This document shows, in pieces, positions 1 through 64,000 of a stretch of DNA of 64,000 nucleotides. The stretch's first letter is position 1, and every line of letters starts with the position of its first letter. Position numbers and translations under genes: made by a program. The stretch is from Halobium salinum (GTDB lineage Archaea > Halobacteriota > Halobacteria > Halobacteriales > Haloferacaceae): assembly GCF_026586625.1 (NCBI RefSeq), contig NZ_JAODIW010000008.1, forward strand, positions 615,811 through 679,810. Direction: 5' to 3'. Under the pieces are notes generated by a model, which saw nothing but the letters and a program-made list of their open reading frames with translations, had not been told where the DNA came from and ran no database searches.

Positions 1-90
1 AACGACTGAAGCGGCGGGCCGGACCCGGGACCGAACGTCGACGAGACGGGCGAATCCCGGGCGAGCGTCGTCCGAACCCTCTCGGCCTTC

Positions 91-2094
91 TCACACCGAG
101 AACACGCGCACGCCGAAGGGGGCGAGCGAGAGGGTCGCCGTCCCCTCGTCGGCGTCGAACGCGGCCGTCGACTCTCGAATCGGCCCCCCGACCTCGGTCA
201 CGTCGTCTTCGTCGCCCCAGTGCCAGGGGAGCTCGTAGTCGTCGTAGCCTCGGGGCCCCACGTTGGCGACGACGACGACCTGCTCTGCCTCGGCTTCGCT
301 CTCACCTTCGTCACTGGGTTCGCCGAGGTCGGCCCCGCCGGTTCGACAGTAGGCGAACACGCGCTCGCCGTCCTCGTCGTCGAGGGTCGGGTCGGTGTGG
401 AAACACTCGACCTCGTTGCGCTGGAGCGCCGCCGTCGAGGTGCGGAGGTCGACGAGGTCGGCCACCGCCTCTCGGAGCTCGGCGTGGCCCGGGTACTCGG
501 CGCGGTGCCAGCGAATGGGGTCTTCCATCTTCGCCTGCCAGTCGGTGTAGTCGAGGTCGTGGAGCTCGCCGAACTCCTCGCCGGCGAGGAACATCGGGAC
601 GCCGACGCTCGTCAGGAGGAGGGCGAACGACCCGCGGAGGCGGTCGACCGCCTCCGTGTGGGCGTCGATGCGCACCCCGTCGCCGGCGGCGACGAGGTCG
701 TCGACAAGGTAGCCGACGTTCTCGACGGAGCCGTCGCCGAGTCCCTCCTCGCGAACGACCTCCCCGAGGAAGTGGTTCATCAGGCGCTGTTCGCCCGGTT
801 CGCCCATGTCGTGGGAGGTGAGGTAGTTGACCGCCATCGAGAGGTCTTCGAACCCGGCCTCGAACTCGCGGTCCATCTCGTCCCACGTCCGGTCGCCGGA
901 GACGAGCGCCTCGACTCGGTCGGTCCGGGTCGGCTCCTCTACGTCCGTGTCGACATCGTCGAACAGCAGCCGTCGCGCCTCGTCGCGGAAGTCGAAGTTC
1001 CACATGCTGTCGACGACGCTGCGCCCGTCGGGGTTCTCCTCGCGGTCGTGGACGATGTCGGTCCGGCCCCACGAGTCCTCCGCGATGACGACGAACGGCC
1101 GGTCCGGAAACGCCTCCTCGTGGGCCGTCCGGACGCGGTCCCGGAACTCCTGGACGAACTCGGGGTGGGCCATCCCTTTGTACTCGTCGACGCGGAACCC
1201 ATCGACGTGGTACTCCTCGACCCAGAACTCGGCCATCTCGACGAGAAACTCCCGGGCAGGGAAGTAGCCGTCCACCTCCGCGTCGAAGTCGAAGCGCCGC
1301 CCGCCCCACTGTGGTCGGTCGGGGTCCTCGTCGGGGTGGAGGAAGAAGCGGTCTCCCGCCAGCGACTCCAGCGGGGAGTCGGTCGCGTGGTTCGGCACCA
1401 CGTCCATCAGGACGCGAATCCCGCGGCGGTGACACTCCTTCACGAGGTACTTCACGTCGACCGGGCCGCCGAAGTCGAGGTCCGGCGCGAAGAAGAAGCG
1501 CGAGCCGTACCCCCAGTTGATGCTCACCGGCGCGTCCTGGATGGGGAGCAGCTCGATGGCGTTGACGCCGAGGTCGGCGATGCGGTCGAGGTGGTCGGTC
1601 AGGAGGGCCTGCACGTCGCCGTCGGGGACGTCCCGACGGTGCTCGCCCGACACCGAAGTCGCCCAGCGCAGCGGCAACTCGTAGATTACCATCTCGTGGT
1701 TGGCAGGGAGGTCGCCGTCCTCGGGGAGTTCGTCGTCCCACGAGAACGGGGGGCGGAACCGCTCGCCGTCCCTGACGCGGAACGTCCCCCGACGCCCCCG
1801 GAACTCGGTCAGTTCCTCGGCGAAGGGGTCGGGAGCGACGGTCGGGTCGTCCTCTCCCTCGCGGTGGACGACGAACTCGTACTCGTAGCGCCCGTCCGTG
1901 AGGTCGAGGTCGGTCAGGTCCAGTTCGTACCAGTCGGTCGCGTCCGCGACCGGGGACAGGTCCTCGCGACGCCACTCGTCGGGGTCGAACTCGTCGCGTG
2001 CGAGGAGCGGGGCGAAGCGGAGTTCGACTCGCTCGGCGTCCGTCGCGGGCACGCGCAACACGTCGTCTTCTCGAACGTCTGGGTAGGCACTCAT
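91..2094 (-). CDS. Glycoside hydrolase family 13 (alpha-amylase-type) protein
   Basis: A 667-residue alpha-glucan-acting enzyme of family GH13. An N-terminal beta-rich region (about 1-110, probably a CBM48/E-set module) precedes the TIM barrel. Catalytic residues are visible: nucleophile Asp303 in GFRVDEYKG, acid/base Glu339 in VVIAEDSWG and stabiliser Asp429 in NYLTSHD; the DVVPNHA motif is also present. The N-terminal module and the NWGYGSRFFFAP stretch resemble branching/debranching or trehalohydrolase-type members more than plain amylases, but the exact substrate cannot be read from sequence. No signal peptide is seen, so it is probably cytoplasmic. It stands alone, next to a divergent-looking non-coding stretch, with the next gene upstream on the same strand. 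The highly acidic composition is typical of haloarchaea. Start ATG at 2094. Confidence 0.85.
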   Translation of the reverse strand: MSAYPDVREDDVLRVPATDAERVELRFAPLLARDEFDPDEWRREDLSPVADATDWYELDLTDLDLTDGRYEYEFVVHREGEDDPTVAPDPFAEELTEFRGRRGTFRVRDGERFRPPFSWDDELPEDGDLPANHEMVIYELPLRWATSVSGEHRRDVPDGDVQALLTDHLDRIADLGVNAIELLPIQDAPVSINWGYGSRFFFAPDLDFGGPVDVKYLVKECHRRGIRVLMDVVPNHATDSPLESLAGDRFFLHPDEDPDRPQWGGRRFDFDAEVDGYFPAREFLVEMAEFWVEEYHVDGFRVDEYKGMAHPEFVQEFRDRVRTAHEEAFPDRPFVVIAEDSWGRTDIVHDREENPDGRSVVDSMWNFDFRDEARRLLFDDVDTDVEEPTRTDRVEALVSGDRTWDEMDREFEAGFEDLSMAVNYLTSHDMGEPGEQRLMNHFLGEVVREEGLGDGSVENVGYLVDDLVAAGDGVRIDAHTEAVDRLRGSFALLLTSVGVPMFLAGEEFGELHDLDYTDWQAKMEDPIRWHRAEYPGHAELREAVADLVDLRTSTAALQRNEVECFHTDPTLDDEDGERVFAYCRTGGADLGEPSDEGESEAEAEQVVVVANVGPRGYDDYELPWHWGDEDDVTEVGGPIRESTAAFDADEGTATLSLAPFGVRVFSV

Positions 2095-2318
2095 CGGTAG
2101 GGTCGGAGTTCGACGCTTCTGCCGTCGCGGGTGAAAGCGTACTGGCTGTATTTACGGTGGTAACGGTTTATCGTGCGAGTTTTGCGGACGAACCCTGCCT
2201 CCGACGGCGAGAGCCGCTCGGCCGTGTCGCGTCCCGAACGGTCCCCCGTGGAGTTCGGAGCCACGTCTGCCGAGCCTCGGCGACGAGTCGACGCCGTCCC
2301 GAGTGTGGTCGGCGGGGC

Positions 2319-3260
2319 TCACGACCCGTCGAGGGCGGCGTCGACGTCGAGGGTCAGTTCGAACGTCCGGAGGGCGTCGTGATACGGCGACCGGGGGCGC
2401 GACGGCTCTCCCGCCTCCACGGCGTCGAGGAACGCTCCGAGCTGGTCCGCGTAGTGCGTCTCTGCCGCCTGCTGTTCGACCGACTCGCCGTCGACGCTCC
2501 CCCGGAGCGTGTGCGCGGCCAGATCGAGTTCGAGCCGGCAGCCCTCGCCGGCCAACTCGAGGCTCACGTCCTTCTCCGGCGACGCGGACGTCGACGCGAC
2601 CTGACTGACGGCCCCGCTCTCGTGGCGCATCGCCGCGACGGAGGAGTCCGCGAAGTCGATATCGTCCGTGACGACGCGCTGCCCACCGTACGCCGAGACC
2701 TCCGACACGTCGCCCACGAAGTGCCGAATCAGGTCGAACACGTGGGTCGACTGCTCGACGAGCTGACCGCCCGACTCGCCTTTCTGTGTCCACCACGGGA
2801 GCGGGGCGACCGCGTCGACCCACCGTCCCTCCACGAGCCCGAGGGTCCGGTCCTCGACGAGGTCGACCGCGCGCTCGACGACGTCGGCGTAGCGGAACTG
2901 GTGACCGACCTGCGTGACGACTCCTGCGTCCCCGACGGCCGCGGCGACCTCGCGGGCGTACTCCCGCGAGAGGGCGAGCGGCTTCTCGACGAGGAAGTCG
3001 ATGCCGCGTTCCGCCGCCGACAGCTCCTGGCCCGTGTGCGCGAACGGCGGGACGGCGATGAGGACCGCGTCCGGCGCGGTCTCATCGTAGAGCCGCTCGT
3101 GGTCGGTGAAGGCCGGCGCGTCGTGCGGCCCCGCCATCGCTGCCGCACTCTCCTCGGTGCGCGAGCAGACGCCGACGACGTTCGCGTCGTGGTCGACGAG
3201 GTTCGAGCGGTGGACCTCCATCATACCCCCGGCCCCGACGAGTCCGATGTCGAGTGTCAC
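2319..3260 (-). CDS. Gfo/Idh/MocA family oxidoreductase
   Basis: A 313-residue NAD(P)-dependent sugar or inositol dehydrogenase-like protein. The N-terminal Rossmann fold starts almost at residue 1 with GLVGAGGMMEVH, followed by the family's EKP motif (LVEKPLAL), in which Lys is the usual catalytic or cofactor-contacting residue. The C-terminal alpha/beta domain contains QVGHQFRYAD and a GGQLVEQSTHVFDLIRH stretch, where the His is family-typical. I chose the GTG at 3260 because the Rossmann strand begins two residues later; the longer reading frame upstream runs through non-coding tRNA-derived repeats and is not family-like. The substrate is unknown. The GH13 gene downstream suggests a loose link to sugar metabolism, which is inference only. 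Confidence 0.82.
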   Translation of the reverse strand: MTLDIGLVGAGGMMEVHRSNLVDHDANVVGVCSRTEESAAAMAGPHDAPAFTDHERLYDETAPDAVLIAVPPFAHTGQELSAAERGIDFLVEKPLALSREYAREVAAAVGDAGVVTQVGHQFRYADVVERAVDLVEDRTLGLVEGRWVDAVAPLPWWTQKGESGGQLVEQSTHVFDLIRHFVGDVSEVSAYGGQRVVTDDIDFADSSVAAMRHESGAVSQVASTSASPEKDVSLELAGEGCRLELDLAAHTLRGSVDGESVEQQAAETHYADQLGAFLDAVEAGEPSRPRSPYHDALRTFELTLDVDAALDGS

Positions 3261-3357
3261 GCCACCCCGTCGGGGCCCCAAAGGGTTGAAAGGTGGGTCT
3301 CCGTCCGTCCTCTCGGCGCGAGGACCCCCTTCGGAGACGAATCGCTCGCTGGTGCCC

Positions 3358-3640
3358 GCCTCACTCCCCGATTCAAATCCGGTCGGGGGTTTACGTCTCC
3401 CCGGCCAACGGTTCACTCGCTTCGCTCGTTCACGATGTCGGCCGTAGAAGGATGCTGTCTCCCGGATTCTGAACCACGGTCGGTCCGCTCGCTGGTTCAA
3501 ATCCGCTCGCGCAGCACTCCCGGTTCAGACGGCTCGCCACGCTCGCCGGTCGGAGTCAGAGAAGTGCCGCTCCCGGATTTGAACCGCGGTCGCTCGCTGG
3601 CGCTCGCTCCCTGATTCAAATCCGGTCACGGATCATTTTC
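3358..3640. repeat. Degenerate tRNA-Phe 3'-end repeats forming palindromes
   Basis: Downstream of tRNA-Phe the T-arm and acceptor 3' sequence recurs in damaged form. On the + strand, CCCGGATTTGAACCG-like copies lie near 3570-3587 and 3461-3478, and a shorter one near 3517. Each is followed after 20-30 nt of CGCTCGCTGG-rich sequence by an inverted partner (GATTCAAATCC near 3370 and 3613, GGTTCAAATCC near 3494). The copies face the same way as the true gene at 3689-3762. They look like leftovers of repeated insertion and deletion at the tRNA 3' end. No protein-coding gene is credible in this stretch. Confidence 0.7.
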
Positions 3641-3688
3641 ACCGCTCGCAGCTCGGTCGCGTCGCTCCCTCACTGGTTCGCGGGAAAA

Positions 3689-3762
3689 TGCCGCCTCCCG
3701 GATTTGAACCGGGGACAGCTCGATCTTCAGTCGAGTGCTCTCCCAGTCTGAGCTAAGGCGGC
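3689..3762 (-). tRNA. tRNA-Phe (GAA)
   Basis: The minus strand folds as a full cloverleaf: acceptor GCCGCCT paired with AGGCGGC, D-stem GCTC/GAGC, anticodon stem CTCGA/TCGAG around loop CTGAAGA (anticodon GAA), T-stem CCCGG/CCGGG with loop TTCAAAT. The discriminator base is A, as is normal for Phe. CCA is not encoded. There is no intron. The 3' end faces the cluster of degenerate 3'-end repeats at 3358-3640. Confidence 0.96.
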
Positions 3763-3818
3763 GCGCACTCTCACCGACGACGATAGGAGCAAAAAGGATT
3801 TCGGAATACGGCGGCGGC

Positions 3819-4505
3819 CTACGCCACTTTCCGCCGCTCGGAGAACGACTGCCGGCCGCCGTCCCAGGTGATGGTCGTCTCGATGGTCACGTATCCGTCG
3901 TTGGCCTGGATGCGGGCGCCGTCGAAGTAGCCGATTTCGACTCGGCGCGTCACCGTACGCGACTCCCCGGCCTCGACCCGGTCGAACGGCTGGGTCCCCC
4001 GCCACACCTCGTCGCCGTCGGCGAGGAGCCGAACCGCCATCTCGACGTTCTCCGCGTCGGTGCCACCCCGGTTGCGCACCGAGAGGGTCACGTCCCGGCA
4101 GGTGGTGCCACAGTCCTCGACGCGGTCCACGTCGAACCGGAAATCCGCCGGCTCCGGCGTTCCGGTCTCGGCGTCGGTCGTGGCGTCTCCGCCGTCGGTG
4201 GTGGGCCCCGACTCCGACTCGGTGGCGGGCGCTTCGCCGCTGGCGCCGGCGTCGGTTCCGCCGGTCGTGTCACCGTCGCCGGCGTCGCTCTCGTCGGTCG
4301 CTCCACCGTCACCGTCCGACCCCCCGGAGTCGTCCGTAGATTCACCGACGGCCGAGTCCCCGGTCGTCGCCGAGTCGTTCGAATCACCGGGCGTCGGCGA
4401 CGTCGAGCCGAGCAGTGGCCCGTCGACGATGACCGCGCCGGTGACGAGCGCGGAGAGGAGGACGAGACCGACGACGAGGGGTGTCGAGAGGTCGCGGCCG
4501 TTCAC
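3819..4505 (-). CDS. Membrane-anchored or secreted protein with acidic linker and C-terminal beta domain
   Basis: A 228-residue protein of unknown role. From the GTG at 4505 it begins with a short polar stretch and one hydrophobic segment (about residues 7-30, TPLVVGLVLLSALVTGAVIV), a signal anchor or uncleaved signal. A low-complexity Ser/Thr/Asp/Gly linker of about 90 residues follows, as is common in haloarchaeal surface proteins. The last ~110 residues look like a CARDB/NEW3-type beta-sandwich (TLSVRNRGGTDAENVEM), with two cysteines that could form a disulfide. An upstream in-frame extension to 4691 lacks coding character, so I used the GTG next to the hydrophobic segment. It is probably exposed outside the cell; the partner is unknown. 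Confidence 0.6.
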   Translation of the reverse strand: MNGRDLSTPLVVGLVLLSALVTGAVIVDGPLLGSTSPTPGDSNDSATTGDSAVGESTDDSGGSDGDGGATDESDAGDGDTTGGTDAGASGEAPATESESGPTTDGGDATTDAETGTPEPADFRFDVDRVEDCGTTCRDVTLSVRNRGGTDAENVEMAVRLLADGDEVWRGTQPFDRVEAGESRTVTRRVEIGYFDGARIQANDGYVTIETTITWDGGRQSFSERRKVA

Positions 4506-4718
4506 GGTACGGATGCCTCCCTCGGCAGGGTCGTGCGGGGTACCATTGACACGTAGTACCGCCCGTCGAACCAAAGACCTGTTGCCGGTTCGCAGTCCGC
4601 GCTCGGGGACCGGCGTCTCCGGCCGACACGCGGCGGTCGAGAGCCGACGACACTCGCCGGACCGGCACGGCTCTCGAACCGAAACGTTCACCAGACGACG
4701 TGGTCCATCGACCGGTCG

Positions 4719-4973
4719 ATGTCCGAACGCGACCGCTCGCCGTCGACCCGACGAGGGAACACAGCCGCCACACCTGCCACAGCCACCGCGGGCGCCCTCG
4801 GCGCCGTCGCGGTCGCGGTCGTCGCCGGCGTCCCGGTCGGCGGGTGGCTGGCGTTCGAGACCGCGTACTGGCGGGGGTTCAAATCAGTCGTCGAGGGGGC
4901 GCCGCTCGGGGGGCTCTCCGTGACGGGACTGCTCCTGCTCGTCGCGGTCGGACTGGTCGTCGCCTCGCGCTGA
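4719..4973 (+). CDS. Small two-helix membrane protein
   Basis: An 84-residue protein with a charged N-terminus (MSERDRSPSTRRGN), a first hydrophobic segment at about 22-47 (ALGAVAVAVVAGVPVGGWLA) and a second at about 66-82 (LSVTGLLLLVAVGLVV), ending in Arg. The short loop between them holds FETAYWRGFKSVVEGA. I do not recognise a named family. It is divergent from the secreted protein at 3819-4505, with about 210 nt between the two starts. The function cannot be inferred. Confidence 0.6.
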   Translation: MSERDRSPSTRRGNTAATPATATAGALGAVAVAVVAGVPVGGWLAFETAYWRGFKSVVEGAPLGGLSVTGLLLLVAVGLVVASR

Positions 4974-5011
4974 GTCGGCGGAGGTCGGGGCAGTCGGCTC
5001 GACAGGTGCGG

Positions 5012-5257
5012 TCAGTCCGCGGCGGCCGGCGCGTCGCTCCCGCAAGCGTCGTCGACGAGTCGGTCGCCGCGGAGTTTCGGGAGCACGCCGCGACCGTTGA
5101 GGTCGAGCGCGTGGTCGTACACGTCGGCGTGGCGGACGGGGTGTTTGTCTGGGTAGTCCGGCCCCTTCGCGACCTCGACCTGCCGGGCGAAGAGATCGAG
5201 TTCGGCGTCGGCCGGCGGGAGTCCGTCGAGGTAGCGACTGACGGGCGTCGCCCCCAC
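5012..5257 (-). CDS. Small hypothetical protein, possibly a fragment
   Basis: An 81-residue acidic reading frame (MGATPVSRYLDGLPPADAEL at the N-terminus; DYPDKHPVRHADVYDHALDL in the middle). The third-position GC bias and the dense D/E/V/L content look coding, and the opposite strand is not. I cannot place it in a family. The frame stays open upstream without convincing sequence, so it may be the C-terminal remnant of a longer gene. It converges with the small membrane protein, 38 nt from its stop. Confidence 0.4.
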   Translation of the reverse strand: MGATPVSRYLDGLPPADAELDLFARQVEVAKGPDYPDKHPVRHADVYDHALDLNGRGVLPKLRGDRLVDDACGSDAPAAAD

Positions 5258-5559
5258 GAGGCCCTCGACCGCGCGGTCGCCTCCGGGCCAGCGGCAACGA
5301 CGTACACCGGACCCGCGTCTACCGGCACATGCTCACGGAGCACGACGGGCCGGTCGACCCGACCGACCTGTGCTACTTCTCGCTCCCGGCGTGACCACGA
5401 CGGCCATCGTCGGCCCCGGACCGCTGAACGAGCGGCCACCGTCGGAGCGGTCGTACGGCCGCACGCCAGACGGTCCTGACCCCGGAGTGCACACCGCAGT
5501 CGGACCCGGCTACGACACCCCCTCGAAGCTTTTCGGTCCGCCTAAAATCCGGTACTACT
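5258..5559. other. Intergenic stretch without a convincing gene
   Basis: This stretch holds only short frames. A + strand frame reads RVYRHMLTEHDGP before a stop at about 5392-5394 and may be a remnant of a helix-turn-helix protein, but it has no start and no visible homologous extension. The last 20 nt hold the left half (CCTAAAAT) of the A/T-rich inverted repeats described separately. Confidence 0.4.
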
Positions 5560-5582
5560 ATGTCGTTTTAGGCCAGCCAAAA
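5541..5582. promoter_or_regulatory. Candidate iron-dependent regulator (DtxR/SirR/Idr-type) box
   Basis: The imperfect palindrome TTTTAGGCCAGCCAAAA (5566-5582) matches the shape of haloarchaeal DtxR-family operators (TTAGG-N-CCTAA type) in all but one central base of the right arm. A further half-site CCTAAAA lies at 5541-5547 and is inverted relative to TTTTAGG at 5566-5572. The A/T-rich boxes stand out in GC-rich DNA and sit 100-140 nt before the flavoprotein start. The assignment rests on consensus memory, not on binding data. Confidence 0.4.
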
Positions 5583-5586
5583 GGAC

Positions 5587-5682
5587 GTGTTCACCCAGCG
5601 GCTCGCCGGCGCGCTGTACGGGGTCGAAGAGCAACTGTGCGACTCGAATCGGGTCACAGAAAGCGTAAGCGGAGGCGTCTGA
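5587..5682 (+). CDS. Possible 31-residue peptide coupled to the flavoprotein gene
   Basis: From a GTG at 5587 the frame reads VFTQRLAGALYGVEEQLCDS and ends with a TGA at 5680-5682, only 3 nt before the GTG of the next gene, an arrangement typical of translational coupling. The same frame extends upstream to an ATG at 5560, but an in-frame amber TAG (5569-5571) lies inside the putative iron box. Either the GTG is the true start or this is the broken N-terminus of a formerly longer gene. The family is not recognised. Confidence 0.3.
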   Translation: MFTQRLAGALYGVEEQLCDSNRVTESVSGGV

Positions 5683-5685
5683 CCC

Positions 5686-6630
5686 GTGAGTACCCCAGCA
5701 TCCCGGAGTGAGCGCAACGGGTTCGACTACGACGTCGTCGTCGTGGGTGGCGGCCCCGCCGGCTGTTCGGCCGGCGTCTTCACCGCCCGATACGGGCTCG
5801 ACACCGCCATCTTCGACCGGGGGCGTTCGTCGCTCCAGCGGTGTGCCCACCTCGAGAACTACCTCGGCTTCCCGGCGGGCATCGACATCGAGACGCTGTA
5901 CGGCCTGCTACACGACCACGCCGAAGAAGCCGGCTGTGCGGTCGCCCCCGACCTCGTAGAGTCGGTCACGCGAGTCGACGGCGACGGTGACCGTGACGGC
6001 GGCGACGGTGGGTTCCTCGTCGAGCCACAGGAGGGCGAGGCCGTCACTGCCGCGCGGGTCGTCGCCGCGACGCGCTACGACGGCGAGTATCTCCGGCCAC
6101 TCGACGGCGACGAGATGTTCGAGTCGTCCGAACACGACGGCGAGGAGTACGAGCAGTTCGACCGGTCGTACCCCGACGCCGACGGGACGACGCCCGTAGA
6201 GGGGCTGTACGTCGCCTCGCCGTCCGCGGAGGCCGACCGCCAGGCCATCGTCGCGGCGGGCCGCGGCGCGCGGGTCGGATTGACCCTCGTCGACGACGTG
6301 CGCCGCGAACGTGGCTACTTCGACCCGTTCGACACCCACCACGACTGGGTGCGCAAGGAGGCCGAACTCAACCCCGAGTGGGCGGACCGGGACCGGTGGC
6401 GTGAGTACGCCGACGGACAACGGCCCGAGGACCACGACCTCGACGACGAGCGGTGGGCGGCGCTGCGCGAGGAGCAGATCGACCGCCGGTTCGCGGCGTA
6501 CATCTCCGACGAGGAGGTCGAACGACGCCGCAGACGAGCCCAGAAGCGACTGCTCACGCACCTCGACGACGACGCGGTTCTCGAACGCGCCCGCGAGATA
6601 GCGTCCGAAGGTGAAGGCGACCGGGAGTAG
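5686..6630 (+). CDS. Thioredoxin-reductase-like FAD-dependent oxidoreductase
   Basis: A 314-residue flavoprotein. The N-terminal FAD-binding Rossmann motif VVVVGGGPAGCSAG lies at about 18-31, followed by the Glu/Asp-type strand end (AIFDRG) and ENYLGFPAG, which resembles the thioredoxin reductase family. A second glycine-rich FAD motif is recognisable in EGLYVASPSAEADRQAIVAAGRG. There is no CxxC redox pair at the usual thioredoxin-reductase position, and the NADPH domain looks shortened and replaced by a long charged helical C-terminus (about 215-314), so classical thioredoxin reduction is unlikely. The GTG start at 5686 follows a 3-nt gap after a small upstream frame. A candidate iron-regulator box upstream hints at control by iron. 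Confidence 0.7.
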   Translation: MSTPASRSERNGFDYDVVVVGGGPAGCSAGVFTARYGLDTAIFDRGRSSLQRCAHLENYLGFPAGIDIETLYGLLHDHAEEAGCAVAPDLVESVTRVDGDGDRDGGDGGFLVEPQEGEAVTAARVVAATRYDGEYLRPLDGDEMFESSEHDGEEYEQFDRSYPDADGTTPVEGLYVASPSAEADRQAIVAAGRGARVGLTLVDDVRRERGYFDPFDTHHDWVRKEAELNPEWADRDRWREYADGQRPEDHDLDDERWAALREEQIDRRFAAYISDEEVERRRRRAQKRLLTHLDDDAVLERAREIASEGEGDRE

Positions 6631-6854
6631 CATCCTTCGGAGGCGTCCAAGACGATGCCGAGCCGGGAGCGTCGGAGGCGTGCCCGCTCTGGGCACAGGT
6701 GTACCTGTATCTGTTCGGCGAGTCCGAACGGGAAGACGACGAGTCGGAGACGACACAGGGCCGCCCACGGTCGACAGACGAGGCGGACCGAGAGGGGAGT
6801 GGCCACCGGGCGGGTACAACCCAGCGCCTCGCCGTCGCTCGGCGCTTCGGATAG

Positions 6855-6967
6855 GCCCTGACGGATTCGAACCTCGGTCGTTCCGCTCACTTCGTTCGCT
6901 CCACTCCCTGGTTCGAATCCGCAGCACGTAGGGTTCGGCCCTTCGCTGTCGCTCGGGGCACTCACAC
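6855..6967. repeat. tRNA-derived palindromic repeat, copy a1
   Basis: Begins with the acceptor/T-arm 3' sequence of the tRNA(CAT) gene on the minus strand (GGCCCTGACGGATTCGAACC), continues into CTCGGTCGTTCCGCTCACTT, and closes with an inverted GGTTCGAATCC near 6910-6920. It ends with CTCGGGGCACTCACA. Near-identical copies sit at 10521-10651 and 23950-24063. This is the flank to the left of displaced tRNA half b1. The 220 nt between the flavoprotein and this copy hold an open frame without a start codon and no confident gene. Confidence 0.75.
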
Positions 6968-7120
6968 GGGCCCTGACGGATTCGAACCATCGACCACTCG
7001 ATTATGAGGCGAGACGTGTTCGGAACCGGACGGGTACAGCCGACCCGTGCTCATGGCTACCTAGAGTGGCGTTTTGCCGGCAAGTACTGAGCATTGCTGT
7101 GGAAGGCATGCAACCGAGTG
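6968..7120 (-). repeat. Displaced tRNA(CAT) 3' half plus element end, copy b1
   Basis: On the minus strand this reads as element sequence followed by the 3' half of the tRNA(CAT) gene: anticodon loop with CAT, variable loop, T-arm with GGTTCGAATCC, acceptor AGGGCCC. Homology to the intact gene (24064-24138) covers about 6968-7013 and stops in the anticodon stem. The next ~105 nt is shared with b2 and b3, including a hairpin (ACGGGT/ACCCGT), the perfect palindrome TTGCCGGCAA at 7074-7083 and GGCATGCAACCGAGTG at the end. It is read as an attachment site with one element arm. Confidence 0.8.
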
Positions 7121-7219
7121 CTCCTTGGAACCGATAGTGAGAGCAGTGGTTGTGTGGCCCCCGAAACCGACGAGCGAATTCTCCCACCGGTTTTTGTCTT
7201 CGTCCGACGACACACTAGC

Positions 7220-7612
7220 ATGTCGAAGCCGCAGTACGCCACACCCGTCGACTGGCTCCGAGAGGAGCACGACGACCAACTCCGGTGGGTCGCCTCCTTC
7301 AACAGCAGGAGCCACTCCTACAAAGTCCAGTACATCCGCGAACACCTCGAGACGGAACTCACCGGTCACCAGCCCGACACCATTATCGACCGGTCGATGG
7401 CGGTGTTCAACCGTCGGCACGTCGAAGACGTGTACTCCCACCTCGGCGAAGCGGAGTGTTTCATCGCCCGCCACGAACGGGCAATGGCGGTCCACATCTA
7501 CCTCTCGGACGTAACTGGCGCCGTCGTCAAGCTCGAGCCGGAGGCGTCGGTCACGCTCCCGGACTTCGTCGAGACGTGTCCGGAGAAACTGCACCCGGAG
7601 GGTGTACGATGA
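7220..7612 (+). CDS. Uncharacterised haloarchaeal protein upstream of KhtT-like regulator
   Basis: A 130-residue cytoplasmic protein starting at ATG 7220 (MSKPQYATPVDWLREEHDDQ). The long open frame upstream to 7094 runs through the att repeat and is discarded. Recognisable pieces are a helical N-terminus and a C-terminal strand-rich half (AMAVHIYLSDVTGAVVKLEP). I believe it is one of the small conserved haloarchaeal families without function (DUF7522-like), but I am not certain. Its stop codon overlaps the start of the KhtT-like gene (ATGA), so the two are translationally coupled and probably act together. Confidence 0.6.
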   Translation: MSKPQYATPVDWLREEHDDQLRWVASFNSRSHSYKVQYIREHLETELTGHQPDTIIDRSMAVFNRRHVEDVYSHLGEAECFIARHERAMAVHIYLSDVTGAVVKLEPEASVTLPDFVETCPEKLHPEGVR

Positions 7613-8085
7613 GAGTCTTCGAGACGCAGCTTCCGGGCGTCGGGGACCGGTTCACCGTCGAGTTCGAGGGTGGCGGGGAACTCGTGGTCGTCATCCACAA
7701 CGAAGGGAATCAGGACGTCTACTGGCGGCCGCATCCAGACGACGAGAAAGAGCGCCTGTTCGAGGCCACCGAGCGACAGGCCAGAACTATCGCCGAAATC
7801 TTCGACGGGAGCTACTTCGAGCCCGTCGACGAGACGTTCGAGAACGCGCTCCAAGACGCGGCCGTCGAGTGGGTCGAAGTCGCCGCCAACGCCCCCGTCG
7901 CCGGTCGAACCATCGGCGAGGCCGACATTCGGAGCGAAACCGGCGCCACAGTCCTCGCCATCCGGCGGAGCAGACAGACGTTCTCGAACCCGGACGCCGG
8001 GTTCGGTATCGAGGCTGGCGACGTACTGGTCGTCGTCGGTGACGACGAGGCCCACGACGCGTTGGAACGGTTGCTGGCTGGCTAA
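7609..8085 (+). CDS. KhtT-like regulatory subunit of a cation:proton antiporter (TrkA-C domain)
   Basis: A 158-residue cytoplasmic protein. Residues 1-75 match the N-terminal region of KhtT/YhaT regulatory subunits (MRVFETQLPGVGDRFTVEFE, then VYWRPHPDDE), and about 85-158 is a TrkA-C (RCK_C) domain (VEVAANAPVAGRTIGEADIR ... FGIEAGDVLVVVGDDEAHDA). Such proteins gate K+/H+ or Na+ antiporters in response to ligands. The start overlaps the upstream stop by 4 nt. Downstream, where the transporter subunit would be expected, lies only a broken CaCA exchanger, so this regulator may be orphaned or may act on a transporter encoded elsewhere. Confidence 0.75.
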   Translation: MRVFETQLPGVGDRFTVEFEGGGELVVVIHNEGNQDVYWRPHPDDEKERLFEATERQARTIAEIFDGSYFEPVDETFENALQDAAVEWVEVAANAPVAGRTIGEADIRSETGATVLAIRRSRQTFSNPDAGFGIEAGDVLVVVGDDEAHDALERLLAG

Positions 8086-8118
8086 CTGACTCGTCGGTTC
8101 CGTGAGAGCGAAGGGACG

Positions 8119-8892
8119 ATGGTCGACGGAACTCTCCCTGCCTAGTCGTCTTCGCGCTCAGCGTAGGGGCACTCTGGGCCGGTGCGGAACGTTTCGTCAA
8201 CGACGCGGCGCCCAAGGCGCGCCACTTCGGCCTCTCGGAACTCGTCGTCGGACTCACCGTCGTCGCACTCGGGACGTCCGCCCCGGAGGTCGCGGTCGGC
8301 GTGGACGTCGCATTGGTCGGAACCGGTTACATCGCCGTCGCCGACGTCGTCGGCTCGAATCTCTTCAACATCGGCATCGTCCTCGGAGGCATCGCGGCTG
8401 CCGTCGAGGTTCGGAGCTCCGGTCACGTAGTCCACCGTGACGGCGCCGTGATGGTCGGGTCGCCCGCGTTGGTGCTGGTGTTCCTCCTCGACCTCCGGCC
8501 CACCCGTCTCGTAGGTCTCGTCCTGCTGCTCTACTTCGGAGGGTACCTCACCGCGTTGCTCTTCGGGTCGGGAGGGACCGCCGGTGACGACCACGAGGGG
8601 GACCGGCACCAAGGAAGTCGGTACAGTGGGCGTTCGTCTCGTTGTTCGTGGGCCTCGGCGTCGTCGGTAGCGCGCATTTCCTCGTCGAGTCGGCTGTCTC
8701 CGTCGCCCGTCTCGCCGACTCCTAATAACCCCGCTCTCGGTCGTCGACACCGCTATCGGGACCACGGCGTGGTTGCTGGGGCTCTCGATGTTGACGGCAG
8801 TCCTCCTCGGGACCAGGGGTCGACTCGGTTGCCTCAAAGGAGTCGTCCTCGTGCTGATCAATTCGACCCGGTGGGTACTCGGCCTGCTGTAG
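8119..8892 (+). pseudogene. Broken Na+/Ca2+ exchanger-like (CaCA) membrane protein
   Basis: The ATG at 8119 opens MVDGTLPA, then an in-frame TAG; a frameshift near 8143 restores exchanger sequence (LVVFALSVGALWAGAERFVN ... LVVGLTVVALGTSAPEVAVG ... ADVVGSNLFNIGIVLGG), which carries the alpha-repeat motif GTSAPE and GSNLFN of CaCA/YrbG exchangers. A second frameshift near 8620 leads to VSLFVGLGVVGSAHFLVESA, then a stop near 8727, then a third piece ending at TAG 8890-8892. At least three lesions are visible, so no full transporter can be made. It directly follows the KhtT-like gene and was probably its operon partner. Confidence 0.75.
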
Positions 8893-8920
8893 TATTCTCA
8901 CACGGGACGTGCTCTCCGGA

Positions 8921-10087
8921 TCAGGCGAACCCGCCGCGTGCGAGCCCCTTCGGGTCGCGGCCCCGGATACCCTCGATGACTTCGAGTGCCTCGGTGAGGT
9001 CCGTCTGCGTGACGATACCGATTAGTCGGTCGTCCTCGGTCACCAGCGCACGGTTGGTCCGATTTTCGGAGAACCGCATCAGCACGTCGAAGGCGTCGGC
9101 GTCAGCGTCGATGGTGGCTGGTTCACGGTCCATCACGTCACGAACCGACTTGAAGTACCGCTCGTGGGCGGGCACCGACCGGACGTGGTCGATGGTGGCG
9201 AGCCCGAGGATATCGCCGTCCCGGTCGACAACGGGGTAACCGGTGTGACGTTCGGCGAGCATCCGGTCGACTAACTCTGCGATTGTCAGCTCCGCGTCGA
9301 TGGTCTTGACCTCGCGAGTCATGAGGTCAGATACCTTCACGCCCCGAAGGAGTTCGCGGACGACGGTCGTACGGGATTCGCTGGTCGCTGCGACGTACAC
9401 GAACATCGCGACCAGCACGAGGATGACGTTGAACGTGAACACGCCGAAGATGGCCATGAACAGCGCGAACACCTTCGCGACGCTGGTCGCGATACTCGTC
9501 GCGACGACGTATGGACGTGACCGTGCGAGCAACGCGCGGAGGATTCGGCCGCCGTCCATTGGGAACGCGGGGATCATGTTGAACACCGCGAGCGTGAGGT
9601 TGACCAGCCCGAGCCAACCGAGGACGAACGCCACCATCGGGAGCGACTCGGGGACGAACCGCAGCGAGACGAGACACGCGACTCCGAGCAGGACGCTCGT
9701 GACCGGCCCGGCGAGGGCGATCCAGAACTCCGCGTCCCAGTTTTCCGGAAGCTCCTTGATGTGTGCGAGTCCGCCGAAGATCCACAGCGTGATCATCGAC
9801 GTCTCGACGCGGAAACGTCTCGCCGTGAGAGCGTGACCGAGTTCGTGCAGGAGGACGCCCGCGAACAGCCCCAGTGCCCCGACGACGCCGACGAAGAGGA
9901 GCCCACCGTTCGTGGCTAACGCTGCCGGGTCGATAGTGTACGGCGACAGCAACGAGACGAGCGCCGCGTAGAACCCGAGTTGGTCGGGTCGCGTAATCAG
10001 CCACCCGATGACTGGGAGGAACAGCAAGAGGGTGAGGTTGATGTAAATCGGGATTCCCGAGATAGTCCCGACTCGGAAGCTCTTCAT
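8921..10087 (-). CDS. M50 site-2 protease family membrane metallopeptidase with CBS domains
   Basis: A 388-residue intramembrane zinc protease. Residues 1-235 hold about six membrane segments with the zinc motif HELGH at 81-85 and the third ligand in FPMDGGRIL (Asp178). Two CBS domains follow (about 252-305 and 315-372; DLMTREVKTIDAEL and DVMDREPATIDADA), which usually sense adenosyl nucleotides. This is the standard archaeal SpoIVFB-like layout. It is encoded opposite the broken exchanger, with 28 nt between the stops. The protein looks intact, unlike its neighbours on both sides, so it may be under selection within island E1. The substrate is unknown. Confidence 0.88.
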   Translation of the reverse strand: MKSFRVGTISGIPIYINLTLLLFLPVIGWLITRPDQLGFYAALVSLLSPYTIDPAALATNGGLLFVGVVGALGLFAGVLLHELGHALTARRFRVETSMITLWIFGGLAHIKELPENWDAEFWIALAGPVTSVLLGVACLVSLRFVPESLPMVAFVLGWLGLVNLTLAVFNMIPAFPMDGGRILRALLARSRPYVVATSIATSVAKVFALFMAIFGVFTFNVILVLVAMFVYVAATSESRTTVVRELLRGVKVSDLMTREVKTIDAELTIAELVDRMLAERHTGYPVVDRDGDILGLATIDHVRSVPAHERYFKSVRDVMDREPATIDADADAFDVLMRFSENRTNRALVTEDDRLIGIVTQTDLTEALEVIEGIRGRDPKGLARGGFA

Positions 10088-10162
10088 GCCCTATAGACGA
10101 CCGCTGAGTGAATAAACTAGACAGACGACAGGTGGTTCGGGCCCGCCTCCGACACGTGGCGG

Positions 10163-10446
10163 CTACTGCTCAGGTCGACCCCGGACGCTCAGCACCGGAA
10201 TCGCGGACGACCGGACGACGCGTTCGGCGACACTCCCGAACGCGAGACGTGAGAGTCGACTCCGGCCACGGCTCCCGACGCATCTACGAGGTCTCGCCCC
10301 CGAGCGTCAACTTCGTCGGCCGCACTCTTCCAGGTGTGCGTCGATGCTCCGTGCGTGGTGAATCTTCCCTTGTCGACGACATGAACGACGTGAACCGTCG
10401 CATCGAACGTGGACGCGAGGTCGAGAGCGAAATCGACGGGGGGCAC
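10163..10446 (-). pseudogene. Remnant of a universal stress protein (UspA) gene
   Basis: On the minus strand, VDFALDLASTFDATVHVVHV matches the first helix and second strand of UspA. After an internal loss the end of the fold is found in another frame: FGSVAERVVRSSAIPVLSVR, which matches the UspA C-terminus, before a TAG at 10163-10165. The true N-terminus (start strand and TDGS) and the ATP-binding Gly-rich middle are missing. It is a dead gene next to the M50 protease, and further evidence of decay in island E1. Confidence 0.65.
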
Positions 10447-10520
10447 CCGGAGCCGAGCCCGAGAGCACTCGGCACAGTACTTTGCACTCTCTTTTTATCC
10501 AATTATCCAATGTAGTGACA

Positions 10521-10651
10521 GCTCGGGGCACTCACATAGGCCCTACGGATTCGAACCTCGGTCGTTCCGCTCACTTCGTTCGCTTCACTCCCTGCTTCGA
10601 ATCCTCAGGTCGTGCAGTTCGGTCCCTCGCTGTCGCTCGGGACACTCACAT
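10521..10651. repeat. tRNA-derived palindromic repeat, copy a2
   Basis: A near copy of a1: GCCCTACGGATTCGAACC, CTCGGTCGTTCCGCTCACTT and an inverted CTTCGAATCC, ending in CTCGGGACACTCACATGA. It is preceded at 10521-10537 by GCTCGGGGCACTCACAT, the tail of yet another copy, so two units were once in tandem. Position: immediately left of displaced tRNA half b2, which makes it the right arm of island E1. Confidence 0.7.
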
Positions 10652-10806
10652 GAGCCCTGACGGATTCGAACCATCGACCACTCGGTTATGAGGCGAGACG
10701 TGTTCGGAACCGGACGGGTACAGCCGACCCGTGCTCGCGGCTACCTAGAGGACCGTTTTCCCGGCAAAGAGTGTAAGCATTGCTGTGCAAGGCATGCAGC
10801 CGAGTG
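10652..10806 (-). repeat. Displaced tRNA(CAT) 3' half plus element end, copy b2
   Basis: Same build as b1: tRNA 3' half (about 10652-10697, anticodon loop TTATGAG in + orientation) and then ~105 nt of shared element end with the ACGGGT/ACCCGT hairpin, AGCATTGCTGTGCAAGG and GGCATGCAGCCGAGTG. The TTGCCGGCAA palindrome is damaged here (TTCCCGGCAA), and the acceptor begins GAGCCC instead of GGGCCC, so this copy is not under tRNA selection. Confidence 0.8.
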
Positions 10807-10832
10807 CTACTCAGGTGCTGTACAGCGTAGCA

Positions 10833-11186
10833 TCAGCCGAGGTAGTCGATGAGCGACTGAACCGCGTCGTCGACGACCGAATCGTCCAGTGTTCCTTGCC
10901 AGTGGTCGATGTCCCCACTTCCAATCGACTGGACGCTCCACGGGACGACGCGACTCTCGGCAGGCGTTCCACCGCGAACCCAACTCGCTTCGGGAATCTC
11001 GATGAAGTCCTCGTGCCACGTCTTCGTCGTCAGGGTCAGCGCGATGTACTGGTCGCCGTGAAACGGCTGTCCCTCGTGATTCGAGACGACGAGCCACGGA
11101 CGAGCAGCTTCTCCACCTTTGAACGGGTCGTCACCGTAGACGACATCACCGGGTTCGTAAGTCGGGGACGGCTCTTCGTCCGTCAC
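10833..11186 (-). CDS. PemK/MazF-family toxin
   Basis: A 117-residue SH3-like PemK/MazF protein. Hallmarks: EPGDVVYGDDPF near the N-terminus, the RPWLVVSN strand, and a QYIALTLTT strand before the variable C-terminus. MazF toxins cleave mRNA; whether this one does is inferred. Its ATG (11186) overlaps the stop of the upstream winged-helix gene by 4 nt, the usual antitoxin-then-toxin order. It is the first gene inside island E2, next to the att repeat, a position where addiction modules are often found. Confidence 0.75.
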   Translation of the reverse strand: MTDEEPSPTYEPGDVVYGDDPFKGGEAARPWLVVSNHEGQPFHGDQYIALTLTTKTWHEDFIEIPEASWVRGGTPAESRVVPWSVQSIGSGDIDHWQGTLDDSVVDDAVQSLIDYLG

Positions 11187-11554
11187 TCCGTATCCTCCAG
11201 ACTCGGATGTGGCTCTTCAGGGGCGTGTTCCTGCCACTCGTCCTTGTTCTCACGGCCGAGCCGTTCGTTGTAGAGCGCCGTCGCGCGTTCGTAGCCACTG
11301 TACGACCGAAGTCGGTCGTCGTCGGTCGTTACGGCCCAGTAGGTCGCCTTGTGTTCGACGAGGCCGCGTCCCTTCAGCCGAGTCAGTGCGGTACTTACTG
11401 CGCTCTCGTCGGGGTCCGTCTGGGCTGCGATCTCGCGTGCTTGGAACGCACGGTCATCGTGTGCGACGAGGAATCCGAGAACCTGGTCCGGAACGGAGAG
11501 TTCCGTGAGTTCGTCTTCGCTCGTGTTCTCGAAGGTTTCCCGGTCGATCGACAT
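11183..11554 (-). CDS. MarR-like winged-helix protein, probable antitoxin of the MazF pair
   Basis: A 123-residue protein with a winged helix-turn-helix at about 20-85 (VPDQVLGFLVAHDDRAFQAR ... AVSTALTRLKGRGLVEHKAT), which resembles MarR/TrmB domains, followed by a charged C-terminal tail (DEWQEHAPEEPHPSLEDTE) that could wrap the toxin. It is coupled to the MazF-like gene by an ATGA overlap. The pairing of this type of regulator with PemK/MazF is common in haloarchaea; autoregulation of the operon is likely but inferred. Confidence 0.65.
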   Translation of the reverse strand: MSIDRETFENTSEDELTELSVPDQVLGFLVAHDDRAFQAREIAAQTDPDESAVSTALTRLKGRGLVEHKATYWAVTTDDDRLRSYSGYERATALYNERLGRENKDEWQEHAPEEPHPSLEDTE

Positions 11555-11758
11555 CGTCGAGTGAAAGTAACGGAGCCTACGGTAAGAGTGTAACTAGTGA
11601 AATCGCTGTGAATCAGGTACAGGCCGGCCGTCACTTCTCGTTACCTCTATCGTAATATCGACTACCGGACAACAGTCGCGTGAAACGCACAGAGAGCGTA
11701 TTCACCACCGGGATCGAGCTAATACGGAACTCGGTGAAAACTCTCCGTCGACACTCCG

Positions 11759-11932
11759 TCACTTCTTCTCTTTGACGACCGGGAAGAGTTCCATATCCCA
11801 GTCGTAGTCGCCATTCGTTGATCGAAGTACGTACCCTCCTTCGATGTCGAGGCCGTTCGACTCTGCGCCGTGAATGAGGGCTTCTATTCGCTCGGCGAAC
11901 TCCTCCTTGGTCTGCGGTGCTTTGGAGGTCAT
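11759..11932 (-). CDS. Small acidic protein (57 residues)
   Basis: The frame MTSKAPQTKEEFAERIEALI ... EGGYVLRSTN ... WDMELFPVVKEKK fits a compact folded protein with a helix and then strands. A TATA-like CATAAAC (11957-11963 on the + strand, read on the minus strand) lies about 28 nt before the ATG, so a leaderless transcript is likely and supports the start. Related small proteins occur in haloarchaea, but I do not recognise a named function. The remaining ~200 nt toward the MarR-like gene holds nothing else visible. Confidence 0.55.
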   Translation of the reverse strand: MTSKAPQTKEEFAERIEALIHGAESNGLDIEGGYVLRSTNGDYDWDMELFPVVKEKK

Positions 11933-12092
11933 TGCTATTTATTAGATAGCTTGTCGCATAAACGTCGTTCCTAACGAGTCGAGTATGACGACCTCGGATA
12001 CGAGAGGAACGTCGCTATCGGCTCCCTCGGGTCCGAATCGTCTCTGCCCACATTCGTGGAACTCTGACCCGAAAGAGCACTCGCTGTGGTCG

Positions 12093-12755
12093 TCAGTATC
12101 GGTCCGAATCCGTCTCGAACACGTCCGCCTCGACGAGGCGTTCGATTCCGCGTCGAAGGCGCTGGGAGAGCGCCGAGTCCGAGATACCCATCTCCTCTGC
12201 GAGGGAGGTCAAAGACGCCCTACGTGGAACTTTGAAATAGCCGGCGCTGTAGGCTCGCACGAGTGCTTCCCGCTGGGGCGGCGTGAGCTTGGTCTCCCTA
12301 CCTTCTGTCGGCGGCACCGCCGGATTGTGAATCGACCTGACGTCCAGCGAGATTCCTCGGTCGGTCGCTCGTTGTTGAAACTCCGACGCCAGTTCGTGGT
12401 CTGCGAAGCGAGTCACGAACCGCCATTCGTCGTTCCGACCGACGGCTTCGAGAACCGTCGCCTCCGTCTCGACCAGGCACTCGATGAGGCCGCCGACCTC
12501 TTCGCGAAACTCGATGCGGTACAACGACTCGTCGTTCCCCGTGACGAGTTTCTCGGCGTCGACGACGTCGGGGTCCGAGACGAGCCTGTAGCCGATACCG
12601 TCCGAGTCGTCCCCCGAGACCCAGATGAACGGTGAGACGACGTTGCCCAAGGGAACTACGCGTTCGATGTGGACCGTCGTTTCGGGGTTGTCAGCCAGCA
12701 ACTGTCCGAACACGAACTCGTCCGCCGACACGGTCAACGTGACTGTGACTGTCAT
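12093..12755 (-). CDS. BAT/HTH-10 family transcriptional regulator
   Basis: A 220-residue one-component regulator. The N-terminal ~150 residues form the BAT-type sensory domain (MTVTVTLTVSADEFVFGQLL ... VETEATVLEAVGRND), and the C-terminal HTH-10 (Bacterio-opsin activator) DNA-binding domain spans about 160-215 (LTPPQREALVRAYSAGYFKV, then SLAEEMGISDSALSQRLRRG). It lacks the PAS/GAF modules of larger paralogues in this window. The ligand and target genes are unknown. Encoded on the minus strand between a small acidic protein and a second regulator. Confidence 0.82.
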   Translation of the reverse strand: MTVTVTLTVSADEFVFGQLLADNPETTVHIERVVPLGNVVSPFIWVSGDDSDGIGYRLVSDPDVVDAEKLVTGNDESLYRIEFREEVGGLIECLVETEATVLEAVGRNDEWRFVTRFADHELASEFQQRATDRGISLDVRSIHNPAVPPTEGRETKLTPPQREALVRAYSAGYFKVPRRASLTSLAEEMGISDSALSQRLRRGIERLVEADVFETDSDRY

Positions 12756-12819
12756 CGGCTTCTTCGGGTCCCCAGCACTACGTCGAGGCCGACTACATCT
12801 GCTGTGAGAGATGGTGTGT

Positions 12820-13389
12820 TCACGGCCATCCGCTGGGAAGTTCGTCCCGATGGTCGTGCATCAACCGAAGCAGTGGCGCGATGTCCTCGAAGTTCGGCCC
12901 CCGTCGAATCGTTTCGGTGTCTTCGTTCCACTCGATGTAGCCTGCGTCGGCTAACTTCGGGAGATGTATTCGGTACAGTTCGTCGGTGAGCATCTCGAGG
13001 TCGTCGTCCTCGGTCGCCAACTCGTCGACGGAGAACTCGTCTTCGTCACGAGGATTGTGCTCACTTACGAGTAAGAGGATACGGCGACGATACGGGTGTC
13101 CGAGTACGTCGAACATCCTATCGAGGTGACGGGGTGTCTCACTCCCGTCTGTCATGATGGTGGCCGGCGGAGCGGCAAGAACGTCCGTTCCCAACAGGGC
13201 CGCACGTATCCCCTTCCGTATCGTCCGGGAGACATCGACTGTCGGTTGGTCGAGGTCGTCGGCGACGTCGACTAACGATGCCGCTCTCGGGTCGTCGAAG
13301 TAGCCGAGTTCGAGCGCACGTCGAAGGGTTTCTCGTTCCTTGGCGGTCAACTCGGTCGGATGTTCCGTATCTGATGTCCTCATTTTCAT
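12820..13389 (-). CDS. Two-domain regulator: HTH-10-like helix-turn-helix plus DUF7344 winged helix
   Basis: A 189-residue protein with two DNA-binding-type domains. Residues about 13-70 resemble HTH-10 (LTAKERETLRRALELGYFDD, SLVDVADDLDQPTVDVSRTI). Residues about 90-185 match the haloarchaeal DUF7344 winged helix (MFDVLGHPYRRRILLLVSEH ... YRIHLPKLADAGYIEWNEDT). An internal ATG at about 13155 could start the second domain alone. It sits between the BAT regulator and the giant PAS/GAF regulator, all on the same strand. The target is unknown; local control of these neighbours is a guess. Confidence 0.7.
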   Translation of the reverse strand: MKMRTSDTEHPTELTAKERETLRRALELGYFDDPRAASLVDVADDLDQPTVDVSRTIRKGIRAALLGTDVLAAPPATIMTDGSETPRHLDRMFDVLGHPYRRRILLLVSEHNPRDEDEFSVDELATEDDDLEMLTDELYRIHLPKLADAGYIEWNEDTETIRRGPNFEDIAPLLRLMHDHRDELPSGWP

Positions 13390-13556
13390 TGGGTTCTCTG
13401 AGCGATGGTTCGGGACGGTACCAGCCGGGTGGTTTTAGCTGATTCCCAGGGTGAGCTGAGTACCGAGAGTAGTGCGTGAGGCGAAAGCGTTCGTTCTAGA
13501 ATATCGGAGTCGGAACTACCGTGTATCGTGATGATGGGAAACTGGCTGTCGACTCG

Positions 13557-16500
13557 CTACGACGAATTCGGCTCCGTCCCTTCTGACTCGGCGGGAGTGG
13601 TCTCGTCGAAGAGGAACTCACAGAGCTTTCGCTCGGCTTCTCGCAAGTGATACGAGAACGTCGACTGAGAGATGTCCAAGAGCTCGGTGACGTCCGTCGC
13701 CGAGTTCACACGCGGGGACTCGAAGAACCCGCTCCGGTAGGCCGTCTGGAGGACTTCTCGCTGTCTGTCGGTCAGTTCAGCACCGATCACGGCCGAGATC
13801 GTCTGCTGGGTCGAAGGCACCCGCTGACGAGTCCTGCGTGTGAGAAGCTCGAGCTCGGGATAGAACGTACGTAGGTCGTCGAGGAGCGCACCGACTTCGA
13901 CGGAACTCGAGAGATCGACGACGGCCGTCGCAGTCCCCGCGTCGACCGTGAGCGAGCGGACCACCGCACCGCCAGCGACCAGTCGTGAGGCGATCGTCGG
14001 CTCGACCACCCGAGCCTTGAACAGCGTCTCGTCCGCACGCTCTAGAACTGTCTGTACAGTATCGAACACGAGGAGCTGCTCGGCGACGGAGCGGACCCTC
14101 TCCGCCGACGTCTCGCTCACCGTGAAGAACACGTCCGGTTCGCCGTCCGAGCGAGAGACGAGTCCCTCGAATTCGATTACGCATTCGGCGCGGCGCGAGA
14201 GCTGGCAGAGCGGTGTGTTCGCCTCCGGGAACCGAAGCGTGAGTTCGACCACCGTGTCCGTCTGCCGCGTCGTTGCAGTCTCGGTCGCAGTGATGGCGTG
14301 AGCGATGGTCTGCCCGAGCTCCGCCAACACCTCGGTTTCGCGCTCGTCGGGCTGTGGGGTCCGTCCGTACACCACCAGAACGCCGAAAACCGACCCCCGG
14401 TACGAGAGCGGGACCGCGACAAGCGAGCGTGCACCCCCTTCGAGCGCCAACTTCCGCCAATCCGCTGCCCGACTGTCCGTTGCGATGTCGGAGACGGTCT
14501 GCATCTCGCCGCTCCGGACAGTGGCCGTGAACGGGTTCGTCTCTGGCGTCGACGAGTGTGACGCGTCGATGAGTGTTTCCAGCCGGTGGCTCTCGATACC
14601 CGCCCACGCTCGCGGTTCGACCGACTCCGTCCCCGCGTCGTAGTCGCCGATCCACGCGAACCCGAACAGTTCCGAGCCCGCCAGTTGATTACAGACCGCT
14701 TCGTCGATTTCATCGACAGTACTGGCCCTCACGAGTCCTTGGTCGATTGCCCGAATGAGCGTGTTGAGGCGGTCGAGCCGGGTCAGCTCCTCGTTCCGTT
14801 GTGCTAGCTCCTGCTCGCTGTCGGCGCGATCCCACGTGGTCTTGACGGTGGAGACGACCATCTGCAGGAGGTCGAGGAGCCGAGTGTCGAACGTCTCGGA
14901 GTCCTCCGAGCCAACACAGACCACGCCGTGCCGGCCTAACGGCGCGAACACTCGACTTCCCAGCCCCGACGGCCACGGGTCACCGTCAGCGATGTCGAGC
15001 GCATTCTCGACGTTGAGTTCGTCACCGACGAACGTCTCCCAGACCTGCCCGTGGGAGACCTCCGCCGGACGAATCGCATCGAAGTCGGTTCCGGGGACCG
15101 CGTGTTCGGTGTCCAGTTCGATGTCGCCAGTCCGCGCGTCGTACCTCCAGAGCGCTGCGTACTCGACGTCGAGGACATCGACGACGAGTTGAGCCACCCT
15201 CTCGCTGATCGTCTCCGGGTCGGCGTCGATCAGCTGACGACTCACGTCGTTGAGTCGTTCGAGGGACTGATTGGAGCGAGTCAGCGCCTGCTCGGCGCGG
15301 GCGCGTTCCACCACCGTCCAAGTACGGTCCGCTACCTCCTCTAGCAGTGATATTTCGGCGACGGTCCAGTCGTGTGAATCGCTGTAAACCGCGTACAACG
15401 CCCAGTCTACACCTTCCTCGTCGGTCCGGATCGGCGCGCCGATCCAGGCACCGAAATCGAGTTCGAGGAGCGCCTGCCGTTCTGCCTCGGGGAGCGTCGA
15501 ATCGTTCGCGACGTCGTGGTATACGGGCGTCTCCGTCCCGATCTGTTGGATGGCTTCTGGAAAGGCCGAGAACGGGTACAGGCCGCTGACCGGGTCAAGG
15601 GTGGAAGAATGGTACTCCGGCCCGACCAGCGCCTCTTCGGCGTCGGCGTCGAACCGGACGAAGTAGGCCCTGTCGAGTCCCAACTCCTCGGCGAGCAGTC
15701 GCGTACAGGCCTCCCCGATCTCCTGCTCGGTGGTGAGTGTGTGTAGCTGGTCGCTGAGTTCGAGCAGGAACTGTTCGTGCTTCTCTCGGCGCTTGCGCTC
15801 GGTGATGTCGTCGTACAGCGCGGCGATCACGTCCCCCTCGCGGGGGAATAGGCGCACGTCGTACCACCGGTCGTTCGCGGGGACGTAGGTCTCGACACGC
15901 TCGGGCTCGCCCGTCTCGACGACTCCTCGGCACTGCTCGAAGAGGGACTCGTCCTGTCCGGGGAACACCTCCGTCAAGAGCCGCCCTTCCGCGTCGGTCC
16001 GACCGACGCCGGTCAGCTCCTCGAAGGCTTCGTTCAGCTCGAGATACTGCAGATCACTAACCGTTCCGTCGGCGTCACGAACGAGTTCACAGAGGGCGAA
16101 CCCTTCGTCGATCTCCTCGAACAGCGAGCGATATTTCTTCTCACTCTCCTCGAGAGCCTCGTAGGCCGCCCGCTGCTGCATGAGGTCGGCGACCTGCCGG
16201 GAGATCACGTCCAGTAAGTGGAGGTCTCGCTCGGACGGCTCGTGCGTGTCCGCCCAGTGAGTCGAGAACATTCCGAGTAGCTCTCCGCTTCGCGAGACCA
16301 GCGGCGTGGACTGCACCGATCGGATTCCGGCCCGGTTGAAGGCTTCGAGGTCGTCGCCGTCTTCGATGAACTCGCACGACTGGACGTCCGGAACGACGAC
16401 GCGCTCCTCCGTCTGCAGGGCTCTCGCACAACTGCTCGACGTTTCGACACCGACCCGGTCCCAGTGCGCGATCATCTCTCCCGAGAATCCCCGGTAGGCG

Positions 16501-18746
16501 AACATGTCGAGTTCGCGCGCCTGGGGGTCGAGTCGCTGTATCGTCCCGAACTCGGCGTCCACGAGGTCCATACCGGTGTCGAGAACCGATTCGTACAGGC
16601 CATCACCGTCGTCGTGCTGGATCGACCGGGTGCTGACCTCCTGGAGTTGCTTCATTGCCTCCAGTTCGGCAGCGAGTTTCTCTTCGGCCTGTGCCCGCTG
16701 GACTGCCTCCCAGGTCCGGTCGACCGTCTCTTCGAGCAAGGCGATGTCCGCCTCAGTCCACTCCCGGGGCACGGAACTGGTCACCGCCATGACCACCGCC
16801 GGCTCGCCGTTTTTGACCAGGGGAGTCGACAGCGTGGCACGAACCCCGCGTTGGGCCATCCCGGTCCGTTCACTCTCGCTCAACGCGGGGTCACGTTCCG
16901 CGTCGTTTACGATGAGCGAGCGACGACCGAGCCACGCTTCCGCGTGCGCCGGAAAGTCGTCGAAGTGGTATTCACCCACGAGACTCGGGAGCTCGTCGAC
17001 GTCTTGTCCGCCCCGGTAGTAGTCTCGCGTGATGTCGATGACCGCTCGGTCGAGATCGAGCTCGCCGTACTGCGCTCGCTTGACGTCGAGATGCTCGCCC
17101 AAGACGCGACACGCTTCCTCCTGGATCGCTACCGGATCGGTGAGCGAGCGGAGCGCATCGTTCAACTCGACCAGATAGGACTGCCGTTCCTCGCTCTCGC
17201 GGAGTTTCTCTTCTATCTCCTTGCGCTCGGTGATGTCGATACCAGTCCCGAAGACGCGAACCGCCCGCCGGTCCTCCCCGTCTCCCTCGAAGAACACCTC
17301 GCCGTTCGTGAGCACCCACCGTTCGCTCCCGTCGGGACGCGTCGCTCTAAACTCGAACTCGTAGTCCCCGCTAGACTCGGACTCGAACACCTCTTCCAAT
17401 CGGTCGACGACCCATTCGTGGTCGTCCGGATGGACGCGCTCCTCGAGCAACGCTGGGCCGACGATAGTCTCGTCCTCGTCGTATCCGAACAGCTCGTTCA
17501 TTCGCTCGTTTCCACTCACGAGACCCGTCTCGAGATTCCACTCGAAGACAGCGACGTTCGCGATGTCGGTCGCGAGTCGAAGCCGCTTTTCGCTCGTACG
17601 TAACGCTGTTTCGGTCTCCTTTCGCTCGGTAACGTCCTGAAAGACGACGGCCACCCGTCGGGGCCCCGCCCCCTCGGGCCTGAACACGTAGAAGTCGTAC
17701 CAGATGCCGTCCGGCTCGGTGTACAGTTCGTGTCGCTCGTCCTCACCCGTTGTGGCGACGCGGCCGAACACCTCGTACAAGTACTCCTCGTAGTCTGTAT
17801 CGATCTCGGTCAGCCAGCGCCCCTCGAACTCTTCGCCGACCATCTCGGTCGCCGCCGGGTTCGAGTCTCGATAGAAGATGTCGAGTGGCTCACCGTCGCT
17901 GTCGAAGACCACGTCGGCCAGGAAGAACCCCTCGTCCATCGAGTCCAGAACGGTCTGATAGCGCCATTGGGTCTCCTGTTTGCGTTTCTGAAGCGCTGCC
18001 TCAGCTTTCACGCGGCCGGTGACCTCCACCGAGACGTTGAACACTCCACCGATGGACCCGTCCGCGACTGGGATAGGGTTGAAACTGGAATCGAACCAGA
18101 CGTCCTCCACTGTCTCACCACGTTCGAGCGGGAGGTACTTCTCTTCGACTCGAACTGCTCCCTCCCCGGCCATCACCTGCTCGTGCATCGAAGCGAGCGT
18201 CTCCCACGCCTCCGGAAACACCTCGCGAGCAGGCCGTCCGAGTGCATCCGGGTGTTTCTTCCCGATTTGCTCCCGCGCAGCGTCGTTGTACAGCAGTATG
18301 AGGTCCGTCCCCCAGTAGATGCCAATGGCCTCATCGGACCCCAGCATGATGTCGACGGCGACCCGCAATTCGGGAGGCCACTCGTCTATCGGACCAAGTG
18401 GCGTGCTGGCCCACTCGAACTCTCGGATACGCTCGGCCATTTCGCTATCGACAGTAGACGAGGGTGCCTGCCCATCTCGGAGTGAGACCGGGTGAAGTCG
18501 GTCACGAGCGCCACCGTTCCGTAGGGCATCACCGTCGACGGGTCGCCACCAGACGCGACTTTTCGCACCGACCTTCTTGGTCTGTAGAATTCCGTCGTCG
18601 ACGAGCGCGTCCAATCGGTTGTAGATGGTCCGCTGGGTGCAGTCGAACCCGTCGGCGACTTCCGGAGTCGTCACCGGGGTGCCGGGTGGGCCGAGAGCGT
18701 CGACCTTCTCCAGCACGTCTTCGGGCGCTGGTGTGGCCGGTGTCAT
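13557..18746 (-). CDS. Giant PAS/GAF multi-sensor regulator with DNA-binding domains at both ends (1729 aa)
   Basis: A single open frame of 1729 residues. Order, roughly: N-terminal winged helix (10-70, TTPEVADGFDCTQRTIYNRL); PAS (110-245), PAS (265-375) and PAS (385-510), the last two ending in DVTERK/DITERK motifs; GAF (520-690); GAF (710-850); PAS (875-990, DDITERK); GAF (1000-1150); GAF (1165-1310); GAF (1335-1485); BAT-type domain (1495-1640); HTH-10 (about 1655-1715, LTDRQREVLQTAYRSGFFES). No histidine kinase, ATPase or receiver domain is seen, so it should act as a one-component regulator integrating several signals. Usual HTH-10 sensors are 500-1000 residues. The ligands (light, redox, small molecules) cannot be read from sequence. 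Confidence 0.85.
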   Translation of the reverse strand: MTPATPAPEDVLEKVDALGPPGTPVTTPEVADGFDCTQRTIYNRLDALVDDGILQTKKVGAKSRVWWRPVDGDALRNGGARDRLHPVSLRDGQAPSSTVDSEMAERIREFEWASTPLGPIDEWPPELRVAVDIMLGSDEAIGIYWGTDLILLYNDAAREQIGKKHPDALGRPAREVFPEAWETLASMHEQVMAGEGAVRVEEKYLPLERGETVEDVWFDSSFNPIPVADGSIGGVFNVSVEVTGRVKAEAALQKRKQETQWRYQTVLDSMDEGFFLADVVFDSDGEPLDIFYRDSNPAATEMVGEEFEGRWLTEIDTDYEEYLYEVFGRVATTGEDERHELYTEPDGIWYDFYVFRPEGAGPRRVAVVFQDVTERKETETALRTSEKRLRLATDIANVAVFEWNLETGLVSGNERMNELFGYDEDETIVGPALLEERVHPDDHEWVVDRLEEVFESESSGDYEFEFRATRPDGSERWVLTNGEVFFEGDGEDRRAVRVFGTGIDITERKEIEEKLRESEERQSYLVELNDALRSLTDPVAIQEEACRVLGEHLDVKRAQYGELDLDRAVIDITRDYYRGGQDVDELPSLVGEYHFDDFPAHAEAWLGRRSLIVNDAERDPALSESERTGMAQRGVRATLSTPLVKNGEPAVVMAVTSSVPREWTEADIALLEETVDRTWEAVQRAQAEEKLAAELEAMKQLQEVSTRSIQHDDGDGLYESVLDTGMDLVDAEFGTIQRLDPQARELDMFAYRGFSGEMIAHWDRVGVETSSSCARALQTEERVVVPDVQSCEFIEDGDDLEAFNRAGIRSVQSTPLVSRSGELLGMFSTHWADTHEPSERDLHLLDVISRQVADLMQQRAAYEALEESEKKYRSLFEEIDEGFALCELVRDADGTVSDLQYLELNEAFEELTGVGRTDAEGRLLTEVFPGQDESLFEQCRGVVETGEPERVETYVPANDRWYDVRLFPREGDVIAALYDDITERKRREKHEQFLLELSDQLHTLTTEQEIGEACTRLLAEELGLDRAYFVRFDADAEEALVGPEYHSSTLDPVSGLYPFSAFPEAIQQIGTETPVYHDVANDSTLPEAERQALLELDFGAWIGAPIRTDEEGVDWALYAVYSDSHDWTVAEISLLEEVADRTWTVVERARAEQALTRSNQSLERLNDVSRQLIDADPETISERVAQLVVDVLDVEYAALWRYDARTGDIELDTEHAVPGTDFDAIRPAEVSHGQVWETFVGDELNVENALDIADGDPWPSGLGSRVFAPLGRHGVVCVGSEDSETFDTRLLDLLQMVVSTVKTTWDRADSEQELAQRNEELTRLDRLNTLIRAIDQGLVRASTVDEIDEAVCNQLAGSELFGFAWIGDYDAGTESVEPRAWAGIESHRLETLIDASHSSTPETNPFTATVRSGEMQTVSDIATDSRAADWRKLALEGGARSLVAVPLSYRGSVFGVLVVYGRTPQPDERETEVLAELGQTIAHAITATETATTRQTDTVVELTLRFPEANTPLCQLSRRAECVIEFEGLVSRSDGEPDVFFTVSETSAERVRSVAEQLLVFDTVQTVLERADETLFKARVVEPTIASRLVAGGAVVRSLTVDAGTATAVVDLSSSVEVGALLDDLRTFYPELELLTRRTRQRVPSTQQTISAVIGAELTDRQREVLQTAYRSGFFESPRVNSATDVTELLDISQSTFSYHLREAERKLCEFLFDETTPAESEGTEPNSS

Positions 18747-18964
18747 ACGGTGGCCACGCTACGGGCGAGTAAAAGCGTTCTGTGGATGGAAAACGTATCG
18801 CCAGTTCTCGGAGGTATAGACGGGTATCTCGGAACGACGGACCTTCGGACAGCAACCCAGTACGAGGAACTCAGATTCAAGAACTGAGTGGCGACGGAAC
18901 GTGGAGAGGTGCCGAGACGGTTCGTTTCGTATGTCATCAGGCGCTGGTGCAGTGGCCGCAAGCG

Positions 18965-19066
18965 CTCGGCTCGGTGCCTTGCGCTCCGACTTATATGTAC
19001 TGTCAGGATCGGAGAGAACTCGGCTAATCGATCTCAGAACTCGAATCGCCGAAAATCGGGACGTAT
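18965..19066. repeat. Island end flank, copy c1
   Basis: About 102 nt beginning CTCGGCTCGGTGCCTTG and ending AATCGGGACGTATGG, shared with 23848-23949. It contains a TATA-like TTATATG and the block TCGGAGAGAACTCGGCT. It abuts displaced tRNA half b3 and is read as the right arm of island E2. The ~220 nt between the giant regulator and this flank contain no gene that I can support. Confidence 0.7.
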
Positions 19067-19220
19067 GGGCCCTGACGGATTCGAACCATCGACCACCGGT
19101 TATGAGGCGAGACGTATTCGGAACCGGACGGGTACAGCCGACCCGTGCTTACGGCTACCTGAACCGTTGATTTGCCGGCAAGTAGTGTAAGCACTGCTGT
19201 GCAAGGCATGCAACCGAGTG
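19067..19220 (-). repeat. Displaced tRNA(CAT) 3' half plus element end, copy b3
   Basis: Same build as b1 and b2. The tRNA part covers about 19067-19110 with a one-base loss in the anticodon stem (ACCACCGGTTATGAG). The shared element end follows, with the GACGGGTACAGCCGACCCGT hairpin, palindrome TTGCCGGCAA at 19172-19181, AAGCACTGCTGTGCAAGG and GGCATGCAACCGAGTG. The three b copies agree much better with each other than with anything else in the window. Confidence 0.8.
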
Positions 19221-19302
19221 GTCTTCGCGGCCCAATTCTGGAGGCCTACTCCGACACCCCGACACGAGTGAGGTTTAGTCAGTCGATGACAAAGGGTCGC
19301 CA

Positions 19303-22176
19303 ATGGTGACGGCGACAGGTCCCTCGAAACCCCTCTCCGACCGACTATCCGTCCTCGTCGTCGATGCAGCGACCGACGGAAACGATGTCTATAGACACCT
19401 CGTCGGAACCGAAGGGATCACCGCGACTAGAGTTACGAACGGTTCGGACTGTCTCGCTCGGCTCGGTTCACGGGGAGAGACAGTCGACTGCATTCTGCTC
19501 ACCGACGACCTCGCAGAAATGCCATCTACCGAACTAATCGAGGAGGTTCGGGAGGAACACTCGGGGATACCGGTGGTGCTGGTGGCAACAGAGGGTAGCG
19601 AAGACCTCGCGAGTCGTGCGTTGGCCGCCGGGGCCACCGACTACCTCCCCGCAGATGCAATCGGCGACGACTTCGATGTAGAACTCCGTAATCGGTTGAC
19701 GCGGGCTGTAACGACCTATCGAGCCAGGAGAGAGACGACACGGCACGCAAATCAGTTCGACGCGCTGTTCGACGATCAAGATACGTTCCTCTGGGTGGTC
19801 GGAACGGACGGTCGAATCAGCCAGGTCAACGATACGGCGACGGCAGCCGTCTCGGAGAACAGAGCGAATCTACTCGGCACGCGATTCGAGAAGTCGCGTT
19901 GGTGGGACGGCTCCAGAACCGACCGAGAGACGGTCGAGAACGCGTTTCGGTCCGCGATGGACGGGGACGTCGTTCGGTTCGAGACCGATGTCCGAGCGGC
20001 CGAGCGGTTCGTGGAACTCGACCTCTCGTTTCGGCCAGTAACCAATGGAGTCGGTGAGGTAACCAGCGTCATCGTCGAGGGGACGGACATCAGCGAACGT
20101 GTCCAACTGGAACGGGACCTTCGGCAGTCGGAGGAACTCCACCGGGTCACGCTCAACAACATGACCGACACGGTCCTCGTGACCGACGACGAGGGTGCGT
20201 TCACCTACATCTGTCCCAACGTCCACTTCATCTTCGGCTACTCGGCCGGGGAGATTCGAGAGATGGGGAACATCGACGAGGTGCTCGGTGCGGACCTGTT
20301 CGAGGACGAAGAGCTCGAATCGGAAGGTGTCCTCACGAACGTCGAGTGTACCGCGACCGACAAACGAGGGCGCGAACACACACTTCTGGTGAACGTTCGG
20401 GACGTCTCGATTCAGGGCGGAACGACCCTCTATAGTTGCCGTGACATCACGAAGCGGAAGGAACGAGAACGCGCACTCACCGCTCTCCACCGGACGAGCC
20501 GTAACCTCCTGTACGCGGAGACTGAGGCGGAGGTCGCCGAGATAGCGATCGATGACGCGACCGAAATCCTCGACCTGGACGCCTGTGGCGTCTACCTCTT
20601 CGATTCCGAGGCGAACGAACTGTGGCCGGCGGCGGTGACCGGTCGGCGGTTATCCGAATCTGTCTCGCGGCTGAGCTTGGAAGAACCAGGCCCCTCCGGA
20701 GAGGCGTTCGTGGAACAGACGGCACGACGGTTCGGCGAAGGTAACCGAGGTGTCGGGGGGACTGCTCCCGACGTCGCCTTCGACGAGGGGATAGCCGTCC
20801 CACTGAGCGACCACGGCGTTCTCGTGGTCGGCTCCGACGGCCCCGAGGGGTTCGACAGCGTGACGGAAGAGATCGTCGATCTGCTCGCCGCGACGACCGA
20901 AGCGGCCCTCGACCGCGTCGAGCGGGAGACGGAACTGAGAGAACGAGACGTGGAGCTCGAACAGCGGAACCGCCAACTCCTCGAGCTCGACCGGACGAAC
21001 GAGATCATCAGGGAGATCGACCAGACGCTGATCGCGGCGGACTCGCGTGCCGAGATCGAACACGCCGTCTGTGATCGGCTCACCGGAGACGGCCGGTTCG
21101 CGTTCGCGTGGGTCGGCCGTGTCGAACCCGGGTCGGATCGAGTACATCCGAAAGCCTGGTCCGGGGACGGACGAGGCTATCTCGACAGCGTCCGACTGTC
21201 GAAGACCGAGAGTCGGGAACCATCCGTGCTGGCGACTACAGATGGCGACACGACTGTGGTTACGAGTGTCGGGAAGGACCTCTCTACAGCTCCGTGGCGG
21301 AGGGAAGCGCTCTCCAGAGGGTACCAATCCGTCGTGAGCGTACCACTCTCGCGCGGCGATGCAGCGTATGGCGTACTCACCGTGTACGCCGACCGGCCGG
21401 ACGCGTTCGAGGACCGTGGGACGGCAATCCTCTCCGAACTCGGCGAGACGACTGCCGCCGCGATTCAAGCCATCGAACGAAAGGAGGCCCTCGTCAGCGA
21501 CCAGGTGACCGAACTCGACTACCGTCTCACCGACTCGAACTGCGTCTTTCGGACGATGGCCGCCGCAGCGTCGTGCGACATCGAACTGGTCGGCGGCGTA
21601 CAGCAGACGGAGCACGGCGTTCGACTGCTGGCCAGCCTCGACTCGGCGGAACTGCGCCACGCTATCGAAGCGATGGACGAACTCACGCAGATACAGTCGG
21701 TTCGACTCGTATCCGACGACGAGTGCCTGATACAGGTGACGATAGCTGGGGAGTTCGTCGCGACGTTCTTGGCGGAACACGGAGCCGCCGTCGAATCGCT
21801 ACGTGCGACTCCGGATGCGGCTCACCTCTCCGTCGTCGTTCCACGACCCGTCGACGCTCGAACGATAGACCGTGTACTCACCGGACGGTATCCGAACGCG
21901 GAACTCCTCGCACAGCGCACGAACGACCGACCTGCTCTCACAGGTGGACGGTTCCGGGCGCGTATCACCGACCGGCTAACCGACCGGCAGCTGGAAGTCG
22001 CACAGATGGCCCACCACAGCGGGTACTTCGAGACTCCACGACGAAACGGCGGTGAAGAGGTCGCGAATCGTCTGGGAATCTCCTCGACCGCCTTCTACGA
22101 CCACGTCCGGAACGTGCAGCAGAAACTCTTCACAGAACTGTTCAGCGAAACGCAGACCCACCGAGTCGAGGGTTGA
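19303..22176 (+). CDS. Receiver/PAS/GAF/HTH-10 transcriptional regulator (957 aa)
   Basis: A one-component-like regulator. Order: receiver-type fold (about 12-135, LSVLVVDAATDGNDVYRHLV ... AAGATDYLPADAI) in which the conserved Lys appears lost; PAS (145-268) ending DISERV; PAS (275-388) ending DITKRK; GAF (395-545); GAF (565-725); BAT-type domain (735-885); HTH-10 (about 893-950, LTDRQLEVAQMAHHSGYFET, GISSTAFYDHVRNVQQKL). No kinase domain. It shares the GAF-GAF-BAT-HTH-10 back half with the giant regulator of island E2, which suggests common descent. It is followed by the zinc ribbon and glutamate dehydrogenase genes, which are possible targets (inference). Confidence 0.85.
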   Translation: MVTATGPSKPLSDRLSVLVVDAATDGNDVYRHLVGTEGITATRVTNGSDCLARLGSRGETVDCILLTDDLAEMPSTELIEEVREEHSGIPVVLVATEGSEDLASRALAAGATDYLPADAIGDDFDVELRNRLTRAVTTYRARRETTRHANQFDALFDDQDTFLWVVGTDGRISQVNDTATAAVSENRANLLGTRFEKSRWWDGSRTDRETVENAFRSAMDGDVVRFETDVRAAERFVELDLSFRPVTNGVGEVTSVIVEGTDISERVQLERDLRQSEELHRVTLNNMTDTVLVTDDEGAFTYICPNVHFIFGYSAGEIREMGNIDEVLGADLFEDEELESEGVLTNVECTATDKRGREHTLLVNVRDVSIQGGTTLYSCRDITKRKERERALTALHRTSRNLLYAETEAEVAEIAIDDATEILDLDACGVYLFDSEANELWPAAVTGRRLSESVSRLSLEEPGPSGEAFVEQTARRFGEGNRGVGGTAPDVAFDEGIAVPLSDHGVLVVGSDGPEGFDSVTEEIVDLLAATTEAALDRVERETELRERDVELEQRNRQLLELDRTNEIIREIDQTLIAADSRAEIEHAVCDRLTGDGRFAFAWVGRVEPGSDRVHPKAWSGDGRGYLDSVRLSKTESREPSVLATTDGDTTVVTSVGKDLSTAPWRREALSRGYQSVVSVPLSRGDAAYGVLTVYADRPDAFEDRGTAILSELGETTAAAIQAIERKEALVSDQVTELDYRLTDSNCVFRTMAAAASCDIELVGGVQQTEHGVRLLASLDSAELRHAIEAMDELTQIQSVRLVSDDECLIQVTIAGEFVATFLAEHGAAVESLRATPDAAHLSVVVPRPVDARTIDRVLTGRYPNAELLAQRTNDRPALTGGRFRARITDRLTDRQLEVAQMAHHSGYFETPRRNGGEEVANRLGISSTAFYDHVRNVQQKLFTELFSETQTHRVEG

Positions 22177-22312
22177 CTATCCAACCCACCTAACGACTTC
22201 CACCGGATAATCCAACTGGTTGCTTCAGGGGCTCTCGCAAATACTGCCAACCGTGGTTCCGCTCGGACAGCACGACGACCGAGAGTCGAGCGGGGAAAAT
22301 ACCACGAACTCC

Positions 22313-22456
22313 ATGAGAGACATCGAATACGACCCGACAACAGAGACGGCGTACGAATGTTTGAACTGCGGAACTGTAATCTCCGTTTCGACCTCTCCGG
22401 GCCGGTGTCCGGACTGTGACGGCTCCCTCCGCAACCGCGAGATGCCGTTCGAGTAG
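22313..22456 (+). CDS. Rubrerythrin-like zinc-ribbon protein (47 aa)
   Basis: A 47-residue protein with one rubredoxin/zinc-ribbon knuckle pair: CLNCG at about 16-20 and CPDCDG at 32-37. These tiny rubrerythrin-like domain proteins are widespread in haloarchaea. A four-cysteine metal site is expected; the role is unknown. I chose the ATG at 22313 because the longer frame upstream lacks coding character. The stop is 14 nt before the glutamate dehydrogenase start, so the two probably share a transcript. Confidence 0.65.
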
Positions 22457-22470
22457 TCGGGCGCGAAACC

Positions 22471-23781
22471 ATGTCATCCGATACAGTCAGTTCCGAGACT
22501 CCGACTGGGGAGACGTTCGAGGAGTCGAACAGCCGAGACGATGCAGAGTCGGTACTCGCTACCGCGAAGCGACAGTTAGAGCGAGCGGCGGCCCATCTCG
22601 ACATCGACCCGAACACGATCGAACGACTCCGGCACCCTGCACAGGTGCATCAGGTCACGGTTCCGCTCCGTCGGGACGACGGGTCCGTGGAGATGTTCAC
22701 CGGCTACCGAGCACAACACAACGGTGTCAGAGGACCGTACAAAGGAGGTCTGAGATACCACCCGGAGGTTACAGCCGAGGAGAGTGTCGGTCTCGCGATG
22801 TTGATGACGTGGAAGTGTGCGGTGATGGACCTCCCGTTCGGCGGTGCGAAAGGTGGGGTCGTCGTCGACCCGAAGTCGCTCTCGACCGAGGAGACGGAGC
22901 GGCTCACACGGCGGTTCGCACAGGAGCTCCGGTCGGTCGTCGGGCCGAACCACGACATTCCCGCACCGGATTTGGGGACCGACGCCCAGACGATGGCTTG
23001 GTTCATGGACGCGTACTCGATGCAGGAGGGCGAGACGACGCCGGGTGTCGTGACCGGGAAGCCACCGCTCATCGGCGGGTCCCACGGCCGCGAGGAAGCG
23101 CCGGGCCGAAGTGTCGCGCTCGTTACGAGGGAGGCCTGTGAGTACTACGAAATCGACCTCGGCTCGGCGACGGTCGCTGTACAAGGGTTCGGGAGTGTGG
23201 GAGCTACTGCGGCGAAGCTCCTCGACGAGTGGGGGGCGACTATCGTCGCGGTGAGTGACGTGAACGGGGCGGCCTACGACGAATCTGGGCTGGACGTCCA
23301 GTCGATTCCGTCTCACGACGTGGAGCCGGAGGCCGTGACGAAGTCCGCCCCCGAGACGATTCCCAACGGAGAACTGCTGACACTCGATGTCGACGTGCTG
23401 ATTCCCGCCGCCGTCGGGAACGTTCTCACCGAGGCTAATGCCTCGGAGGTCGGGGCGGAACTGATCGTCGAGGGCGCGAACGGACCGACGACGAGTGATG
23501 CCGACGAGACGTTCGTCGAACGAGGGATTCCAGTAATTCCGGACGTCCTCGCGAACGCTGGTGGGGTGACCGTCTCGTACTTCGAGTGGTTACAGGACAT
23601 CAACCGCCGGGCGTGGTCGCTCGAACGGGTCAACCGCGAGCTCGAAGCGGAGATGATGGCGGCGTGGACAGACGTTCGAGCGGTCTTCGACGACCGGGAC
23701 GTCACCTGGCGCGAAGCGGCGTACGTCGTGGCATTATCTCGGTTAGCCGACGCTCACCGGTTCCGAGGACACTGGCCGTAG
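22471..23781 (+). CDS. gdhB: Glutamate dehydrogenase (Glu/Leu/Phe/Val dehydrogenase family)
   Basis: A 436-residue hexameric-type dehydrogenase that interconverts glutamate and 2-oxoglutarate plus ammonia with NAD(P). The catalytic region has [11 protein letters not shown] (about 88-98) and PFGGAKGG with catalytic Lys127; [12 protein letters not shown] is the conserved loop before the Rossmann domain, which shows [15 protein letters not shown] (about 234-248). The length is normal for the family. Haloarchaea carry several paralogues; the gdhB symbol is by resemblance and the cofactor is not resolved. It is cytoplasmic. As island cargo it is probably an extra copy beside a chromosomal gene. 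Confidence 0.85.
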
Positions 23782-23847
23782 GTTGTTCTCGTTCGGCTTC
23801 TTTCGCCAGGTGTGTCTTCCGGTGTTGCTCCGAGCCCGTCTTCAACA

Positions 23848-23949
23848 CTCGGCTCGATGCCTTGTCCTCTGACCTATATGCACTATCCGGGTCGGAGAGA
23901 ACTCGGCTGATTACTCTCAGAATGCGGAACGCCGGAAATCGGGACGTAT
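23848..23949. repeat. Island end flank, copy c2
   Basis: Second copy of the ~102-nt flank seen at 18965-19066: CTCGGCTCGATGCCTTG, TATATG, GTCGGAGAGAACTCGGCTGA and AAATCGGGACGTATGG. It differs from c1 at scattered positions. Here it abuts repeat a3 instead of a b copy, so the right end of island E3 holds both types of arm. Confidence 0.7.
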
Positions 23950-24063
23950 GGGCCCTGACGGGTTTGAACCTCGGTCGTTCCGCTCACCTCGTTCGCTTCA
24001 CTCCTTGGTTCGAATCCGCAGCACGTACGGTTCGGCCCCTCGCTGTCGCTCGGGGCACTCACA
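23950..24063. repeat. tRNA-derived palindromic repeat, copy a3
   Basis: Copy of a1/a2 directly downstream of the intact tRNA(CAT): GGCCCTGACGGGTTTGAACC, CTCGGTCGTTCCGCTCACCT, inverted GGTTCGAATCC, then CTCGGGGCACTCACAT. It contains only the acceptor and one T-arm strand of the tRNA and cannot form a tRNA. Confidence 0.75.
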
Positions 24064-24138
24064 TGGGCCCTGCCGGATTTGAACCAACGACCACTCGGTT
24101 ATGAGCCGAGCGCTCTAACCAGACTGAGCTAAGGGCCC
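24064..24138 (-). tRNA. tRNA with CAT anticodon (elongator Met or Ile2)
   Basis: Complete cloverleaf on the minus strand: acceptor GGGCCCT/AGGGCCC, D-stem GCTC/GAGC, anticodon stem CTCGG/CCGAG around loop CTCATAA, T-stem GTTGG/CCGGC with loop TTCAAAT, discriminator A. The three G-C pairs typical of initiator tRNA at the base of the anticodon stem are absent, so it is elongator Met or a modified Ile2 tRNA. No intron, no encoded CCA. It is the intact target whose 3' half recurs at 6968, 10652 and 19067. Confidence 0.93.
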
Positions 24139-24205
24139 TCGTCTGTCACAACCCGGGCACGCGTTTTAGCCTTGACGCTCGCCGGCCGACCGACGAAGAA
24201 GTGGA

Positions 24206-24278
24206 CGCCGTCGCCAGGGCTCGAACCTGGGACCACCTCGTTAACAGCGAGGTGCTCTACCAACTGAGCTACGACGGC
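24206..24278 (-). tRNA. tRNA-Asn (GTT)
   Basis: Cloverleaf on the minus strand: acceptor GCCGTCG/CGACGGC, D-stem GCTC/GAGC, anticodon stem CCTCG/CGAGG around loop CTGTTAA (anticodon GTT), T-stem CCAGG/CCTGG with loop TTCGAGC, discriminator G. No intron. About 70 nt upstream of tRNA(CAT) on the same strand; possibly co-transcribed. Confidence 0.96.
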
Positions 24279-24416
24279 TTCCTGCACTCAACAGTATTCG
24301 AGGTTATTTGAAAGGGCTTTCGTTTTCGCCGACGGCGTGCGATTCCGTGACGCAGTTCCACCGCCCCTCCGGTCTACACCGACACCCTTTCGCCCGGCGA
24401 CGGAAAACGCCGGGCA

Positions 24417-25892
24417 ATGACCGAAGACGACGCCGGCGACGACGCTGACACCGGCACCGACGCCGGCGCCGAAGACGACCTCTCCCGCGTCGTCGCCGGC
24501 GTCCGGGACCGGGTGACGCCCGACGTCGAGGAGGCGACGCGCCTCGCCGAGGCCGCCGACGACCTCGTCGCCCGCGTCGAGGCGGCACTCGCGGACCTCC
24601 CGGTCGACGTCGAGGACGTCGACACCGTCCAGGTCGGCTCGACCGCCCGCGGGACGTGGCTCGCCGGCGACCGCGATATCGACCTCTTCGTGCGCTTCCC
24701 CGGTGAACTCCCGCGAGACGATTTGGAGTCGTACGGTCTGCAGGTCGGCCGCGCGGTGCTCCCGGACGGTCGCGAGGAGTTCGCCGAACACCCCTACGTC
24801 ACCGGCGCGTACGACGGGTTCGACGTGGACCTCGTCCCGTGTTACGACGTGCCGGACGCGACCGGCATCCGCTCGGCGGTCGACCGGACGCCGTTTCACA
24901 ACGCCTACCTCGCGGCGAGGCTGGACGAGGACCTCGCCGGCGACGTGCGCGTCTTCAAGCGCTTCCTCAAGGCCATCGGTGCGTACGGGAGTGACCTCCG
25001 GACGGAGGGGTTCTCGGGCTACCTGGCCGAACTGCTCGTGTTCGAGCACGGCGGGTTCGTTCCCCTTCTGGAGGCCGCCGCCGACTGGCACCCGCCGGTT
25101 CGATTCGACCCGGAGGACCACGGCCGGGCCGCGTTCGACCACCCGCTCGTCGTAATCGACCCGACGGACCCCGAGCGCAACGTCGCCGCCGTATGCTCCG
25201 CGGAGAACGTCGCTCGCCTCCAGCACTACGCCCGCGACCTGTTGGCCGACCCCCGGGAAGGGCTGTTCTTCCGGGACGAGTCCGGACCCGAGCATCTCGA
25301 CGCCGACGCCGTCCGCGAGCACGTCCGGCGACGTGAGACGACCCCGGTCGCCGTCGTGTTCGACACCCCGGACGTGGTCGAGGACCAGCTCTACCCCCAA
25401 CTGCGCAAGTCCCTCGACGGAATCCAGTCGGAGCTAACTCGTCGCGGGTTCGGTTCGATTCGGGCCGAGACGTTCGCCGCGGAGACGACCGACGAACTCG
25501 GGCGACAGGCGTTCGGGCGCGCCGTCCTCCTCGTCGAACTCGAAGTCGCCAAACTGCCGGCCGTCGAGCGCCACGAGGGGCCGCCGGTCCACGTCGACGA
25601 GCACGCCCGCGGCTTCTACGAGGCCTACGCCGACGACCCGGACGTGTACGGGCCGTTTCTCGACGGTGACCGCTACGTCGTCGAACGCGAGCGGGAGTTC
25701 ACCTCCGCGGTCGGGTTCGTCGAGAGCGACTCACTGTTCGACGTCGCGCTCGGCGTCCACGTGGCGGAGTCGCTGAACGAAGGGTACGAGGTCTTGGCGG
25801 GGGAGGAGGTGGCCGAGTTGGCCGAACACGACGGTGTCGACGGCGAGGCGTTCGGTGTCGAGTTGGCGCGGTACCTCGACCCCGAGCCGTAG
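24417..25892 (+). CDS. cca: CCA-adding enzyme (archaeal class I tRNA nucleotidyltransferase)
   Basis: A 491-residue enzyme that adds or repairs the CCA end of tRNAs, needed because no tRNA gene here encodes CCA. The nucleotidyltransferase core has VGSTARGTWLAGDRDIDLFV with metal ligands Asp87 and Asp89 and the third Asp in GFDVDLVPCYDV. Helical and RRM-like tail domains follow (RVFKRFLKAIGAYGSDLRTE, GFSGYLAELL). An acidic, low-complexity extension of about 20 residues at the N-terminus is haloarchaea-specific. It lies close to two tRNA genes on the opposite strand. Confidence 0.93.
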   Translation: MTEDDAGDDADTGTDAGAEDDLSRVVAGVRDRVTPDVEEATRLAEAADDLVARVEAALADLPVDVEDVDTVQVGSTARGTWLAGDRDIDLFVRFPGELPRDDLESYGLQVGRAVLPDGREEFAEHPYVTGAYDGFDVDLVPCYDVPDATGIRSAVDRTPFHNAYLAARLDEDLAGDVRVFKRFLKAIGAYGSDLRTEGFSGYLAELLVFEHGGFVPLLEAAADWHPPVRFDPEDHGRAAFDHPLVVIDPTDPERNVAAVCSAENVARLQHYARDLLADPREGLFFRDESGPEHLDADAVREHVRRRETTPVAVVFDTPDVVEDQLYPQLRKSLDGIQSELTRRGFGSIRAETFAAETTDELGRQAFGRAVLLVELEVAKLPAVERHEGPPVHVDEHARGFYEAYADDPDVYGPFLDGDRYVVEREREFTSAVGFVESDSLFDVALGVHVAESLNEGYEVLAGEEVAELAEHDGVDGEAFGVELARYLDPEP

Positions 25893-26362
25893 TTCTTCGT
25901 TGTTCCCGTCGTCGGTTCTCGGTGGGTTCGTGTTCGGGTGTTTCGAGAGGCACCGGGTCACCGGTTCCGAGCGGAATCACGAAAGTCCCCGCCGTCTCGG
26001 CGGTCCCTTTCGGAGTCCCACCCAGCAGTACCGCCGCCTCACGCCTTCCCAGCCTCCGGGCGACCGCGACGAAACGCGGCCGCGGTCCCTCGCACGATTC
26101 CTCGCGGCAACGCGAGACCTTCGGTCTCGCTGGCCTCCGTTCGCTTCCTCACAGAGACGACAAGCCGCCGGCGACGAAGCGAGTCTTTCGGTAGATGAGC
26201 GACCGAAGGGAGCGAATCGGTTGAGGGGTTGGTCGTGCGGCCGGGTGGAGCTTTCGTGAAGCATCTCGGCGATTCCTCTCCATCTCGAGCAACGGCTAAC
26301 TACTCCACAGTTCACTCACCGAGAATTCGAAACGGGCCCACCACGAGCGACTACGAGAAAGC
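25893..26362. other. Non-coding gap between cca and the deacetylase gene
   Basis: About 470 nt without a credible gene on either strand. The genes on both sides converge on it. Local sequence is rich in short inverted pieces (for example GACCTTCGGTCTCGC near 26117). No tRNA, ribosome binding site or repeat shared with the rest of the window was seen. Confidence 0.5.
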
Positions 26363-27370
26363 TCAGTCCAGTCCGTGTACGCCGCGAACCTCCTCGACCA
26401 GCTCGATAACGTCCTCGTCCACGTCCTCGTCCGGTTCGATGGGCGAGCGTCCGTCGAACGTCTCGTGGACGGTCGCCACACCTTCCGAGAGCGTATCCAG
26501 CCCGTAGCCGCCCTCGAGGACGAACGCGAGCGGGGCGCCGACCTCGTCGCCGACCGTCTGCATCCGGTCGGTGAGCAGCGCGTACCCCTCGGTCGAGACC
26601 CGCATCCGCGAGATGGGGTCGTGACGGTGGGCGTCGAACCCCGCGGAGACGATGAGGAGGCCGGGGTCGAAGCGCGCCAGCGCAGGGAAGAGCACCTCGT
26701 CGACGACGTGGACGTAGTCGGCGTCGCCGGCGCCGGCCGGGAGCGGAACGTTCAGCGTCGCCCCCTCGCCGTCGCCGTCGCCGGTCTCGTCGACCTCGCC
26801 GGTACCCGGGTAGAGGCCGTCCTCGTGAGTGGAGGCGTAGAACACGTCGCCGCGGTCGTAGAAGATGTCCTGCGTGCCGTTGCCGTGGTGGACGTCCCAG
26901 TCGAATATCGCGACGCGCTCCGCTTCGCCCGCGTCGAGTACGTCCTGAGCCGCGACGGCGGCGTTGTTGAAGAAGCAGAAGCCCATGGCGTCGTCTTCGA
27001 CGGCGTGGTGGCCCGGCGGGCGCCCGAGCGCGAAGGGGGTCTCGCGGCCGTCGGCGCCGTCGAGGGCCTCGTGAGCGGCCCACTGACAGAGCCCGGCGCT
27101 GGCGAGGGCGGCGTCCCACGTCTCCGGACAGGCGACGGTGTCGGGGTCCCAGTTGCCGCCGCCGTCCGCACAGAACGACTCGACCTCGTCGACGTAGTCG
27201 GCGTCGTGGACGGCGCTCACCGCGGCCTTGTTCGCCGGGTCGGCGTCGACGTACTCGACGCCGTGTTTCTTCTGGAGGCCCCGTCTGATGGCCCGGAGTC
27301 GGTCCGCCGTCTCGGGGTGCCGGCCCCCGGTGTCGTGTTCGAGGCAGGTGTCGCTGTAGCCAAAGCGCAT
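26363..27370 (-). CDS. hdaI: Histone deacetylase family protein
   Basis: A 335-residue zinc amidohydrolase of the class II HDAC/acetoin-utilisation type. The charge-relay histidines are His121-His122 in GRPPGHHAVEDDAMGFCFFN; zinc ligands are Asp159 and His161 in IFDWDVHHGNGT, plus an Asp in SAGFDAHRHDP; the transition-state Tyr lies in LEGGYGLDTL. I chose the ATG at 27370 (MRFGYSDTCLEHDTGGRHPE), which is family-typical; the longer frame overlaps the histone gene. It starts 4 nt after the histone stop, so the two form an operon. It should deacetylate protein lysines; histone as the substrate is inferred. The symbol follows the H. volcanii gene. Confidence 0.88.
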   Translation of the reverse strand: MRFGYSDTCLEHDTGGRHPETADRLRAIRRGLQKKHGVEYVDADPANKAAVSAVHDADYVDEVESFCADGGGNWDPDTVACPETWDAALASAGLCQWAAHEALDGADGRETPFALGRPPGHHAVEDDAMGFCFFNNAAVAAQDVLDAGEAERVAIFDWDVHHGNGTQDIFYDRGDVFYASTHEDGLYPGTGEVDETGDGDGEGATLNVPLPAGAGDADYVHVVDEVLFPALARFDPGLLIVSAGFDAHRHDPISRMRVSTEGYALLTDRMQTVGDEVGAPLAFVLEGGYGLDTLSEGVATVHETFDGRSPIEPDEDVDEDVIELVEEVRGVHGLD

Positions 27371-27374
27371 GGGT

Positions 27375-27806
27375 CTATTCGAAGAGCGCGAAGTACGTCT
27401 CGATGTCTTCGGCCTGGATGGTACGTCTGTCGGCGTGACGGGCAAGTGTTGCGGCCGCGCCCGCGACGTTGTCGGCGTAGTCCTCGAGGATGTCGGCGAG
27501 CGCGATGCGAGCCTCCATCGCCACCCGGTAGCGGTCGCCGATGTGGAGTCGCGCGATACGGTCCACCGGCGCGACGGGCAGTTCGAGCGACGAACGCTCG
27601 ACCACCTGCTCGACGCCGAAGTCGTCCGCCATCAGGGTCTTGCGGCCCTCGGCCGCGGCCTGCTCGGCGGCGCTCTCGGCGAGCGTCGCGCCGTGGGTCT
27701 GGATGCGACGGGCGAGTTCCTCGGCGGCGTCGGCGCTCACCCGGAGGTCGCCGGCGTTGCGCCGGATGATGGCGTCGACCGGGGCGAACGGCAGCTCAAC
27801 GCTCAT
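27375..27806 (-). CDS. hstA: Archaeal histone with two fused histone folds
   Basis: A 143-residue protein made of two consecutive histone folds (about 2-67 and 73-140): LPFAPVDAIIRRNAGDLRVS ... KTLMADDFGV and LPVAPVDRIARLHIGDRYRV ... RRTIQAEDIE. Such pseudodimeric histones are the haloarchaeal form and can wrap or regulate DNA as a two-copy assembly. It is very acidic compared with methanogen histones. A TATA box at 27831-27836 sits about 27 nt before the ATG, so the mRNA is leaderless. The deacetylase gene follows at once. Confidence 0.93.
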   Translation of the reverse strand: MSVELPFAPVDAIIRRNAGDLRVSADAAEELARRIQTHGATLAESAAEQAAAEGRKTLMADDFGVEQVVERSSLELPVAPVDRIARLHIGDRYRVAMEARIALADILEDYADNVAGAAATLARHADRRTIQAEDIETYFALFE

Positions 27807-27830
27807 GACCTCATACCTGCACGTGCCGGG

Positions 27831-27836
27831 TATAAT
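27831..27836 (-). promoter_or_regulatory. TATA box of the histone-deacetylase operon
   Basis: TATAAT on the + strand (ATTATA on the minus strand), centred about 27-28 nt before the histone ATG at 27806. This is the spacing for a transcript that starts at or next to the ATG. Confidence 0.6.
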
Positions 27837-28038
27837 GCTTTCCGTTACGGCGTTTCTCCGTCCCCGAGAGCCGATATCGGCGACGCTCGTCGCTCCGCTC
27901 GGACCGGGACGAGTGAGGCGAGTACCGCGAACGACTCGGCGGGCTTCAGGGCCTGACGGCCGCGACGAGCCGCCTCAGAACACTCCACGGTGGCGAACGT
28001 TCGCGCCACGAAGGCGCTCGCGTCGCGACCGTTCGGGG

Positions 28039-29553
28039 CTAGAACACCTCGTCGGCGTCGATTCGGCCGTCGCGGACGGGGCCGCGCACCGTCACCTGTT
28101 CGCCGAGGCGAAGCTCCGCGTCGGTGTCGACGCTCCGAGTCTCGGTGCCGTTGTCGAGGACGACCGGGGTGCCCGCCTGGACGACGGTGCCGGTGAACTC
28201 CTCGGACTCGTCGTCGGCGTCCGCGGTCGAGTCCGACTCGCCTTCGTCCATCGTGACGGCCGCGGCCTCGGCACCCACGTCGCGGCCCGTGTCGCTGTTG
28301 CTACTGCCGCCGCCACTTCCGTCACTGTCGCCGCTGAACGCCGACAGTCCCTGGTTCGCGCTGCCCGACCCGCCCGACCCGCCCGAGCCGGCTCCACCCG
28401 CGGCCGCGGCGGCGGTGGCCTCCACGTCCACGTCGGCGTCCGCGTCCTGAAGCACGCTCACCGTCGAGCGCCAGCCGGCGGAGGCCTCTAGGTCGTCGCG
28501 CCAGCCGTCCTGAATCTCCACGTCGGTGAAGACGACCGTGTCCGCGAGGTCGACGTCCTTGTCGGCCTTGTCACCCCACAGCGCGACGCGTATCTCGCCG
28601 GTCTCGTCTTTCAGGCGGACGTTGCGCACCTGCCCGGTCGAGCCGTCGTCGCGGTCGAACGTGCGCTTCTCGTCGACCTCGATGATTCCGCCGGCGATGT
28701 CGACGGTCTGGTCTATCTCCAGCGAGCCGATGTCGCTGGTCTCCGGGACGTACTCGATGGTCTCGTCGATCTCCTCGACGGCGCCCCGGTTGCCGACGTG
28801 GAGTTCGAGGGACCCGTCGCGCTCGCGGACGTACCCGTCGACGACCTCGACGGAGACGCCGGACTGGAGCTCCTCGACGAGGTCCGCCTTCTCGTCCCAG
28901 AGCGTCACCCGAACCCGGCCCGTGGGGTCCCCGAGCGTGAGGTTGGCGACGCGCCCCTCCGAGCCGTCGTCGCGGTCGAACGTCCGAATCGAGTCGGTGT
29001 CGAGCACCTTCCCTTTGAGGTTCACGTCCGAGAGGCCGAGCGAGAGGTCCTCGACGCGGTAGCTGTCGAGCACCTGCACTTCGACCGTCTCCTCGGGCGC
29101 CGGCTCGGTCTCGTCGACGTTCACCTCGACGCCGTTGTACCCCTCCTTCGGCCGCCCGCCGATGCGGATGACCTGTCCCACTTCGAGTTCCTCGATGGCG
29201 GCGTCGGCGAGTTCGTCCCACATCGCGATGCGGATCCGGCCCGTCTCGTCGGCGACCTCGACGTTGACGACGCGACCGTCCTCGGCGTCCTCGCCGTCGC
29301 GTTCGAAGGTGCGTTTCTCGCCGACGCTGACGACCTTCCCGAGGAACTCCACCTCGTCCATCCCCGGCTCGATGTCGGCGATGCCGCTCACCTCACCCCC
29401 CTGGTCGTCGAGTTCGTGTGCGATGAGCATCGCCGCCGTCTCCTCGTCGGCGAGGCCCCCCATCTGCTCGACTTTCTCCTCGACCGCCTCCCGGAACTCG
29501 TCGAGGGATACCTCGGCGTCGAGGTCCTCGTAGACGTCCTCTATCGCACCCAT
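28039..29553 (-). CDS. rpa2: RPA-like single-stranded DNA-binding protein (multiple OB folds)
   Basis: A 504-residue ssDNA-binding protein. After an N-terminal helical region (1-60) come three OB folds (about 65-160, 165-265 and 270-370), recognised by the repeated core FDRDDGSEGRVANLTLGDPT / TFDRDDGSTGQVRNVRLKDE / RTFERDGEDAEDGRVVNVEV with GRIRIAMWDE, GRVRVTLWDE and GEIRVALWGD. A Gly/Ser/Asp-rich linker (about 385-450) leads to a small C-terminal OB-like piece (EFTGTVVQAGTPVVLDNGTE). No zinc finger is seen, which fits haloarchaeal Rpa2 rather than Rpa1/Rpa3. A TATA-like CGCTTAAGCG about 30 nt upstream supports the ATG at 29553. It lies upstream of the histone gene on the same strand. Confidence 0.85.
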   Translation of the reverse strand: MGAIEDVYEDLDAEVSLDEFREAVEEKVEQMGGLADEETAAMLIAHELDDQGGEVSGIADIEPGMDEVEFLGKVVSVGEKRTFERDGEDAEDGRVVNVEVADETGRIRIAMWDELADAAIEELEVGQVIRIGGRPKEGYNGVEVNVDETEPAPEETVEVQVLDSYRVEDLSLGLSDVNLKGKVLDTDSIRTFDRDDGSEGRVANLTLGDPTGRVRVTLWDEKADLVEELQSGVSVEVVDGYVRERDGSLELHVGNRGAVEEIDETIEYVPETSDIGSLEIDQTVDIAGGIIEVDEKRTFDRDDGSTGQVRNVRLKDETGEIRVALWGDKADKDVDLADTVVFTDVEIQDGWRDDLEASAGWRSTVSVLQDADADVDVEATAAAAAGGAGSGGSGGSGSANQGLSAFSGDSDGSGGGSSNSDTGRDVGAEAAAVTMDEGESDSTADADDESEEFTGTVVQAGTPVVLDNGTETRSVDTDAELRLGEQVTVRGPVRDGRIDADEVF

Positions 29554-29817
29554 AATCTTGTCAAGAGGCAGGGGAACGCCGCGCTTAAGCGTTGTCCTTG
29601 CGCCGATACCACCGCGCTGTCGGGCGATTCCGGGTCACCCGCTCGGCCGCGTCTCCGGGGTCTTCCGTGGGGAGTCACGGGGTGACTGGTACCGTCACCG
29701 TACAAAAGTGTCAGCTCGGGTGAGGGCCGGCCGTCGGCGGGGTGGCGAAGACGGCGAAACGACCGAGACGGGGAAACGAGATTACGAGAGCGGCGAGGGC
29801 CGGGGCGGTACGCCGCC

Positions 29818-30393
29818 TCAGCGCTCGACGGTCGCGACCGTCTTCGTCTCACCCATCGCGACGTGGACAACCTCGACCGTCGCCGGCATCCCACCGGACA
29901 GCGACACGGTGGCCTCGTAACCGCGGTCGACGATGGCCTGCGTGCAGGCCGTGTCGGCGCCGCCCTCTTTCTCGGTCGTCACCGTAATCCGGAGCGTCTC
30001 ACCGCTCATCGCCGCGTCCTGCAGTTTCGGCACGTGACAGCCGTTCGGCCCCTGGATACAGCCGACGGCCGTCACCGCGTCGGAGACGAACTCGACGCTG
30101 GCCCCGTCGGCCCCGCCGCACTCCTGTTTGGGAGTGAGTTCGGTGTTCGCGACGCTGGGGTTCGACCCGCCGCCGGAGTCGTCGGAACCGTTTCCTCCAC
30201 CGGTACCGTCGTCGCCTCCACCGGTGCCGTTGTCACCTCCGCCGGCGTCGCCGGCGTCGGAGCCGTCCGTCGGCTCGTCGGTGGTGGCACCCGATTCGTT
30301 TCTGGCGTCGCTGCCGCTGTCGCCGGCGATACACCCGGACACCGCGGCGGCGGTGCCGGTCACCATCGCCGCGACGAAGCTACGGCGCTTCAT
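29818..30393 (-). CDS. Putative lipoprotein with acidic/glycine linker
   Basis: A 191-residue exported protein. The N-terminus MKRRSFVAAMVTGTAAAVSGC has a lipobox-like VSGC with Cys at 21; the RR pair suggests Tat export, usual for haloarchaeal lipoproteins. A long Asp/Gly/Thr linker (about 23-75, with GTGG/DDG repeats) spaces out a C-terminal beta domain of about 110 residues (VTAVGCIQGPNGCHVPKLQD, TACTQAIVDRGYEATVSLSG) holding four cysteines. It is probably anchored outside the membrane; the role is unknown. I chose the ATG at 30393 because the signal starts there. Confidence 0.7.
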   Translation of the reverse strand: MKRRSFVAAMVTGTAAAVSGCIAGDSGSDARNESGATTDEPTDGSDAGDAGGGDNGTGGGDDGTGGGNGSDDSGGGSNPSVANTELTPKQECGGADGASVEFVSDAVTAVGCIQGPNGCHVPKLQDAAMSGETLRITVTTEKEGGADTACTQAIVDRGYEATVSLSGGMPATVEVVHVAMGETKTVATVER

Positions 30394-30572
30394 ACCCCGA
30401 CCGACGGGAGGGATTTTGAAAGCGGTTCCGTACGCACAAAGAGCTCTTTGTGCTATGTGGGGCGCCGAGGTCGTCGGCCGGGCGTGAGGCGGCCGGTGGC
30501 CGCGTGTGGGCACGGCTCACTGCGGCGGCGGACCGTAACCGACTTATGTGGGTCGGGTGTACTCGAAGATGA

Positions 30573-30645
30573 GTCCTGGTAGGGTAGTGGACTATCCTCT
30601 TGGCTTGCGGAGCCAGGGACCGGAGTTCAAATCTCCGTCAGGACG
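30573..30645 (+). tRNA. tRNA-Arg (GCG)
   Basis: Acceptor GTCCTGG/TCAGGAC, anticodon stem TTGGC/GCCAG around loop TTGCGGA (anticodon GCG), T-stem CGGAG/CTCCG with loop TTCAAAT, discriminator G. D-arm GGGT...ATCC is short but acceptable. No intron. A TATA-like ACTTATG lies about 30 nt upstream. Degenerate copies of its 3' end follow downstream. Confidence 0.92.
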
Positions 30646-30718
30646 TTTTCGCGAGACCACAACCGCGAGCGACCTCTGTGTCGCTCGCGCGTTCTGTCGA
30701 GCGTATTCGGACGCTATG

Positions 30719-31085
30719 GAGATTTGAGCAGCGAGCACGCGAACGGAGTGAGCGTGCGAGTGAGTTCAAATCTCCGTCAGGACGTTCACTTCGTTCACGA
30801 CCTGACGTGCCCCACGCTCACTGCGTTCGCGTGGGACTCCGTCAGGACGTTTCTGCGGGACGCAACGTGACGAGCGCAGCGAGGAACCTGCGTCCCACGA
30901 ACGGATACTCGGCGATTTGAGCAGCGAACGTGCGAGCGTCGCGAGCGCGTGAGTGAGTTCAAATCCCCGAGAGAGCACGCTCTCACGTGCCCCACGCTCG
31001 CTTCGTCGCCGGCGGCCGCGCCGCAGGCTTCCAGCGGGACCGGATGTCCCGCACGGCTCGCGTCGGACTCCGTCAGGCCGTTTTG
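30719..31085. repeat. Degenerate tRNA-Arg 3'-end repeats forming palindromes
   Basis: Downstream of tRNA-Arg its 3' end recurs: GTTCAAATCTCCGTCAGGACG near 30765-30785 (exact over about 20 nt), GACTCCGTCAGGACGTTT near 30836-30852, GTTCAAATCCCCGAGAG near 30957-30973 and GACTCCGTCAGGCCGTTTT near 31066-31084. Two copies are preceded by an inverted GATTTGAGCAGCGA with GAGCGTGCGAG-rich arms, giving large palindromes (30719-30775, 30915-30970). No gene is credible between 30646 and 31139. It is built like the cluster beside tRNA-Phe. Confidence 0.7.
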
Positions 31086-31139
31086 CTGTCGGTAGAACCG
31101 AAGTAGTCACTCACGGCCACCCCCACCGAAACCACAATT

Positions 31140-31442
31140 TCAGGCGACGACCGGGTCGTCCTCGGTGTCCTCGTCCGGAGCGCCGACCGCCGGCAGGTCG
31201 ACCGTCGGAGCGTCAACCGACGGCACGTCGAGCGTCCCGTGCTCGTCGGACGGTGGCTTACTCGGCGAGTCGTCGGCGCGCCCCCACCGACGCGACCGAC
31301 GGTAGCCGGCGCCGACGCTCCGCGGCCGGCCACGGGTCATCGGATGGGTGTCGAGCCAGGTGCGCTGGCACGTCAGGCAGTAGTTCCCCTTGTAAGTGTT
31401 CGTGAAGCTGTACGTCGTTCCACAGGCGATACACTGTGACAT
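31140..31442 (-). CDS. Small zinc-ribbon protein with acidic tail
   Basis: A 100-residue protein with an N-terminal zinc-binding pair, CIACGTTYSF (Cys4, Cys7) and GNYCLTCQRTW (Cys22, Cys25 by count), then a basic stretch (RGRPRSVGAGYRRSRRWGR) that could touch nucleic acid, and an acidic, Pro/Asp-rich tail. The start is ATG 31442. The family is not recognised. It is divergent from another zinc-ribbon gene at 31720, with about 277 nt of sequence between them in which I see nothing firm. Confidence 0.55.
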   Translation of the reverse strand: MSQCIACGTTYSFTNTYKGNYCLTCQRTWLDTHPMTRGRPRSVGAGYRRSRRWGRADDSPSKPPSDEHGTLDVPSVDAPTVDLPAVGAPDEDTEDDPVVA

Positions 31443-31719
31443 CCTTCTCACTGGACAGGTCATCCGTCGGCGATGCGCGGTACCTTGTCTCCACGTTCTA
31501 CTACGCGCCTGAGGTATTCATGCTATCGTGGGACATGCGTCGGTGGCGCACTCCCCCGGAAGCCACGTCCCGGAGCGACCGCGCGGTATCGCGGTTTCCT
31601 TGGCCTCACGCCGTTCCGTCGGGGGGAGCGTCGACACGTCGGCACGACGTACGGCCGTCAGGTGGGCCCGCGGTACGTTCTTGCTCGCCCGAGCAGTATC
31701 TTCGAGCGAGGTGTGACTC

Positions 31720-31884
31720 ATGGGAATCGTGACCCGAGTGCGGGCGGCCATCGGCCGTGACGGCGACGAGCGGTCGGCGGTGTACCGCTGTGTGACCTGT
31801 CAGAGTACGTTCGACGGCCCGGCGGCCGAGGACCGACTCGTCTTCTGTCCGAACTGCGGCTCCGACGCCGTCAAACCGGTCTGA
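31720..31884 (+). CDS. Small zinc-ribbon protein (54 aa)
   Basis: MGIVTRVRAAIGRDGDERSA leads into CVTCQSTF (Cys24, Cys27) and CPNCGSDAV (Cys43, Cys46), a classic four-cysteine zinc ribbon. The length and layout match small haloarchaeal zinc-ribbon proteins without assigned function. It is followed 53 nt later by the DUF309 gene on the same strand. Confidence 0.65.
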   Translation: MGIVTRVRAAIGRDGDERSAVYRCVTCQSTFDGPAAEDRLVFCPNCGSDAVKPV

Positions 31885-31937
31885 GTCGGTCGCCGCCACA
31901 CGAAACCGGTTTTTCCGCGGCGGTCCACACGACGACT

Positions 31938-32558
31938 ATGGACGACGCGCTTCGAGCCGGCGTCGCCGTGTTCAACGCCAGCGACTACCACGACGCCCAC
32001 GACGCGTGGGAGGCGGTCTGGCTCGACCTGCCGGAGGGGAGCGACGACGAGCGCTTCCTCCACGGGCTGATTCAGTTCACCGCCGCCGTCCACCACGCCC
32101 GGAACGGGAACTGGACCGGCGCGACCGGACTCGCCGAGAGCGCCCGCGAGTACCTCGCAGCCCTCCCCGACCCCTACCGTGGCGTCGACGTAGGGCGGGT
32201 CCGCTCGTACCTGAGCGCTCTCCGCGCCGACCCCGAACGCGCCGAGCGCGCCCGCCCGCCGCGACTCCGAGTGGACGGGCGACCCCTGGCGCCGACCGAC
32301 CTCGGCTTCGACGCCACCGTCCACGTCGCCCGCCTCCGAGCCGAGGCCGGCGGCTACGACGCGTCGACCGTCGAGACCGCAATCGACCTCGCACGGGAGG
32401 AAATCGCAGACGACGCCGGGAGTCGCACTCGCTTCACCGCGCTGGTGATGGACTTCGCCACCGACGGCGTCCACCGCGACCTGGTGTACCAGCGGCTGTC
32501 GGAACACGTCGCTCGCCGCGACCGGCGGCGCTCCGACGTGGAGGGCCTCTTCGAGTGA
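31938..32558 (+). CDS. DUF309 domain protein
   Basis: A 206-residue soluble helical protein. The DUF309 signature HDAHDAWEAVWLDLPEGSDD (about 18-37) with conserved His and Trp-Glu, then LHGLIQFTAAVHHARNGNWT, is clear in the first 90 residues. The second half (about 100-206) is a haloarchaeal extension without known domain. The function of DUF309 is not established. It converges with a winged-helix gene on the opposite strand, 30 nt away. Confidence 0.75.
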   Translation: MDDALRAGVAVFNASDYHDAHDAWEAVWLDLPEGSDDERFLHGLIQFTAAVHHARNGNWTGATGLAESAREYLAALPDPYRGVDVGRVRSYLSALRADPERAERARPPRLRVDGRPLAPTDLGFDATVHVARLRAEAGGYDASTVETAIDLAREEIADDAGSRTRFTALVMDFATDGVHRDLVYQRLSEHVARRDRRRSDVEGLFE

Positions 32559-32588
32559 ACTCTCCCCGTCGCGCCGAGAGCGGCCGGG

Positions 32589-33554
32589 TCAGGCCGTCTT
32601 CGAGGGAGACGTTCGGGAGAGGCGCCCGCCGGCCGGCTCGTACCCACCGGGAGTGAGCGTGTAGCGGTATCGGCCCTCCGCTCGGACGACGCCCGGGAGC
32701 CGTTCGAGCACGTCGAACAGCGGGCCGTGGAGCCACGCGTCGCCGAGGGTGTCGTCGCCCGCCGTCGCCGCGGCGGCGACCGTCAGGAGCGTCTCGCCCG
32801 GGACGCCTCGCGGGTCGGTCCGACGGTCGGTGGAGCGACTCCCGTCGGCGGCGTTCGCCCGCCGCTGTTCGCGCTGGAGCCGACCGAGCGCCGCCGCGAC
32901 GGCGAGCCGGCGGTCGTCGGTGACGCCGAGGTGGACGAGCGCCTCGGTCGCGCAGGCGTAGCTCCGGGGGGTCGTCTCGCCGCGGCCGAAGACGAGGCGT
33001 CGACCCGGCTCGTCGAGGTCGGCGACCCCCGGCCGACCCGCGAAGCGCCAGAGACCGACCCCCGCGCTCTCGACGGCGGCGTCGGGCGTCTCGACGCCCG
33101 GGAGCCCGACGAGCTGGTCGCGGACGAACCCCTCCCACCACGCCGCCGGCGTCTCGTAGCCGAGGGGGACCTCGCTGAATACGCCGTCGGCGATTTCGGG
33201 GCCGGTCGCCGTCCCCCAGTAGCGCAGGAACCCGTAGGCGGCCTCGACGGCGGCCCGCCGGTCGGCGACGAGTCCGCGGTCGTCGAGGGCGCGGACGACC
33301 GGGTCGGGAAGCGCCACCGCGTCGTCGGCGTCACCCTCGCTCGGTGCCCGGAGGAGGCGTCGGCCGTCGGCCGTGAGTTCGTACGCGGCGCCCTGACGTC
33401 GAACCAGCCCGTTGTCGGCGAGGTAGCGGAGCCGGGCGTGGACGGTCGGACCGCCGGCGTCGCTGACGGCGACGAGCGACGCCGGGGGCGCGGGACCGTC
33501 ACCGAGGACCCCGAGCAGCTGCCGGTCGGCGGCGGTGAGGGTCGGGTTGTACAT
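32589..33554 (-). CDS. Winged-helix protein of unknown role
   Basis: A 321-residue protein. The first ~70 residues form a winged helix (LTAADRQLLGVLGDGPAPPA ... TVHARLRYLADNGLVRRQGA), similar to MarR/PhiH1-type haloarchaeal regulators. The following ~250 residues are helical, with conserved-looking YGFLRYWGTATGPEIADGVF and ATEALVHLGV, and are not recognised. A C-terminal YRYTLTPGGYEPAGGRLSR suggests a second small beta element. The start at ATG 33554 is preferred over the longer frame because the winged helix begins at once. It is likely DNA-binding; the target is unknown. Confidence 0.6.
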   Translation of the reverse strand: MYNPTLTAADRQLLGVLGDGPAPPASLVAVSDAGGPTVHARLRYLADNGLVRRQGAAYELTADGRRLLRAPSEGDADDAVALPDPVVRALDDRGLVADRRAAVEAAYGFLRYWGTATGPEIADGVFSEVPLGYETPAAWWEGFVRDQLVGLPGVETPDAAVESAGVGLWRFAGRPGVADLDEPGRRLVFGRGETTPRSYACATEALVHLGVTDDRRLAVAAALGRLQREQRRANAADGSRSTDRRTDPRGVPGETLLTVAAAATAGDDTLGDAWLHGPLFDVLERLPGVVRAEGRYRYTLTPGGYEPAGGRLSRTSPSKTA

Positions 33555-33691
33555 ACCCACGGTACGTGGTCGACGCGCTTGAGCGGTCGCTATCGTCGGG
33601 TAACCGACCGGTCCGGCGGAGGGTAGAGCGAGAGGAAGGGGCGGAAAATCAGGGGTATTCGCCACGCAGCTACCACCCCCACGGCCGGGCG

Positions 33692-34477
33692 TTACGAGGA
33701 AGACGTGGGCTGCTGGTCGGCGAAGTCCGCGGAGTTGTCCGCCGGCTCGTAGCCGAGCACCTCGCGGGCGCGCTCGAGCGAGTAGTACTTGCGGTCGTTG
33801 TCGCTGATGCCGTAGACGATTTCGTAGTCGTAGTCGGCGAGCAGACAGCGCTCGAAGAGGTGGGCACAGTCGCGGTAGGAGAGCCACATCGCCTGGCCGC
33901 GCTCGTAATCCCACGGGGGGTGTCCGCGGGTGAGGTTGCCGATGCGGACACACACCACGGAGAGCTCGTACTCGTCGTGGTAGTACCGCCCGAGCGTCTC
34001 GCCGGCGGCCTTGCTCACGCCGTAGAGGTTGCTCGGTCGGGGGAGTTCCGTCCCGTCGAGGCGGTACTCGTCGTCCGTGCGGTACATCTCCGGAGTTCGC
34101 TCGTCGGTCTCGTAGGCGCCGACGGCGTGGTTCGAGGAGGCGAACGCCACCTTCTGTACGCCGGCGTCGACGGCCGCCTCGTACACGGTCTGTGTGCCGT
34201 CGATGTTGTTACGGAGCACCGAGTCCCAGGGCGCCTCCGGCCGCGGGTCGCCGGCGAGGTGAATCACCGCACCGACGCCGTCGAACGCCTCGTCGAGCTT
34301 GTCGTCGTCGGTGACGTCGGCGACGAACACGTCCGACTCGTCGACGTCGGCCGGGATTCGCTCGCTCGGCAGCGGCTCGCGGTCGAGGAGCCGCCAGTCG
34401 AACTCGCCCGCGAGGTCGCGCAGGATGGCCTGTCCGACCCGACCTCCGGCACCCGTGAGCAGCACCGGCTCGTCCAT
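33692..34477 (-). CDS. azf: Extended short-chain dehydrogenase, Azf-like glucose-6-phosphate dehydrogenase
   Basis: A 261-residue NAD-dependent extended SDR. The Rossmann motif TGAGGRVGQA (8-17) and active-site YGVSK (Tyr152, Lys156) are present, with Ser in FASSNHAVG. The sequence fits the family of the H. volcanii NAD-dependent glucose-6-phosphate dehydrogenase Azf, which feeds the oxidative pentose phosphate pathway; it also resembles uronate dehydrogenases and epimerases, so the substrate is inferred. It is cytoplasmic. The start at ATG 34477 puts the Rossmann strand at residue 4. It is divergent from the MptD-like gene. Confidence 0.75.
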   Translation of the reverse strand: MDEPVLLTGAGGRVGQAILRDLAGEFDWRLLDREPLPSERIPADVDESDVFVADVTDDDKLDEAFDGVGAVIHLAGDPRPEAPWDSVLRNNIDGTQTVYEAAVDAGVQKVAFASSNHAVGAYETDERTPEMYRTDDEYRLDGTELPRPSNLYGVSKAAGETLGRYYHDEYELSVVCVRIGNLTRGHPPWDYERGQAMWLSYRDCAHLFERCLLADYDYEIVYGISDNDRKYYSLERAREVLGYEPADNSADFADQQPTSSS

Positions 34478-34595
34478 TCACTCGGTGGTCTGCGATGTGA
34501 GGCTAAGTAAGGTGCGGTTTCCCCCGGCCGAAGCGGACGCTACTGCCGGTTGTGAGACCCACAGAGCCTTGGACGTTCCCCGTCTCGACACGGAT

Positions 34596-35027
34596 ATGGC
34601 CGACGACGGAGCGAACACGGATGCCGAAGCCGACGACGCCGAGGCTGGCGAGGCCGACGCGGACGCCTTCACCCCGACCGACCCACAGCAGGCCTGCTTC
34701 GAGGCGGGCATCAAGTTCGGCTCGCTGTACCACCAGTTCGCGGGTACGCCCGTCAGCCCGGCGAGCGCCCGGAGTCTGGAACGCGCGATGGCGGAGGCGA
34801 TAGGGAACCAGCCCCACTGCGAGTCGGTGGCCGTGGAGATTCTCGACGACCGCGTCCGCGAAGCCATCGCGACCGGCGGTGACGCCGGCTACACCGAACT
34901 CACGGGCGCCCTGATGAGGGTGGAGATGCACGTCGAGTACGGGACCACGGGGGTCGAGACGCGCATGGAGATGGAAGACGGCTACCCGCTGATGAAGCTC
35001 GTTTCGGTATCGGAAGGCGATTCTTGA
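34596..35027 (+). CDS. mptD: Archaeal dihydroneopterin aldolase (MptD family)
   Basis: A 143-residue protein. After a 30-residue acidic haloarchaeal extension, ACFEAGIKFGSLYHQFAGTP and SPASARSLERAMAEAIGNQP match the archaeal MptD family (old DUF381), which cleaves 7,8-dihydroneopterin to 6-hydroxymethyl-dihydropterin for tetrahydrofolate or methanopterin-type cofactors. The length without extension is normal. I chose the ATG at 34596 because the frame upstream reads through the divergent promoter. It is cytoplasmic and may be co-transcribed with the DUF5790 gene. Confidence 0.75.
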   Translation: MADDGANTDAEADDAEAGEADADAFTPTDPQQACFEAGIKFGSLYHQFAGTPVSPASARSLERAMAEAIGNQPHCESVAVEILDDRVREAIATGGDAGYTELTGALMRVEMHVEYGTTGVETRMEMEDGYPLMKLVSVSEGDS

Positions 35028-35070
35028 GGGAGGGCCCCCGTTCGGTCTGATTTCACTTTCACTTTCGGGC

Positions 35071-35080
35071 GCGTTTTTAA
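35071..35080 (+). promoter_or_regulatory. TATA box for the DUF5790 gene
   Basis: GCGTTTTTAA, followed by AACC, centred about 28-30 nt before the ATG at 35106. A leaderless start is expected. CTTTCACTTTC direct repeats lie just upstream and may be part of the BRE region. Confidence 0.5.
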
Positions 35081-35105
35081 AACCGCGGGAGCCCATACCC
35101 CGACC

Positions 35106-35624
35106 ATGGCGAGTCAGTCCACGTTCAACGACGACGAGGAGCTGTTCGGCGAGGCGGCGGCGGAGATGCGCGCGGACGTCGAGGAGCATCTCGACGCCGC
35201 GTGGGCGGAACTGCCCGACGGCGACGACGTGTGGGAGACCAGCGCCGACAACGTCCTCGGCGTCCTGAACGGGTTGCGCTCGGCGCTCGACGCGGGCGAC
35301 GCCGAAGAGCACCTCCGACAGGCCAAGAAGTGGTACACGATGGGCGTGCGCGCCGACGCCTTCGAGGACGCTTCGGACCTCGAAGCCGAGATCGAGGAGA
35401 TCGAGGAGGTACTCGACGGACTGGAGGAGGCTCGCGAGAGCGTCGGCGGCCTGACGAGCACGCTCCCGGCCCTGCGCGGGACCCTCGACGAGGCCGGCGG
35501 CGACCGGGAGGCGGGCAACGCAGAGGACGAACCGGAGGCCGACGCGGACGACGATGCAGACGACGCAGACGACGAATCGGAGGCTGACGCGGACGACGAC
35601 GAAGAAGAGGACGAAGAGGAGTAA
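35106..35624 (+). CDS. DUF5790 family protein with acidic tail
   Basis: A 172-residue protein conserved in haloarchaea without known function. The folded part (about 1-130) is helical, with ELFGEAAAEMRADVEEHLDA, KKWYTMGVRADAFEDASDLE and a coiled-coil-like EAEIEEIEEVLDGLEEARES. The last ~40 residues are almost purely Asp/Glu (DADDDADDADDESEADADDD), a tail that could mimic nucleic acid or reflect salt adaptation. The start is fixed by a TATA box 28 nt upstream. Confidence 0.75.
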   Translation: MASQSTFNDDEELFGEAAAEMRADVEEHLDAAWAELPDGDDVWETSADNVLGVLNGLRSALDAGDAEEHLRQAKKWYTMGVRADAFEDASDLEAEIEEIEEVLDGLEEARESVGGLTSTLPALRGTLDEAGGDREAGNAEDEPEADADDDADDADDESEADADDDEEEDEEE

Positions 35625-35668
35625 GTCGGCTCCGGCCCGCCTCCGAACCTCCCGGCCCCCGTTCGACC

Positions 35669-36424
35669 TCAGCGGTGCTCGGGCCGGGACACGTCCCGCT
35701 CCGCCACCCCATCGAGCAGCGCCACCAGCGCCTCCGTCGCGAGCGCCAGCAGTTCCTCCCCTCGGTCGGCGTCGCCCCCGGCAGGGTCGCCGACGACGCC
35801 GTTCTCCGAGAACTCCGCGGAGTCGTGAGCGAGGTTCACACCCGAGACCCAGTCGCCCCAGCGGTCGCTCCCGCCCTCGCGTGCCTCGTCGACCCGGTCC
35901 TCCCGTACCGTCTCGGGGTTCGCGTGTCGGAGGAGCGCGGTCTCCAGGGGGCCGCCGTGGCCCATGTCGCTGGCGTGCTTACCGACGGCCTCGAACCACG
36001 TGAACGACACCGCGTAGGCGTCGTCGCGGCGGGTGATGGTCCCCGCGACCTCGCGCAGCGCGGCGACGTTGCCGCCGTGGCCGTTGACGAGCACGACCCG
36101 GTCGAAGCCGTGGGAAGAGAGCGCCGCGACGGTCTCGCGGACGTAGTCGCGGAACGTGTCCTCGGTGACCCACAGCGTCCCGGTGAACTGCCGGTGTTCC
36201 TCGGCGACGCCGACCGGGATTGCGGGTGCGACGACCACGTCGTGGTCGTGCTCCTCGGAGTAGGCCGCCGCCGCCGCGTCCGCGACGGCCTCGGCGTTGA
36301 GCGTGTCCGTCCCCAACGGTGCGTGCGGGCCGTGCTGTTCGGTGGAGCCGACCGGAAGGACCGCGAGGTCGGTGTCGTCGCTCACGTCGTCGACCTCGGT
36401 CCAGGTTGCTTCGGCGAGGTGCAT
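35669..36424 (-). CDS. Creatininase family metal-dependent amidohydrolase
   Basis: A 251-residue enzyme. Metal-binding motifs of the family are present: LPVGSTEQHGPHAPLGTD (about 23-40; Glu29, His31, Asp40), VLVNGHGGNVAAL (His116) and MGHGGPLETALLRH. Members include creatininase and the archaeal ArfB formamide hydrolase of the riboflavin/F420 pathway; which reaction this one carries out is not clear. The pterin gene mptD 0.6 kb away makes an ArfB-like role in pterin or flavin synthesis attractive, but that is inference. The length is normal. Confidence 0.78.
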   Translation of the reverse strand: MHLAEATWTEVDDVSDDTDLAVLPVGSTEQHGPHAPLGTDTLNAEAVADAAAAAYSEEHDHDVVVAPAIPVGVAEEHRQFTGTLWVTEDTFRDYVRETVAALSSHGFDRVVLVNGHGGNVAALREVAGTITRRDDAYAVSFTWFEAVGKHASDMGHGGPLETALLRHANPETVREDRVDEAREGGSDRWGDWVSGVNLAHDSAEFSENGVVGDPAGGDADRGEELLALATEALVALLDGVAERDVSRPEHR

Positions 36425-36853
36425 TTTCTCGGGTTACTGGTGTGGTCGGTCGGGGCTTGTATGGAGGGGGTCGTGGTGGGATGTCACGGGTGAGGGTAGA
36501 GATGTCGGCGAGGTCACCCAGCAGAGCCTTCGCGGCCTCGGTTCGGGTGGTCGCCGGCTCCTGCTCGCGGGAGCGACACGAGGTCGAAGCGCGCCGACGG
36601 CCGTTCTGTCGTTCCCGTGAGCCGTGCGGGACCGATGGTCCCCCTGGAAACCGGTGGCGTTGCCACCGGCGACGGAGCGAACGGGAGCCAGCGGGAGCTT
36701 TGCTTCCGCGTCGGCCGTCACATCCGTACGAGGTCTTCACGAGCGAAGTGAGTGACGGCTCGGAAGGGGCGCCGCCTCGACTCCGGGAGCTTTCGAGGGC
36801 CTTCGAAACGACGCATTCGACCGTCTCACGGACGGGTTCGGTAGAACGAGCGG
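36425..36853. other. Non-coding gap upstream of the creatininase-family gene
   Basis: About 430 nt without a gene that I can support. It holds several GC-rich inverted pieces (for example CCGGTGGCGTTGCCACCGG at 36652-36670, a strong hairpin). The frames that cross it are shadows. It lies upstream of the creatininase-family gene and downstream of a methyltransferase gene on the same strand, so the hairpins could end the latter's transcript. Confidence 0.45.
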
Positions 36854-37624
36854 CTATCGCCCACGAGAGTCGAGCCGCTCGTCCCAATCGAGCCACTCGT
36901 ACTCCCAGCCGGACTTCGCGAAGTACCCCTGCTCGGCGAACTCGGCGTCCTCGCGCTCCATCCGGTTCCGCGTGACGCGGTCGGCCCGCTCGCCCTCCAC
37001 GAGCAGCGGCCCGAACAGCACCGGACCGACCTTCTCCACGACGTCGTACCCCGCGGGGTCGGTGTCGTCGACCGCGACTACCGACAGCGTCTGAGCGCCC
37101 CCGCCGGCGCCGAGGGGCATCACGAGTCGACCGTCCGGAACGAGCTGGTCGAGCAGGGGCTGTGGCGGGCGGACCGCGGCGGCCTCGACGAGCACGTTGT
37201 CGAAGGGGGCGTACTCCGGCAAGCCGGCGGCGCCGTCGCGGCAGTCGACGAGGACGGCGTCGTAGCCGGCGTCGGCGAGGTTGTCGCGAGCCTCGTAGAC
37301 GGCGCGGCGGTTGATGTCGACGGCGTGGACGTGGCGGGCGCCGACGATTTCGGCGAGGACGCCGGCGGTGTACCCCACGCCGGCGCCGACGAGGAGGGTG
37401 TCCTCGCCGGCGTCGGGTTCGAGGGCGGTGAGCAGGCGGGCGACGGTCCGCGGGGCGAGCACGCGCGTCCCGACGCGCTCGCCGGCGCGGTTCTCGTAGG
37501 GGTGTTCGGGGACGAACGGCTCGCGCGGGACGTCGCGCATTGCCACGCCGACGGCCTCGTCGACGCGGTCCAGGGCCTCCTCGAGGCCGTCGACCATGTC
37601 CTCGCGCAGGACGGCGGAATCCAT
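36854..37624 (-). CDS. Pcm-like SAM-dependent methyltransferase lacking the isoaspartate active-site motif
   Basis: A 256-residue class I methyltransferase related to protein-L-isoaspartate O-methyltransferase. The SAM site is clear: TLLVGAGVGYTAGVLAEIVG, then HVHAVDINRRAVYEARDNLA and ALGAGGGAQTLSVV-type late motif. In true Pcm a T-I-S-x-P loop precedes the SAM site; here the aligned stretch is TRVLAPRTVARLL, without the Ser, so repair of isoaspartate is doubtful. The last 60 residues (FGPLLVEGERADRVTRNRME ... WEYEWLDWDERLDS) are an unusual extension. ATG 37624 was chosen. A second, canonical Pcm lies 1 kb away. Confidence 0.72.
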   Translation of the reverse strand: MDSAVLREDMVDGLEEALDRVDEAVGVAMRDVPREPFVPEHPYENRAGERVGTRVLAPRTVARLLTALEPDAGEDTLLVGAGVGYTAGVLAEIVGARHVHAVDINRRAVYEARDNLADAGYDAVLVDCRDGAAGLPEYAPFDNVLVEAAAVRPPQPLLDQLVPDGRLVMPLGAGGGAQTLSVVAVDDTDPAGYDVVEKVGPVLFGPLLVEGERADRVTRNRMEREDAEFAEQGYFAKSGWEYEWLDWDERLDSRGR

Positions 37625-37650
37625 GCTACGTCGCGAGTCGGGGACGGAGC

Positions 37651-38589
37651 TTAATGAACGTCGTGCTTGTGCGCGACCGCGGCCACCTCCCCGGTTCCGG
37701 GGACGGCGTCGACGGTCAAGGTCTCGAAGCCGGCGGCCTCGGCCCACGCCTCCACGTCGCCGGTGGTGTGGACGCCGCCGTCACCCCGGGCGAGGGCGCG
37801 AGTGGCGACGCTGGCCACGCGTTCGGGGTCGGCCCGGTCGCGGAACACGTCGACGAACACCGCCACGCCGTCGGCGGCGAGGACGTTGTAGACGCGGGCG
37901 AGGTACGCCTCGCACTCGGCGGGCGCCATCTCGTGGAGCGTCCCGGCGGCGAAGGCGAGGTCGTAGTCCTCCCCGCCGAGGGCGGCGAGGCTCGCACAGG
38001 TGGTCTCCACGCGGTCGCCGAACGCGCCGCCGACTATCTCCCGCGTCTCGGGGTCGTCGAGCACCGTCACCGAGCGGCCGCGCTCCGCGAACTCGACGCC
38101 GTGAACCCCGGAGCCGCCACACACGTCGAGCACGCGCTCGGCTCCGGGGTGGGCGCGAACCGCGGCCGTCACTCGGGCCCGAACGAGCGCCTCGTCGGTG
38201 GCGGCGTGAGCGCCCAACTGGTTCACGCGCCAGTCCTCCGGCAGGTCGGGGCGCTCGCCGGTGCGCATCGTCTCCGGAAGCTCGACGAGGAGGTCCAGTT
38301 CGTCGAGCGCGTGGGGGAGTCGGCCGATGGAGCGCACGTCGCGCTTGGCGAGGAAGCCGAGCAGTCGGTTCGTTGGCTCGTACTCGTCGCCGACGCGGGC
38401 CAGAAAGCCGAGGTCGGCGAGGGAGTAGACGACGACGCGGGCGGCCTCGTCGGTGACGCCGGCTCGACAGGCCACGTCCTCCGGCGTGCCGGCGGCGTCG
38501 GTCAACGCCTCCAGCACGCCGGTTCGGCGGGCGGCCCAGAGCAGGAAGAGCACGTCGGGGCCGTAGCCCGTGTACTCGCGGGTTGGCAT
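37651..38589 (-). CDS. SAM-dependent methyltransferase with N-terminal winged helix
   Basis: A 312-residue protein of the O-methyltransferase type with an N-terminal dimerisation winged helix (about 12-75, GPDVLFLLWAARRTGVLEAL, VVVYSLADLGFLARVGDEY) and a C-terminal Rossmann methyltransferase domain (about 135-310) with VLDVCGGSGVHGVEFAERG, SVTVLDDPE and FAAGTLHEMAPAE. The substrate is unknown. Its gene lies between two Pcm-like genes, 26 nt upstream of the next, on the same strand, so they are likely co-transcribed. Confidence 0.72.
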   Translation of the reverse strand: MPTREYTGYGPDVLFLLWAARRTGVLEALTDAAGTPEDVACRAGVTDEAARVVVYSLADLGFLARVGDEYEPTNRLLGFLAKRDVRSIGRLPHALDELDLLVELPETMRTGERPDLPEDWRVNQLGAHAATDEALVRARVTAAVRAHPGAERVLDVCGGSGVHGVEFAERGRSVTVLDDPETREIVGGAFGDRVETTCASLAALGGEDYDLAFAAGTLHEMAPAECEAYLARVYNVLAADGVAVFVDVFRDRADPERVASVATRALARGDGGVHTTGDVEAWAEAAGFETLTVDAVPGTGEVAAVAHKHDVH

Positions 38590-38675
38590 ACCGCCCCGTT
38601 GGAGTCGACAGGGAAAACTCTCGCCCTCGCGGTCGGTGTGTGTGGTGACTCGGGCGGACCGTCGCGAGCGTCGTT

Positions 38676-39344
38676 CTAGTTCCCGTCGCGCATCGGCACG
38701 AACCGCACCGCGCCGTGTTCCTCGCGCTCGACGGAGCCGTCCGTCCGCTTGCGGAGCCTGACGAGCACCTGTCGCCCGCGGCCGACCGGGCCCACGACGA
38801 CCCCGCCGGGACGGACCTGTTCGATTACGGCCTCGGGAATCGCCTCGGGCGCGCAGGTGAGGTACGCGGCGTCGTACGGGGCGTGCTCCGGCCAGCCGCC
38901 GTGGCCGTCGCCGACGCGGACGTGGACGTCGTATCCCAGCCGGTCGAGGCGCGCTTCGGCCTCGTCGGCCAGCACGTCGTGATACTCGACGCTGTAGACG
39001 GTGCCCGGTCCGACGACCTCCGCCGTCGCCGCCGCGTGGTAGCCACAGCCGGTGCCGACTTCGAGCACGCGGTCGCCCGGCTCCAGGTCGAGGAGGTCCA
39101 GCATGATGCCGACCATGTGGGGCGCGCTGATGGTCTGGCCCTCGTCGATGGGCAGCGGCTCGTCGCGGTAGGCCCGTCCCCGGGAGCCGCCGGGGACGAA
39201 CTCGTGACGCGGGACGGCCCGCAGGGCGGCGAGCGAGGAGGCGCGCTCGACGTGACCGCGTTCGCGGAGCCGGTCGACCAACCGCTCGCGGGCGCGGGAG
39301 AACTCGTCGCGGTCCGCATCACCGTCGTCACCTCGGTCGGTCAT
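38676..39344 (-). CDS. pcm: Protein-L-isoaspartate O-methyltransferase
   Basis: A 222-residue repair enzyme that methylates L-isoaspartyl residues in damaged proteins. Family motifs are intact: EGQTISAPHMVGIMLDLL with Thr71-Ile72-Ser73, SAM motif VLEVGTGCGYHAAATAEVVG, and VRVGDGHGGWPEHAPYDAA. The C-terminus VGPVGRGRQVLVRLRKRTDG is typical. It is cytoplasmic, with a short acidic N-terminal extension. It is 23 nt downstream of the HVO_0476-type zinc-finger gene on the same strand, so the two probably form an operon. Confidence 0.9.
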   Translation of the reverse strand: MTDRGDDGDADRDEFSRARERLVDRLRERGHVERASSLAALRAVPRHEFVPGGSRGRAYRDEPLPIDEGQTISAPHMVGIMLDLLDLEPGDRVLEVGTGCGYHAAATAEVVGPGTVYSVEYHDVLADEAEARLDRLGYDVHVRVGDGHGGWPEHAPYDAAYLTCAPEAIPEAVIEQVRPGGVVVGPVGRGRQVLVRLRKRTDGSVEREEHGAVRFVPMRDGN

Positions 39345-39367
39345 GGGCTCTCAGTTCGCTCCGTACC

Positions 39368-40018
39368 CTACCAGGGCGACCACGCCTGCGAGGACTCGTC
39401 GCGGCCGTACACCCGCTTTACGTCCTTCGCGAACGCCATGTCGCCCTCGTGGTCCAGTTTCCCGTGGCGGTACTCCGGTCCCTCCTCGCGGACGACGATG
39501 GCCTGCACCTCGAACTTCTCGTCGCCGAACTCGCCGACCTCGCCGACGACGAACTCGTAGTCGCCGGGCACCTGCAGGCGCTCGCTGCGCGACCCCTCGT
39601 CCTGCCCACCCTCGGTGTGGACCGTCGCCTTCACCGTGACGTTGTCGACGGCGCGGGTCCAGACGGTTTCGACTTCGCTCGCGGCGGCCTGCTCTGCGCG
39701 CATCTCCGGACCGATTTCGACGGACGTGACCCGGACCTGCATGATGGCCTCCGGCGTGTCGACGATGAACTCGTCGCCGACGCCGACCGACTCGTCGGCT
39801 TCGGTCTCGACGCGGGCGGTGAGGGATTCCCCGTCCTGAGAGACGACGACGTCGATTTCGACGGTCTCCGGTTCTTCGAGTTCCTCCTTGTGGACGTGGC
39901 CGCAGTCCGCACAGCGGACGGTCGCGAGACCGGCCTCCTTCAGTACCTCGTGGGGGGTCGCCGTGTCCGGTGAACAGGACGGACACGCGAGCGCGACCCG
40001 CCCGGTGTGTTCGCTCAT
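39368..40018 (-). CDS. HVO_0476-family zinc-finger protein
   Basis: A 216-residue protein with an N-terminal zinc finger, CPSCSPDTATPHEVLKEAGL (Cys12, Cys15) and CADCGHVHKEE (Cys36, Cys39), followed by beta-rich domains (about 50-200) with TVEIDVVVSQDGESLTARVE and VRVTSVEIGPEMRAEQAAAS. This layout matches the haloarchaeal family named after HVO_0476, which lies next to pcm and near gap/pgk in H. volcanii too. The function is unknown; the elongation-factor-like zinc finger suggests translation or nucleic-acid contact (inference). Confidence 0.78.
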   Translation of the reverse strand: MSEHTGRVALACPSCSPDTATPHEVLKEAGLATVRCADCGHVHKEELEEPETVEIDVVVSQDGESLTARVETEADESVGVGDEFIVDTPEAIMQVRVTSVEIGPEMRAEQAAASEVETVWTRAVDNVTVKATVHTEGGQDEGSRSERLQVPGDYEFVVGEVGEFGDEKFEVQAIVVREEGPEYRHGKLDHEGDMAFAKDVKRVYGRDESSQAWSPW

Positions 40019-40291
40019 TACTGGCTCCGTTGGCTATCCGGCCGTAAAAGTCCGTGCTTGTTCGCGTGGGTGCGGGTGGGAGAGTCAGGGTGGGCGATGT
40101 TCGGCGAGGACGTGTAGGTCGATAGAACGGAACCCCACCCCGACCGCACCCTCCCCAGCCGGTTCCCTCACCCCTCGCACGACGCCGTTCGGCGACGAAA
40201 CGCCTCACGGTGCGCGCCACGCGGTCGCCTCGGTACGTCGCTTATCGGACTCGTACCGGGATTTATTGTCGACGGCGGACACCCATGAGAA

Positions 40292-40756
40292 GTGAACTCG
40301 GGGCCGCCCTCGTCTGTGGTCCGCCCCTTCGGCTACGTCGAGGACCACCCGGTCGTCCGGCGAATCGGCGACCGGGACCTCTACCTCGGGAACGCGCACG
40401 CCGCCGATCCCGAACGATGCGGCGGGGTCGACTTCGAGCACGTCCTCACCCTCACCGACACACGGTCGGGAACGACCCACCACCACCCGCTCGTGGACGG
40501 CGAGGGCACCGAGTGGCCGGCGTTCGAGGCGGCCGTCGACACCGCCCGCGACCTCCACCGGAAGGAGGGAACGCTCCTCGTCCACTGCAAGGCCGGAATC
40601 TCGCGGAGCAGTACGGTGCTGGCGACGCTGCTGGCCGCTGAGGAGGGGACGAACTTCGCCGACGCGCTCGCGGAGGTACAGCGGGCGCGACCCCACGCGA
40701 CGCCGAACCCGGCGCTCGTCGAGTTGGCGGTCTGTTACCTCGCGGCGGGCGCGTGA
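40292..40756 (+). CDS. Dual-specificity protein phosphatase
   Basis: A 154-residue cysteine phosphatase. The P-loop HCKAGISRSST holds catalytic Cys99 and Arg105; YLGNAHAADP and the helical end (ALAEVQRARPHATPNPALVE) are typical of DUSP folds. It would remove phosphate from Tyr or Ser/Thr in proteins or small substrates. The GTG start at 40292 is supported by an A/T-rich TATA box (ATTTATTG, 40261-40268) about 27 nt upstream; the ATG at 40284 is out of frame. It stands alone, divergent from the zinc-finger gene with 270 nt between. Confidence 0.8.
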   Translation: MNSGPPSSVVRPFGYVEDHPVVRRIGDRDLYLGNAHAADPERCGGVDFEHVLTLTDTRSGTTHHHPLVDGEGTEWPAFEAAVDTARDLHRKEGTLLVHCKAGISRSSTVLATLLAAEEGTNFADALAEVQRARPHATPNPALVELAVCYLAAGA

Positions 40757-40822
40757 AACGGGGTGTAGGGCACGACTACTCCCCGGCCCGCGGCAGCGTC
40801 ACTTCCTCACCGTCTCCCGGTT

Positions 40823-41815
40823 TCACCGGTCGACCGACGGGAGGTCTACGACCTCCCCGTCCGCGTACACCGTCGGCTCCCGGATGATGCCGTCGAGGTG
40901 CAGCGGCGCCTCCACGTCGCCGCCGATGCCGGCGTCGTCGCCGATGGCGATGTGGACCGTTCCGGCGGCCTTCTCGTCTAAGAGGACCGAGCCGACGAGT
41001 TCCGTCACGCCGACGTTCGTCCCGATACCGAGTTCGGCGAGGTTGTAGGCGGCGTCGCCGACCGACTCGGCGGCGGCCTCGACCTGCTCCCGGATGTCGT
41101 CGTCGGAAATCTCGGTCACCTGCCCGTCCTCGACCTCGAACGTGAGCTCCTGGCCCTCGTCGAGCAGGCCGTGGGGCATCATCGTCCCGTCGACGACGTA
41201 CGTCCCGTCGGCGGTCTCGGGGCTCACGAACACCTCGCCGGCGGGGAGGTTCGAGAACTCGCCGTCGTTGTGTACCATCCCGGTGTCGGCCAGCCAGTCG
41301 CGGTCGCCGGCACGGAACGTGATGTCGGTGCCGGCTTCGGTCGTCACGCGAACCTCCTCGGCGTCGCCGACCTGCTCCAGCACGTCGCGGGAGTGGCCGG
41401 CGATGGCGGCGTAGTCGGCGTCGAGACCGAGCACCATCACGCGCTCGGTGATTTCGGGGAGCGTCGACCCCCGGGCGCCGGCCGCGTTGGCCTCGCTGCG
41501 GGCGCGGGTGTGACTCAGGCTCTTGGTCGTCGGCGCGAGGAAGGCGTCGACCTCCGTCATCGCCGCGGCGACGGCGGCCGGCGGCTCCTCGCCGTGCTGG
41601 TCGCCCGGCGGGTAGCGGACGATGCTCACGTCGTCGGCGACGTCGCGAGCGGCCTCGTAGAGGAACTCCCCGATACGCTCGCGCTCGTCGTCGGTGACGA
41701 CGAGACAGGACTCGTCGGCCCCGAGGTTCAGACACTGGGTGATGGCGGTCTCGGCGGCGTCCGCGAGCGCCGCGTCGGGCTGTCGGTCCTCGCCGGCCTC
41801 GCCTGCGTCGGTCAT
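40823..41815 (-). CDS. Aminopeptidase (M29-like)
   Basis: A 330-residue metallo-aminopeptidase-like protein of the thermophilic M29 (aminopeptidase T) kind. Recognisable motifs: GEFSNLPAGEVFVSPE (two Glu as metal ligands), ELGIGTNVGVTELVGSVLLD and HIAIGDD...HLDGII, where His/Asp complete the dinuclear metal site. The N-terminal half is shorter than in classical M29 enzymes (about 400 aa), so the substrate range may differ. It should trim peptides in the cytoplasm. It stands alone, with the gapII promoter region to its right. Confidence 0.75.
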   Translation of the reverse strand: MTDAGEAGEDRQPDAALADAAETAITQCLNLGADESCLVVTDDERERIGEFLYEAARDVADDVSIVRYPPGDQHGEEPPAAVAAAMTEVDAFLAPTTKSLSHTRARSEANAAGARGSTLPEITERVMVLGLDADYAAIAGHSRDVLEQVGDAEEVRVTTEAGTDITFRAGDRDWLADTGMVHNDGEFSNLPAGEVFVSPETADGTYVVDGTMMPHGLLDEGQELTFEVEDGQVTEISDDDIREQVEAAAESVGDAAYNLAELGIGTNVGVTELVGSVLLDEKAAGTVHIAIGDDAGIGGDVEAPLHLDGIIREPTVYADGEVVDLPSVDR

Positions 41816-41967
41816 ACCCCTGCTGGCGGGGCGAGCGGGTTAGGTCTTGTCTTGCGCACCGTCGACCGGGCGGCCGGCGCCGGTCTGAAGGTCGGGACAC
41901 CCGCCTGCTACGCCACGACGTGACGAACGTCCAGAAACTACCCCCGTTCCGAAGAACATCGGCGCGT

Positions 41968-41983
41968 TACTCGCCACGGAGTT
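41968..41983 (+). promoter_or_regulatory. TrmB-like operator before gapII
   Basis: TACTCGCCACGGAGTT fits the TACT-N7-GAGTA site of the haloarchaeal sugar regulator TrmB except for the last base. It lies 65-80 nt before the gapII ATG and abuts an A/T-rich TTAATTTCTAA that may be the TATA region. TrmB is known in Halobacterium to control gluconeogenic genes including gapB-type genes when glucose is low. The site is a consensus match by eye only. Confidence 0.45.
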
Positions 41984-42047
41984 AATTTCTAACCACGTAG
42001 ACCCGGAATAACTATCCGTCTTCCCGTCGGAACGTCGGACGACCCAC

Positions 42048-43106
42048 ATGATCAAGGTCGGCGTAAACGGCTACGGAACCATCGGCAAGCGCGTGGCGGA
42101 CGCCGTCGTCGCGCAGCCGGACATGGAACTCGTCGGCGTCGCGAAGACCCGACCGAACTTCGAGGCCGAGGCGGCGGTCCGCAAGGGGTACCCGCTGTAC
42201 GCCGCCATCCCGGAGCGGTCGGACGCCTTCCGCGAGGGCGGCATCGACCTCGCCGGCGAAGTCGAGGACATGGTGATGGCGAGCGACGTGGTCGTCGACA
42301 CCACCCCGTCCGGCATCGGTGCCGAGAACCGCGAACTGTACCGGCAGTACGACACGCCCGCCCTGTTCCAGGGCGGCGAAGGTGCCGACGTGGCGGACGT
42401 GAGCTTCAACGCCCGCGCCAACTACGACGCCGCCGAGGACGCGGAGTTCGTCCGCGTCGTCTCCTGTAACACGACGGGTATCTCCCGCGTCATCGCCCCG
42501 TTAGAGGAACACTTCGGCGTCGAGAAGGCCCGCGTCACGCTCATCCGCCGCGGCGGCGACCCGGGTGACTCCTCCCGTGGCCCCATCAACGACATCCTCC
42601 CCGACCCCATCACTATCCCCTCCCACCACGGGCCGGACGTCAACAGCATCTTCCCGGAGTTGAACATCGACACCCTCGGCGTGAAGGTGCCCGCGACCCT
42701 GATGCACCTCCACTCGTTCAACGTCACCCTCGAGTCCGAGCCGACGGCCGAGGAGGTCAAGGACGTGCTCAGCGACGAGTCCCGGCTGTTCCTCGTCCCC
42801 GGCACCGCCGGCATCGACGGCACCGGGAAGCTGAAGGAGTTCGCTATGGACACCGGCCGACCCCGGGGCGACCTCTGGGAGAACTGCATCTGGGAGGAGT
42901 CCGTGTCGGTGGAGGACGACGACCTCTACCTGTTCCAGTCCATCCACCAGGAGTCCGACGTGATTCCGGAGAACGTCGACGCGATTCGCGCGGTGCTCGG
43001 CCGCGAGACCCAGGAGGACAGCATGGAGCTCACCGACCAGCGGCTCGGCGTCGGCCTCGAATCCGTGTTCGACGGGATGCGAAAGCGGCTCACGCCGTAC
43101 CAGTAG
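42048..43106 (+). CDS. gapII: Type II glyceraldehyde-3-phosphate dehydrogenase (gluconeogenic)
   Basis: A 352-residue archaeal-type GAPDH, distantly related to the bacterial enzyme. The NAD(P) motif [14 protein letters not shown] begins at residue 8, catalytic Cys140 is in [10 protein letters not shown], and the [12 protein letters not shown] stretch is typical of the archaeal type. In H. volcanii this form serves gluconeogenesis, making glyceraldehyde-3-phosphate from 1,3-bisphosphoglycerate. A TrmB-like site lies upstream, consistent with induction when sugar is scarce. Pgk and the type I GAPDH lie 1-4 kb downstream on the opposite strand. Confidence 0.92.
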
Positions 43107-43229
43107 GCCGTCGGTCGCGTCGTCGCACCTTCGACCGAACGCGGCGACATCGACCATCCGCCGGCCCCTTCTGTTGGTTGGGCCACGAATCCAGTAGCGC
43201 CGGCGTCGAGTTCGACGTGACTTGTGAGC

Positions 43230-43718
43230 CTACAGCTCGTGGAACTCGACCTCGCCCGTGTCGGTGTCGAGGGTCGCGACCGAGTAGCTATCGTCCGCGC
43301 CCGGAATCGGCAGGCCACCGGGGTTGAGGTGGACGGTCCCGTCGCGCTCCTCGTGCACCCGCTGGTGGGTGTGGCCGCGGACGACGTAGTCGTAGCTCCC
43401 ACAGCCGACGAGCGCGTCGACGATGGCCTCGCTCGTCCCGTGGTAGACGGCGAACTCGCGGTCGTCGAGGGTGAGCTCGCCCATCTCGCCGAGGTAGGTG
43501 CCGAACTCGTTCACGACCTCCTGAAGCGCCCACTCGCCGTCGTTGTTGCCGCGGACGGCGTAGAACTCGAAGTCGGCGTCGAACGGCGTCGCGGTGAACG
43601 GCGCGACGACGTCGCCGCAGTGAATTACGGCGTCGACGCCGGCCTCCTCGAACGTCGAGACGGCGGCGTTCGCGAGGTCCAGGTCGTCGTGGGTGTCCGA
43701 GCAGATTCCGACGAGCAT
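43230..43718 (-). CDS. MJ0936/YfcE-type metallophosphoesterase
   Basis: A 162-residue calcineurin-like phosphoesterase. Metal ligands are visible in order: GICSDTHDD (Asp8, His10), VIHCGDVV, GNNDGE, VYHGTS and RGHTHQ. The length is normal for the MJ0936/YfcE family, which hydrolyses phosphodiesters such as 2',3'-cAMP in vitro; the natural substrate is unknown. It lies between gapII and pgk, transcribed with pgk, 58 nt downstream of it. A link to glycolysis is not established. Confidence 0.88.
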   Translation of the reverse strand: MLVGICSDTHDDLDLANAAVSTFEEAGVDAVIHCGDVVAPFTATPFDADFEFYAVRGNNDGEWALQEVVNEFGTYLGEMGELTLDDREFAVYHGTSEAIVDALVGCGSYDYVVRGHTHQRVHEERDGTVHLNPGGLPIPGADDSYSVATLDTDTGEVEFHEL

Positions 43719-43775
43719 GGACGGAGTTGGTCGTCGTGAGGCAAGAAACGCCGGGGTCGGGGGGCGCGAGACGGG

Positions 43776-45005
43776 TCAGGTGGCCATCCGGTCGGCCGCC
43801 GCCTCCAGCACCTGCACGCCGACCAGCGGCTCGCCGGTCAGCGCCCGAATGTACGCCCCGCCGGCGATGGAGACGTGCGAGAAGTCGTCCTCGTCGAGGT
43901 CGTACATCTCGATGGCGCGGGAGGTGTCGCCGCCGCCGACGACCGAGAAGCAGTCGGTGTCGGCGATGGCGTCGAGCACGCCGACCGTCCCCTTGCTGAA
44001 TCGCTCGTCCTCGAACAGCCCGAGTGCCCCCTTCACGAAGACGGCCTCGGACTGCCGAATCACCTGCTCGTACTCCTCGACGGTCATCGTCCCCACGTCG
44101 AGGTACGGGCGCGTCTTCTCGTCGATGCCCGAGACGGGCTGTTCGGCGCGGCCGCCGTCCTCGGCCTCGTAGGCGAGGTCGAGCGCGAGACGGATGCTGT
44201 CGCCGTGTTCGTCGAGGAGGCCCTCGATGGTCTCCCGATTGGCGTCCCACTGGTCGTCGAAGAGGGCCATGTCGCCCACGTCCGTCCCGACGGGGTAGCC
44301 GTCGGCCCGGAGGAACAGTTCGCCGGCGATGCCGCCGAGACAGAAGGTGTCGACTCTCTCCCCCAGCGCCTCCATCACGCCGATGACGTCGGTCGCCTTC
44401 GTCCCGCCGACGACCATCGTCACGTTGCCGTCGAACTCCCGGCCGCCGATGGCAGAGTTGGCCTCGTACTCCGTCTGCATCACGCGTCCGGCGTAGGCGT
44501 CCATCACGACCGGGAACCCCACGAGCGAGGCGTGCGAGCGGTGGGCCGCCGAGTAGGCGTCGTTGACGTACGCGTCGAACTCGGGGGCGAGCGTCCGGAC
44601 GAAGTCGGTCTCGGCCTTGACTTCGGGCTCCTCCTCCGGCAACTCCTCGTCGCACATCCGGGTGTTCTCGAGGAGGAGCGCCTCGCCACCGGAGAGGTTC
44701 TTTACCGCCGACAGCGCCTCCTCGCCGTACGTGTCGGCGACGAACCCTATGTCCGAGCCGACGTGTTCGGCGAGAATCTCCGCGTGCCCCTCAAGGGAGA
44801 CGAAGTCGTCGTCGCCGGGACGACCCTGGTGGGCCATCAGGGCGACGGCGTGGTCGGCGGCGAGTAACTCCCGGACGGTCTCGGCGTGGCGCTCGAACCG
44901 GCGGTTGTCCTGTACCTCGCCGTCCTCTATCGGAGAGTTGAGGTCGAGGCGGACGAGGACGCGCTGTCCGTCCGCGAGGTCGTCGAGGGTTCTGAAGGTG
45001 GACAT
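43776..45005 (-). CDS. pgk: Phosphoglycerate kinase
   Basis: A 409-residue two-domain kinase that interconverts 1,3-bisphosphoglycerate and 3-phosphoglycerate with ADP/ATP. Motifs: LVRLDLNSPIEDGEVQDNRR near the N-terminus, VALMAHQGRPGDDDF, AYSAAHRSHASLVGFP, the MVVGGTKATDVIGVM hinge region and the nucleotide end SVVGGGDTSRAIEMYDLDED. ATG 45005 starts MSTFRTLDDLADGQ. The length is normal. It lies with the two GAPDH genes, one on each side, so the substrates and products of all three are shared. Confidence 0.93.
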   Translation of the reverse strand: MSTFRTLDDLADGQRVLVRLDLNSPIEDGEVQDNRRFERHAETVRELLAADHAVALMAHQGRPGDDDFVSLEGHAEILAEHVGSDIGFVADTYGEEALSAVKNLSGGEALLLENTRMCDEELPEEEPEVKAETDFVRTLAPEFDAYVNDAYSAAHRSHASLVGFPVVMDAYAGRVMQTEYEANSAIGGREFDGNVTMVVGGTKATDVIGVMEALGERVDTFCLGGIAGELFLRADGYPVGTDVGDMALFDDQWDANRETIEGLLDEHGDSIRLALDLAYEAEDGGRAEQPVSGIDEKTRPYLDVGTMTVEEYEQVIRQSEAVFVKGALGLFEDERFSKGTVGVLDAIADTDCFSVVGGGDTSRAIEMYDLDEDDFSHVSIAGGAYIRALTGEPLVGVQVLEAAADRMAT

Positions 45006-45089
45006 ACGCGGGGCGACGCGCGGCGGGCACTTAGTGGTGCGCGCATCGAGCCGAGCGGCACCGTCGGCCGGCGGCACCGTTCGGCTCGG

Positions 45090-45923
45090 TCACGCCACCT
45101 GCACCACGAACACGCCGGTGTCCTTCCGAGCCTCGAAGGGACCGTCCGCAGTGCGCTCCTCGGCGACTCGCGCGAGCGCCGCCACCTCCGCTTCGCTCCG
45201 GTCGGTCATCGACGCGGCGTAGGCGACCAGCGGCTCCGGGTCGGGGACGCGGAGGCCGTTCGGATGACGCTCCACCCGCACGTCCTCGAACTGTGCCCGG
45301 AGTTCGTCGCCGGCCGATTCGAGCGTGAACCCCGCCATGGCGCTGTGGAACTCGTGGTCTTCCCCGAGCGCCTCGGTGACGTACTCGCCGAGTTCCGCGA
45401 GGTGGGAGTCGCCGTTCGTGGCCGCGTACAGCCGACCGCCGGGCCGAAGTACACGCCGAATCTCGGCGTAAGCTGTCTCCCGGTCGGGGACGTGGTACAG
45501 CATGTGGTTGGCGACCACGGCGTCGACCGAATCGTCGTCGACCGGGACGGACGCGGCGTCGACGCGGGCGAAGCGCGTGCCGGGGCGGTCCGAGCCGTCC
45601 GGGCCGTCCACCGCGTCGCGGTCGGCGTCGGCGAGCGCATCCGAGACCGCCGTACGGGTCTCCTCGACCATCCCGGCCGAGCGGTCCGTGAGCGTCAGCG
45701 TCCACGCCGCCGGCACGCGCTCGGCGTTCTCGACCCACAGGCGCCCGGTCCCGCAGCCGAGTTCGAGCACGTCGGCGTCGCTCGGGAGGTCGTAGCGCTC
45801 GAACAGCCAGCGGTGGAGGTCGGTTTCGGCGGTGCTGTAGTTCGCGTGGAGGGCGATTCGGGCGTCGAGGTTGTCGGACTCGGCGTACTGCTCGTCGAGT
45901 TCGTCGCGGTCCCAGCGGGGCAC
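45090..45923 (-). CDS. Class I SAM-dependent methyltransferase
   Basis: A 277-residue methyltransferase of the UbiE/type-11 kind. SAM motifs: VLELGCGTGRLWVENAERVP (about 60-80), LTLTDRSAGMVEE, ARVDAASVPVDDDSVDAVVA and LRPGGRLYAATNGDSH. The N-terminal stretch (MPRWDRDELDEQYAESDNLD) and the C-terminal ~80 residues are not recognised. Substrate unknown. It lies between pgk and gapI on the same strand, 85 nt before pgk; a metabolic link is not evident. Confidence 0.75.
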   Translation of the reverse strand: MPRWDRDELDEQYAESDNLDARIALHANYSTAETDLHRWLFERYDLPSDADVLELGCGTGRLWVENAERVPAAWTLTLTDRSAGMVEETRTAVSDALADADRDAVDGPDGSDRPGTRFARVDAASVPVDDDSVDAVVANHMLYHVPDRETAYAEIRRVLRPGGRLYAATNGDSHLAELGEYVTEALGEDHEFHSAMAGFTLESAGDELRAQFEDVRVERHPNGLRVPDPEPLVAYAASMTDRSEAEVAALARVAEERTADGPFEARKDTGVFVVQVA

Positions 45924-46135
45924 AGTCGGTGTTCGGAGTGATTAGATAAAACACTGCGGCGGTTGGCACGGCCGTTCCGTGTCGGACGGAGCAGTCACCA
46001 TCGACCCCGACTCGGTATCCTCGGAAACTCCCGATGCTGGACGCGTGCGACTCGCTGCGCGCTTCGCCGCTCGCTTCGTTCAGTCGCTCGCGGCTCCGGT
46101 GCGTACGTCAAGAGTCGAAAATCGACTCGGAGCGC

Positions 46136-47185
46136 TTACTCGGACTTGCCGGAGACGAACGCGGCCACGTCGAGCATCCGGTTCGAGAAGCCGTACTCGT
46201 TGTCGTACCACGTCAGCACCTTCGTGAACCCGTCGCCGACGACGTTCGTCGACTCGAGGTCGACACAGGAGGAGAACGGCCAGCCGACGATGTCCGAGGA
46301 GACGACCTCGTCGTCCGTGTAGCCGAGGACGCCCGCCATCTCGCCGTCGGCGGCCTCGCGGAACGCGTCGTTTATCTCCTCGGCCGTGGGCGACCCCTCC
46401 AGCTGGACCGTGAAGTCCGTGATGGAGCCGTTCGGCACGGGGACGCGGATGGCCATCCCGTCGAGTTTCCCCTCCAGTTCGGGGAGAATCTCGGTGGCGG
46501 CCTGCGCGGCGCCCGTCGAGGTCGGGACGATGTTCTCGGCGGCGGCGCGACCGCGGCGGGTCTTCGCCTTCGGGCCGTCGATGAGGTTCTGCGAGCCGGT
46601 GTAGGCGTGGACTGTCGTGAGCTGTCCGGAGACGATGCCGAACTCGTCGTTCAGCACCTTCGCGACCGGCGTGATGGAGTTGGTCGTACAGGAGGCGTTG
46701 GAGACGATCTCCTCGCCGTCGTACTCGTCGTGGTTGACGCCGTAGACCAGTTGTTTGACGGGCTTGTCACCCTTCGGCGGGGCCGAGATGACGACCTTCT
46801 CCGCGCCGCCGTCGATGTGGGCCGCGGCGTCGTCGCGCGTGCGGAAGATGCCCGTACACTCCAGTGCCACGTCCACGTCGAGGTCGTCCCACGGGAGGTC
46901 GGCGGGGTTCTGCTCGTTGAACAGCGGGACCGACGTACCCTCGAGAGTGAGCTCCTCGCCCTCCAGTTCGACGCCCGGGAGTTCACCCTGCGTGGTGTCG
47001 TACTTCGCGAGGTACGCCATGTCCGCGGGGTCCATCACGTCGTTGATGCCGACGAGGTCGATACGAGGGTCGTCCTGCACCGCGCGGAACACGTTCCGAC
47101 CGATACGACCGAAGCCGTTGAGTCCGACGCGGACGACCTCCTCCTCCGAGACGTCGCCGGCGCCGAGGTATGATTTTTCACTCAT
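46136..47185 (-). CDS. gapI: Type I glyceraldehyde-3-phosphate dehydrogenase
   Basis: A 349-residue bacterial-type GAPDH. NAD motif GLNGFGRIGRNVFRAV (21-36), catalytic Cys166 in SNASCTTNS, SAPPKGD, and the GAAQAATEILPELEGKLDGM and WYDNEYGFSNRMLD motifs are all intact. The short N-terminal extension MSEKSYLGAGDVSEEE is haloarchaeal. ATG 47185 was chosen because the upstream frame is not family-like. In H. volcanii this form works in glycolysis, opposite in direction to the type II enzyme encoded 3 kb away. Two GAPDHs of unrelated origin in one cluster allow separate control of each direction. Confidence 0.93.
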   Translation of the reverse strand: MSEKSYLGAGDVSEEEVVRVGLNGFGRIGRNVFRAVQDDPRIDLVGINDVMDPADMAYLAKYDTTQGELPGVELEGEELTLEGTSVPLFNEQNPADLPWDDLDVDVALECTGIFRTRDDAAAHIDGGAEKVVISAPPKGDKPVKQLVYGVNHDEYDGEEIVSNASCTTNSITPVAKVLNDEFGIVSGQLTTVHAYTGSQNLIDGPKAKTRRGRAAAENIVPTSTGAAQAATEILPELEGKLDGMAIRVPVPNGSITDFTVQLEGSPTAEEINDAFREAADGEMAGVLGYTDDEVVSSDIVGWPFSSCVDLESTNVVGDGFTKVLTWYDNEYGFSNRMLDVAAFVSGKSE

Positions 47186-47397
47186 AATCGAGTTAGTGCG
47201 TACCTGAGAGTACGGCTCTCGGGGTTTAGTGGTTTCGACTACCCCTGTTGTCCGGTCGTTGTCGCCCGAACGGTTTAGCCGTTCCGCGGACGGTGAGTGC
47301 TGCCGCCCGACCCGCCGGGGCGGGGTCGACCGCCCGAACAACCGGCGATATTCACCCTGTCAGAAGGTTTTTGCCGAAGAATAGCTTACGGGCGCAC

Positions 47398-47769
47398 ATG
47401 GACAGAGACGACCGCGACGACCCCTTCCGCAACTTCTTCGACGAAATCGAACGGATGATGGGGGACGTGAGCGGCCGCCGCGGTGACCCCTCCGGGTTCG
47501 CGAGCGAGACTCACGTCGACGTGTACGACGAGGGCGCACAGGTCCGCGTCGTCGCCGACCTCCCCGGCGTGGAGAAGGACGGAATCGAACTGAAGTGCGA
47601 CGGCGAACTGCTCACCATCAGCGCGGTGTCGGACCGCCGCGAGTACGACGAGCGCATCCGCCTCCCGGCCCGCGTCGACGAGCACTCCGCCTCGGCGTCG
47701 TTCAACAACGGCGTCCTCGAGGTGACGCTCGACCGATTGGAAGACTCCGCGGCCATCGACGTCGAGTAA
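47398..47769 (+). CDS. Hsp20/alpha-crystallin small heat shock protein
   Basis: A 123-residue chaperone that holds unfolding proteins. The alpha-crystallin domain covers about 35-120: ETHVDVYDEGAQVRVVADLP, GIELKCDGELLTISA, RIRLPARVDEHSASASFNNG and the conserved GVLEVTL end. The N-terminus MDRDDRDDPFRNFFDEIERM is a typical short amphipathic arm. The usual I-x-I tail motif is weak (AIDVE). It is divergent from gapI across about 210 nt. Heat control is likely but no specific operator was recognised. Confidence 0.88.
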   Translation: MDRDDRDDPFRNFFDEIERMMGDVSGRRGDPSGFASETHVDVYDEGAQVRVVADLPGVEKDGIELKCDGELLTISAVSDRREYDERIRLPARVDEHSASASFNNGVLEVTLDRLEDSAAIDVE

Positions 47770-47830
47770 CGCGGCCTCCGACCCATCGACTTCTCGAGGT
47801 CCGTCGAAGAGGAGAGTACGGGCGTCCCTC

Positions 47831-47890
47831 CGTGGAAGATACAGGTTCTCTTCCGTGGAAGATACAGGTGCCCCTCCCCGGAAGAGAGTC
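47831..47890. repeat. Short tandem repeat, 23-nt unit
   Basis: CGTGGAAGATACAGGTTCTCTTC (47831-47853) is repeated as 47854-47876 with changes at 17-21, then a decayed third copy (CCCGGAAGAGAG). A weaker copy precedes the array (CGTCGAAGAGGAGAGTACG). It lies between the stops of Hsp20 and the DoxX gene. Confidence 0.5.
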
Positions 47891-47940
47891 ACGCCGGACC
47901 GTTCGAAAAACCGTCAGTGCGTACCGCGGACCGTGGCCGC

Positions 47941-48387
47941 TCAGTTCTTCCAGGCGCGTTCGAGGAATGCGAGCGCCGCGCCCAGCATGGCGACGTTCTT
48001 GAAGAACTGGTACTTCTCGACCTGCGCCTGCTGGTCGTCGTCCATCGCCCAGAAGTCGTGCATAACCGGCGTCACGCCCGCGAGGAAGGCGACGACCGCA
48101 CCGGTCGTGATGCGGGGGAGGCGCCACAGCGTCACGCCGATGCTGCCGACCAGCAGCATCCCGGTGGAGAGCGGGACGAGCTTGTCGGCCTCCTTCAGCC
48201 CCTTGGACTCGGCGTAGCCGATCTGTCCCTCCATCCCGCGGAAGTTCTCGACCGCCATGTACCCCAGCACGCCCCCGAATAGGAGCCGCCCGAGCCGGGA
48301 CGGCGTGTCCCGAGTCGAACCCGCCGTCTCCGACGATGCCGCTGCGTCGTCTTCTGCAGTCTCGATTTCGACCGTGTCTTCGGACAT
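47941..48387 (-). CDS. DoxX family membrane protein
   Basis: A 148-residue integral membrane protein. An acidic, disordered N-terminus (about 1-28) precedes four hydrophobic segments: RLLFGGVLGYMAVENF, STGMLLVGSIGVTLW, ITTGAVVAFLAGVTPVMHDFW and VAMLGAALAFL. The motif HDFWAM and YAESKG are shared with the other DoxX protein in this window (57985-58404). DoxX proteins are often part of redox or sulfur-oxidising membrane complexes, but the small haloarchaeal ones are uncharacterised. ATG 48387 was chosen. Confidence 0.72.
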   Translation of the reverse strand: MSEDTVEIETAEDDAAASSETAGSTRDTPSRLGRLLFGGVLGYMAVENFRGMEGQIGYAESKGLKEADKLVPLSTGMLLVGSIGVTLWRLPRITTGAVVAFLAGVTPVMHDFWAMDDDQQAQVEKYQFFKNVAMLGAALAFLERAWKN

Positions 48388-48458
48388 GAGCGCTCGTTCG
48401 CCGGGAGTACACTTACCCCTCCGGGTGGGGACGGGCTTTGCCGGCTCTCGCCCGCCCG

Positions 48459-49355
48459 TCAGATGGCCAGCAGGGCGAGCGAGACGGCGACGAGGACGAC
48501 GTGGAACGCGGCGTGGCCGACGACCGCCGCCTCCAGGCTTCGGCGCCAGTAGAGCCAGCCGAAGCCGACGCCGGCGACGGCGTTGAGGCCGACGACGACG
48601 GCGACGACCGCAGGGGTGAGCGCCGTGATAGTCGCCGCCGCGGGCAGGTGGCCGACGCCGAACAGCAGGGCGGCGACGACGATCGATGCCCACGCGACCC
48701 CCGAATCCGGGGCGCCGGTCCGGTCACCGAGTCGGCGGGCGACGGCCCACAGCGCCCACAACACGAGCGTCATGAACCCGAACCGGAGCAGGAGTTCCTC
48801 GGTGACGCCGCCGTACAGGAGGCGGAAGGGGAGGCTCCCGACGAGCGCCGCGGCCGCTCCGGTCGAATCGGTGGGCACGGTCGGCGTCAATCCGCCCAGG
48901 AACGGCCGGGAGAGCAGGTCGATACCGGCGACGACGGCGAACGTCAGCGCCCCGACGCCGGCCGCGAGTGGGACCTCCTCGCGGAGCCGCCGCTCGGGAG
49001 CGGTCCCGCCGCCGACCCACGCGAGCAGGTGTGAACGGAGGCCGACGCGTGGAGTGAGCGCGACGCCGACCGCGACCGCGACCGCCAGCAGGAGCGCGGA
49101 GTTGAGGACGGCGGCGACGGCGAGGAGCGCCGGGTCCACGCCGGGGACGGTCGGGAGCCCGACGACGCCCGGAATCACGCCGGCGACGGCGAGTCCGAGG
49201 GCGACGACGCCCGTCAGGCCGAGGGCGTACATCGCGCCGAAGCGTTTCAGGAAGCCGGCGGCTCGGGAGCCGCGACTCCCTCGGTCCTCGCGGGACCCGG
49301 TGTCGTGAGTCGAGCGGTCCTCGGACTGCCCGCTATCCGTGGAGTAGGAGTTCAT
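48459..49355 (-). CDS. CPBP (Abi) family intramembrane metalloprotease
   Basis: A 298-residue membrane protein. A polar N-terminus (1-35) leads to about eight hydrophobic segments. The CPBP motifs are complete: EELLLRFGFM (EExxxR, motif 1), FGVGHLPAAATI (His, motif 2) and HAAFHVV (motif 3), so it is likely an active membrane glutamic/metal protease of the Rce1/CAAX-like group. Such proteins act in prenyl-protein processing or bacteriocin immunity elsewhere; in haloarchaea the substrate is unknown. ATG 49355. It is divergent from ubaA. Confidence 0.82.
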   Translation of the reverse strand: MNSYSTDSGQSEDRSTHDTGSREDRGSRGSRAAGFLKRFGAMYALGLTGVVALGLAVAGVIPGVVGLPTVPGVDPALLAVAAVLNSALLLAVAVAVGVALTPRVGLRSHLLAWVGGGTAPERRLREEVPLAAGVGALTFAVVAGIDLLSRPFLGGLTPTVPTDSTGAAAALVGSLPFRLLYGGVTEELLLRFGFMTLVLWALWAVARRLGDRTGAPDSGVAWASIVVAALLFGVGHLPAAATITALTPAVVAVVVGLNAVAGVGFGWLYWRRSLEAAVVGHAAFHVVLVAVSLALLAI

Positions 49356-49481
49356 CGACGGGGATGACGCTCGCCGAGGGGATAACGTCCGCGTGACACG
49401 AGGGGTCAGACCGAGCGACCGGCGGTCGGGTCGAGGGACGGTGACCGTGCGCTTATAGCCGCGCGTCCGGAAGGACAACCC

Positions 49482-50294
49482 ATGAGCGGCCTCTCGCTCG
49501 ACGCCACGCAACTCGACCGCTACTCCCGGCACATCATCATGGACGAGGTGGGGCCGGAGGGACAGAAACGCCTGCTCGACGGGCGCGTCCTCGTCGTCGG
49601 TGCCGGCGGACTCGGCGCCCCGGTCGTCCAGTACCTCGCCGCCGCCGGCGTCGGGGAACTGGTCGTCGTCGACGACGACGTCGTCGAGCGCTCGAACCTC
49701 CAGCGACAGGTCATCCACGCCGACGCCGACGTGGGGGTGCCGAAGGCCGAGAGCGCGAAGGCGTTCGTCGAGCGGCTCAACCCCGACGTGACCGTCGAGG
49801 CCCACGAGACCCGTCTCGACCGGGAGAACGCCGAGTCGCTCGTCGCCGACTGCGACGCCGTCGTCGACGCCTCCGACAACTTCCGGACGCGCTATCTGGT
49901 CAACGACGTAGCACGGTTGGCCGGCGTGCCGGTCGCCCACGGCGCCATCTACAAGTTCGAGGGGCAGGCGACGACGCTCGTCCCTGGTGGCCCCTGCTAC
50001 CGCTGTCTGTTCCCCGAGGCGCCGGAACCGGGGGAGGTGCCCGACTGTGCGACGACCGGCGTGCTCGGAGTCCTCCCGGGCGTCCTCGGCACGATTCAGG
50101 CCACCGAGGCCGTGAAGCTCCTGCTCGGCGCCGGCGACCCGCTCTCGGGGCGCCTGCTGTTCTACGATGCCCTCGAGATGAGCTTCGAGACGGTTCCCTA
50201 CCGGCAGAACCCCGACTGTCCGGTCTGTGGCGACGACCCCATCGACTCGATAGAGCGGGTCGAGTACACGGGCGGCTGTGGCATCGCCGACTGA
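49482..50294 (+). CDS. ubaA: SAMP-activating enzyme E1 (ThiF/MoeB family)
   Basis: A 270-residue E1-like adenylyltransferase. The ATP site RVLVVGAGGLGAPVVQYLAA (about 35-54), the SNLQRQVIH loop, zinc cysteines CYRC (172, 175) and CPVC near 246-249, and the catalytic-type Cys189 in PDCATTGVLG are all present. In H. volcanii UbaA activates the ubiquitin-like SAMP proteins for protein conjugation, tRNA thiolation and molybdopterin synthesis. The last role could serve the molybdenum enzyme encoded at 52026-54191. It is cytoplasmic and of normal length. Confidence 0.9.
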   Translation: MSGLSLDATQLDRYSRHIIMDEVGPEGQKRLLDGRVLVVGAGGLGAPVVQYLAAAGVGELVVVDDDVVERSNLQRQVIHADADVGVPKAESAKAFVERLNPDVTVEAHETRLDRENAESLVADCDAVVDASDNFRTRYLVNDVARLAGVPVAHGAIYKFEGQATTLVPGGPCYRCLFPEAPEPGEVPDCATTGVLGVLPGVLGTIQATEAVKLLLGAGDPLSGRLLFYDALEMSFETVPYRQNPDCPVCGDDPIDSIERVEYTGGCGIAD

Positions 50295-50461
50295 GGCGGG
50301 CCAACGAGCGACAGATAGGTCGCGACACGACGACCGGGCGGCTAACGCCGTGTGGGGTCAGAACTGAAGAACAACCATTACAATTCGGTGTTTCGGTGAC
50401 GGAGCGGAGCATCGGTACAGAATTACCGACTGTTCGGGTTTAGGTCGTCCAAATAGCTCAG

Positions 50462-50469
50462 ATTTATTA
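50462..50469 (+). promoter_or_regulatory. TATA box that fixes the NifU-like start
   Basis: ATTTATTA lies 27-34 nt before the ATG at 50496. It overlaps the in-frame ATG at 50469, which therefore cannot be in a leaderless transcript. This favours the second ATG as the real start. Confidence 0.6.
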
Positions 50470-50495
50470 TGATTCCGTCCCTCGTTGCGGACGGG

Positions 50496-50822
50496 ATGAG
50501 CGCCCGAAACCTCGAACGACAGACGCGGAGTTTCCTGAGCAACGAGGTCCCGCAGATTCAACAGCACGGCGGCTCCTTCGAGATTCGCGACGTGGACGAG
50601 GAGAACGGACGCGTCACCGTCGCCATCGGCGGCGCCTGCTCCGGCTGTGGCATCGCCCCGATGACGATGAAGGCGATTCGCCGCCGGCTCCCGGAAGAGG
50701 TCGACGACCTCGCCGAGGTTGAGGTCGTGCGGGCCGGCGGCCCGCGTGCGGCCGTGATGCCCTCCGTCACCGACGAGATGGAGGACATGGAGGAGTACGA
50801 GGACTACGACCCGCCGTTCTGA
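50496..50822 (+). CDS. NifU C-terminal domain-like Fe-S scaffold protein
   Basis: A 108-residue protein of the NifU/Nfu C-terminal type. The Fe-S motif CSGCG (about 48-52, in GGACSGCGIAPMTMKAIRRR) can hold a [4Fe-4S] cluster and pass it to target proteins. The fold covers residues 8-85, and the last 25 residues are acidic (EMEDMEEYEDYDPPF). I chose ATG 50496 (MSARNLERQTRSFL) because the TATA box at 50462-50469 would otherwise overlap the gene; the ATG at 50469 would add nine residues. It stands near ubaA and the molybdoenzyme, which needs Fe-S clusters. Confidence 0.78.
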   Translation: MSARNLERQTRSFLSNEVPQIQQHGGSFEIRDVDEENGRVTVAIGGACSGCGIAPMTMKAIRRRLPEEVDDLAEVEVVRAGGPRAAVMPSVTDEMEDMEEYEDYDPPF

Positions 50823-51064
50823 GCCGCGGCCGGACCCGACTCGGGTCACCCTCCCGCGTTCGAGGCGTCTCTTCGAGAACCCCGTGGCGAGCACCGACTA
50901 CCCTGCGGAAGGCGTGTCGAGCGAGTTGCGATAGCTACTGCGACGTTCGACGGGCGGGAGGAGGTGCGAGGGTCGTCACCTCACCCTCGCCTTCGTCTGT
51001 TAAGACCGACTTGAAATAGCAGGCAGAGGGGGAATGCTCTGCGGCCGACCGATGTCCACACGCA

Positions 51065-51268
51065 ATGGGGCAGTACGCGTACACCTGCGTGGACTGTCGG
51101 TGGGCGGTCGCCTTCGACGGTGGATGCGAACAGTCGGTCCTCGATGCGGCGCTCGGCCACTTCGAACAGACGGGCCACACCGTCGAGCGGGCCGACGAGG
51201 ACGCGGCCGACGCAGTCAACGCGACGACCGAAGCGAAGACGCCGGTCGACGACACCGCCGACAGCTGA
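51065..51268 (+). CDS. Small CxxC protein (67 aa)
   Basis: MGQYAYTCVDCRWAVAFDGG: Cys8 and Cys11 form one CxxC, with a third Cys at 21; the rest is helical (SVLDAALGHFEQTGHTVERA) with an acidic Asp/Ala/Thr tail. The coding look is good, and the frame ends before a low-complexity stretch. The family is not recognised; similar short zinc-type proteins are common in haloarchaea. The ~240 nt upstream, after the NifU-like gene, holds nothing I can support. Confidence 0.55.
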   Translation: MGQYAYTCVDCRWAVAFDGGCEQSVLDAALGHFEQTGHTVERADEDAADAVNATTEAKTPVDDTADS

Positions 51269-51289
51269 ACACCCGGCGACTGGACGGTC

Positions 51290-51430
51290 GGTGACGGCGA
51301 CGGCCAGGGACGACCGGCAACGACGACGACGGGCGACGACCGGCGACCAGCGACGACGGACGGCCGGGGACGACGGACGACACGGTCGACGGCGGACGAC
51401 GCGGAGCGACCGAGTACCGGCCGGCCGTCG
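51290..51430. repeat. GAC/CGG-rich low-complexity stretch
   Basis: About 140 nt composed mostly of CGACGACGG, GACCGGCGAC and GGACGACGG units in irregular tandem. No open frame with family-like content crosses it. It separates the small CxxC protein from the thioesterase gene. Confidence 0.45.
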
Positions 51431-51478
51431 CCACGGCGACTCGACAGCTTTTCGGGTGGTCCCACCCTCTCGTCGGCG

Positions 51479-51934
51479 ATGAGTCTCGCCGAGCTTCTCT
51501 CCGCGATGCCCTACGCCGAGCACCTCGGTATCGAGGTCACTGTCGCCGAGGACGGCTACGCGGAGGGCCACCTCAGCCTCGCAGACGAACACTCCTCCGT
51601 CCCCGGTCGGCGGGTCGGCCACGGCGGCGTCGCGTACTCGCTCGCCGACACCGTCGCCGGTGCGGCCGTCATCTCGCTTCACTACGCCGCCACGCCGACC
51701 GTCGACATGCGCATGGACTACCTCGCGCCCGTCACCGACGACCTCCACGCCGAGGCCGAGGTGGTCCGCGACGGCGGGAGCGTCAGCGTCGCCGACGTGA
51801 CCCTCACCGACGCCGCCGGGACCCGCGTCGCGGAGGCTCGCGGCGTATTCAAGACCGGCGGCGGCGACGACGACTCCCCGTGGGGTGACGGCCCCGGTGA
51901 ACTGGACACCGCGTTCGCGGACGAGGGGGAGTGA
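51479..51934 (+). CDS. PaaI-type hotdog-fold thioesterase
   Basis: A 151-residue hotdog protein. The family signature RRVGHGGVAYSLADTVAGAA (about 41-60), with His-Gly-Gly and the Asp/Thr of the following helix, is followed by VDMRMDYLAPVTDDLHAEAE and VADVTLTDAAGTRVAEARGV strands. PaaI-like enzymes hydrolyse aromatic or acyl-CoA thioesters; the exact substrate is unknown. An acidic tail of about 25 residues is extra. Cytoplasmic. It converges with the molybdoenzyme gene. Confidence 0.82.
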   Translation: MSLAELLSAMPYAEHLGIEVTVAEDGYAEGHLSLADEHSSVPGRRVGHGGVAYSLADTVAGAAVISLHYAATPTVDMRMDYLAPVTDDLHAEAEVVRDGGSVSVADVTLTDAAGTRVAEARGVFKTGGGDDDSPWGDGPGELDTAFADEGE

Positions 51935-52025
51935 GACGGCGGCCGACGGACGAGAGCGACTCGCCAGCGCCGCCAAGGGCGAACTGCTTCGCACCGAGCG
52001 TTGGCGGAACCGCTTCTGAAGCGGG

Positions 52026-54191
52026 TCACGCGTCTCGGTTCGGAGCGGAATCCGACCCCTCCGACGCCACCCGAACGTGGACCGCCGAGTGTTTGTACTC
52101 CGGAATCTTCGCGGTCGGGTCGAGCGCGTCGCCCGTCAGCCGGTTCGCCAGCGGCTCCGCGAAGTGGAACGTACAGAAGACGGTCCCGCGTCGGACCGCC
52201 GGCGTCACTTCGGCGGCGACCTCGACGCGACCGCGGTCGTTCTCGACGACGAGGCGGTCGCCGTCGGCGACCCCTCGCTCCGCCGCGTCCTCGGGGTGAA
52301 TCTGCAGCGAGTCCTCCCCGCGGAGCCTCGTGAGGACGCCCGAGCGGCGGGTGACGGCGCCGCTGTTGAAGTGTTGGAGCACCCGGCCGGTGGTGAGCAC
52401 GAGTTGAGTCTCCTCGACCTCGTCGGCGGGGTCGACGTGGTCCACGGGTTCGAGTCGGGCGCGACGCTCCCCGTTCGCGAACGTTTCGGCGTGGAGCACG
52501 CCCGTCCCCTCCGTCGCCCCCTCCGGGAACGGCCAGCGTTGGCTCGCGGCACCGATGCCGGCGTAGCTCACCCCCGCGTAGATGGGGGCGACCCGCCGGA
52601 GTTCGTCGAACGCGGCCTCCGGGTCGGGGTAGTCGAACCCCGGTGTAGCGAGGTCGGCGGCGACGCCCGTCTCCGCCGCGAGGCGTCGAGCGACCTCGGT
52701 CAGCACGTCGAAGTCGCGGCGGGCGTCGCCCGGCGGGTCAGCCGAAGGTCGCGAGCGCTGAATCTGCCGGTCCGTGTTCGTCACCGTCCCGTCCTTCTCC
52801 GCGAACGCGGAGCCGGGGAGCACCACGTCGGCGTACTCCGTCGTCTCCGAGGGGTAGATGTCGTGGACGACGAGGAAAACGTCGTCGAGCGCGTCGGCGA
52901 CCCGGTTCGCGTTCGGCTCGGTGACCGCCGGGTTCTCGCCGAAGACGTACGCCGCGCGCACCTCGTCGCCGAAGCGGTGGGTCAGTTCGACCTCCGTCAG
53001 TCCGGGTTCGGCGGGCGGGGAGACCCCCCACACGTCGGCGACGGCGGCGCGGGCGTCGCGGTCCGTCACGGGGCGGTAGCCGGGGAGGACGTTCGGGAGC
53101 GCCCCCACGTCGCCGGCGCCCTGGACGTTGTTCTGACCGCGCAGGGGGTTGACGCCCGCTCCCCGCTTCCCGACGTTCCCCGTCAGCAGTGCGAGGTTCA
53201 GCAGGGCGTGGACGTTCGCCGTCCCGCAGTGGTGCTGGCTCGTCCCCATCCCGGTGAACGCGGCCGCGCGGTCGGCGCCGCCGTACAGTCGCGCGGCGGC
53301 CCGGAGGTCGGCCGGGTCGACGCCGGCCCGCTCGGCCGCCGCGTCGACGTCGAACCCGTCGAGGTGCGCCCGGAGGGCGTCGAGGCTGTCGGCGTCGATG
53401 CGAGCGTCGAGGAACGCGTCGCCTTCGAGGCCCTCATCGAGGACGACGGCGCACATCGCGTTCAGGAGCGGGATGTCGTACCCGGGGCGGACCGGGAGAT
53501 GCACGTCGGCGTGGCGCGCCGTGGCGGTCTCGCGGGGGTCGACGACCACGAGGTCGGTGCCGCGTTTCAGCGCCGGGTAGAGGTAGGAGGAGAAGATGAC
53601 CGGGTGCTGTTCGGCGGGGTTGGCCCCCCAGACGAGAAAGCAGTCGGCCTCGCCCACGTCGTCGAGCGTGTTCGTCATCGCGCCCGCGCCGAAGCGGCCG
53701 GCCATCGCGGCGACCGTCGAGGCGTGACAGAGCCGGGCGCAGTTGTCGACGTTGTTGGTGCCGAGCACTCGCGCCAGCTTCCCGAGCACGTAGTTCTCCT
53801 CGTTCGTGCAGTTCGAGGAGGCGAAGAAGGCGAGCGCGTCCGGGCCGAACTCGTCGCGGACGCCGGCGAACTCGTCGACGACGCGGGAGAGCGCCTCGTC
53901 CCACGACGCCTCGCGGAGGCCGCCGCCCGGCGCGTCGCGGACCATGGGAGCCGTCAGCCGCTCGTCGTCGCCGACCACGTCGTAGGCGGCGACCCCCTTC
54001 GGACAGAGTTCGCCGCGGCGGTTCACCGCGCCCTTCGCGCCGACACCGACCCCACGGCGCTCGTCGTACCGGAGCGCACAGCCGACGCCGCAGAAGGGAC
54101 AGACAGCGTGGTCGGGGGCGGACGCCGGGGCCGGGTCGACGTCGTCGCCGGTCGAGTCGGTGTCGTCGCCGGTCAAGTCGTCCGAGGCCAT
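52026..54191 (-). CDS. Formate dehydrogenase-like molybdopterin oxidoreductase, alpha subunit
   Basis: A 721-residue molybdopterin enzyme. It holds a [4Fe-4S] site (Cys31, Cys34, Cys38, Cys63; CPFCGVGC ... ELCPKG) and the formate-dehydrogenase motif NCARLCHASTV in which Cys155 takes the place of selenocysteine and would bind molybdenum or tungsten. QNNVQGAGDVGALPNVLPGY is also typical of this family. The C-terminal beta domain (VLTTGRVLQHFNSGAVTRRS) completes the fold. It has no signal peptide, so it is cytoplasmic. No beta/gamma subunit, FdhD or transport protein is adjacent, so the electron acceptor is unknown. ATG 54191 was chosen; an ATG at 54206 would add five residues. Assimilatory nitrate reductase is the main alternative. 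Confidence 0.8.
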   Translation of the reverse strand: MASDDLTGDDTDSTGDDVDPAPASAPDHAVCPFCGVGCALRYDERRGVGVGAKGAVNRRGELCPKGVAAYDVVGDDERLTAPMVRDAPGGGLREASWDEALSRVVDEFAGVRDEFGPDALAFFASSNCTNEENYVLGKLARVLGTNNVDNCARLCHASTVAAMAGRFGAGAMTNTLDDVGEADCFLVWGANPAEQHPVIFSSYLYPALKRGTDLVVVDPRETATARHADVHLPVRPGYDIPLLNAMCAVVLDEGLEGDAFLDARIDADSLDALRAHLDGFDVDAAAERAGVDPADLRAAARLYGGADRAAAFTGMGTSQHHCGTANVHALLNLALLTGNVGKRGAGVNPLRGQNNVQGAGDVGALPNVLPGYRPVTDRDARAAVADVWGVSPPAEPGLTEVELTHRFGDEVRAAYVFGENPAVTEPNANRVADALDDVFLVVHDIYPSETTEYADVVLPGSAFAEKDGTVTNTDRQIQRSRPSADPPGDARRDFDVLTEVARRLAAETGVAADLATPGFDYPDPEAAFDELRRVAPIYAGVSYAGIGAASQRWPFPEGATEGTGVLHAETFANGERRARLEPVDHVDPADEVEETQLVLTTGRVLQHFNSGAVTRRSGVLTRLRGEDSLQIHPEDAAERGVADGDRLVVENDRGRVEVAAEVTPAVRRGTVFCTFHFAEPLANRLTGDALDPTAKIPEYKHSAVHVRVASEGSDSAPNRDA

Positions 54192-54241
54192 GTGACCCGT
54201 ATACACGGCGACTGGCTAATCGGTACCGGCGCGGGCGGCGG

Positions 54242-55825
54242 CTACGTCACGAACGTCAGCCCGGCGGCGAACAGCCCGTAGAGGAGCGTGGTCGTGACGA
54301 CGGCCATGAGCGCGTCGAGGAGGAGCCCGGCCCGGAGCATCTCCCGGCGGGTCACCGCGCCGGTGCCGAAGACGACGGCGTTCGGGGGTGTGGCGACCGG
54401 GAGCGCGAACCCGTAGCTCGCGGCGACCGCGCTGGCGACCGCGAGCGTCGCCCCCGCGACCTCGGGTGCGAGCCCGTACGCCGGCCCGCGGGCGACGCCG
54501 ATTGCGACGAGGACCGGTGCGAGCACCGCGACCGTGGCCGTGTTCGAGGCGAGTTCCGAGAGCAGGACGGTGAGGACGACGACGGCGAACAGCAGTGCGA
54601 ACAGGGGAACCCCGGCGAGCGTGTCGAACACCGCCCCGGCGAGCCACTCGGTCGCACCGGTCGAGCCGAGCGCGTCGGCGAGCGAGATGCCGCCGCCGAA
54701 CAGCAGGAGGGTGTTCCAGTCGATGCCGGCCACGTCGTCGGCGTCGGAGACGCCGAGCAGGACCAGCGCCGGCACCGCGAGCACGGCGACGACCGCGAAG
54801 TAGAGCACGCCCTGGTGGTCGCCGGCGCCGAGGAGGCTCGGTCCCGGCCCGCCGAACAGCGTGACGTAGAGAGGCCCCGGGAGGACGTTCTCGAACAGGA
54901 AGCCGACCCCGCCGAGCAGCCACAGCACCGCGACGGCGACGAACACCGACGCGGCCCGACGACCGCCCGGCCCGAGCGGCGGACGGTCGGTGGTCGAGAC
55001 CGACGGCGTGGAAGCGTTCGACCCTCCCGACGACGGCGGGTGGAGTCGAACGAGGAGGAGCCACGCGAGCGGGAGCGTGACGGCGACGAGCGGGAGACCG
55101 AGCGCCGCCCACTCCAGGAAGGTGACGCTGACGCCGAGTTGAGCGTCGAGGGCGGCGACGACGATGGCGTTCGGCGGCGTGCCGACGAGCGTTCCCAGCC
55201 CGCCGATACTCGCGGCGTAGGCCACCCCGAGCAGCGTCGCGGTTCGGAGGGACGACGGCGGCGTCTCGGCCGCGTCACCGGCGTCAGCGTCGGTCGAAGG
55301 CGCGGGAGCGGGGTCGGCGACGCCGACCGCGTCGGCCCCGGCCCCCTCTACCTCTCGCACCAGTCCGAGCGCGACGGGGACCATCATCGCCGCCGTGGCG
55401 GTGTTCGAGACGACCATCGAGAGGAGCGCGGTGGCGAGCATGACGCCGAGGACGAGCCGACGCGGCGACGTGCCGACGGTCGCGACGAGCGCGAGCGCGA
55501 CCCGACGGTCGACGCCGTGGCGCGACAGCGCGTCCGCGAGGACGAACGTCCCCAGGAAGAGGAAGATGACGGGGTCGGCAAAGCCCGACAGCGCCGCCTC
55601 GAACTCGGAAACGACGCCGAGGGCGACGAGCCAGACGGGGACGAGCAGACCGGTGACCGATAGGGGGAGCCCGCCTGACACCCACAACGTCCCCGCGAAG
55701 GCGGCCGTCGCCAACGCGTACTGTCCCTCGACGGAGAGACCCTGAGGTGCCGGGAGCGCGGCGACGAGGAGCGCGAGGGCGGTCGCGAGGGCGACCAGCC
55801 CGGCGTCACGTCGACCGGTCATCAC
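54242..55825 (-). CDS. SLC13/DASS-type anion transporter
   Basis: A 527-residue integral membrane protein with about eleven hydrophobic segments. It has the repeated SNTATA motif of the DASS/SLC13 family (VVSNTATAAMMVP and ASNTATVAVL), plus TPPNAIV in both halves (GTPPNAIVVAAL, ATPPNAVVFG), which form the substrate and sodium sites. Substrates of the family are dicarboxylates, sulfate or citrate; which one applies is not clear. A long acidic loop (about 170-200) is a haloarchaeal insertion. It lies next to the formate-dehydrogenase-like gene on the same strand; formate is not a known substrate. Confidence 0.85.
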   Translation of the reverse strand: MMTGRRDAGLVALATALALLVAALPAPQGLSVEGQYALATAAFAGTLWVSGGLPLSVTGLLVPVWLVALGVVSEFEAALSGFADPVIFLFLGTFVLADALSRHGVDRRVALALVATVGTSPRRLVLGVMLATALLSMVVSNTATAAMMVPVALGLVREVEGAGADAVGVADPAPAPSTDADAGDAAETPPSSLRTATLLGVAYAASIGGLGTLVGTPPNAIVVAALDAQLGVSVTFLEWAALGLPLVAVTLPLAWLLLVRLHPPSSGGSNASTPSVSTTDRPPLGPGGRRAASVFVAVAVLWLLGGVGFLFENVLPGPLYVTLFGGPGPSLLGAGDHQGVLYFAVVAVLAVPALVLLGVSDADDVAGIDWNTLLLFGGGISLADALGSTGATEWLAGAVFDTLAGVPLFALLFAVVVLTVLLSELASNTATVAVLAPVLVAIGVARGPAYGLAPEVAGATLAVASAVAASYGFALPVATPPNAVVFGTGAVTRREMLRAGLLLDALMAVVTTTLLYGLFAAGLTFVT

Positions 55826-55926
55826 GTCCTCGAAGCGGGCGCCGTGAGCGAAAGCCTACCGGTCGGTTCACCGGGGACGACGGCGACGACGACAGCCATT
55901 TGCGCCCGCACCCCCCACGGACACGC

Positions 55927-56235
55927 ATGCCCGACCGACTGCTGAAAATCAACGCGTACACCACCTTCGACATGCTCGACGGGACGGCGAGAGGCCACGA
56001 GTTCGAGGAGTCGGCGTTCGCGGTGCTCAACGTCACCGCGCCGCGGAAGAACCCACAGGACGTGACCCTGGAGCTCGAACTCGACAACACCGGACTCGAC
56101 CACCTGCCGGCCCACGCAGACCGGGTGACCCTGTCGGCCGAGCAGGCGCGGACGCTCGCCGCCGAGTTGGAGAAGTACGCCGGGCGCGTCGAGGCGGCGC
56201 AAGCGAGCGCCGAGAGCGACGGCGAGACCGAGTAA
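55927..56235 (+). CDS. Small haloarchaeal protein (DUF6360-like)
   Basis: A 102-residue protein: MPDRLLKINAYTTFDMLDGT opens a beta-rich first half, then LNVTAPRKNPQDVTLELELD and VTLSAEQARTLAAELEKYAG. I believe it belongs to the haloarchaeal DUF6360 family; the function is unknown. The ATG at 55927 is the only good start. It is divergent from the transporter with about 100 nt between the starts, and it converges with the protease gene 9 nt after its stop. Confidence 0.65.
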   Translation: MPDRLLKINAYTTFDMLDGTARGHEFEESAFAVLNVTAPRKNPQDVTLELELDNTGLDHLPAHADRVTLSAEQARTLAAELEKYAGRVEAAQASAESDGETE

Positions 56236-56244
56236 TCACCGTAC

Positions 56245-57387
56245 TCAGAGCGCCGGGAGCGCCCCGGCCTCGACCTCGACGTCCCGACGTTCCCCGTCCC
56301 GGAGCACCGTGAGCGTCACCGTCTCGCCCGGCGTCGTCTGCAGTTCGAGGTACTCCGAGAACTCCTGTCGGGTCGACACCTGCTCGCCGCCGACGGCGAG
56401 AATCACGTCGCCGCCGACGGGCACCTCGAACCCGGCGACCTGCTCGGTGCCGGTGGCGGGTTGGAGCGTTCCGGCCGCGGGCGACCCCTCGGCGACGCGG
56501 GCGACGAGCAGGCCGCGGGTTCGGTCCAACCCGTTCGCCTCGGCGACCACGTCCGTCACGGGGAGGAGGGTAAGGCCGAGCGTCGGATGGCTGTAGCGCC
56601 CCTCGTCGACGAGGGCGGCGACGACCTTTCGAGTCAGCGGGGCGGAGATGGCGAAGGCGATGTTCTCGCCGCCGCCGGAGTTGACGACGCCGAGGACGGT
56701 GCCGTCGAGGCCGACGAGGGGGCCGCCGCTGTTGCCGGGGTTGACCGCCGCGTCGGTCTGAATCCCGTTCGGGATTCGGTAGTCGCTCTCCGCGGGGCTC
56801 GGCACGAGACGGTCGACGCCGCTGACGACACCGGTCGTGAGCGAGCCCTGTAGACCGTAGGGACTGCCGACGACGGCCACTTTGGTGCCGACCGGCGGCT
56901 CCGACTCGGCGAGGTCGAGCGGGTCGGCGTAGTCAGGCTTCGAGCCGACGCGGACGACCCCGAGGTCGGCTCGGGGGTCGGTGCCGACTACTCGCCCCCG
57001 GACCGACTCCCCCTGACTGAACTGCACGCTGACGGCGTCCGCACCGGCGATGACGTGGTGGTTCGTCACGACGTGCTCGCCGTCGTACAGCCAACCGGAC
57101 CCCTGCGACCCCTCCGGCGTCCGCAGGAGGACGATCGAGCCGACCACCGACTCGTAGAGCTGCGTGTACACGTCCTCCTCGCCCGCGGTCGCGTCCGCGG
57201 CCGACGTTCGGTTCCCCTCGGTCGCGGCGGCGCTCGTCGTCGCGTTCTCGCTGCCGGTTCCGGTCGCGTTCGCCGACGACCCGTTCGTTCCCGAACCGCT
57301 GGTGCCGCCACAGCCGGCGACGCCGACGGCGAGCGCCGTCCCCACCCCGCCGAGAAGCCGCCGTCTCGAGATGTGTCGCTCCGACAT
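56245..57387 (-). CDS. HtrA-like S1C serine protease, Tat lipoprotein
   Basis: A 380-residue exported protease. The N-terminus MSERHISRRRLLGGVGTALA has a twin-arginine signal, and AGCGG gives lipobox Cys26, so it is anchored outside the membrane after Tat export. A Ser/Thr/Asn-rich linker (27-70) leads to a trypsin-like domain with His111 (VTNHHVI), Asp141 (DPRADLGVVRV) and Ser220 (NPGNSGGPL), then one PDZ domain (about 275-375, GFEVPVGGDVILAVGGEQVS). It should degrade misfolded surface proteins. ATG 57387. It lies between two genes of opposite direction. Confidence 0.9.
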   Translation of the reverse strand: MSERHISRRRLLGGVGTALAVGVAGCGGTSGSGTNGSSANATGTGSENATTSAAATEGNRTSAADATAGEEDVYTQLYESVVGSIVLLRTPEGSQGSGWLYDGEHVVTNHHVIAGADAVSVQFSQGESVRGRVVGTDPRADLGVVRVGSKPDYADPLDLAESEPPVGTKVAVVGSPYGLQGSLTTGVVSGVDRLVPSPAESDYRIPNGIQTDAAVNPGNSGGPLVGLDGTVLGVVNSGGGENIAFAISAPLTRKVVAALVDEGRYSHPTLGLTLLPVTDVVAEANGLDRTRGLLVARVAEGSPAAGTLQPATGTEQVAGFEVPVGGDVILAVGGEQVSTRQEFSEYLELQTTPGETVTLTVLRDGERRDVEVEAGALPAL

Positions 57388-57506
57388 ATCACCGAGTTGG
57401 GCCGCGCGTCGGAAAGGGGTACTCACCGATACCCCCCGAACGTTGCCGCGAGGGCGGCGGCGGGTCGGCGGCGTCGCGACGCTCGTGTCCGCGTCGCCGA
57501 CGCGTT

Positions 57507-57941
57507 CTACCCGTCCACGGCGTCGTGGCGGTCGAACCCGTCGGCCCGGGCCCGCCACTCCCGCTGTTGGGCCCGCTCGCTGACGTGGGTCCGGCCGTCC
57601 GCGAGGTCGTCGCGGACGGACGCCTCGAACGCCGTAATCGGGTCGAGGAAGTCGCGCTCGAACGCCTCGACGACCTCGTAGCTCCAGCGGTCGTCGACGA
57701 TGCCGGCCGGGAGGTGTCGGTCGCGGAGTCGGTCGGCGAGTTCGTCGTGGCCGGCCGCTCTGAGGCTCGCCTCGGCGGCGTGGAACCGGTCCATCGCGTG
57801 ACCCACCCGGTGGTGGAAGTCGAGGAGCGACCCGTACGCCCGGTAGACGTGTTCGATGCCGAGTTGACAGTGGTGGAGGGCGTCCCGTTGTTCGGCAGTG
57901 AGGTCGACGCCGTCGGGAGGGGTGGTCGGCTCGTCGGTCAT
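57507..57941 (-). CDS. Conserved helical protein of unknown function
   Basis: A 144-residue, likely all-helical protein: DALHHCQLGIEHVYRAYGSL, LDFHHRVGHAMDRFHAAEAS, and VDDRWSYEVVEAFERDFLDP. Several His residues (HHCQ, DFHHR, MDRFH) are placed as in metal-binding helix bundles, but no known family is certain. Similar proteins occur in haloarchaea to my knowledge. It is 43 nt upstream-to-downstream from the DoxX gene on the same strand. Cytoplasmic. Confidence 0.55.
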   Translation of the reverse strand: MTDEPTTPPDGVDLTAEQRDALHHCQLGIEHVYRAYGSLLDFHHRVGHAMDRFHAAEASLRAAGHDELADRLRDRHLPAGIVDDRWSYEVVEAFERDFLDPITAFEASVRDDLADGRTHVSERAQQREWRARADGFDRHDAVDG

Positions 57942-57984
57942 GCAGGACAGTTCGAGCGGCGAGGAGAAAGCGGTTGTCGGGGGG

Positions 57985-58404
57985 TTACCAGACGCCGACG
58001 TTCAGCGCGTACGCCCACTGGGTGCCGCCGAGGGCGAGCAGGGCGAGCGCGGCGCCGGCCAGCGCGACGTTCTTCAGGAACTGCGTCATCTCGGTCTGCT
58101 GTTGGTCCTCGGGGACGGCCCAGAAGTCGTGAAACACCAGCGCGGAGACCACCAGGAAGACGGCGAGCGCCCCCGCCGCGAGGACGGGGAAGACGCCGAA
58201 GACGAGGCCCAGCCCGCCGAGAACGAGGAGCACGCCGGAGCCGACGACGCCGAGGCGCGGTGCGGGAAGCCCCTTCGCCTCCGCGTATCCCGTCATCGCG
58301 TCGGTGTTCGTGAAGTGGTTGAGCCCGGTGAACGCGAGGACGCCGCCGAACAGCAGGCGTGCGAGCAGCAGGAGCTCCGAGGCGAGGGGCGCTTCGAGCG
58401 CCAT
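57985..58404 (-). CDS. DoxX family membrane protein
   Basis: A 139-residue protein with four hydrophobic segments: ASELLLLARLLFGGVLAFTG, VVGSGVLLVLGGLGLVFGV, LAAGALAVFLVVSALVFHDF and VALAGAALALLALGG. It shares YAEAKGLPAP and HDFWAV with the other DoxX protein at 47941-48387, which is probably a paralogue. It is divergent from an HxlR-type regulator 148 nt away, a common arrangement for DoxX genes under redox or quinone-responsive control. Confidence 0.78.
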   Translation of the reverse strand: MALEAPLASELLLLARLLFGGVLAFTGLNHFTNTDAMTGYAEAKGLPAPRLGVVGSGVLLVLGGLGLVFGVFPVLAAGALAVFLVVSALVFHDFWAVPEDQQQTEMTQFLKNVALAGAALALLALGGTQWAYALNVGVW

Positions 58405-58552
58405 CAGGCGGTCACCTCCGCGGCCGCGGCTCCCGGACTAGGTGGCGAGTCGACACGTGCTTCGGTTTCGTACTCTGGTTGCATCGTGTTACTTGGTTCG
58501 TTCCGGAACCCATATAGCCGTTCGGCGACAGTGATAGCACCAGGTGACACCG

Positions 58553-58939
58553 ATGCCAGTAGACGCAGGCGGCGACGACGGGCCCTGCTCGGTCGTCGAC
58601 TCGCTGACACAGATCGGCTCGCAGTGGCGACTCGTCGTGCTCCACGACCTGCAGGACGGGGAGAAGCGCTTCAACGAACTGAAGCGCTCGACCGGCGCGA
58701 GCTCGCGGACGCTCTCGCGCGTGCTCGACGACCTGCAGGAACTCGGCTTCGTCGACCGCCGGATGGAGGAGGACGCCCCGGTGGCGACGTACTACTCGCT
58801 CACGCCGAAGGGCGGGTCGCTCTGTCCGGTGTTCGACGAAATCGAGCGGTGGGCGGACGAATGGCTGGAGGTCGGTGTCGAGGCGGACGGCGAGGGCGGG
58901 GCCGACGCGGACGCGACGGCACCCGAGACCGCCGACTGA
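58553..58939 (+). CDS. HxlR family transcriptional regulator
   Basis: A 128-residue winged-helix regulator. The HxlR domain covers about 10-105: CSVVDSLTQIGSQWRLVVLH (with the conserved Cys12 near the N-terminus), KRFNELKRSTGASSRTLSRV, and LQELGFVDRRMEEDAPVATY. The Cys can sense thiol stress or quinones in relatives. The acidic tail (EADGEGGADADATAPETAD) is extra. ATG 58553 was chosen over GTG 58544. It is divergent from the DoxX gene, its likely target. Confidence 0.8.
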   Translation: MPVDAGGDDGPCSVVDSLTQIGSQWRLVVLHDLQDGEKRFNELKRSTGASSRTLSRVLDDLQELGFVDRRMEEDAPVATYYSLTPKGGSLCPVFDEIERWADEWLEVGVEADGEGGADADATAPETAD

Positions 58940-58941
58940 GG

Positions 58942-59169
58942 GTGGAGACAGTGCCGACCGACGAACGCGGGAGCGACGCGCGGTCGACGGCCGAACGCCG
59001 ACGACGCGAGGACCGACTGGCCGCCGAGTTCGAGCGAGTCGCCGCCGAACTCGGAAGCGGCGAGGCCGCCCTCCACGGCTACGACGTGACGCTCGACCCG
59101 GCGCACGAACGCGGTGGGGTCCGGTTCTCCGGTGGCTGGCTCCGGTTCGACCTCGCCGCAGAGGAGTGA
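58942..59169 (+). CDS. Small charged protein of unknown function (75 aa)
   Basis: From the GTG at 58942 (VETVPTDERGSDARSTAERR) it is a helical, highly charged N-terminal half (RRREDRLAAEFERVAAELGS) and a short strand-rich end (LHGYDVTLDPAHERGGVRFS, GGWLRFDLA). The start lies two bases after the HxlR stop, so the two are probably translationally coupled. The family is not recognised. The codon bias supports coding. Confidence 0.5.
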   Translation: METVPTDERGSDARSTAERRRREDRLAAEFERVAAELGSGEAALHGYDVTLDPAHERGGVRFSGGWLRFDLAAEE

Positions 59170-59218
59170 GTCGAAGCCGTCGACCGCGTCGACAGCGCCG
59201 GCCGACGCGGCCGGCGCG

Positions 59219-60646
59219 CTACAACCGTCCGTTCAGCACCTTGGCGGCGACCAGCACCGGGTCCCAGACGGGGCTGAACGGCGGGGCGTACGCGAGGTCG
59301 AGGCGCTCCACCTCGGCGACGGTCATCCCCGCTTCGAGCGCCGTGGCGACGGTGTCGATTCTGATGGCGGCACGGTCGGCGCCGACGATGGTTCCGCCGA
59401 GCAACCGACCCGTCTCGCGGTCCGCGGTGAGCGTCACCGTCGTCTCCGCGTTGCCGGGGTAGTACCCCGAGCGCGACCCGGCCGTCACGGTCTCGCTCAC
59501 CGGCTCGAAGCCGTACGTTCGCGCCTCGTCGTGGTCCGTGACCCCCGAGCGGCCGCACTCGAGGTCGAACGCCTTGAGGACGGCCGTCCCGGCGACGCCG
59601 CCGAGGGTGGTCGGGTCGCCGGCGACCGTCTGCCCGACCGCCCGTCCGGCGCGGTTGGCGGTCAGACCGAGCGGGACCCACGCCGGTTCGCCGGTGACGA
59701 CGTGGGGCATCTCGGCGCAGTCGCCGGCGGCATACACGTTCTCCCGGTTGGTCCGCCCGAACTCGTCGATGGCGACGGCGCCGGAGTCCCCGAGTTCGAC
59801 CCCGGAGCCGTCGAGCAGGTCGGTGTTCGGCCGGACGCCGACGCCGACGAGTGCGAGGTCGACCGGGAGCGACGAGTCGGGACAGACGACCTCTGCGACG
59901 CGGTCGTCCCCGTCGGAGTCGAGTCGTACCACCGCCTCGCCGAGGTGGAGCGTCACCCCCTGCTCGCGGAGGTGGGCCTCGACGCGCTCGGCGACCGGCT
60001 CGCCGAACGGCCCGAGGAGGTGGTCGCCGCGCTGGAACACGTGGACGTCGAGGTCGTGGGCGGCGAACGCCTCGGCCATCTCGACACCGACGTACCCGCC
60101 GCCGACGACCGCCACCGTCTCCGGCGGGTCGGCCCGGAGATGCGATTCGACGGCGTCGGCGTCGACGAACCCGCCGCCACCGAGGTCCTCGACGGTCGCC
60201 GTCTCGGGGTCGAGGAGGGCCGCGCGCAGGGCCGCCGCGGAGTCGAGGCCGTGCATCGTGTAGACGCCGTCGAGGTCGGCTCCCGCGACCGGTTCGGTGG
60301 CGGCGCGAGCGCCGGTGGCGACGAGCAGGTCGCCGTAGGGTTGCTCGACCGTCTCGCCGTCGCGTTCGACGGAGACGACGCGCTCGTCGGGGTCGACGGC
60401 GACGACCTCGTGCCCGCGCCGGAGGTCGATACCGCGCTCCTCGATACGGTCGGGGGGCAACGAGAGCAGGTCGGTGAGCACCGGTACCTCGCCCTTCACG
60501 TAGTAGGGCATCCCGCAGTGGGCGTAGGAGGCCCAGTTTCCCTTCTCGAAGACGACGACCTCGCGGTCGGGGTCCTCGCGTTTCAGCTTGCTCGCGGCGC
60601 TGAGGCCGGCGGCGTCACCGCCCACGACGACGAACGGGTCGGACAT
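59219..60646 (-). CDS. CoA-disulfide-reductase/NADH-oxidase-type flavoprotein
   Basis: A 475-residue FAD-dependent pyridine nucleotide-disulfide oxidoreductase. FAD motif FVVVGGDAAGLSAASKLK (5-22), active Cys44 in SYAHCGMPYY, NAD(P)H motif VAVVGGGYVGVEMAEAFA (about 178-195), the FAD aspartate in VYAAGDCAEM, and a C-terminal dimer domain (about 350-475). The single Cys44 is typical of CoA disulfide reductases and NADH oxidases; haloarchaea use gamma-glutamylcysteine and CoA as thiols. The substrate (CoA-disulfide, persulfide or oxygen) is unsettled. ATG 60646. Cytoplasmic. Confidence 0.85.
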   Translation of the reverse strand: MSDPFVVVGGDAAGLSAASKLKREDPDREVVVFEKGNWASYAHCGMPYYVKGEVPVLTDLLSLPPDRIEERGIDLRRGHEVVAVDPDERVVSVERDGETVEQPYGDLLVATGARAATEPVAGADLDGVYTMHGLDSAAALRAALLDPETATVEDLGGGGFVDADAVESHLRADPPETVAVVGGGYVGVEMAEAFAAHDLDVHVFQRGDHLLGPFGEPVAERVEAHLREQGVTLHLGEAVVRLDSDGDDRVAEVVCPDSSLPVDLALVGVGVRPNTDLLDGSGVELGDSGAVAIDEFGRTNRENVYAAGDCAEMPHVVTGEPAWVPLGLTANRAGRAVGQTVAGDPTTLGGVAGTAVLKAFDLECGRSGVTDHDEARTYGFEPVSETVTAGSRSGYYPGNAETTVTLTADRETGRLLGGTIVGADRAAIRIDTVATALEAGMTVAEVERLDLAYAPPFSPVWDPVLVAAKVLNGRL

Positions 60647-60687
60647 GGTCGACGTGGTTCGTCGGGCGAGACGTAACTACTGCGGTG

Positions 60688-60738
60688 GGGTAGACGCGAC
60701 GCACGGGTGGATGCGACGCACAGGTGGATGCGACGCGC
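60688..60738. repeat. Tandem repeat, 17-nt unit, three copies
   Basis: GGGTAGACGCGACGCAC (60688-60704), GGGTGGATGCGACGCAC (60705-60721) and AGGTGGATGCGACGCGC (60722-60738). It lies between the flavoprotein and the next gene, close to the flavoprotein start at 60646. Confidence 0.6.
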
Positions 60739-60755
60739 GGAAGACGGGCGCGCAG

Positions 60756-62300
60756 TCAGTCTCCGCTTCCGATACCGTCGTCGTTTCCGACGCCCTCGTC
60801 GGTCCCGGCGTCTCCGCTCCCGTCGCCGAGCGCCACTCGGTAGTCGTCGTAGAGGTCCGCGTCGAGCAGGTCGCGGAGGGCGTCCTCGTCCTCGCCGCCC
60901 TCTGTCGCGAGGCCGTAGGCCGCCCCGAGCCCGCCGCCGAGGAGGGCTCCCGAGCCCGCCGAGCCGAGGTCGATGTCGTCGCGGTCGCGGGCCGCGCCGG
61001 CGCCGAGTTCGGCCCCGCGGGCGACGGTGTCGAGGTCGACGTCGGCGAGCCAGTGGGCGTACTCCTCGGGGGTGACCTGCCCGGCGACGTAGGCGCCGGC
61101 GCCGAGGACGCTCCCCATCGCCTTCCCGTTCAGGTTCGACCGGCCGCGGTTCGCGGCGGCCACCCCGTTCGCGTTGCGGGCCATCTCCAGCGGGTCGAGG
61201 TCGTCGAGGACGGTCCCCTCGTGACTGCTGGCGTAGGCGCCGACCGCGGTGCCGCCGAGGACGGCGCCCGACAGCAGAACCGCGGTGGAGTAGCCCGCCG
61301 CGATAGCCGGGTTCGCGAGCGTCGCGCCCGTTGCCAGCCCCCAGATGGCGGCCTGCTTGGGGTCGGCGTTGCGCACGGTGTACTTCAGGTCGGCGACGCC
61401 GGACCGCGCTCGGTGTCGGGCGCGGGCGAGGGTCCGGCGCGTCGCCTCGCGGTCGGGGACCGGGAGCGCCGGCTCGCCCGCGGGGGGAGCCTCACCGCGG
61501 TCGGCGGCGGGCCGACCGTCGACGTCGTCGGTGGCACCGGCCGGTTCGACCGTGTCTGTGTCGGTGGCGTCGGTGTGGATGTCGTCGGTGTCGTTGGTGC
61601 CGATGTCGTCGGTCTCGCCGGTGTCGTTGGTGTCGATGTCGCCGGTGTCGTCGAGGCCATCGGTCGACTCGGCGTCGTCGGTCGCGTCGACGACGTCTGC
61701 CGAGCCGACCGTCGCTCCGTCGCCTGTTTCCGCCTCGGTCACGTCGATGGGCTCCGAGTCGGCGTCCTCGGCGCCATCGGCAGTGTCGGGTGCGTCGACT
61801 GAGTCCGACAGGTCGCCGGTGGTCCCGCCGTCGCCGGCGGTAGCGGGGTCGCCCGCGTCCTCGACTCGGTCGCGGAGGCCGCCGATGCCGGACTTGAGCC
61901 GACCGAGGGCGCCGCTGCCCGCCGCGGCCGCCGTCTCTCCGGCGCGCGCCGCGGTCTCGCTGGCACGCGTCGCGGTCTCCACGGCGCGGTCGCGGTCGAC
62001 GCCGACGCTCGGGAGGTCGCGGTCCGCTCGGTCGTCCCCGTCGACCCGGTCGCCGTCCGTCTGCTCCGCCAGCACGGCGCGGAGTTCGGCGACGGAGTCG
62101 GCGTCTTCGACCGGGTCGACCGTTTCGGCTGTCTTCCCTTCTTCGACCAACTCTTCGAGGTCGGCGACGAGCGCTTCGGCGCTCTCCGCGTCGCGGACCG
62201 CCGCGTCGGCCGCGGGTTCGAGCCCCTCCGGGACGGCGGCGACCAGGTCGGCGAGGGTCGCGAGCGTGTCGTCGCCGTCGGACGTCGAGTCACCGTTCAT
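60756..62300 (-). CDS. Low-complexity acidic protein with glycine-rich hydrophobic C-terminal region
   Basis: A 514-residue protein from ATG 62300 (MNGDSTSDGDDTLATLADLV). The N-terminal third is helical and acidic (VADLEELVEEGKTAETVDPV), followed by an Asp/Thr repeat region (about 180-250, DTGDIDTNDTGETDDIGTND) with DD-I-x-T-[DN] units. The C-terminal part (about 300-470) has hydrophobic, glycine/alanine-rich segments (AAIWGLATGATLANPAIAAG, AVLLSGAVLGGTAVGAYASS, GSAGSGALLGGGLGAAYGLA) as in small membrane or glycine-zipper proteins. No known family is recognised. It may be membrane-attached. Confidence 0.5.
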   Translation of the reverse strand: MNGDSTSDGDDTLATLADLVAAVPEGLEPAADAAVRDAESAEALVADLEELVEEGKTAETVDPVEDADSVAELRAVLAEQTDGDRVDGDDRADRDLPSVGVDRDRAVETATRASETAARAGETAAAAGSGALGRLKSGIGGLRDRVEDAGDPATAGDGGTTGDLSDSVDAPDTADGAEDADSEPIDVTEAETGDGATVGSADVVDATDDAESTDGLDDTGDIDTNDTGETDDIGTNDTDDIHTDATDTDTVEPAGATDDVDGRPAADRGEAPPAGEPALPVPDREATRRTLARARHRARSGVADLKYTVRNADPKQAAIWGLATGATLANPAIAAGYSTAVLLSGAVLGGTAVGAYASSHEGTVLDDLDPLEMARNANGVAAANRGRSNLNGKAMGSVLGAGAYVAGQVTPEEYAHWLADVDLDTVARGAELGAGAARDRDDIDLGSAGSGALLGGGLGAAYGLATEGGEDEDALRDLLDADLYDDYRVALGDGSGDAGTDEGVGNDDGIGSGD

Positions 62301-62364
62301 CGGTGGCACCTCGGGGCGACCGGGGTTAAACTCGCTGGCGGTCGGGCCGGTGAGCCCGCGAGAA

Positions 62365-63399
62365 TCAGCCGTCGCCGGTGCCGGTCGAGTCGGAGGGCTG
62401 GTCGCCGTCGCGGTCGAGCACGTGGGCGCGACTCCGGAGCAGGCTCCCGAGGTGGTCCGCGCCGTCGAGGACGGTCAGTCGACCGTCGGGGAGCCGGTCA
62501 GCGAGGCGTCGCGCGCCGCCGACCGGGACGTTCGTGTCGCGGTCGCCGTGCCAGAGCCGGACCGGAGCGGAGACTCGGTCGAGGTCGGACCCCCACTCCG
62601 CGGCGTGCAGGCGGCTCTCGACCACGACGCCGCTCCGGCTCCGGGCGAGCGCCTCGACGAAGTCCCGCCCGACGAGTTCGGCGACCGGCTCCGGAACCGG
62701 GTCGCCGTCCGCCGACGTGTACTGCGAGACGACCGCCGACGCGTCGGTGCGCTCGACGACCCAGCGCTGGCCCCGGAGCATCGCACCGAGGAGCCGCGGC
62801 GTGCGGGACGCCATCGTTCCGAGGAGTCGCTGGACGGTCGGCGTGGTCGACTGCACGGCGGGCGGGACCGCACCCCCGACGGCGTCGACGGTCGTCACTC
62901 GGCCCCCGTGTGTCGCGGCGAACGCGAGCGCGTGGGGGCCGCCGCCGGAGAACCCGACGACGCGGGCGCGGTCGACGCCGGCGTCGTCCAGGACGGGAAC
63001 CAGGAACGCGCCCGCGTCGACCAGCGACCGCGTCGGCCACGGGGTCGACGCACCGTATCCGGGCCGGTCGGGAGCGAGAACGCGAACGCCACGGCGGCGC
63101 GCCGTCCGGTCGTACAGCGCGCCCAACAGGCGCGACCCCGGCGTCCCGTGTAGGAAGAGGAGCGGCGTGCCGTCGGGGTCGCCGTACTCGGCGTAGGCGA
63201 CCCGCCGTCCGTCGGCGTCGGTAGCGGTCCTGGTGGTCGCGTCGGCACGGGTCACGGCGTGGAGGGCGTCGTCGGCGTGGAGGGTGTCGTCAGCGGGGGC
63301 CGACCCGTCGGGGAGACGACTGTCGGCGTCGGTGAAACGGCCGTCGCCGTCGGGGAGGAACGTGTCGCCGAAGTCGTACGCGGTGACGCTCGCGTTCAC
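62365..63399 (-). CDS. Alpha/beta hydrolase
   Basis: A 344-residue hydrolase. An N-terminal acidic extension of about 60 residues precedes the fold: oxyanion-type LLFLHGTPGSRLLGALYD, DRPGYGAS, the nucleophile elbow VVGFSGGGPHAL (Ser151), and the late His in DGADHLGSLL with a VPVGGARRLADRLPDG-type acid region (WHGDRDTNVPVGG). The substrate is unknown. It is divergent from the last gene of the window, with about 80 nt between. Confidence 0.78.
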   Translation of the reverse strand: MNASVTAYDFGDTFLPDGDGRFTDADSRLPDGSAPADDTLHADDALHAVTRADATTRTATDADGRRVAYAEYGDPDGTPLLFLHGTPGSRLLGALYDRTARRRGVRVLAPDRPGYGASTPWPTRSLVDAGAFLVPVLDDAGVDRARVVGFSGGGPHALAFAATHGGRVTTVDAVGGAVPPAVQSTTPTVQRLLGTMASRTPRLLGAMLRGQRWVVERTDASAVVSQYTSADGDPVPEPVAELVGRDFVEALARSRSGVVVESRLHAAEWGSDLDRVSAPVRLWHGDRDTNVPVGGARRLADRLPDGRLTVLDGADHLGSLLRSRAHVLDRDGDQPSDSTGTGDG

Positions 63400-63450
63400 A
63401 CCCTCCCTTTGTCGTCCCCCGGGAGTGTACCCTCCGCCGCATCGATGCGG

Positions 63451-63460
63451 CGTTTTAAGT
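63451..63460 (+). promoter_or_regulatory. TATA box of the last gene
   Basis: CGTTTTAAGT, centred about 28 nt before the ATG at 63483; a leaderless transcript is expected. Confidence 0.55.
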
Positions 63461-63482
63461 GACGGGGCCCGGTGCGGCCCGC

Positions 63483-64000
63483 ATGAAGCACGTCGCGTTC
63501 TCGGTGACGTACCCGCCGGAGTCGGCGCATCCCGTCCACCAGGGGCTGATGCGGGAGGAGGTGCTCTCGCGCGCAGAGCTCTTGGTGTGGGGGCCGACCG
63601 ACCAGGTCACGACCCTCGTGTGGTACGACGGCGACCGCGAGTCGGTGCGGCGGGTGCTCGACGGCGTCGACAGTCTGGTCGAGGCCAGTCTCGTCCCCGG
63701 CGACGGGGGCACGTACGCCTTCACTCACCAGACGGCGTTCGAACTGCCGGCGGCGGTCGTCGACCTCGTCGCGCGGGCGAAACTGGCGTTCCTCCCGCCA
63801 GTCACGTTCCTCGACGACGGCACGGCGCGGTTCGAGGCCGTCGGCGAATCGCGCTCGCTGAGTGAGTTCCACGTCCGCCTGAGCGACCTGCTCGGCGCTC
63901 GCATCGAGCGAGTCCGCGAGTTCGACCGGGCGCCGTCGGCGGCGACGCTCACCGAACGCCAGCGGGCCGCCCTCGAGGCAGCCGCGGCGGTGGGTTACTA
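63483..64000 (+). CDS. BAT/HTH-10 family transcriptional regulator, cut by the window end
   Basis: The visible 172 residues cover the BAT-type sensory domain (MKHVAFSVTYPPESAHPVHQ ... TYAFTHQTAFELPAAVVDLV) and the beginning of the C-terminal HTH-10 domain (LTERQRAALEAAAAVGYY). The stop lies beyond base 64000. The size and layout suggest a protein of about 215 residues, as for the paralogue at 12093-12755. The target is unknown. Confidence 0.8.
   Translation, partial: MKHVAFSVTYPPESAHPVHQGLMREEVLSRAELLVWGPTDQVTTLVWYDGDRESVRRVLDGVDSLVEASLVPGDGGTYAFTHQTAFELPAAVVDLVARAKLAFLPPVTFLDDGTARFEAVGESRSLSEFHVRLSDLLGARIERVREFDRAPSAATLTERQRAALEAAAAVGY

Follow-up and report, generated by a model that had tools for sequence, protein, structure and literature searches.

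A conserved arm beside displaced tRNA-Met halves in Halobium salinum, probably the P arm of a haloarchaeal attP

The window analysed here, a stretch of 64,000 nucleotides from the haloarchaeon Halobium salinum, contains three displaced 3' halves of tRNA-Met, running from the anticodon stem to the 3' end, and each of them adjoins a conserved arm of 114–116 nt. What such an arm does is the question that the locus raises, and an earlier note, made from the letters alone, left it between recombinase arm sites and a small structured RNA. Here the arm is read as the P arm of attP in a haloarchaeal element family that integrates into the anticodon region of tRNA genes, and this reading, with the full mechanism proposed below, is given a probability of about 0.88 from sequence comparison. 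The tRNA, its displaced halves, the islands and the arms are as follows.

24064–24138, minus strand: intact tRNA-Met(CAU), the integration target, with the island stack on its 3' side
6968–7013, minus strand: displaced tRNA-Met 3' half at b1, anticodon loop at 7002–7008
10651–10697, minus strand: displaced tRNA-Met 3' half at b2
19066–19111, minus strand: displaced tRNA-Met 3' half at b3
19107–24063: island E1, with a PAS/GAF/HTH_10 regulator and a Glu/Leu/Phe/Val-type dehydrogenase, without integrase
10693–19106: island E2, with a MarR-like winged-helix (wHTH) and PemK-like pair, HTH_10 regulators and a PAS/GAF regulator, without integrase
7009–10692: island E3, with a TrkA-C protein and an M50 (site-2-type) protease with CBS domains, without integrase
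7009–7122, minus strand: putative P arm b1, 114 nt with a 2-nt deletion, end of island E3
10693–10808, minus strand: putative P arm b2, 116 nt, end of island E2
19107–19222, minus strand: putative P arm b3, 116 nt, end of island E1

The arrangement is that of islands integrated into a tRNA gene, with the intact tRNA at one end and a displaced 3' half in the same orientation at the other, and it recurs in Haloferax marisrubri SB3 (G030), Halogranum rubrum CGMCC 1.7738 (G044) and a genome of another family (G314). Outward from the tRNA the order is tRNA, E1, b3, E2, b2, E3, b1. Across the tRNA from the islands, the gene at 24417–25892 is kept beside tRNA-Met in other haloarchaea, which makes the 3' side of the tRNA the variable, insertion side. 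As the earlier note had said, the cargo is unrelated from island to island, except that E1 and E2 have large regulators that match at 36% as proteins. None of E1–E3 carries an integrase: tblastn with five related integrases gave a best E of 5.2 in the islands. The whole genome holds no relative of the integrase at E 1e-20, and the one match obtained there (29% over 144 residues, E 1.3e-7) lies in another tyrosine recombinase. Without an integrase of their own or a close relative of it elsewhere in the genome, the islands are either stranded or dependent on an integrase supplied in trans. E1–E3 would represent three elements of the family that entered one after another at the tRNA and later lost their integrases.

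In several haloarchaea, and at more than one tRNA, the tRNA or its half is followed by a unit of about 115 nt that is of the GCGAACGAAGTGAGCG type and finishes with the tRNA 3' end in a second copy (for example GGTTCGAATCCGTCAGGGCCCAT). In the window it occupies 6853–6969, 10537–10655 and 23951–24063, and elsewhere it is found at L100:1119-1222, at L103:9680-9869 and beyond the half in L106. It seems to be a repeat of tRNA 3' ends in its own right.

Arms b1, b2 and b3 are read on the minus strand towards the displaced half, and they share 99–103 matches over 116 columns. The conserved arm claimed by the earlier note is therefore real at each half, but its actual extent is about 10 nt longer than the ~105 nt given there. 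A search of the own genome found a fourth arm on contig C2 (94%), and the four arms have 99–108 of the 116 columns (85–93%) in common. The C2 arm adjoins only CTCATAACCGAG and no whole tRNA half. It is located at G000 contig C2:292055-292169 (L019:12054-12169), about 215 nt from tRNA-Arg(TCG), with non-tRNA sequence beyond CTCATAACCGAG, and its position is perhaps a secondary integration site or the product of a later deletion.

Such closeness within one genome is what would be expected if the arms were alike only through recent duplication of the islands, and relatives in other genomes bear on this. Among 170 genomes of the family, two more carry strong arms (H. marisrubri and H. rubrum), and G043 carries a partial arm. 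Some arm match at E 0.01 is found in 10 of the 170, the others being short stretches; the short, partial DNA matches L012–L018 were excluded from every alignment. A model of six arms built from sequence only (R1) was searched over 392 genomes of the order; G043, 84 nt long owing to a deletion, was excluded from this model and from the second one (R2). At E 0.05 the R1 model matched 17 of the 392 genomes, including the own genome, G030 and G043. Its best new match, gap-free and with E 5e-4, is in G314, and lies exactly 116 nt before the loop CTGATAA of a displaced 3' half of tRNA-Ile(GAT); an intact tRNA-Ile with matching orientation stands at a distance of 9 kb. The model contained no tRNA-Ile sequence, and an arm beside a tRNA-Ile half means that the arm belongs to the element and not to the tRNA. 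The G314 arm has no integrase between it and the tRNA, and no P' motif (the inverted copy described below) was found there; its island seems, from the look of the translated frames, to carry phosphate-transport genes. The tRNA T-loop was at the expected place in none of the 59 other weak matches inspected (13 + 26 + 20; a few places recur). Model R2 matched 226 of the 392 genomes at E 0.5, matches taken to be nearly all noise, and none of the 46 listed places inspected adjoins a tRNA T-loop.

The distance from the outer motif to the anticodon loop is exactly 116 nt in b2, b3, the C2 arm, G030, G044 and G314, which align in 116 ungapped columns, and it is 114 nt in b1 and 84 nt in G043. Per 116 columns, b2 shares 80 identities with G030, 74 with G044 and 63 with G314, and G030 and G044 share 74 with each other; shuffled sequences give means of 30–32 and maxima of 46–50. 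Homologues from Haloferax, Halogranum and another family thus keep motif and spacing at 47–72% identity, far above shuffles, and the island cargo is unrelated. Recent duplication as the sole cause of the likeness is already contradicted by these comparisons and scarcely credible. Because the arms of the own genome are closely related, the independent lineages with a full arm number about four.

Conservation within the arm is uneven. When a column is counted as conserved if at least three of the four lineages (b2, G030, G044, G314) are equal, columns 1–10, 21–34 and 61–77 reach 10/10, 14/14 and 15/17, whereas columns 35–60, with the palindrome inside, are poorly conserved (9/26). What is kept is the outer motif (CAAGGCATNNANCCGAGTG), an inner block and the spacing. 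The outer sites, together with the hairpin and the palindrome pointed out by the earlier note, are placed in the window as follows.

7102–7120, plus strand: outer arm site of b1, GAAGGCATGCAACCGAGTG
10788–10806, plus strand: outer arm site of b2
19202–19220, plus strand: outer arm site of b3, whose AACCGAGTGGTC (to 19223) is identical to the right half of the core
7030–7048, plus strand: hairpin ACGGGT/ACCCGT (b1), overlapping the inner conserved block TCGGYTGT.ACC; pairing not conserved
7074–7083, plus strand: palindrome TTGCCGGCAA (b1), perfect in 2 of 6 arms

The earlier note's description of these elements was accurate for the window. Each of the three copies has ACGGGT and ACCCGT 7 nt apart, b1 and b3 have a perfect TTGCCGGCAA (b2 has one mismatch), and the words at the outer edge are exact or nearly exact in every copy. 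The presence of the hairpin in all three would suit an arm that specifies a small RNA kept for its structure, and RNAalifold draws 22 pairs, 3 of them with change on both sides. Its covariation term is unfavourable (+0.61). Only 2 of the 6 hairpin pairs are kept in G030 and 3 of 6 in G044, without compensatory change; hairpin cells are paired in 80.6% of cases compared with 79.1% in shuffles. Six single folds give z-scores of -1.06 to 0.64 and are no better than shuffles, and the two both-sided changes in the palindrome pairs are reached by 52 of 500 shuffles, a slide by one column scoring higher on covariation. No Rfam family matched at threshold; below it came a tRNA match that covers the half, and two families that are implausible. 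The 116-base stretch is most likely not an RNA, and a conserved RNA fold is a very improbable reason for the conservation of the arm. The earlier note had tied its reading to conservation of the hairpin or palindrome beyond the age of recent duplication; neither is conserved that far, but the arm itself is. Of its two suggestions, a small structured RNA is not supported, but recombinase arm sites are: in three other genomes the arm lies beside the crossover region of tRNA-integrating elements at a fixed spacing, and an inverted copy of its outer motif is found across the core.

The sites of that inverted motif, called P', are placed in the window as follows.

23846–23864, minus strand: P' arm site of E1 (CAAGGCATCGAGCCGAGTG), inverted relative to P
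18963–18981, minus strand: P' arm site of E2 (CAAGGCACCGAGCCGAGCG)
10466–10484, minus strand: possible degenerate P' site of E3, weak, with a shuffle p of 0.037 and a spacing of 201, not 119

Across the 64 kb, the motif AAGGCATNNANCCGAGTG with up to 3 mismatches has 5 matches against 0.81 expected, a count reached in none of 100 shuffles, and all five are at element ends: three at the outer arm edges and two at the opposite island ends. An inverted copy of the outer motif stands 118–120 nt past the loop in five elements (E2, G030, G044, G043 and G192), and in E1 it is 234 nt past the loop, with a 3'-end duplication of about 115 nt intervening. The test used a consensus built from P arms only, and its shuffle p is 0.000 for E1, E2 and G043, 0.002 for G030, 0.005 for G044, 0.027 for G192 and 0.037 for E3. 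The motif is missing downstream of b1 (p 0.64) and in G062 (0.98) and G311 (0.97). Control loci came from an order-wide DNA search with a query that included the tRNA core and matched 249 of 392 genomes, mostly at tRNA-Met itself; of 28 tRNA-Met loci (L023–L050), only 19 had an exact GCTCGGCTCATAACCGAG and enough flank. In 18 of these 19 there is no P' motif at that place (at least 9 mismatches), and the 19th is G043's own. The motif is thus repeated on both sides of the core at a fixed distance, as in a lambda-type attP.

The integrase that the islands of the window lack is found in their relatives. In H. marisrubri and H. rubrum a homologous arm forms one island end and tRNA-Met the other, with a XerA-like tyrosine integrase coming immediately after the tRNA; the two integrases are 72% identical. 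The island ends of H. rubrum sit on two contigs, C8 and C9, so that the continuity of this island is inferred. Related integrases follow tRNA-Met in G062 (52%) and in G192, of another family (46%); at E 1e-20 integrase matches occur in 3 of the 392 order genomes, namely G030, G062 and G192. In G030, G044, G062 and G192 the integrase lies inside the element. Reading of G062 revealed no P-arm similarity at the distal half and no recognisable P' motif, and the lack of arm motifs beside an integrase at 52% means that the arms either diverge fast or are specific to a subfamily.

Other integrases were noted at the same kind of locus. In both the H. marisrubri (L052:11422-12393) and the H. rubrum (L057:9415-10311) island there is one more integrase of the same kind, and these two are 57% identical. 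In Candidatus Methanohalarchaeum thermophilum (L083:6321-12440) a truncated relative of the G030/G044-type integrase is located between tRNA-Met and a displaced half 6 kb off. G311 (L055:7652-16730) has a different tyrosine integrase (~422 aa) beside tRNA-Met, a displaced 61-nt tRNA copy 9 kb off and no arm motif; it is an unrelated element on the same tRNA.

Which protein would bind the outer sites is a further matter. The integrases are 275–284 aa long, and their closest family model is archaeal XerA (structures PDB 4a8e and 5hxy); NF040815 scores 183 to 227 bits against a cut-off of 220, with one of the four integrases above it. They match a catalytic domain and a SAM-like core-binding domain, the latter above threshold in two of four. 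A lambda-type N-terminal arm-binding domain was not found, the XerA model starting at residue 11–12 and the SAM-like domain at 9–11 of 275–278; a SAM-like domain that starts near residue 10 leaves no room for one. The outer motif can itself be read as a degenerate core (CAAGG-7-CCGAGTG or CAAGG-7-CCGAGTGG, compared with the core CTCGG-7-CCGAGTGG). The best 22-nt core match falls on the outer motif in all eight P arms and in five of the seven P' regions with an element, although the full-core shuffle p is below 0.05 in only four of the eight arms and one of the seven P' regions, and that one (G043) matches off the motif. A core-like outer motif, together with the lack of a separate arm-binding domain, leads to the inference that the outer sites are extra core-type integrase sites, which the same core-binding integrase would bind.

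The chief rival to binding by the same protein is an accessory DNA-binding protein, excisionase-like, MarR-like or a host factor, that would occupy the attP arms in place of the integrase. Two genes next to the arm of E2 are relevant to it.

10833–11186, minus strand: PemK-like gene beside the P arm (E2), Pfam 22.1 bits against a cut-off of 23.1
11183–11554, minus strand: MarR-like winged-helix gene paired with the PemK-like gene (E2), 123 aa, 26.5 bits against a cut-off of 27

E2 and the H. rubrum island have 954 bp in common at 82%, adjacent to the arm and including this pair. The PemK-like homologue in H. rubrum is in the same place (85% identical), and the MarR-like one (88% identical) is there above the Pfam cut-off. 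A MarR-like protein of 123 aa therefore stands beside the arm in both E2 and H. rubrum, while G030 and H. rubrum share a 100 aa wHTH-like protein (74%, below the Pfam cut-off), and a MarR-like helper is described for SNJ2 (PMC8371274). Together with the lack of a visible arm-binding domain in the integrase, this gives an accessory winged-helix protein some claim, but no single such gene is common to all arm-bearing elements and the outer motif resembles the core. It is a possible but less probable binder than the integrase.

In the mechanism proposed, with the arm as the P arm of attP, the XerA-like tyrosine integrase of 275–284 aa would carry out strand exchange at the anticodon loop or close to it (CTCATAA, with CTCGG/CCGAG on its flanks), where the crossover is presumed to fall. 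The P arm would supply the inner block and an outer site beginning 95 nt ahead of the loop, and would act jointly with the inverted outer-site copy, which begins about 119 nt beyond the loop. The outer sites, as degenerate copies of the core, may then assemble or steer the recombination complex. A more speculative and rather doubtful extension is that the arms are a mobility tag, by which islands without an integrase could be moved in trans by a co-resident one, as haloarchaeal satellites whose attP has duplicated core sites and not lambda-type arm sites. Under such an extension the islands would keep P, and mostly P', because the integrase of a co-resident element can still move them. The islands without integrase differ in cargo: one has a dehydrogenase plus a sensor, another the PemK/MarR pair plus sensors, a third a protease, and that of G314 the apparent phosphate-transport genes.

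An origin from a virus or plasmid was looked for by sequence, a comparison suggested by the earlier note, and was rejected, as no phage or plasmid has an arm match. Relatives of the integrase in phages and plasmids are all below 60% identity (24–35% among the matches listed). In viral contigs neither a relative of the integrase nor a match to the P' word was found. The bare outer motif occurs in eight viral contigs, none of which is matched by the arm model, and it is therefore treated as chance there.

The literature search found nothing on arm-type integrase sites in haloarchaea or on the integrase of Haloferax marisrubri, although absence from print is not proven by it. For archaeal att sites, a review of archaeal tyrosine recombinases states that a definition by strict identity between element and chromosome is inoperative and that nucleotides outside are needed (PMC8371274). 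The arm is a defined candidate for such extra sequence, with its outer sites, inner block and spacing kept across genera and two tRNA targets. It also offers a sequence tag for finding islands that lack an integrase.

XerA is a chromosomally encoded recombinase that resolves dimers. The integrases described here resemble archaeal XerA, which provides their nearest family model and solved structures (NF040815, 4a8e, 5hxy), and differ from it in standing beside tRNA genes on islands. As in phage lambda, the attP would be asymmetric, with sites repeated on both sides of the core. Lambda Int has a separate N-terminal arm-binding domain and its arm sites are unlike the core, whereas no separate arm-binding domain is seen in the integrases here and the outer motif is core-like. 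Arm binding by a separate domain, and also attP size, are covered in the review of archaeal tyrosine recombinases (PMC8371274).

A functional analogy, with no homology claimed, can be drawn with the attI1 site of class 1 integrons, where a Xer-like recombinase uses supplementary repeats (DR1/DR2) beside the core. These integrase-binding repeats have been proposed as topological filters (PMC8946536). Integron sites are not in tRNA genes, and the DRs are direct repeats beside the site, in contrast to the inverted copies about 100 nt off on both sides that are found here. The pleolipovirus SNJ2 has tRNA-Met as its target. Like the elements described here it is haloarchaeal and has a tyrosine integrase, which works with the MarR-like helper mentioned above; compared by description, its att is 13–14 nt and stem-loop-free according to the review (PMC8371274), while the stretch shared here spans about 46 nt and includes the anticodon stem-loop.

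Follow-up and report, generated by a model that had tools for sequence, protein, structure and literature searches.

Does a single haloarchaeal regulator carry a DNA-binding domain at each of its ends, and, if so, what is the second one used for? The question is raised by a gene of Halobium salinum located at 13557..18746 (minus strand) in the window, the 64,000-nucleotide stretch of DNA analyzed as a whole here. The gene is a single open frame starting from the ATG at 18746 and encodes a regulator of 1729 residues. The first-pass annotation had described an N-terminal winged helix, four PAS domains, about five GAF domains, a BAT domain, and a C-terminal HTH_10 without a kinase, and a domain search of the full protein bore out this layout. 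All of the domains lie on the minus strand. The winged helix (residues 8–70; 18537..18725) is followed by three PAS domains (residues ~118–240, ~258–375, and ~383–515, the first two boundaries being approximate; 17202..18395; Pfam and TIGR00229), two GAF domains (residues ~525–690 and ~700–865, approximate; 16152..17174; Pfam), the fourth PAS domain (residues ~870–990; 15777..16139; Pfam), and three more GAF domains (residues ~1000–1165, ~1175–1330, and ~1342–1485, the first two approximate; 14292..15749; Pfam). The chain closes with BAT (residues 1497–1650; 13797..14258; Pfam PF15915, E = 1.7e-34) and HTH_10 (residues 1658–1709; 13620..13775; Pfam PF04967, E = 6.6e-19). Four PAS stretches were assigned by TIGR00229 of NCBIfam, with several PAS models matching in Pfam, and five GAF_2 stretches by Pfam. 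The protein thus shows the features of a Bat-type regulator, namely PAS/GAF sensors (4 PAS, 5 GAF) ahead of BAT and an HTH_10 adjoining BAT at the C-terminus. Neither HisKA nor HATPase was matched in Pfam at E values as high as 1, so the protein does not classify as a sensor histidine kinase; Pfam also gave no match to Response_reg (REC), a domain that is typical of the N-terminus of Bat-type regulators but not obligatory. The AlphaFold2 (AF2) model of the BAT-HTH_10 segment had a pLDDT of 90, and a Foldseek search with the BAT segment found no convincing relative.

The identity of the N-terminal domain was examined through its homologues and its predicted structure. The AF2 model, built on 70 homologues, gave, in the structure check proposed in the first-pass annotation, a canonical winged helix with helices at residues 8–18, 27–32, and 38–51 and wing strands at 55–58 and 64–67 (pLDDT ~90). 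The three-helix core and the wing correspond to the ArsR/HTH_20-like winged-helix fold, in which residues 38–51 are the recognition helix and 55–67 the wing. Pfam places HTH_20 at residues 21–54; taken alone, the domain scored a marginal 26.4 bits against the Pfam cut-off of 27, and 65 of the 70 family members matched at E<0.01. P24, E29, R39, L45, L48, and W67 are invariant in the 70 sequences. Foldseek found generic winged helices only and no specific relative, the best match being CzrA (1r1u, E 8e-3). Family conservation and the AF2 model together indicate that the N-terminal domain is a genuine winged helix. Its pN/pS was 0.08–0.21 against the eight nearest homologues, and the regulator is evidently translated and under purifying selection.

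Proteins with this domain are widespread. The first 257 residues were matched in 244 of the 293 genomes of the order, many of the weaker matches being short proteins. Among 60 long frames fetched, the winged helix was confirmed in the chosen frame for 55, which ended in BAT-HTH_10 (46), a kinase HATPase (6), or neither clearly (3). An independent scan of named genomes with the wing pattern KKVG[AT]x[GSA]RVW yielded 80 loci, 70 of which encode the winged helix and BAT-HTH_10 in one frame; two others end in a kinase, and the remainder are short, truncated, or unclassified. The pattern fixes residues 57–61 and 64–66 and leaves residue 62 free, and the search itself therefore accounts for some of the wing conservation seen among the named genomes. 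Both sets answer the check proposed in the first-pass annotation, namely whether homologues keep both ends, and the spread of the architecture removes the basis for regarding the protein as unusual. The emphasis formerly placed on its size was also misplaced: homologue frames reach 2307 residues (Natronococcus amylolyticus), so that 1729 residues are unexceptional and large size is ruled out as a novelty. Several family members are plasmid-borne and annotated as 'bacterio-opsin activator domain-containing protein'. When long Bat proteins were counted by eye, those with the winged helix amounted to 1 of 11 in the genome of the window and to about four of 18 and four of 22 in two further genomes; a fourth genome had no long Bat protein with a confirmed winged helix. 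The two-ended architecture is thus common among haloarchaea, making up between about one in four and one in 11 of the long Bat proteins in three genomes. One homologue (L068, G156:C28:219109-219866) has its winged helix and first PAS domain in different frames, reflecting a frameshift, a sequencing error, or a split gene.

The two ends are also inherited together. Pairwise distances computed for the winged helix and for BAT-HTH_10 correlate with r = 0.75, compared with a permutation maximum of 0.12. Identities to the nine closest homologues are 80–87% for the winged helix, 48–71% for HTH_10, and 43–50% for BAT; by these values, conservation within the protein is highest in the winged helix. 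Among the same homologues, the sensors between the ends have been swapped and duplicated. The ends are therefore the fixed part of the protein and the sensors the variable part. The chain separating the winged helix from BAT-HTH_10 ranges from 154 to 2002 residues, a 13-fold difference.

Alignment of the upstream sequences revealed what the front end may recognize. A 14-bp palindrome of the TTCCRTYGAYGGAA type, of which CTCCGCCGGCGGAG is a variant, lies at −45 to −48 from the start codon, and a TATA-like box directly follows it, about three bases on. At least six of the eight arm positions were matched at −52 to −42 in 107 of 121 non-redundant genes; over a wider range of positions, the palindrome was found in 109 of the 121 genes, compared with 14 of 121 when a control region lying another 100 nt upstream was scored. 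It also precedes genes encoding winged helix-kinase proteins and stand-alone winged helices, and the upstream score reached at most 5/8 in 10 Bat genes without a winged helix. Exact TTCCGTTGACGGAA occurred at 18 sites in 195 genomes, with one site for the reversed control. Nine of the 18 sit 39–85 nt ahead of a winged-helix domain; none of the other nine shows the layout of operator, box, and start codon. Five of the exact TTCCGTTGACGGAA sites (L253–L257) represent a single conserved intergenic site shared by five genomes that belong to the same genus; it lies near a 78-residue zinc-ribbon ORF and has no winged helix nearby. In eight loci (L066, L086, L092, L094, L105, L116, L193, and L201), a winged helix of identical type and the palindrome accompany a fusion to a histidine kinase, and these genes may encode self-regulated sensor kinases.

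In the window, the candidate operator TTCCATCCACAGAA (18778..18791, minus strand) is located at −45 from the ATG and is followed by the TATA-like box GCTTTTAC (18769..18776, minus strand), about 26 nt before the ATG, a spacing consistent with a transcript that is leaderless and begins at the methionine of the winged helix. The operator is a degenerate form of the TTCTATCGACAGAA of its clade: four of the seven palindrome pairs are kept, and the right half-site is intact and matches the clade. Exact TTCTATCGACAGAA was found at two sites in the 195 genomes, neither near a winged helix. The clade operator has seven sites at ≤2 mismatches in the genome of the window, the promoter of the gene itself being the sole one that we consider credible, and the few other matches preceding start codons look like chance occurrences. 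No second copy of an operator was found in the flanking sequences covered. The arrangement also bears on the start of the protein. An internal start that would remove the winged helix was ruled out, with the operator and the box at a fixed distance from the upstream start codon. The two circumstances that the first-pass annotation had named as fatal to its idea, loss of the winged helix in homologues and an internal start skipping it, do not hold, because the homologues retain the winged helix as their best-conserved part and the operator and box sit just before its start. The proposal of two DNA-binding ends has gained support, and the front end now has a predicted cognate site.

Variation in the operator was compared with variation in the protein. 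Over 114 genes, the positions sharing the most information with the operator included residues 36–43 in the recognition helix and 62–63 in the wing, with the loop at 19–21 also high. Operator distance followed nine recognition and wing residues with a partial r of 0.40 in a partial Mantel test (0/500; 96 genes with the C-terminus) once the remaining winged-helix residues and the C-terminus had been controlled for, a value that is somewhat optimistic because the nine residues were chosen after the mutual-information ranking. In the same 96 genes, HTH_10 distance contributed next to nothing, with a partial r of 0.055 (32/500), and the distance of the whole C-terminus contributed nothing to operator variation. 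Residue 62 (serine or not) and operator positions 6/9 (C/G or not) changed on the same branch in six of nine cases on the C-terminal tree and in seven of 10 on a tree built without the contact residues (P<1/3000 on both trees), and cross-pairs gave no co-change. A single one of the eight HTH_10 control positions had P 0.03, which is within the expectation for chance. The gene in the window has K62 with T6/A9, matching the expectation. We therefore consider residue 62 a candidate specificity residue of the winged helix. A second pairing looks chemically right: R38 occurs with C4/G11 in 72 of 77 cases and Q38 with T4/A11 in 8 of 10. It is only suggestive, because it is based on just 2–4 changes; the same data gave P 0.0002 or 0.04 depending on ancestral tie-breaking, and the second tree gave 0.13. 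Operator positions 4/11 also scored with position 18, which is not on the expected contact surface. Covariation of residue 43 with bases 1/14 was unsupported once corrected for the tree.

These results bear on two other explanations of the palindrome. DNA binding by the winged helix is a prediction, and the palindrome might instead belong to a separate regulator of all these genes, with the winged helix serving for dimerization or protein contact. The operator variants, however, track the winged helix encoded by the gene they precede, residue 62 pairs with bases 6/9 and cross-pairs carry no signal, and stand-alone winged-helix genes have the palindrome too; we regard a separate regulator as quite unlikely. 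Alternatively, the winged helix and its promoter might travel together by recombination, in which case the covariation would reflect linkage and not contact. The two lie about 50 nt apart, and the sensor domains are clearly shuffled, both of which suit this explanation. Linkage predicts co-change at many winged-helix positions, whereas among the 41–43 other variable positions at most one (2.4%) reached P<0.01 for each operator pair, and cross-pairs gave none, making linkage very unlikely. Most likely, the front domain grips the palindrome within the promoter of the gene that encodes it.

We propose that the protein is a one-component, two-headed haloarchaeal regulator. A winged-helix dimer, with one subunit on each half-site, would bind the 14-bp palindrome adjoining the TATA-like box in the leaderless promoter of the gene, which would thereby be autoregulated. 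The four PAS and five GAF domains may sense small signals (redox, light, or a ligand, by comparison with other Bat proteins) and change the geometry of the dimer, while the C-terminal BAT-HTH_10 would act on other promoters after the manner of Bat and DmsR, from which the role of HTH_10 in regulating promoters is taken (PMC1447603). As a whole, the scheme of autoregulation through the palindrome, signal integration by the sensors, and action of HTH_10 elsewhere is probably correct. Repression is the more likely sign of the autoregulation, a guess from the site position, because the palindrome lies over the position of the BRE that TFB would bind; a site immediately upstream is also used by activators. 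The two heads might instead occupy separate sites simultaneously and bridge or loop DNA, for example with the front end tethered to its own promoter while HTH_10 reaches elsewhere. The co-inheritance of two conserved DNA-binding ends within a single chain and the candidate site of the front end are in keeping with such bridging. On the other side, the chain length varies 13-fold and the sensors are reshuffled, so there is no fixed geometry between the ends, and no HTH_10 site has been identified. A family of single chains using two sites at once, one of them at its own promoter, is rather unlikely; none of the results calls for bridging, and a simpler role for the second head is autoregulation of the gene through the front end. 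If the two sites were nevertheless used simultaneously, the sensor state and the autoregulation would be physically coupled to target promoters, DNA bridging included.

The surroundings of the gene point to mobility. Partial copies of tRNA-Met (3' half) are found at 6967-6998, 10651-10682, and 19066-19097, and an intact tRNA-Met at 24064-24138 (all minus strand), which suggests tandem integration at a tRNA hotspot. The cluster containing the regulator gene fills the 8.4 kb between the partial copies at 10651 and 19066, and the gene thus has the appearance of cargo carried at an integration hotspot. Downstream lies a gene for a 189-residue protein with an N-terminal HTH_10 and a C-terminal DUF7344 (12820..13389, minus strand), a small two-headed neighbor of the large one, DUF7344 being winged-helix-like. 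A DUF7344 gene is conserved downstream of about ten members of the clade; Halorarius halobius has the same gene order, with a partner 70% identical. No clear conserved motif precedes the downstream DUF7344 gene. An overlapping pair of PemK/MazF-like and MarR-like genes (10833-11186 and 11183-11554, minus strand) is probably a toxin-antitoxin module, and the same pair occurs near the homologue on a Halorarius halobius plasmid. The divergent gene at 19303-22176 (plus strand) encodes a typical Bat-like REC-PAS-GAF-BAT-HTH_10 regulator of 957 residues with a Response_reg match, and it lacks the palindrome. The position between tRNA-Met copies and the degenerate operator could mean that the gene is a mobile passenger in this genome whose N-terminal head no longer works. 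The intact 1729-residue frame and a winged helix that is 84% identical to its closest homologues with a low pN/pS argue against such decay, which we judge improbable.

Among known regulators, Bat (bacterio-opsin activator) of Halobacterium has a diverged REC at its N-terminus and one described DNA-binding end (PMC5847659). Bat and other REC-PAS-GAF-BAT-HTH_10 regulators (PMC5847659) share with the present protein the PAS/GAF sensors, BAT, and C-terminal HTH_10, whereas the latter begins with a winged helix that tracks a palindrome in its own promoter. HVO_1357 of Haloferax volcanii is likewise a multidomain BAT-HTH_10 regulator with GAF, but it is described with REC and HalX and without mention of a winged helix (PMC7824242). 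DmsR and NarO, activators of anaerobic respiration operons, have the same HTH_10 output and are described as lacking PAS and GAF, again with no winged helix mentioned (PMC11218638, PMC1447603). WP_255153124.1 (Halorarius halobius) and WP_012945185.1 (Haloterrigena turkmenica) have the architecture of the present protein with shorter chains and reshuffled sensors, and their annotation omits the N-terminal domain. The ArsR/TrmB/IclR-type winged helices (HTH_20) share the fold and the expectation of a dimer on a palindrome, whereas their sequence similarity to the front domain is weak and the front domain is fused to sensors and HTH_10. The open-access papers covered by our search describe neither the winged helix-BAT-HTH_10 architecture nor its operator, and in those papers this widespread family is not recognized as such.

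Bat-type regulators count among the signaling proteins that haloarchaea have in greatest number, and to our knowledge few of their targets have been established. A readable operator for one head, together with a swappable candidate residue at position 62, makes this subfamily directly testable, and the predicted operator offers a handle on what the large sensor chains do. Since the same winged-helix module is also fused to kinases, its presence may be a general sign of sensor genes that regulate themselves.
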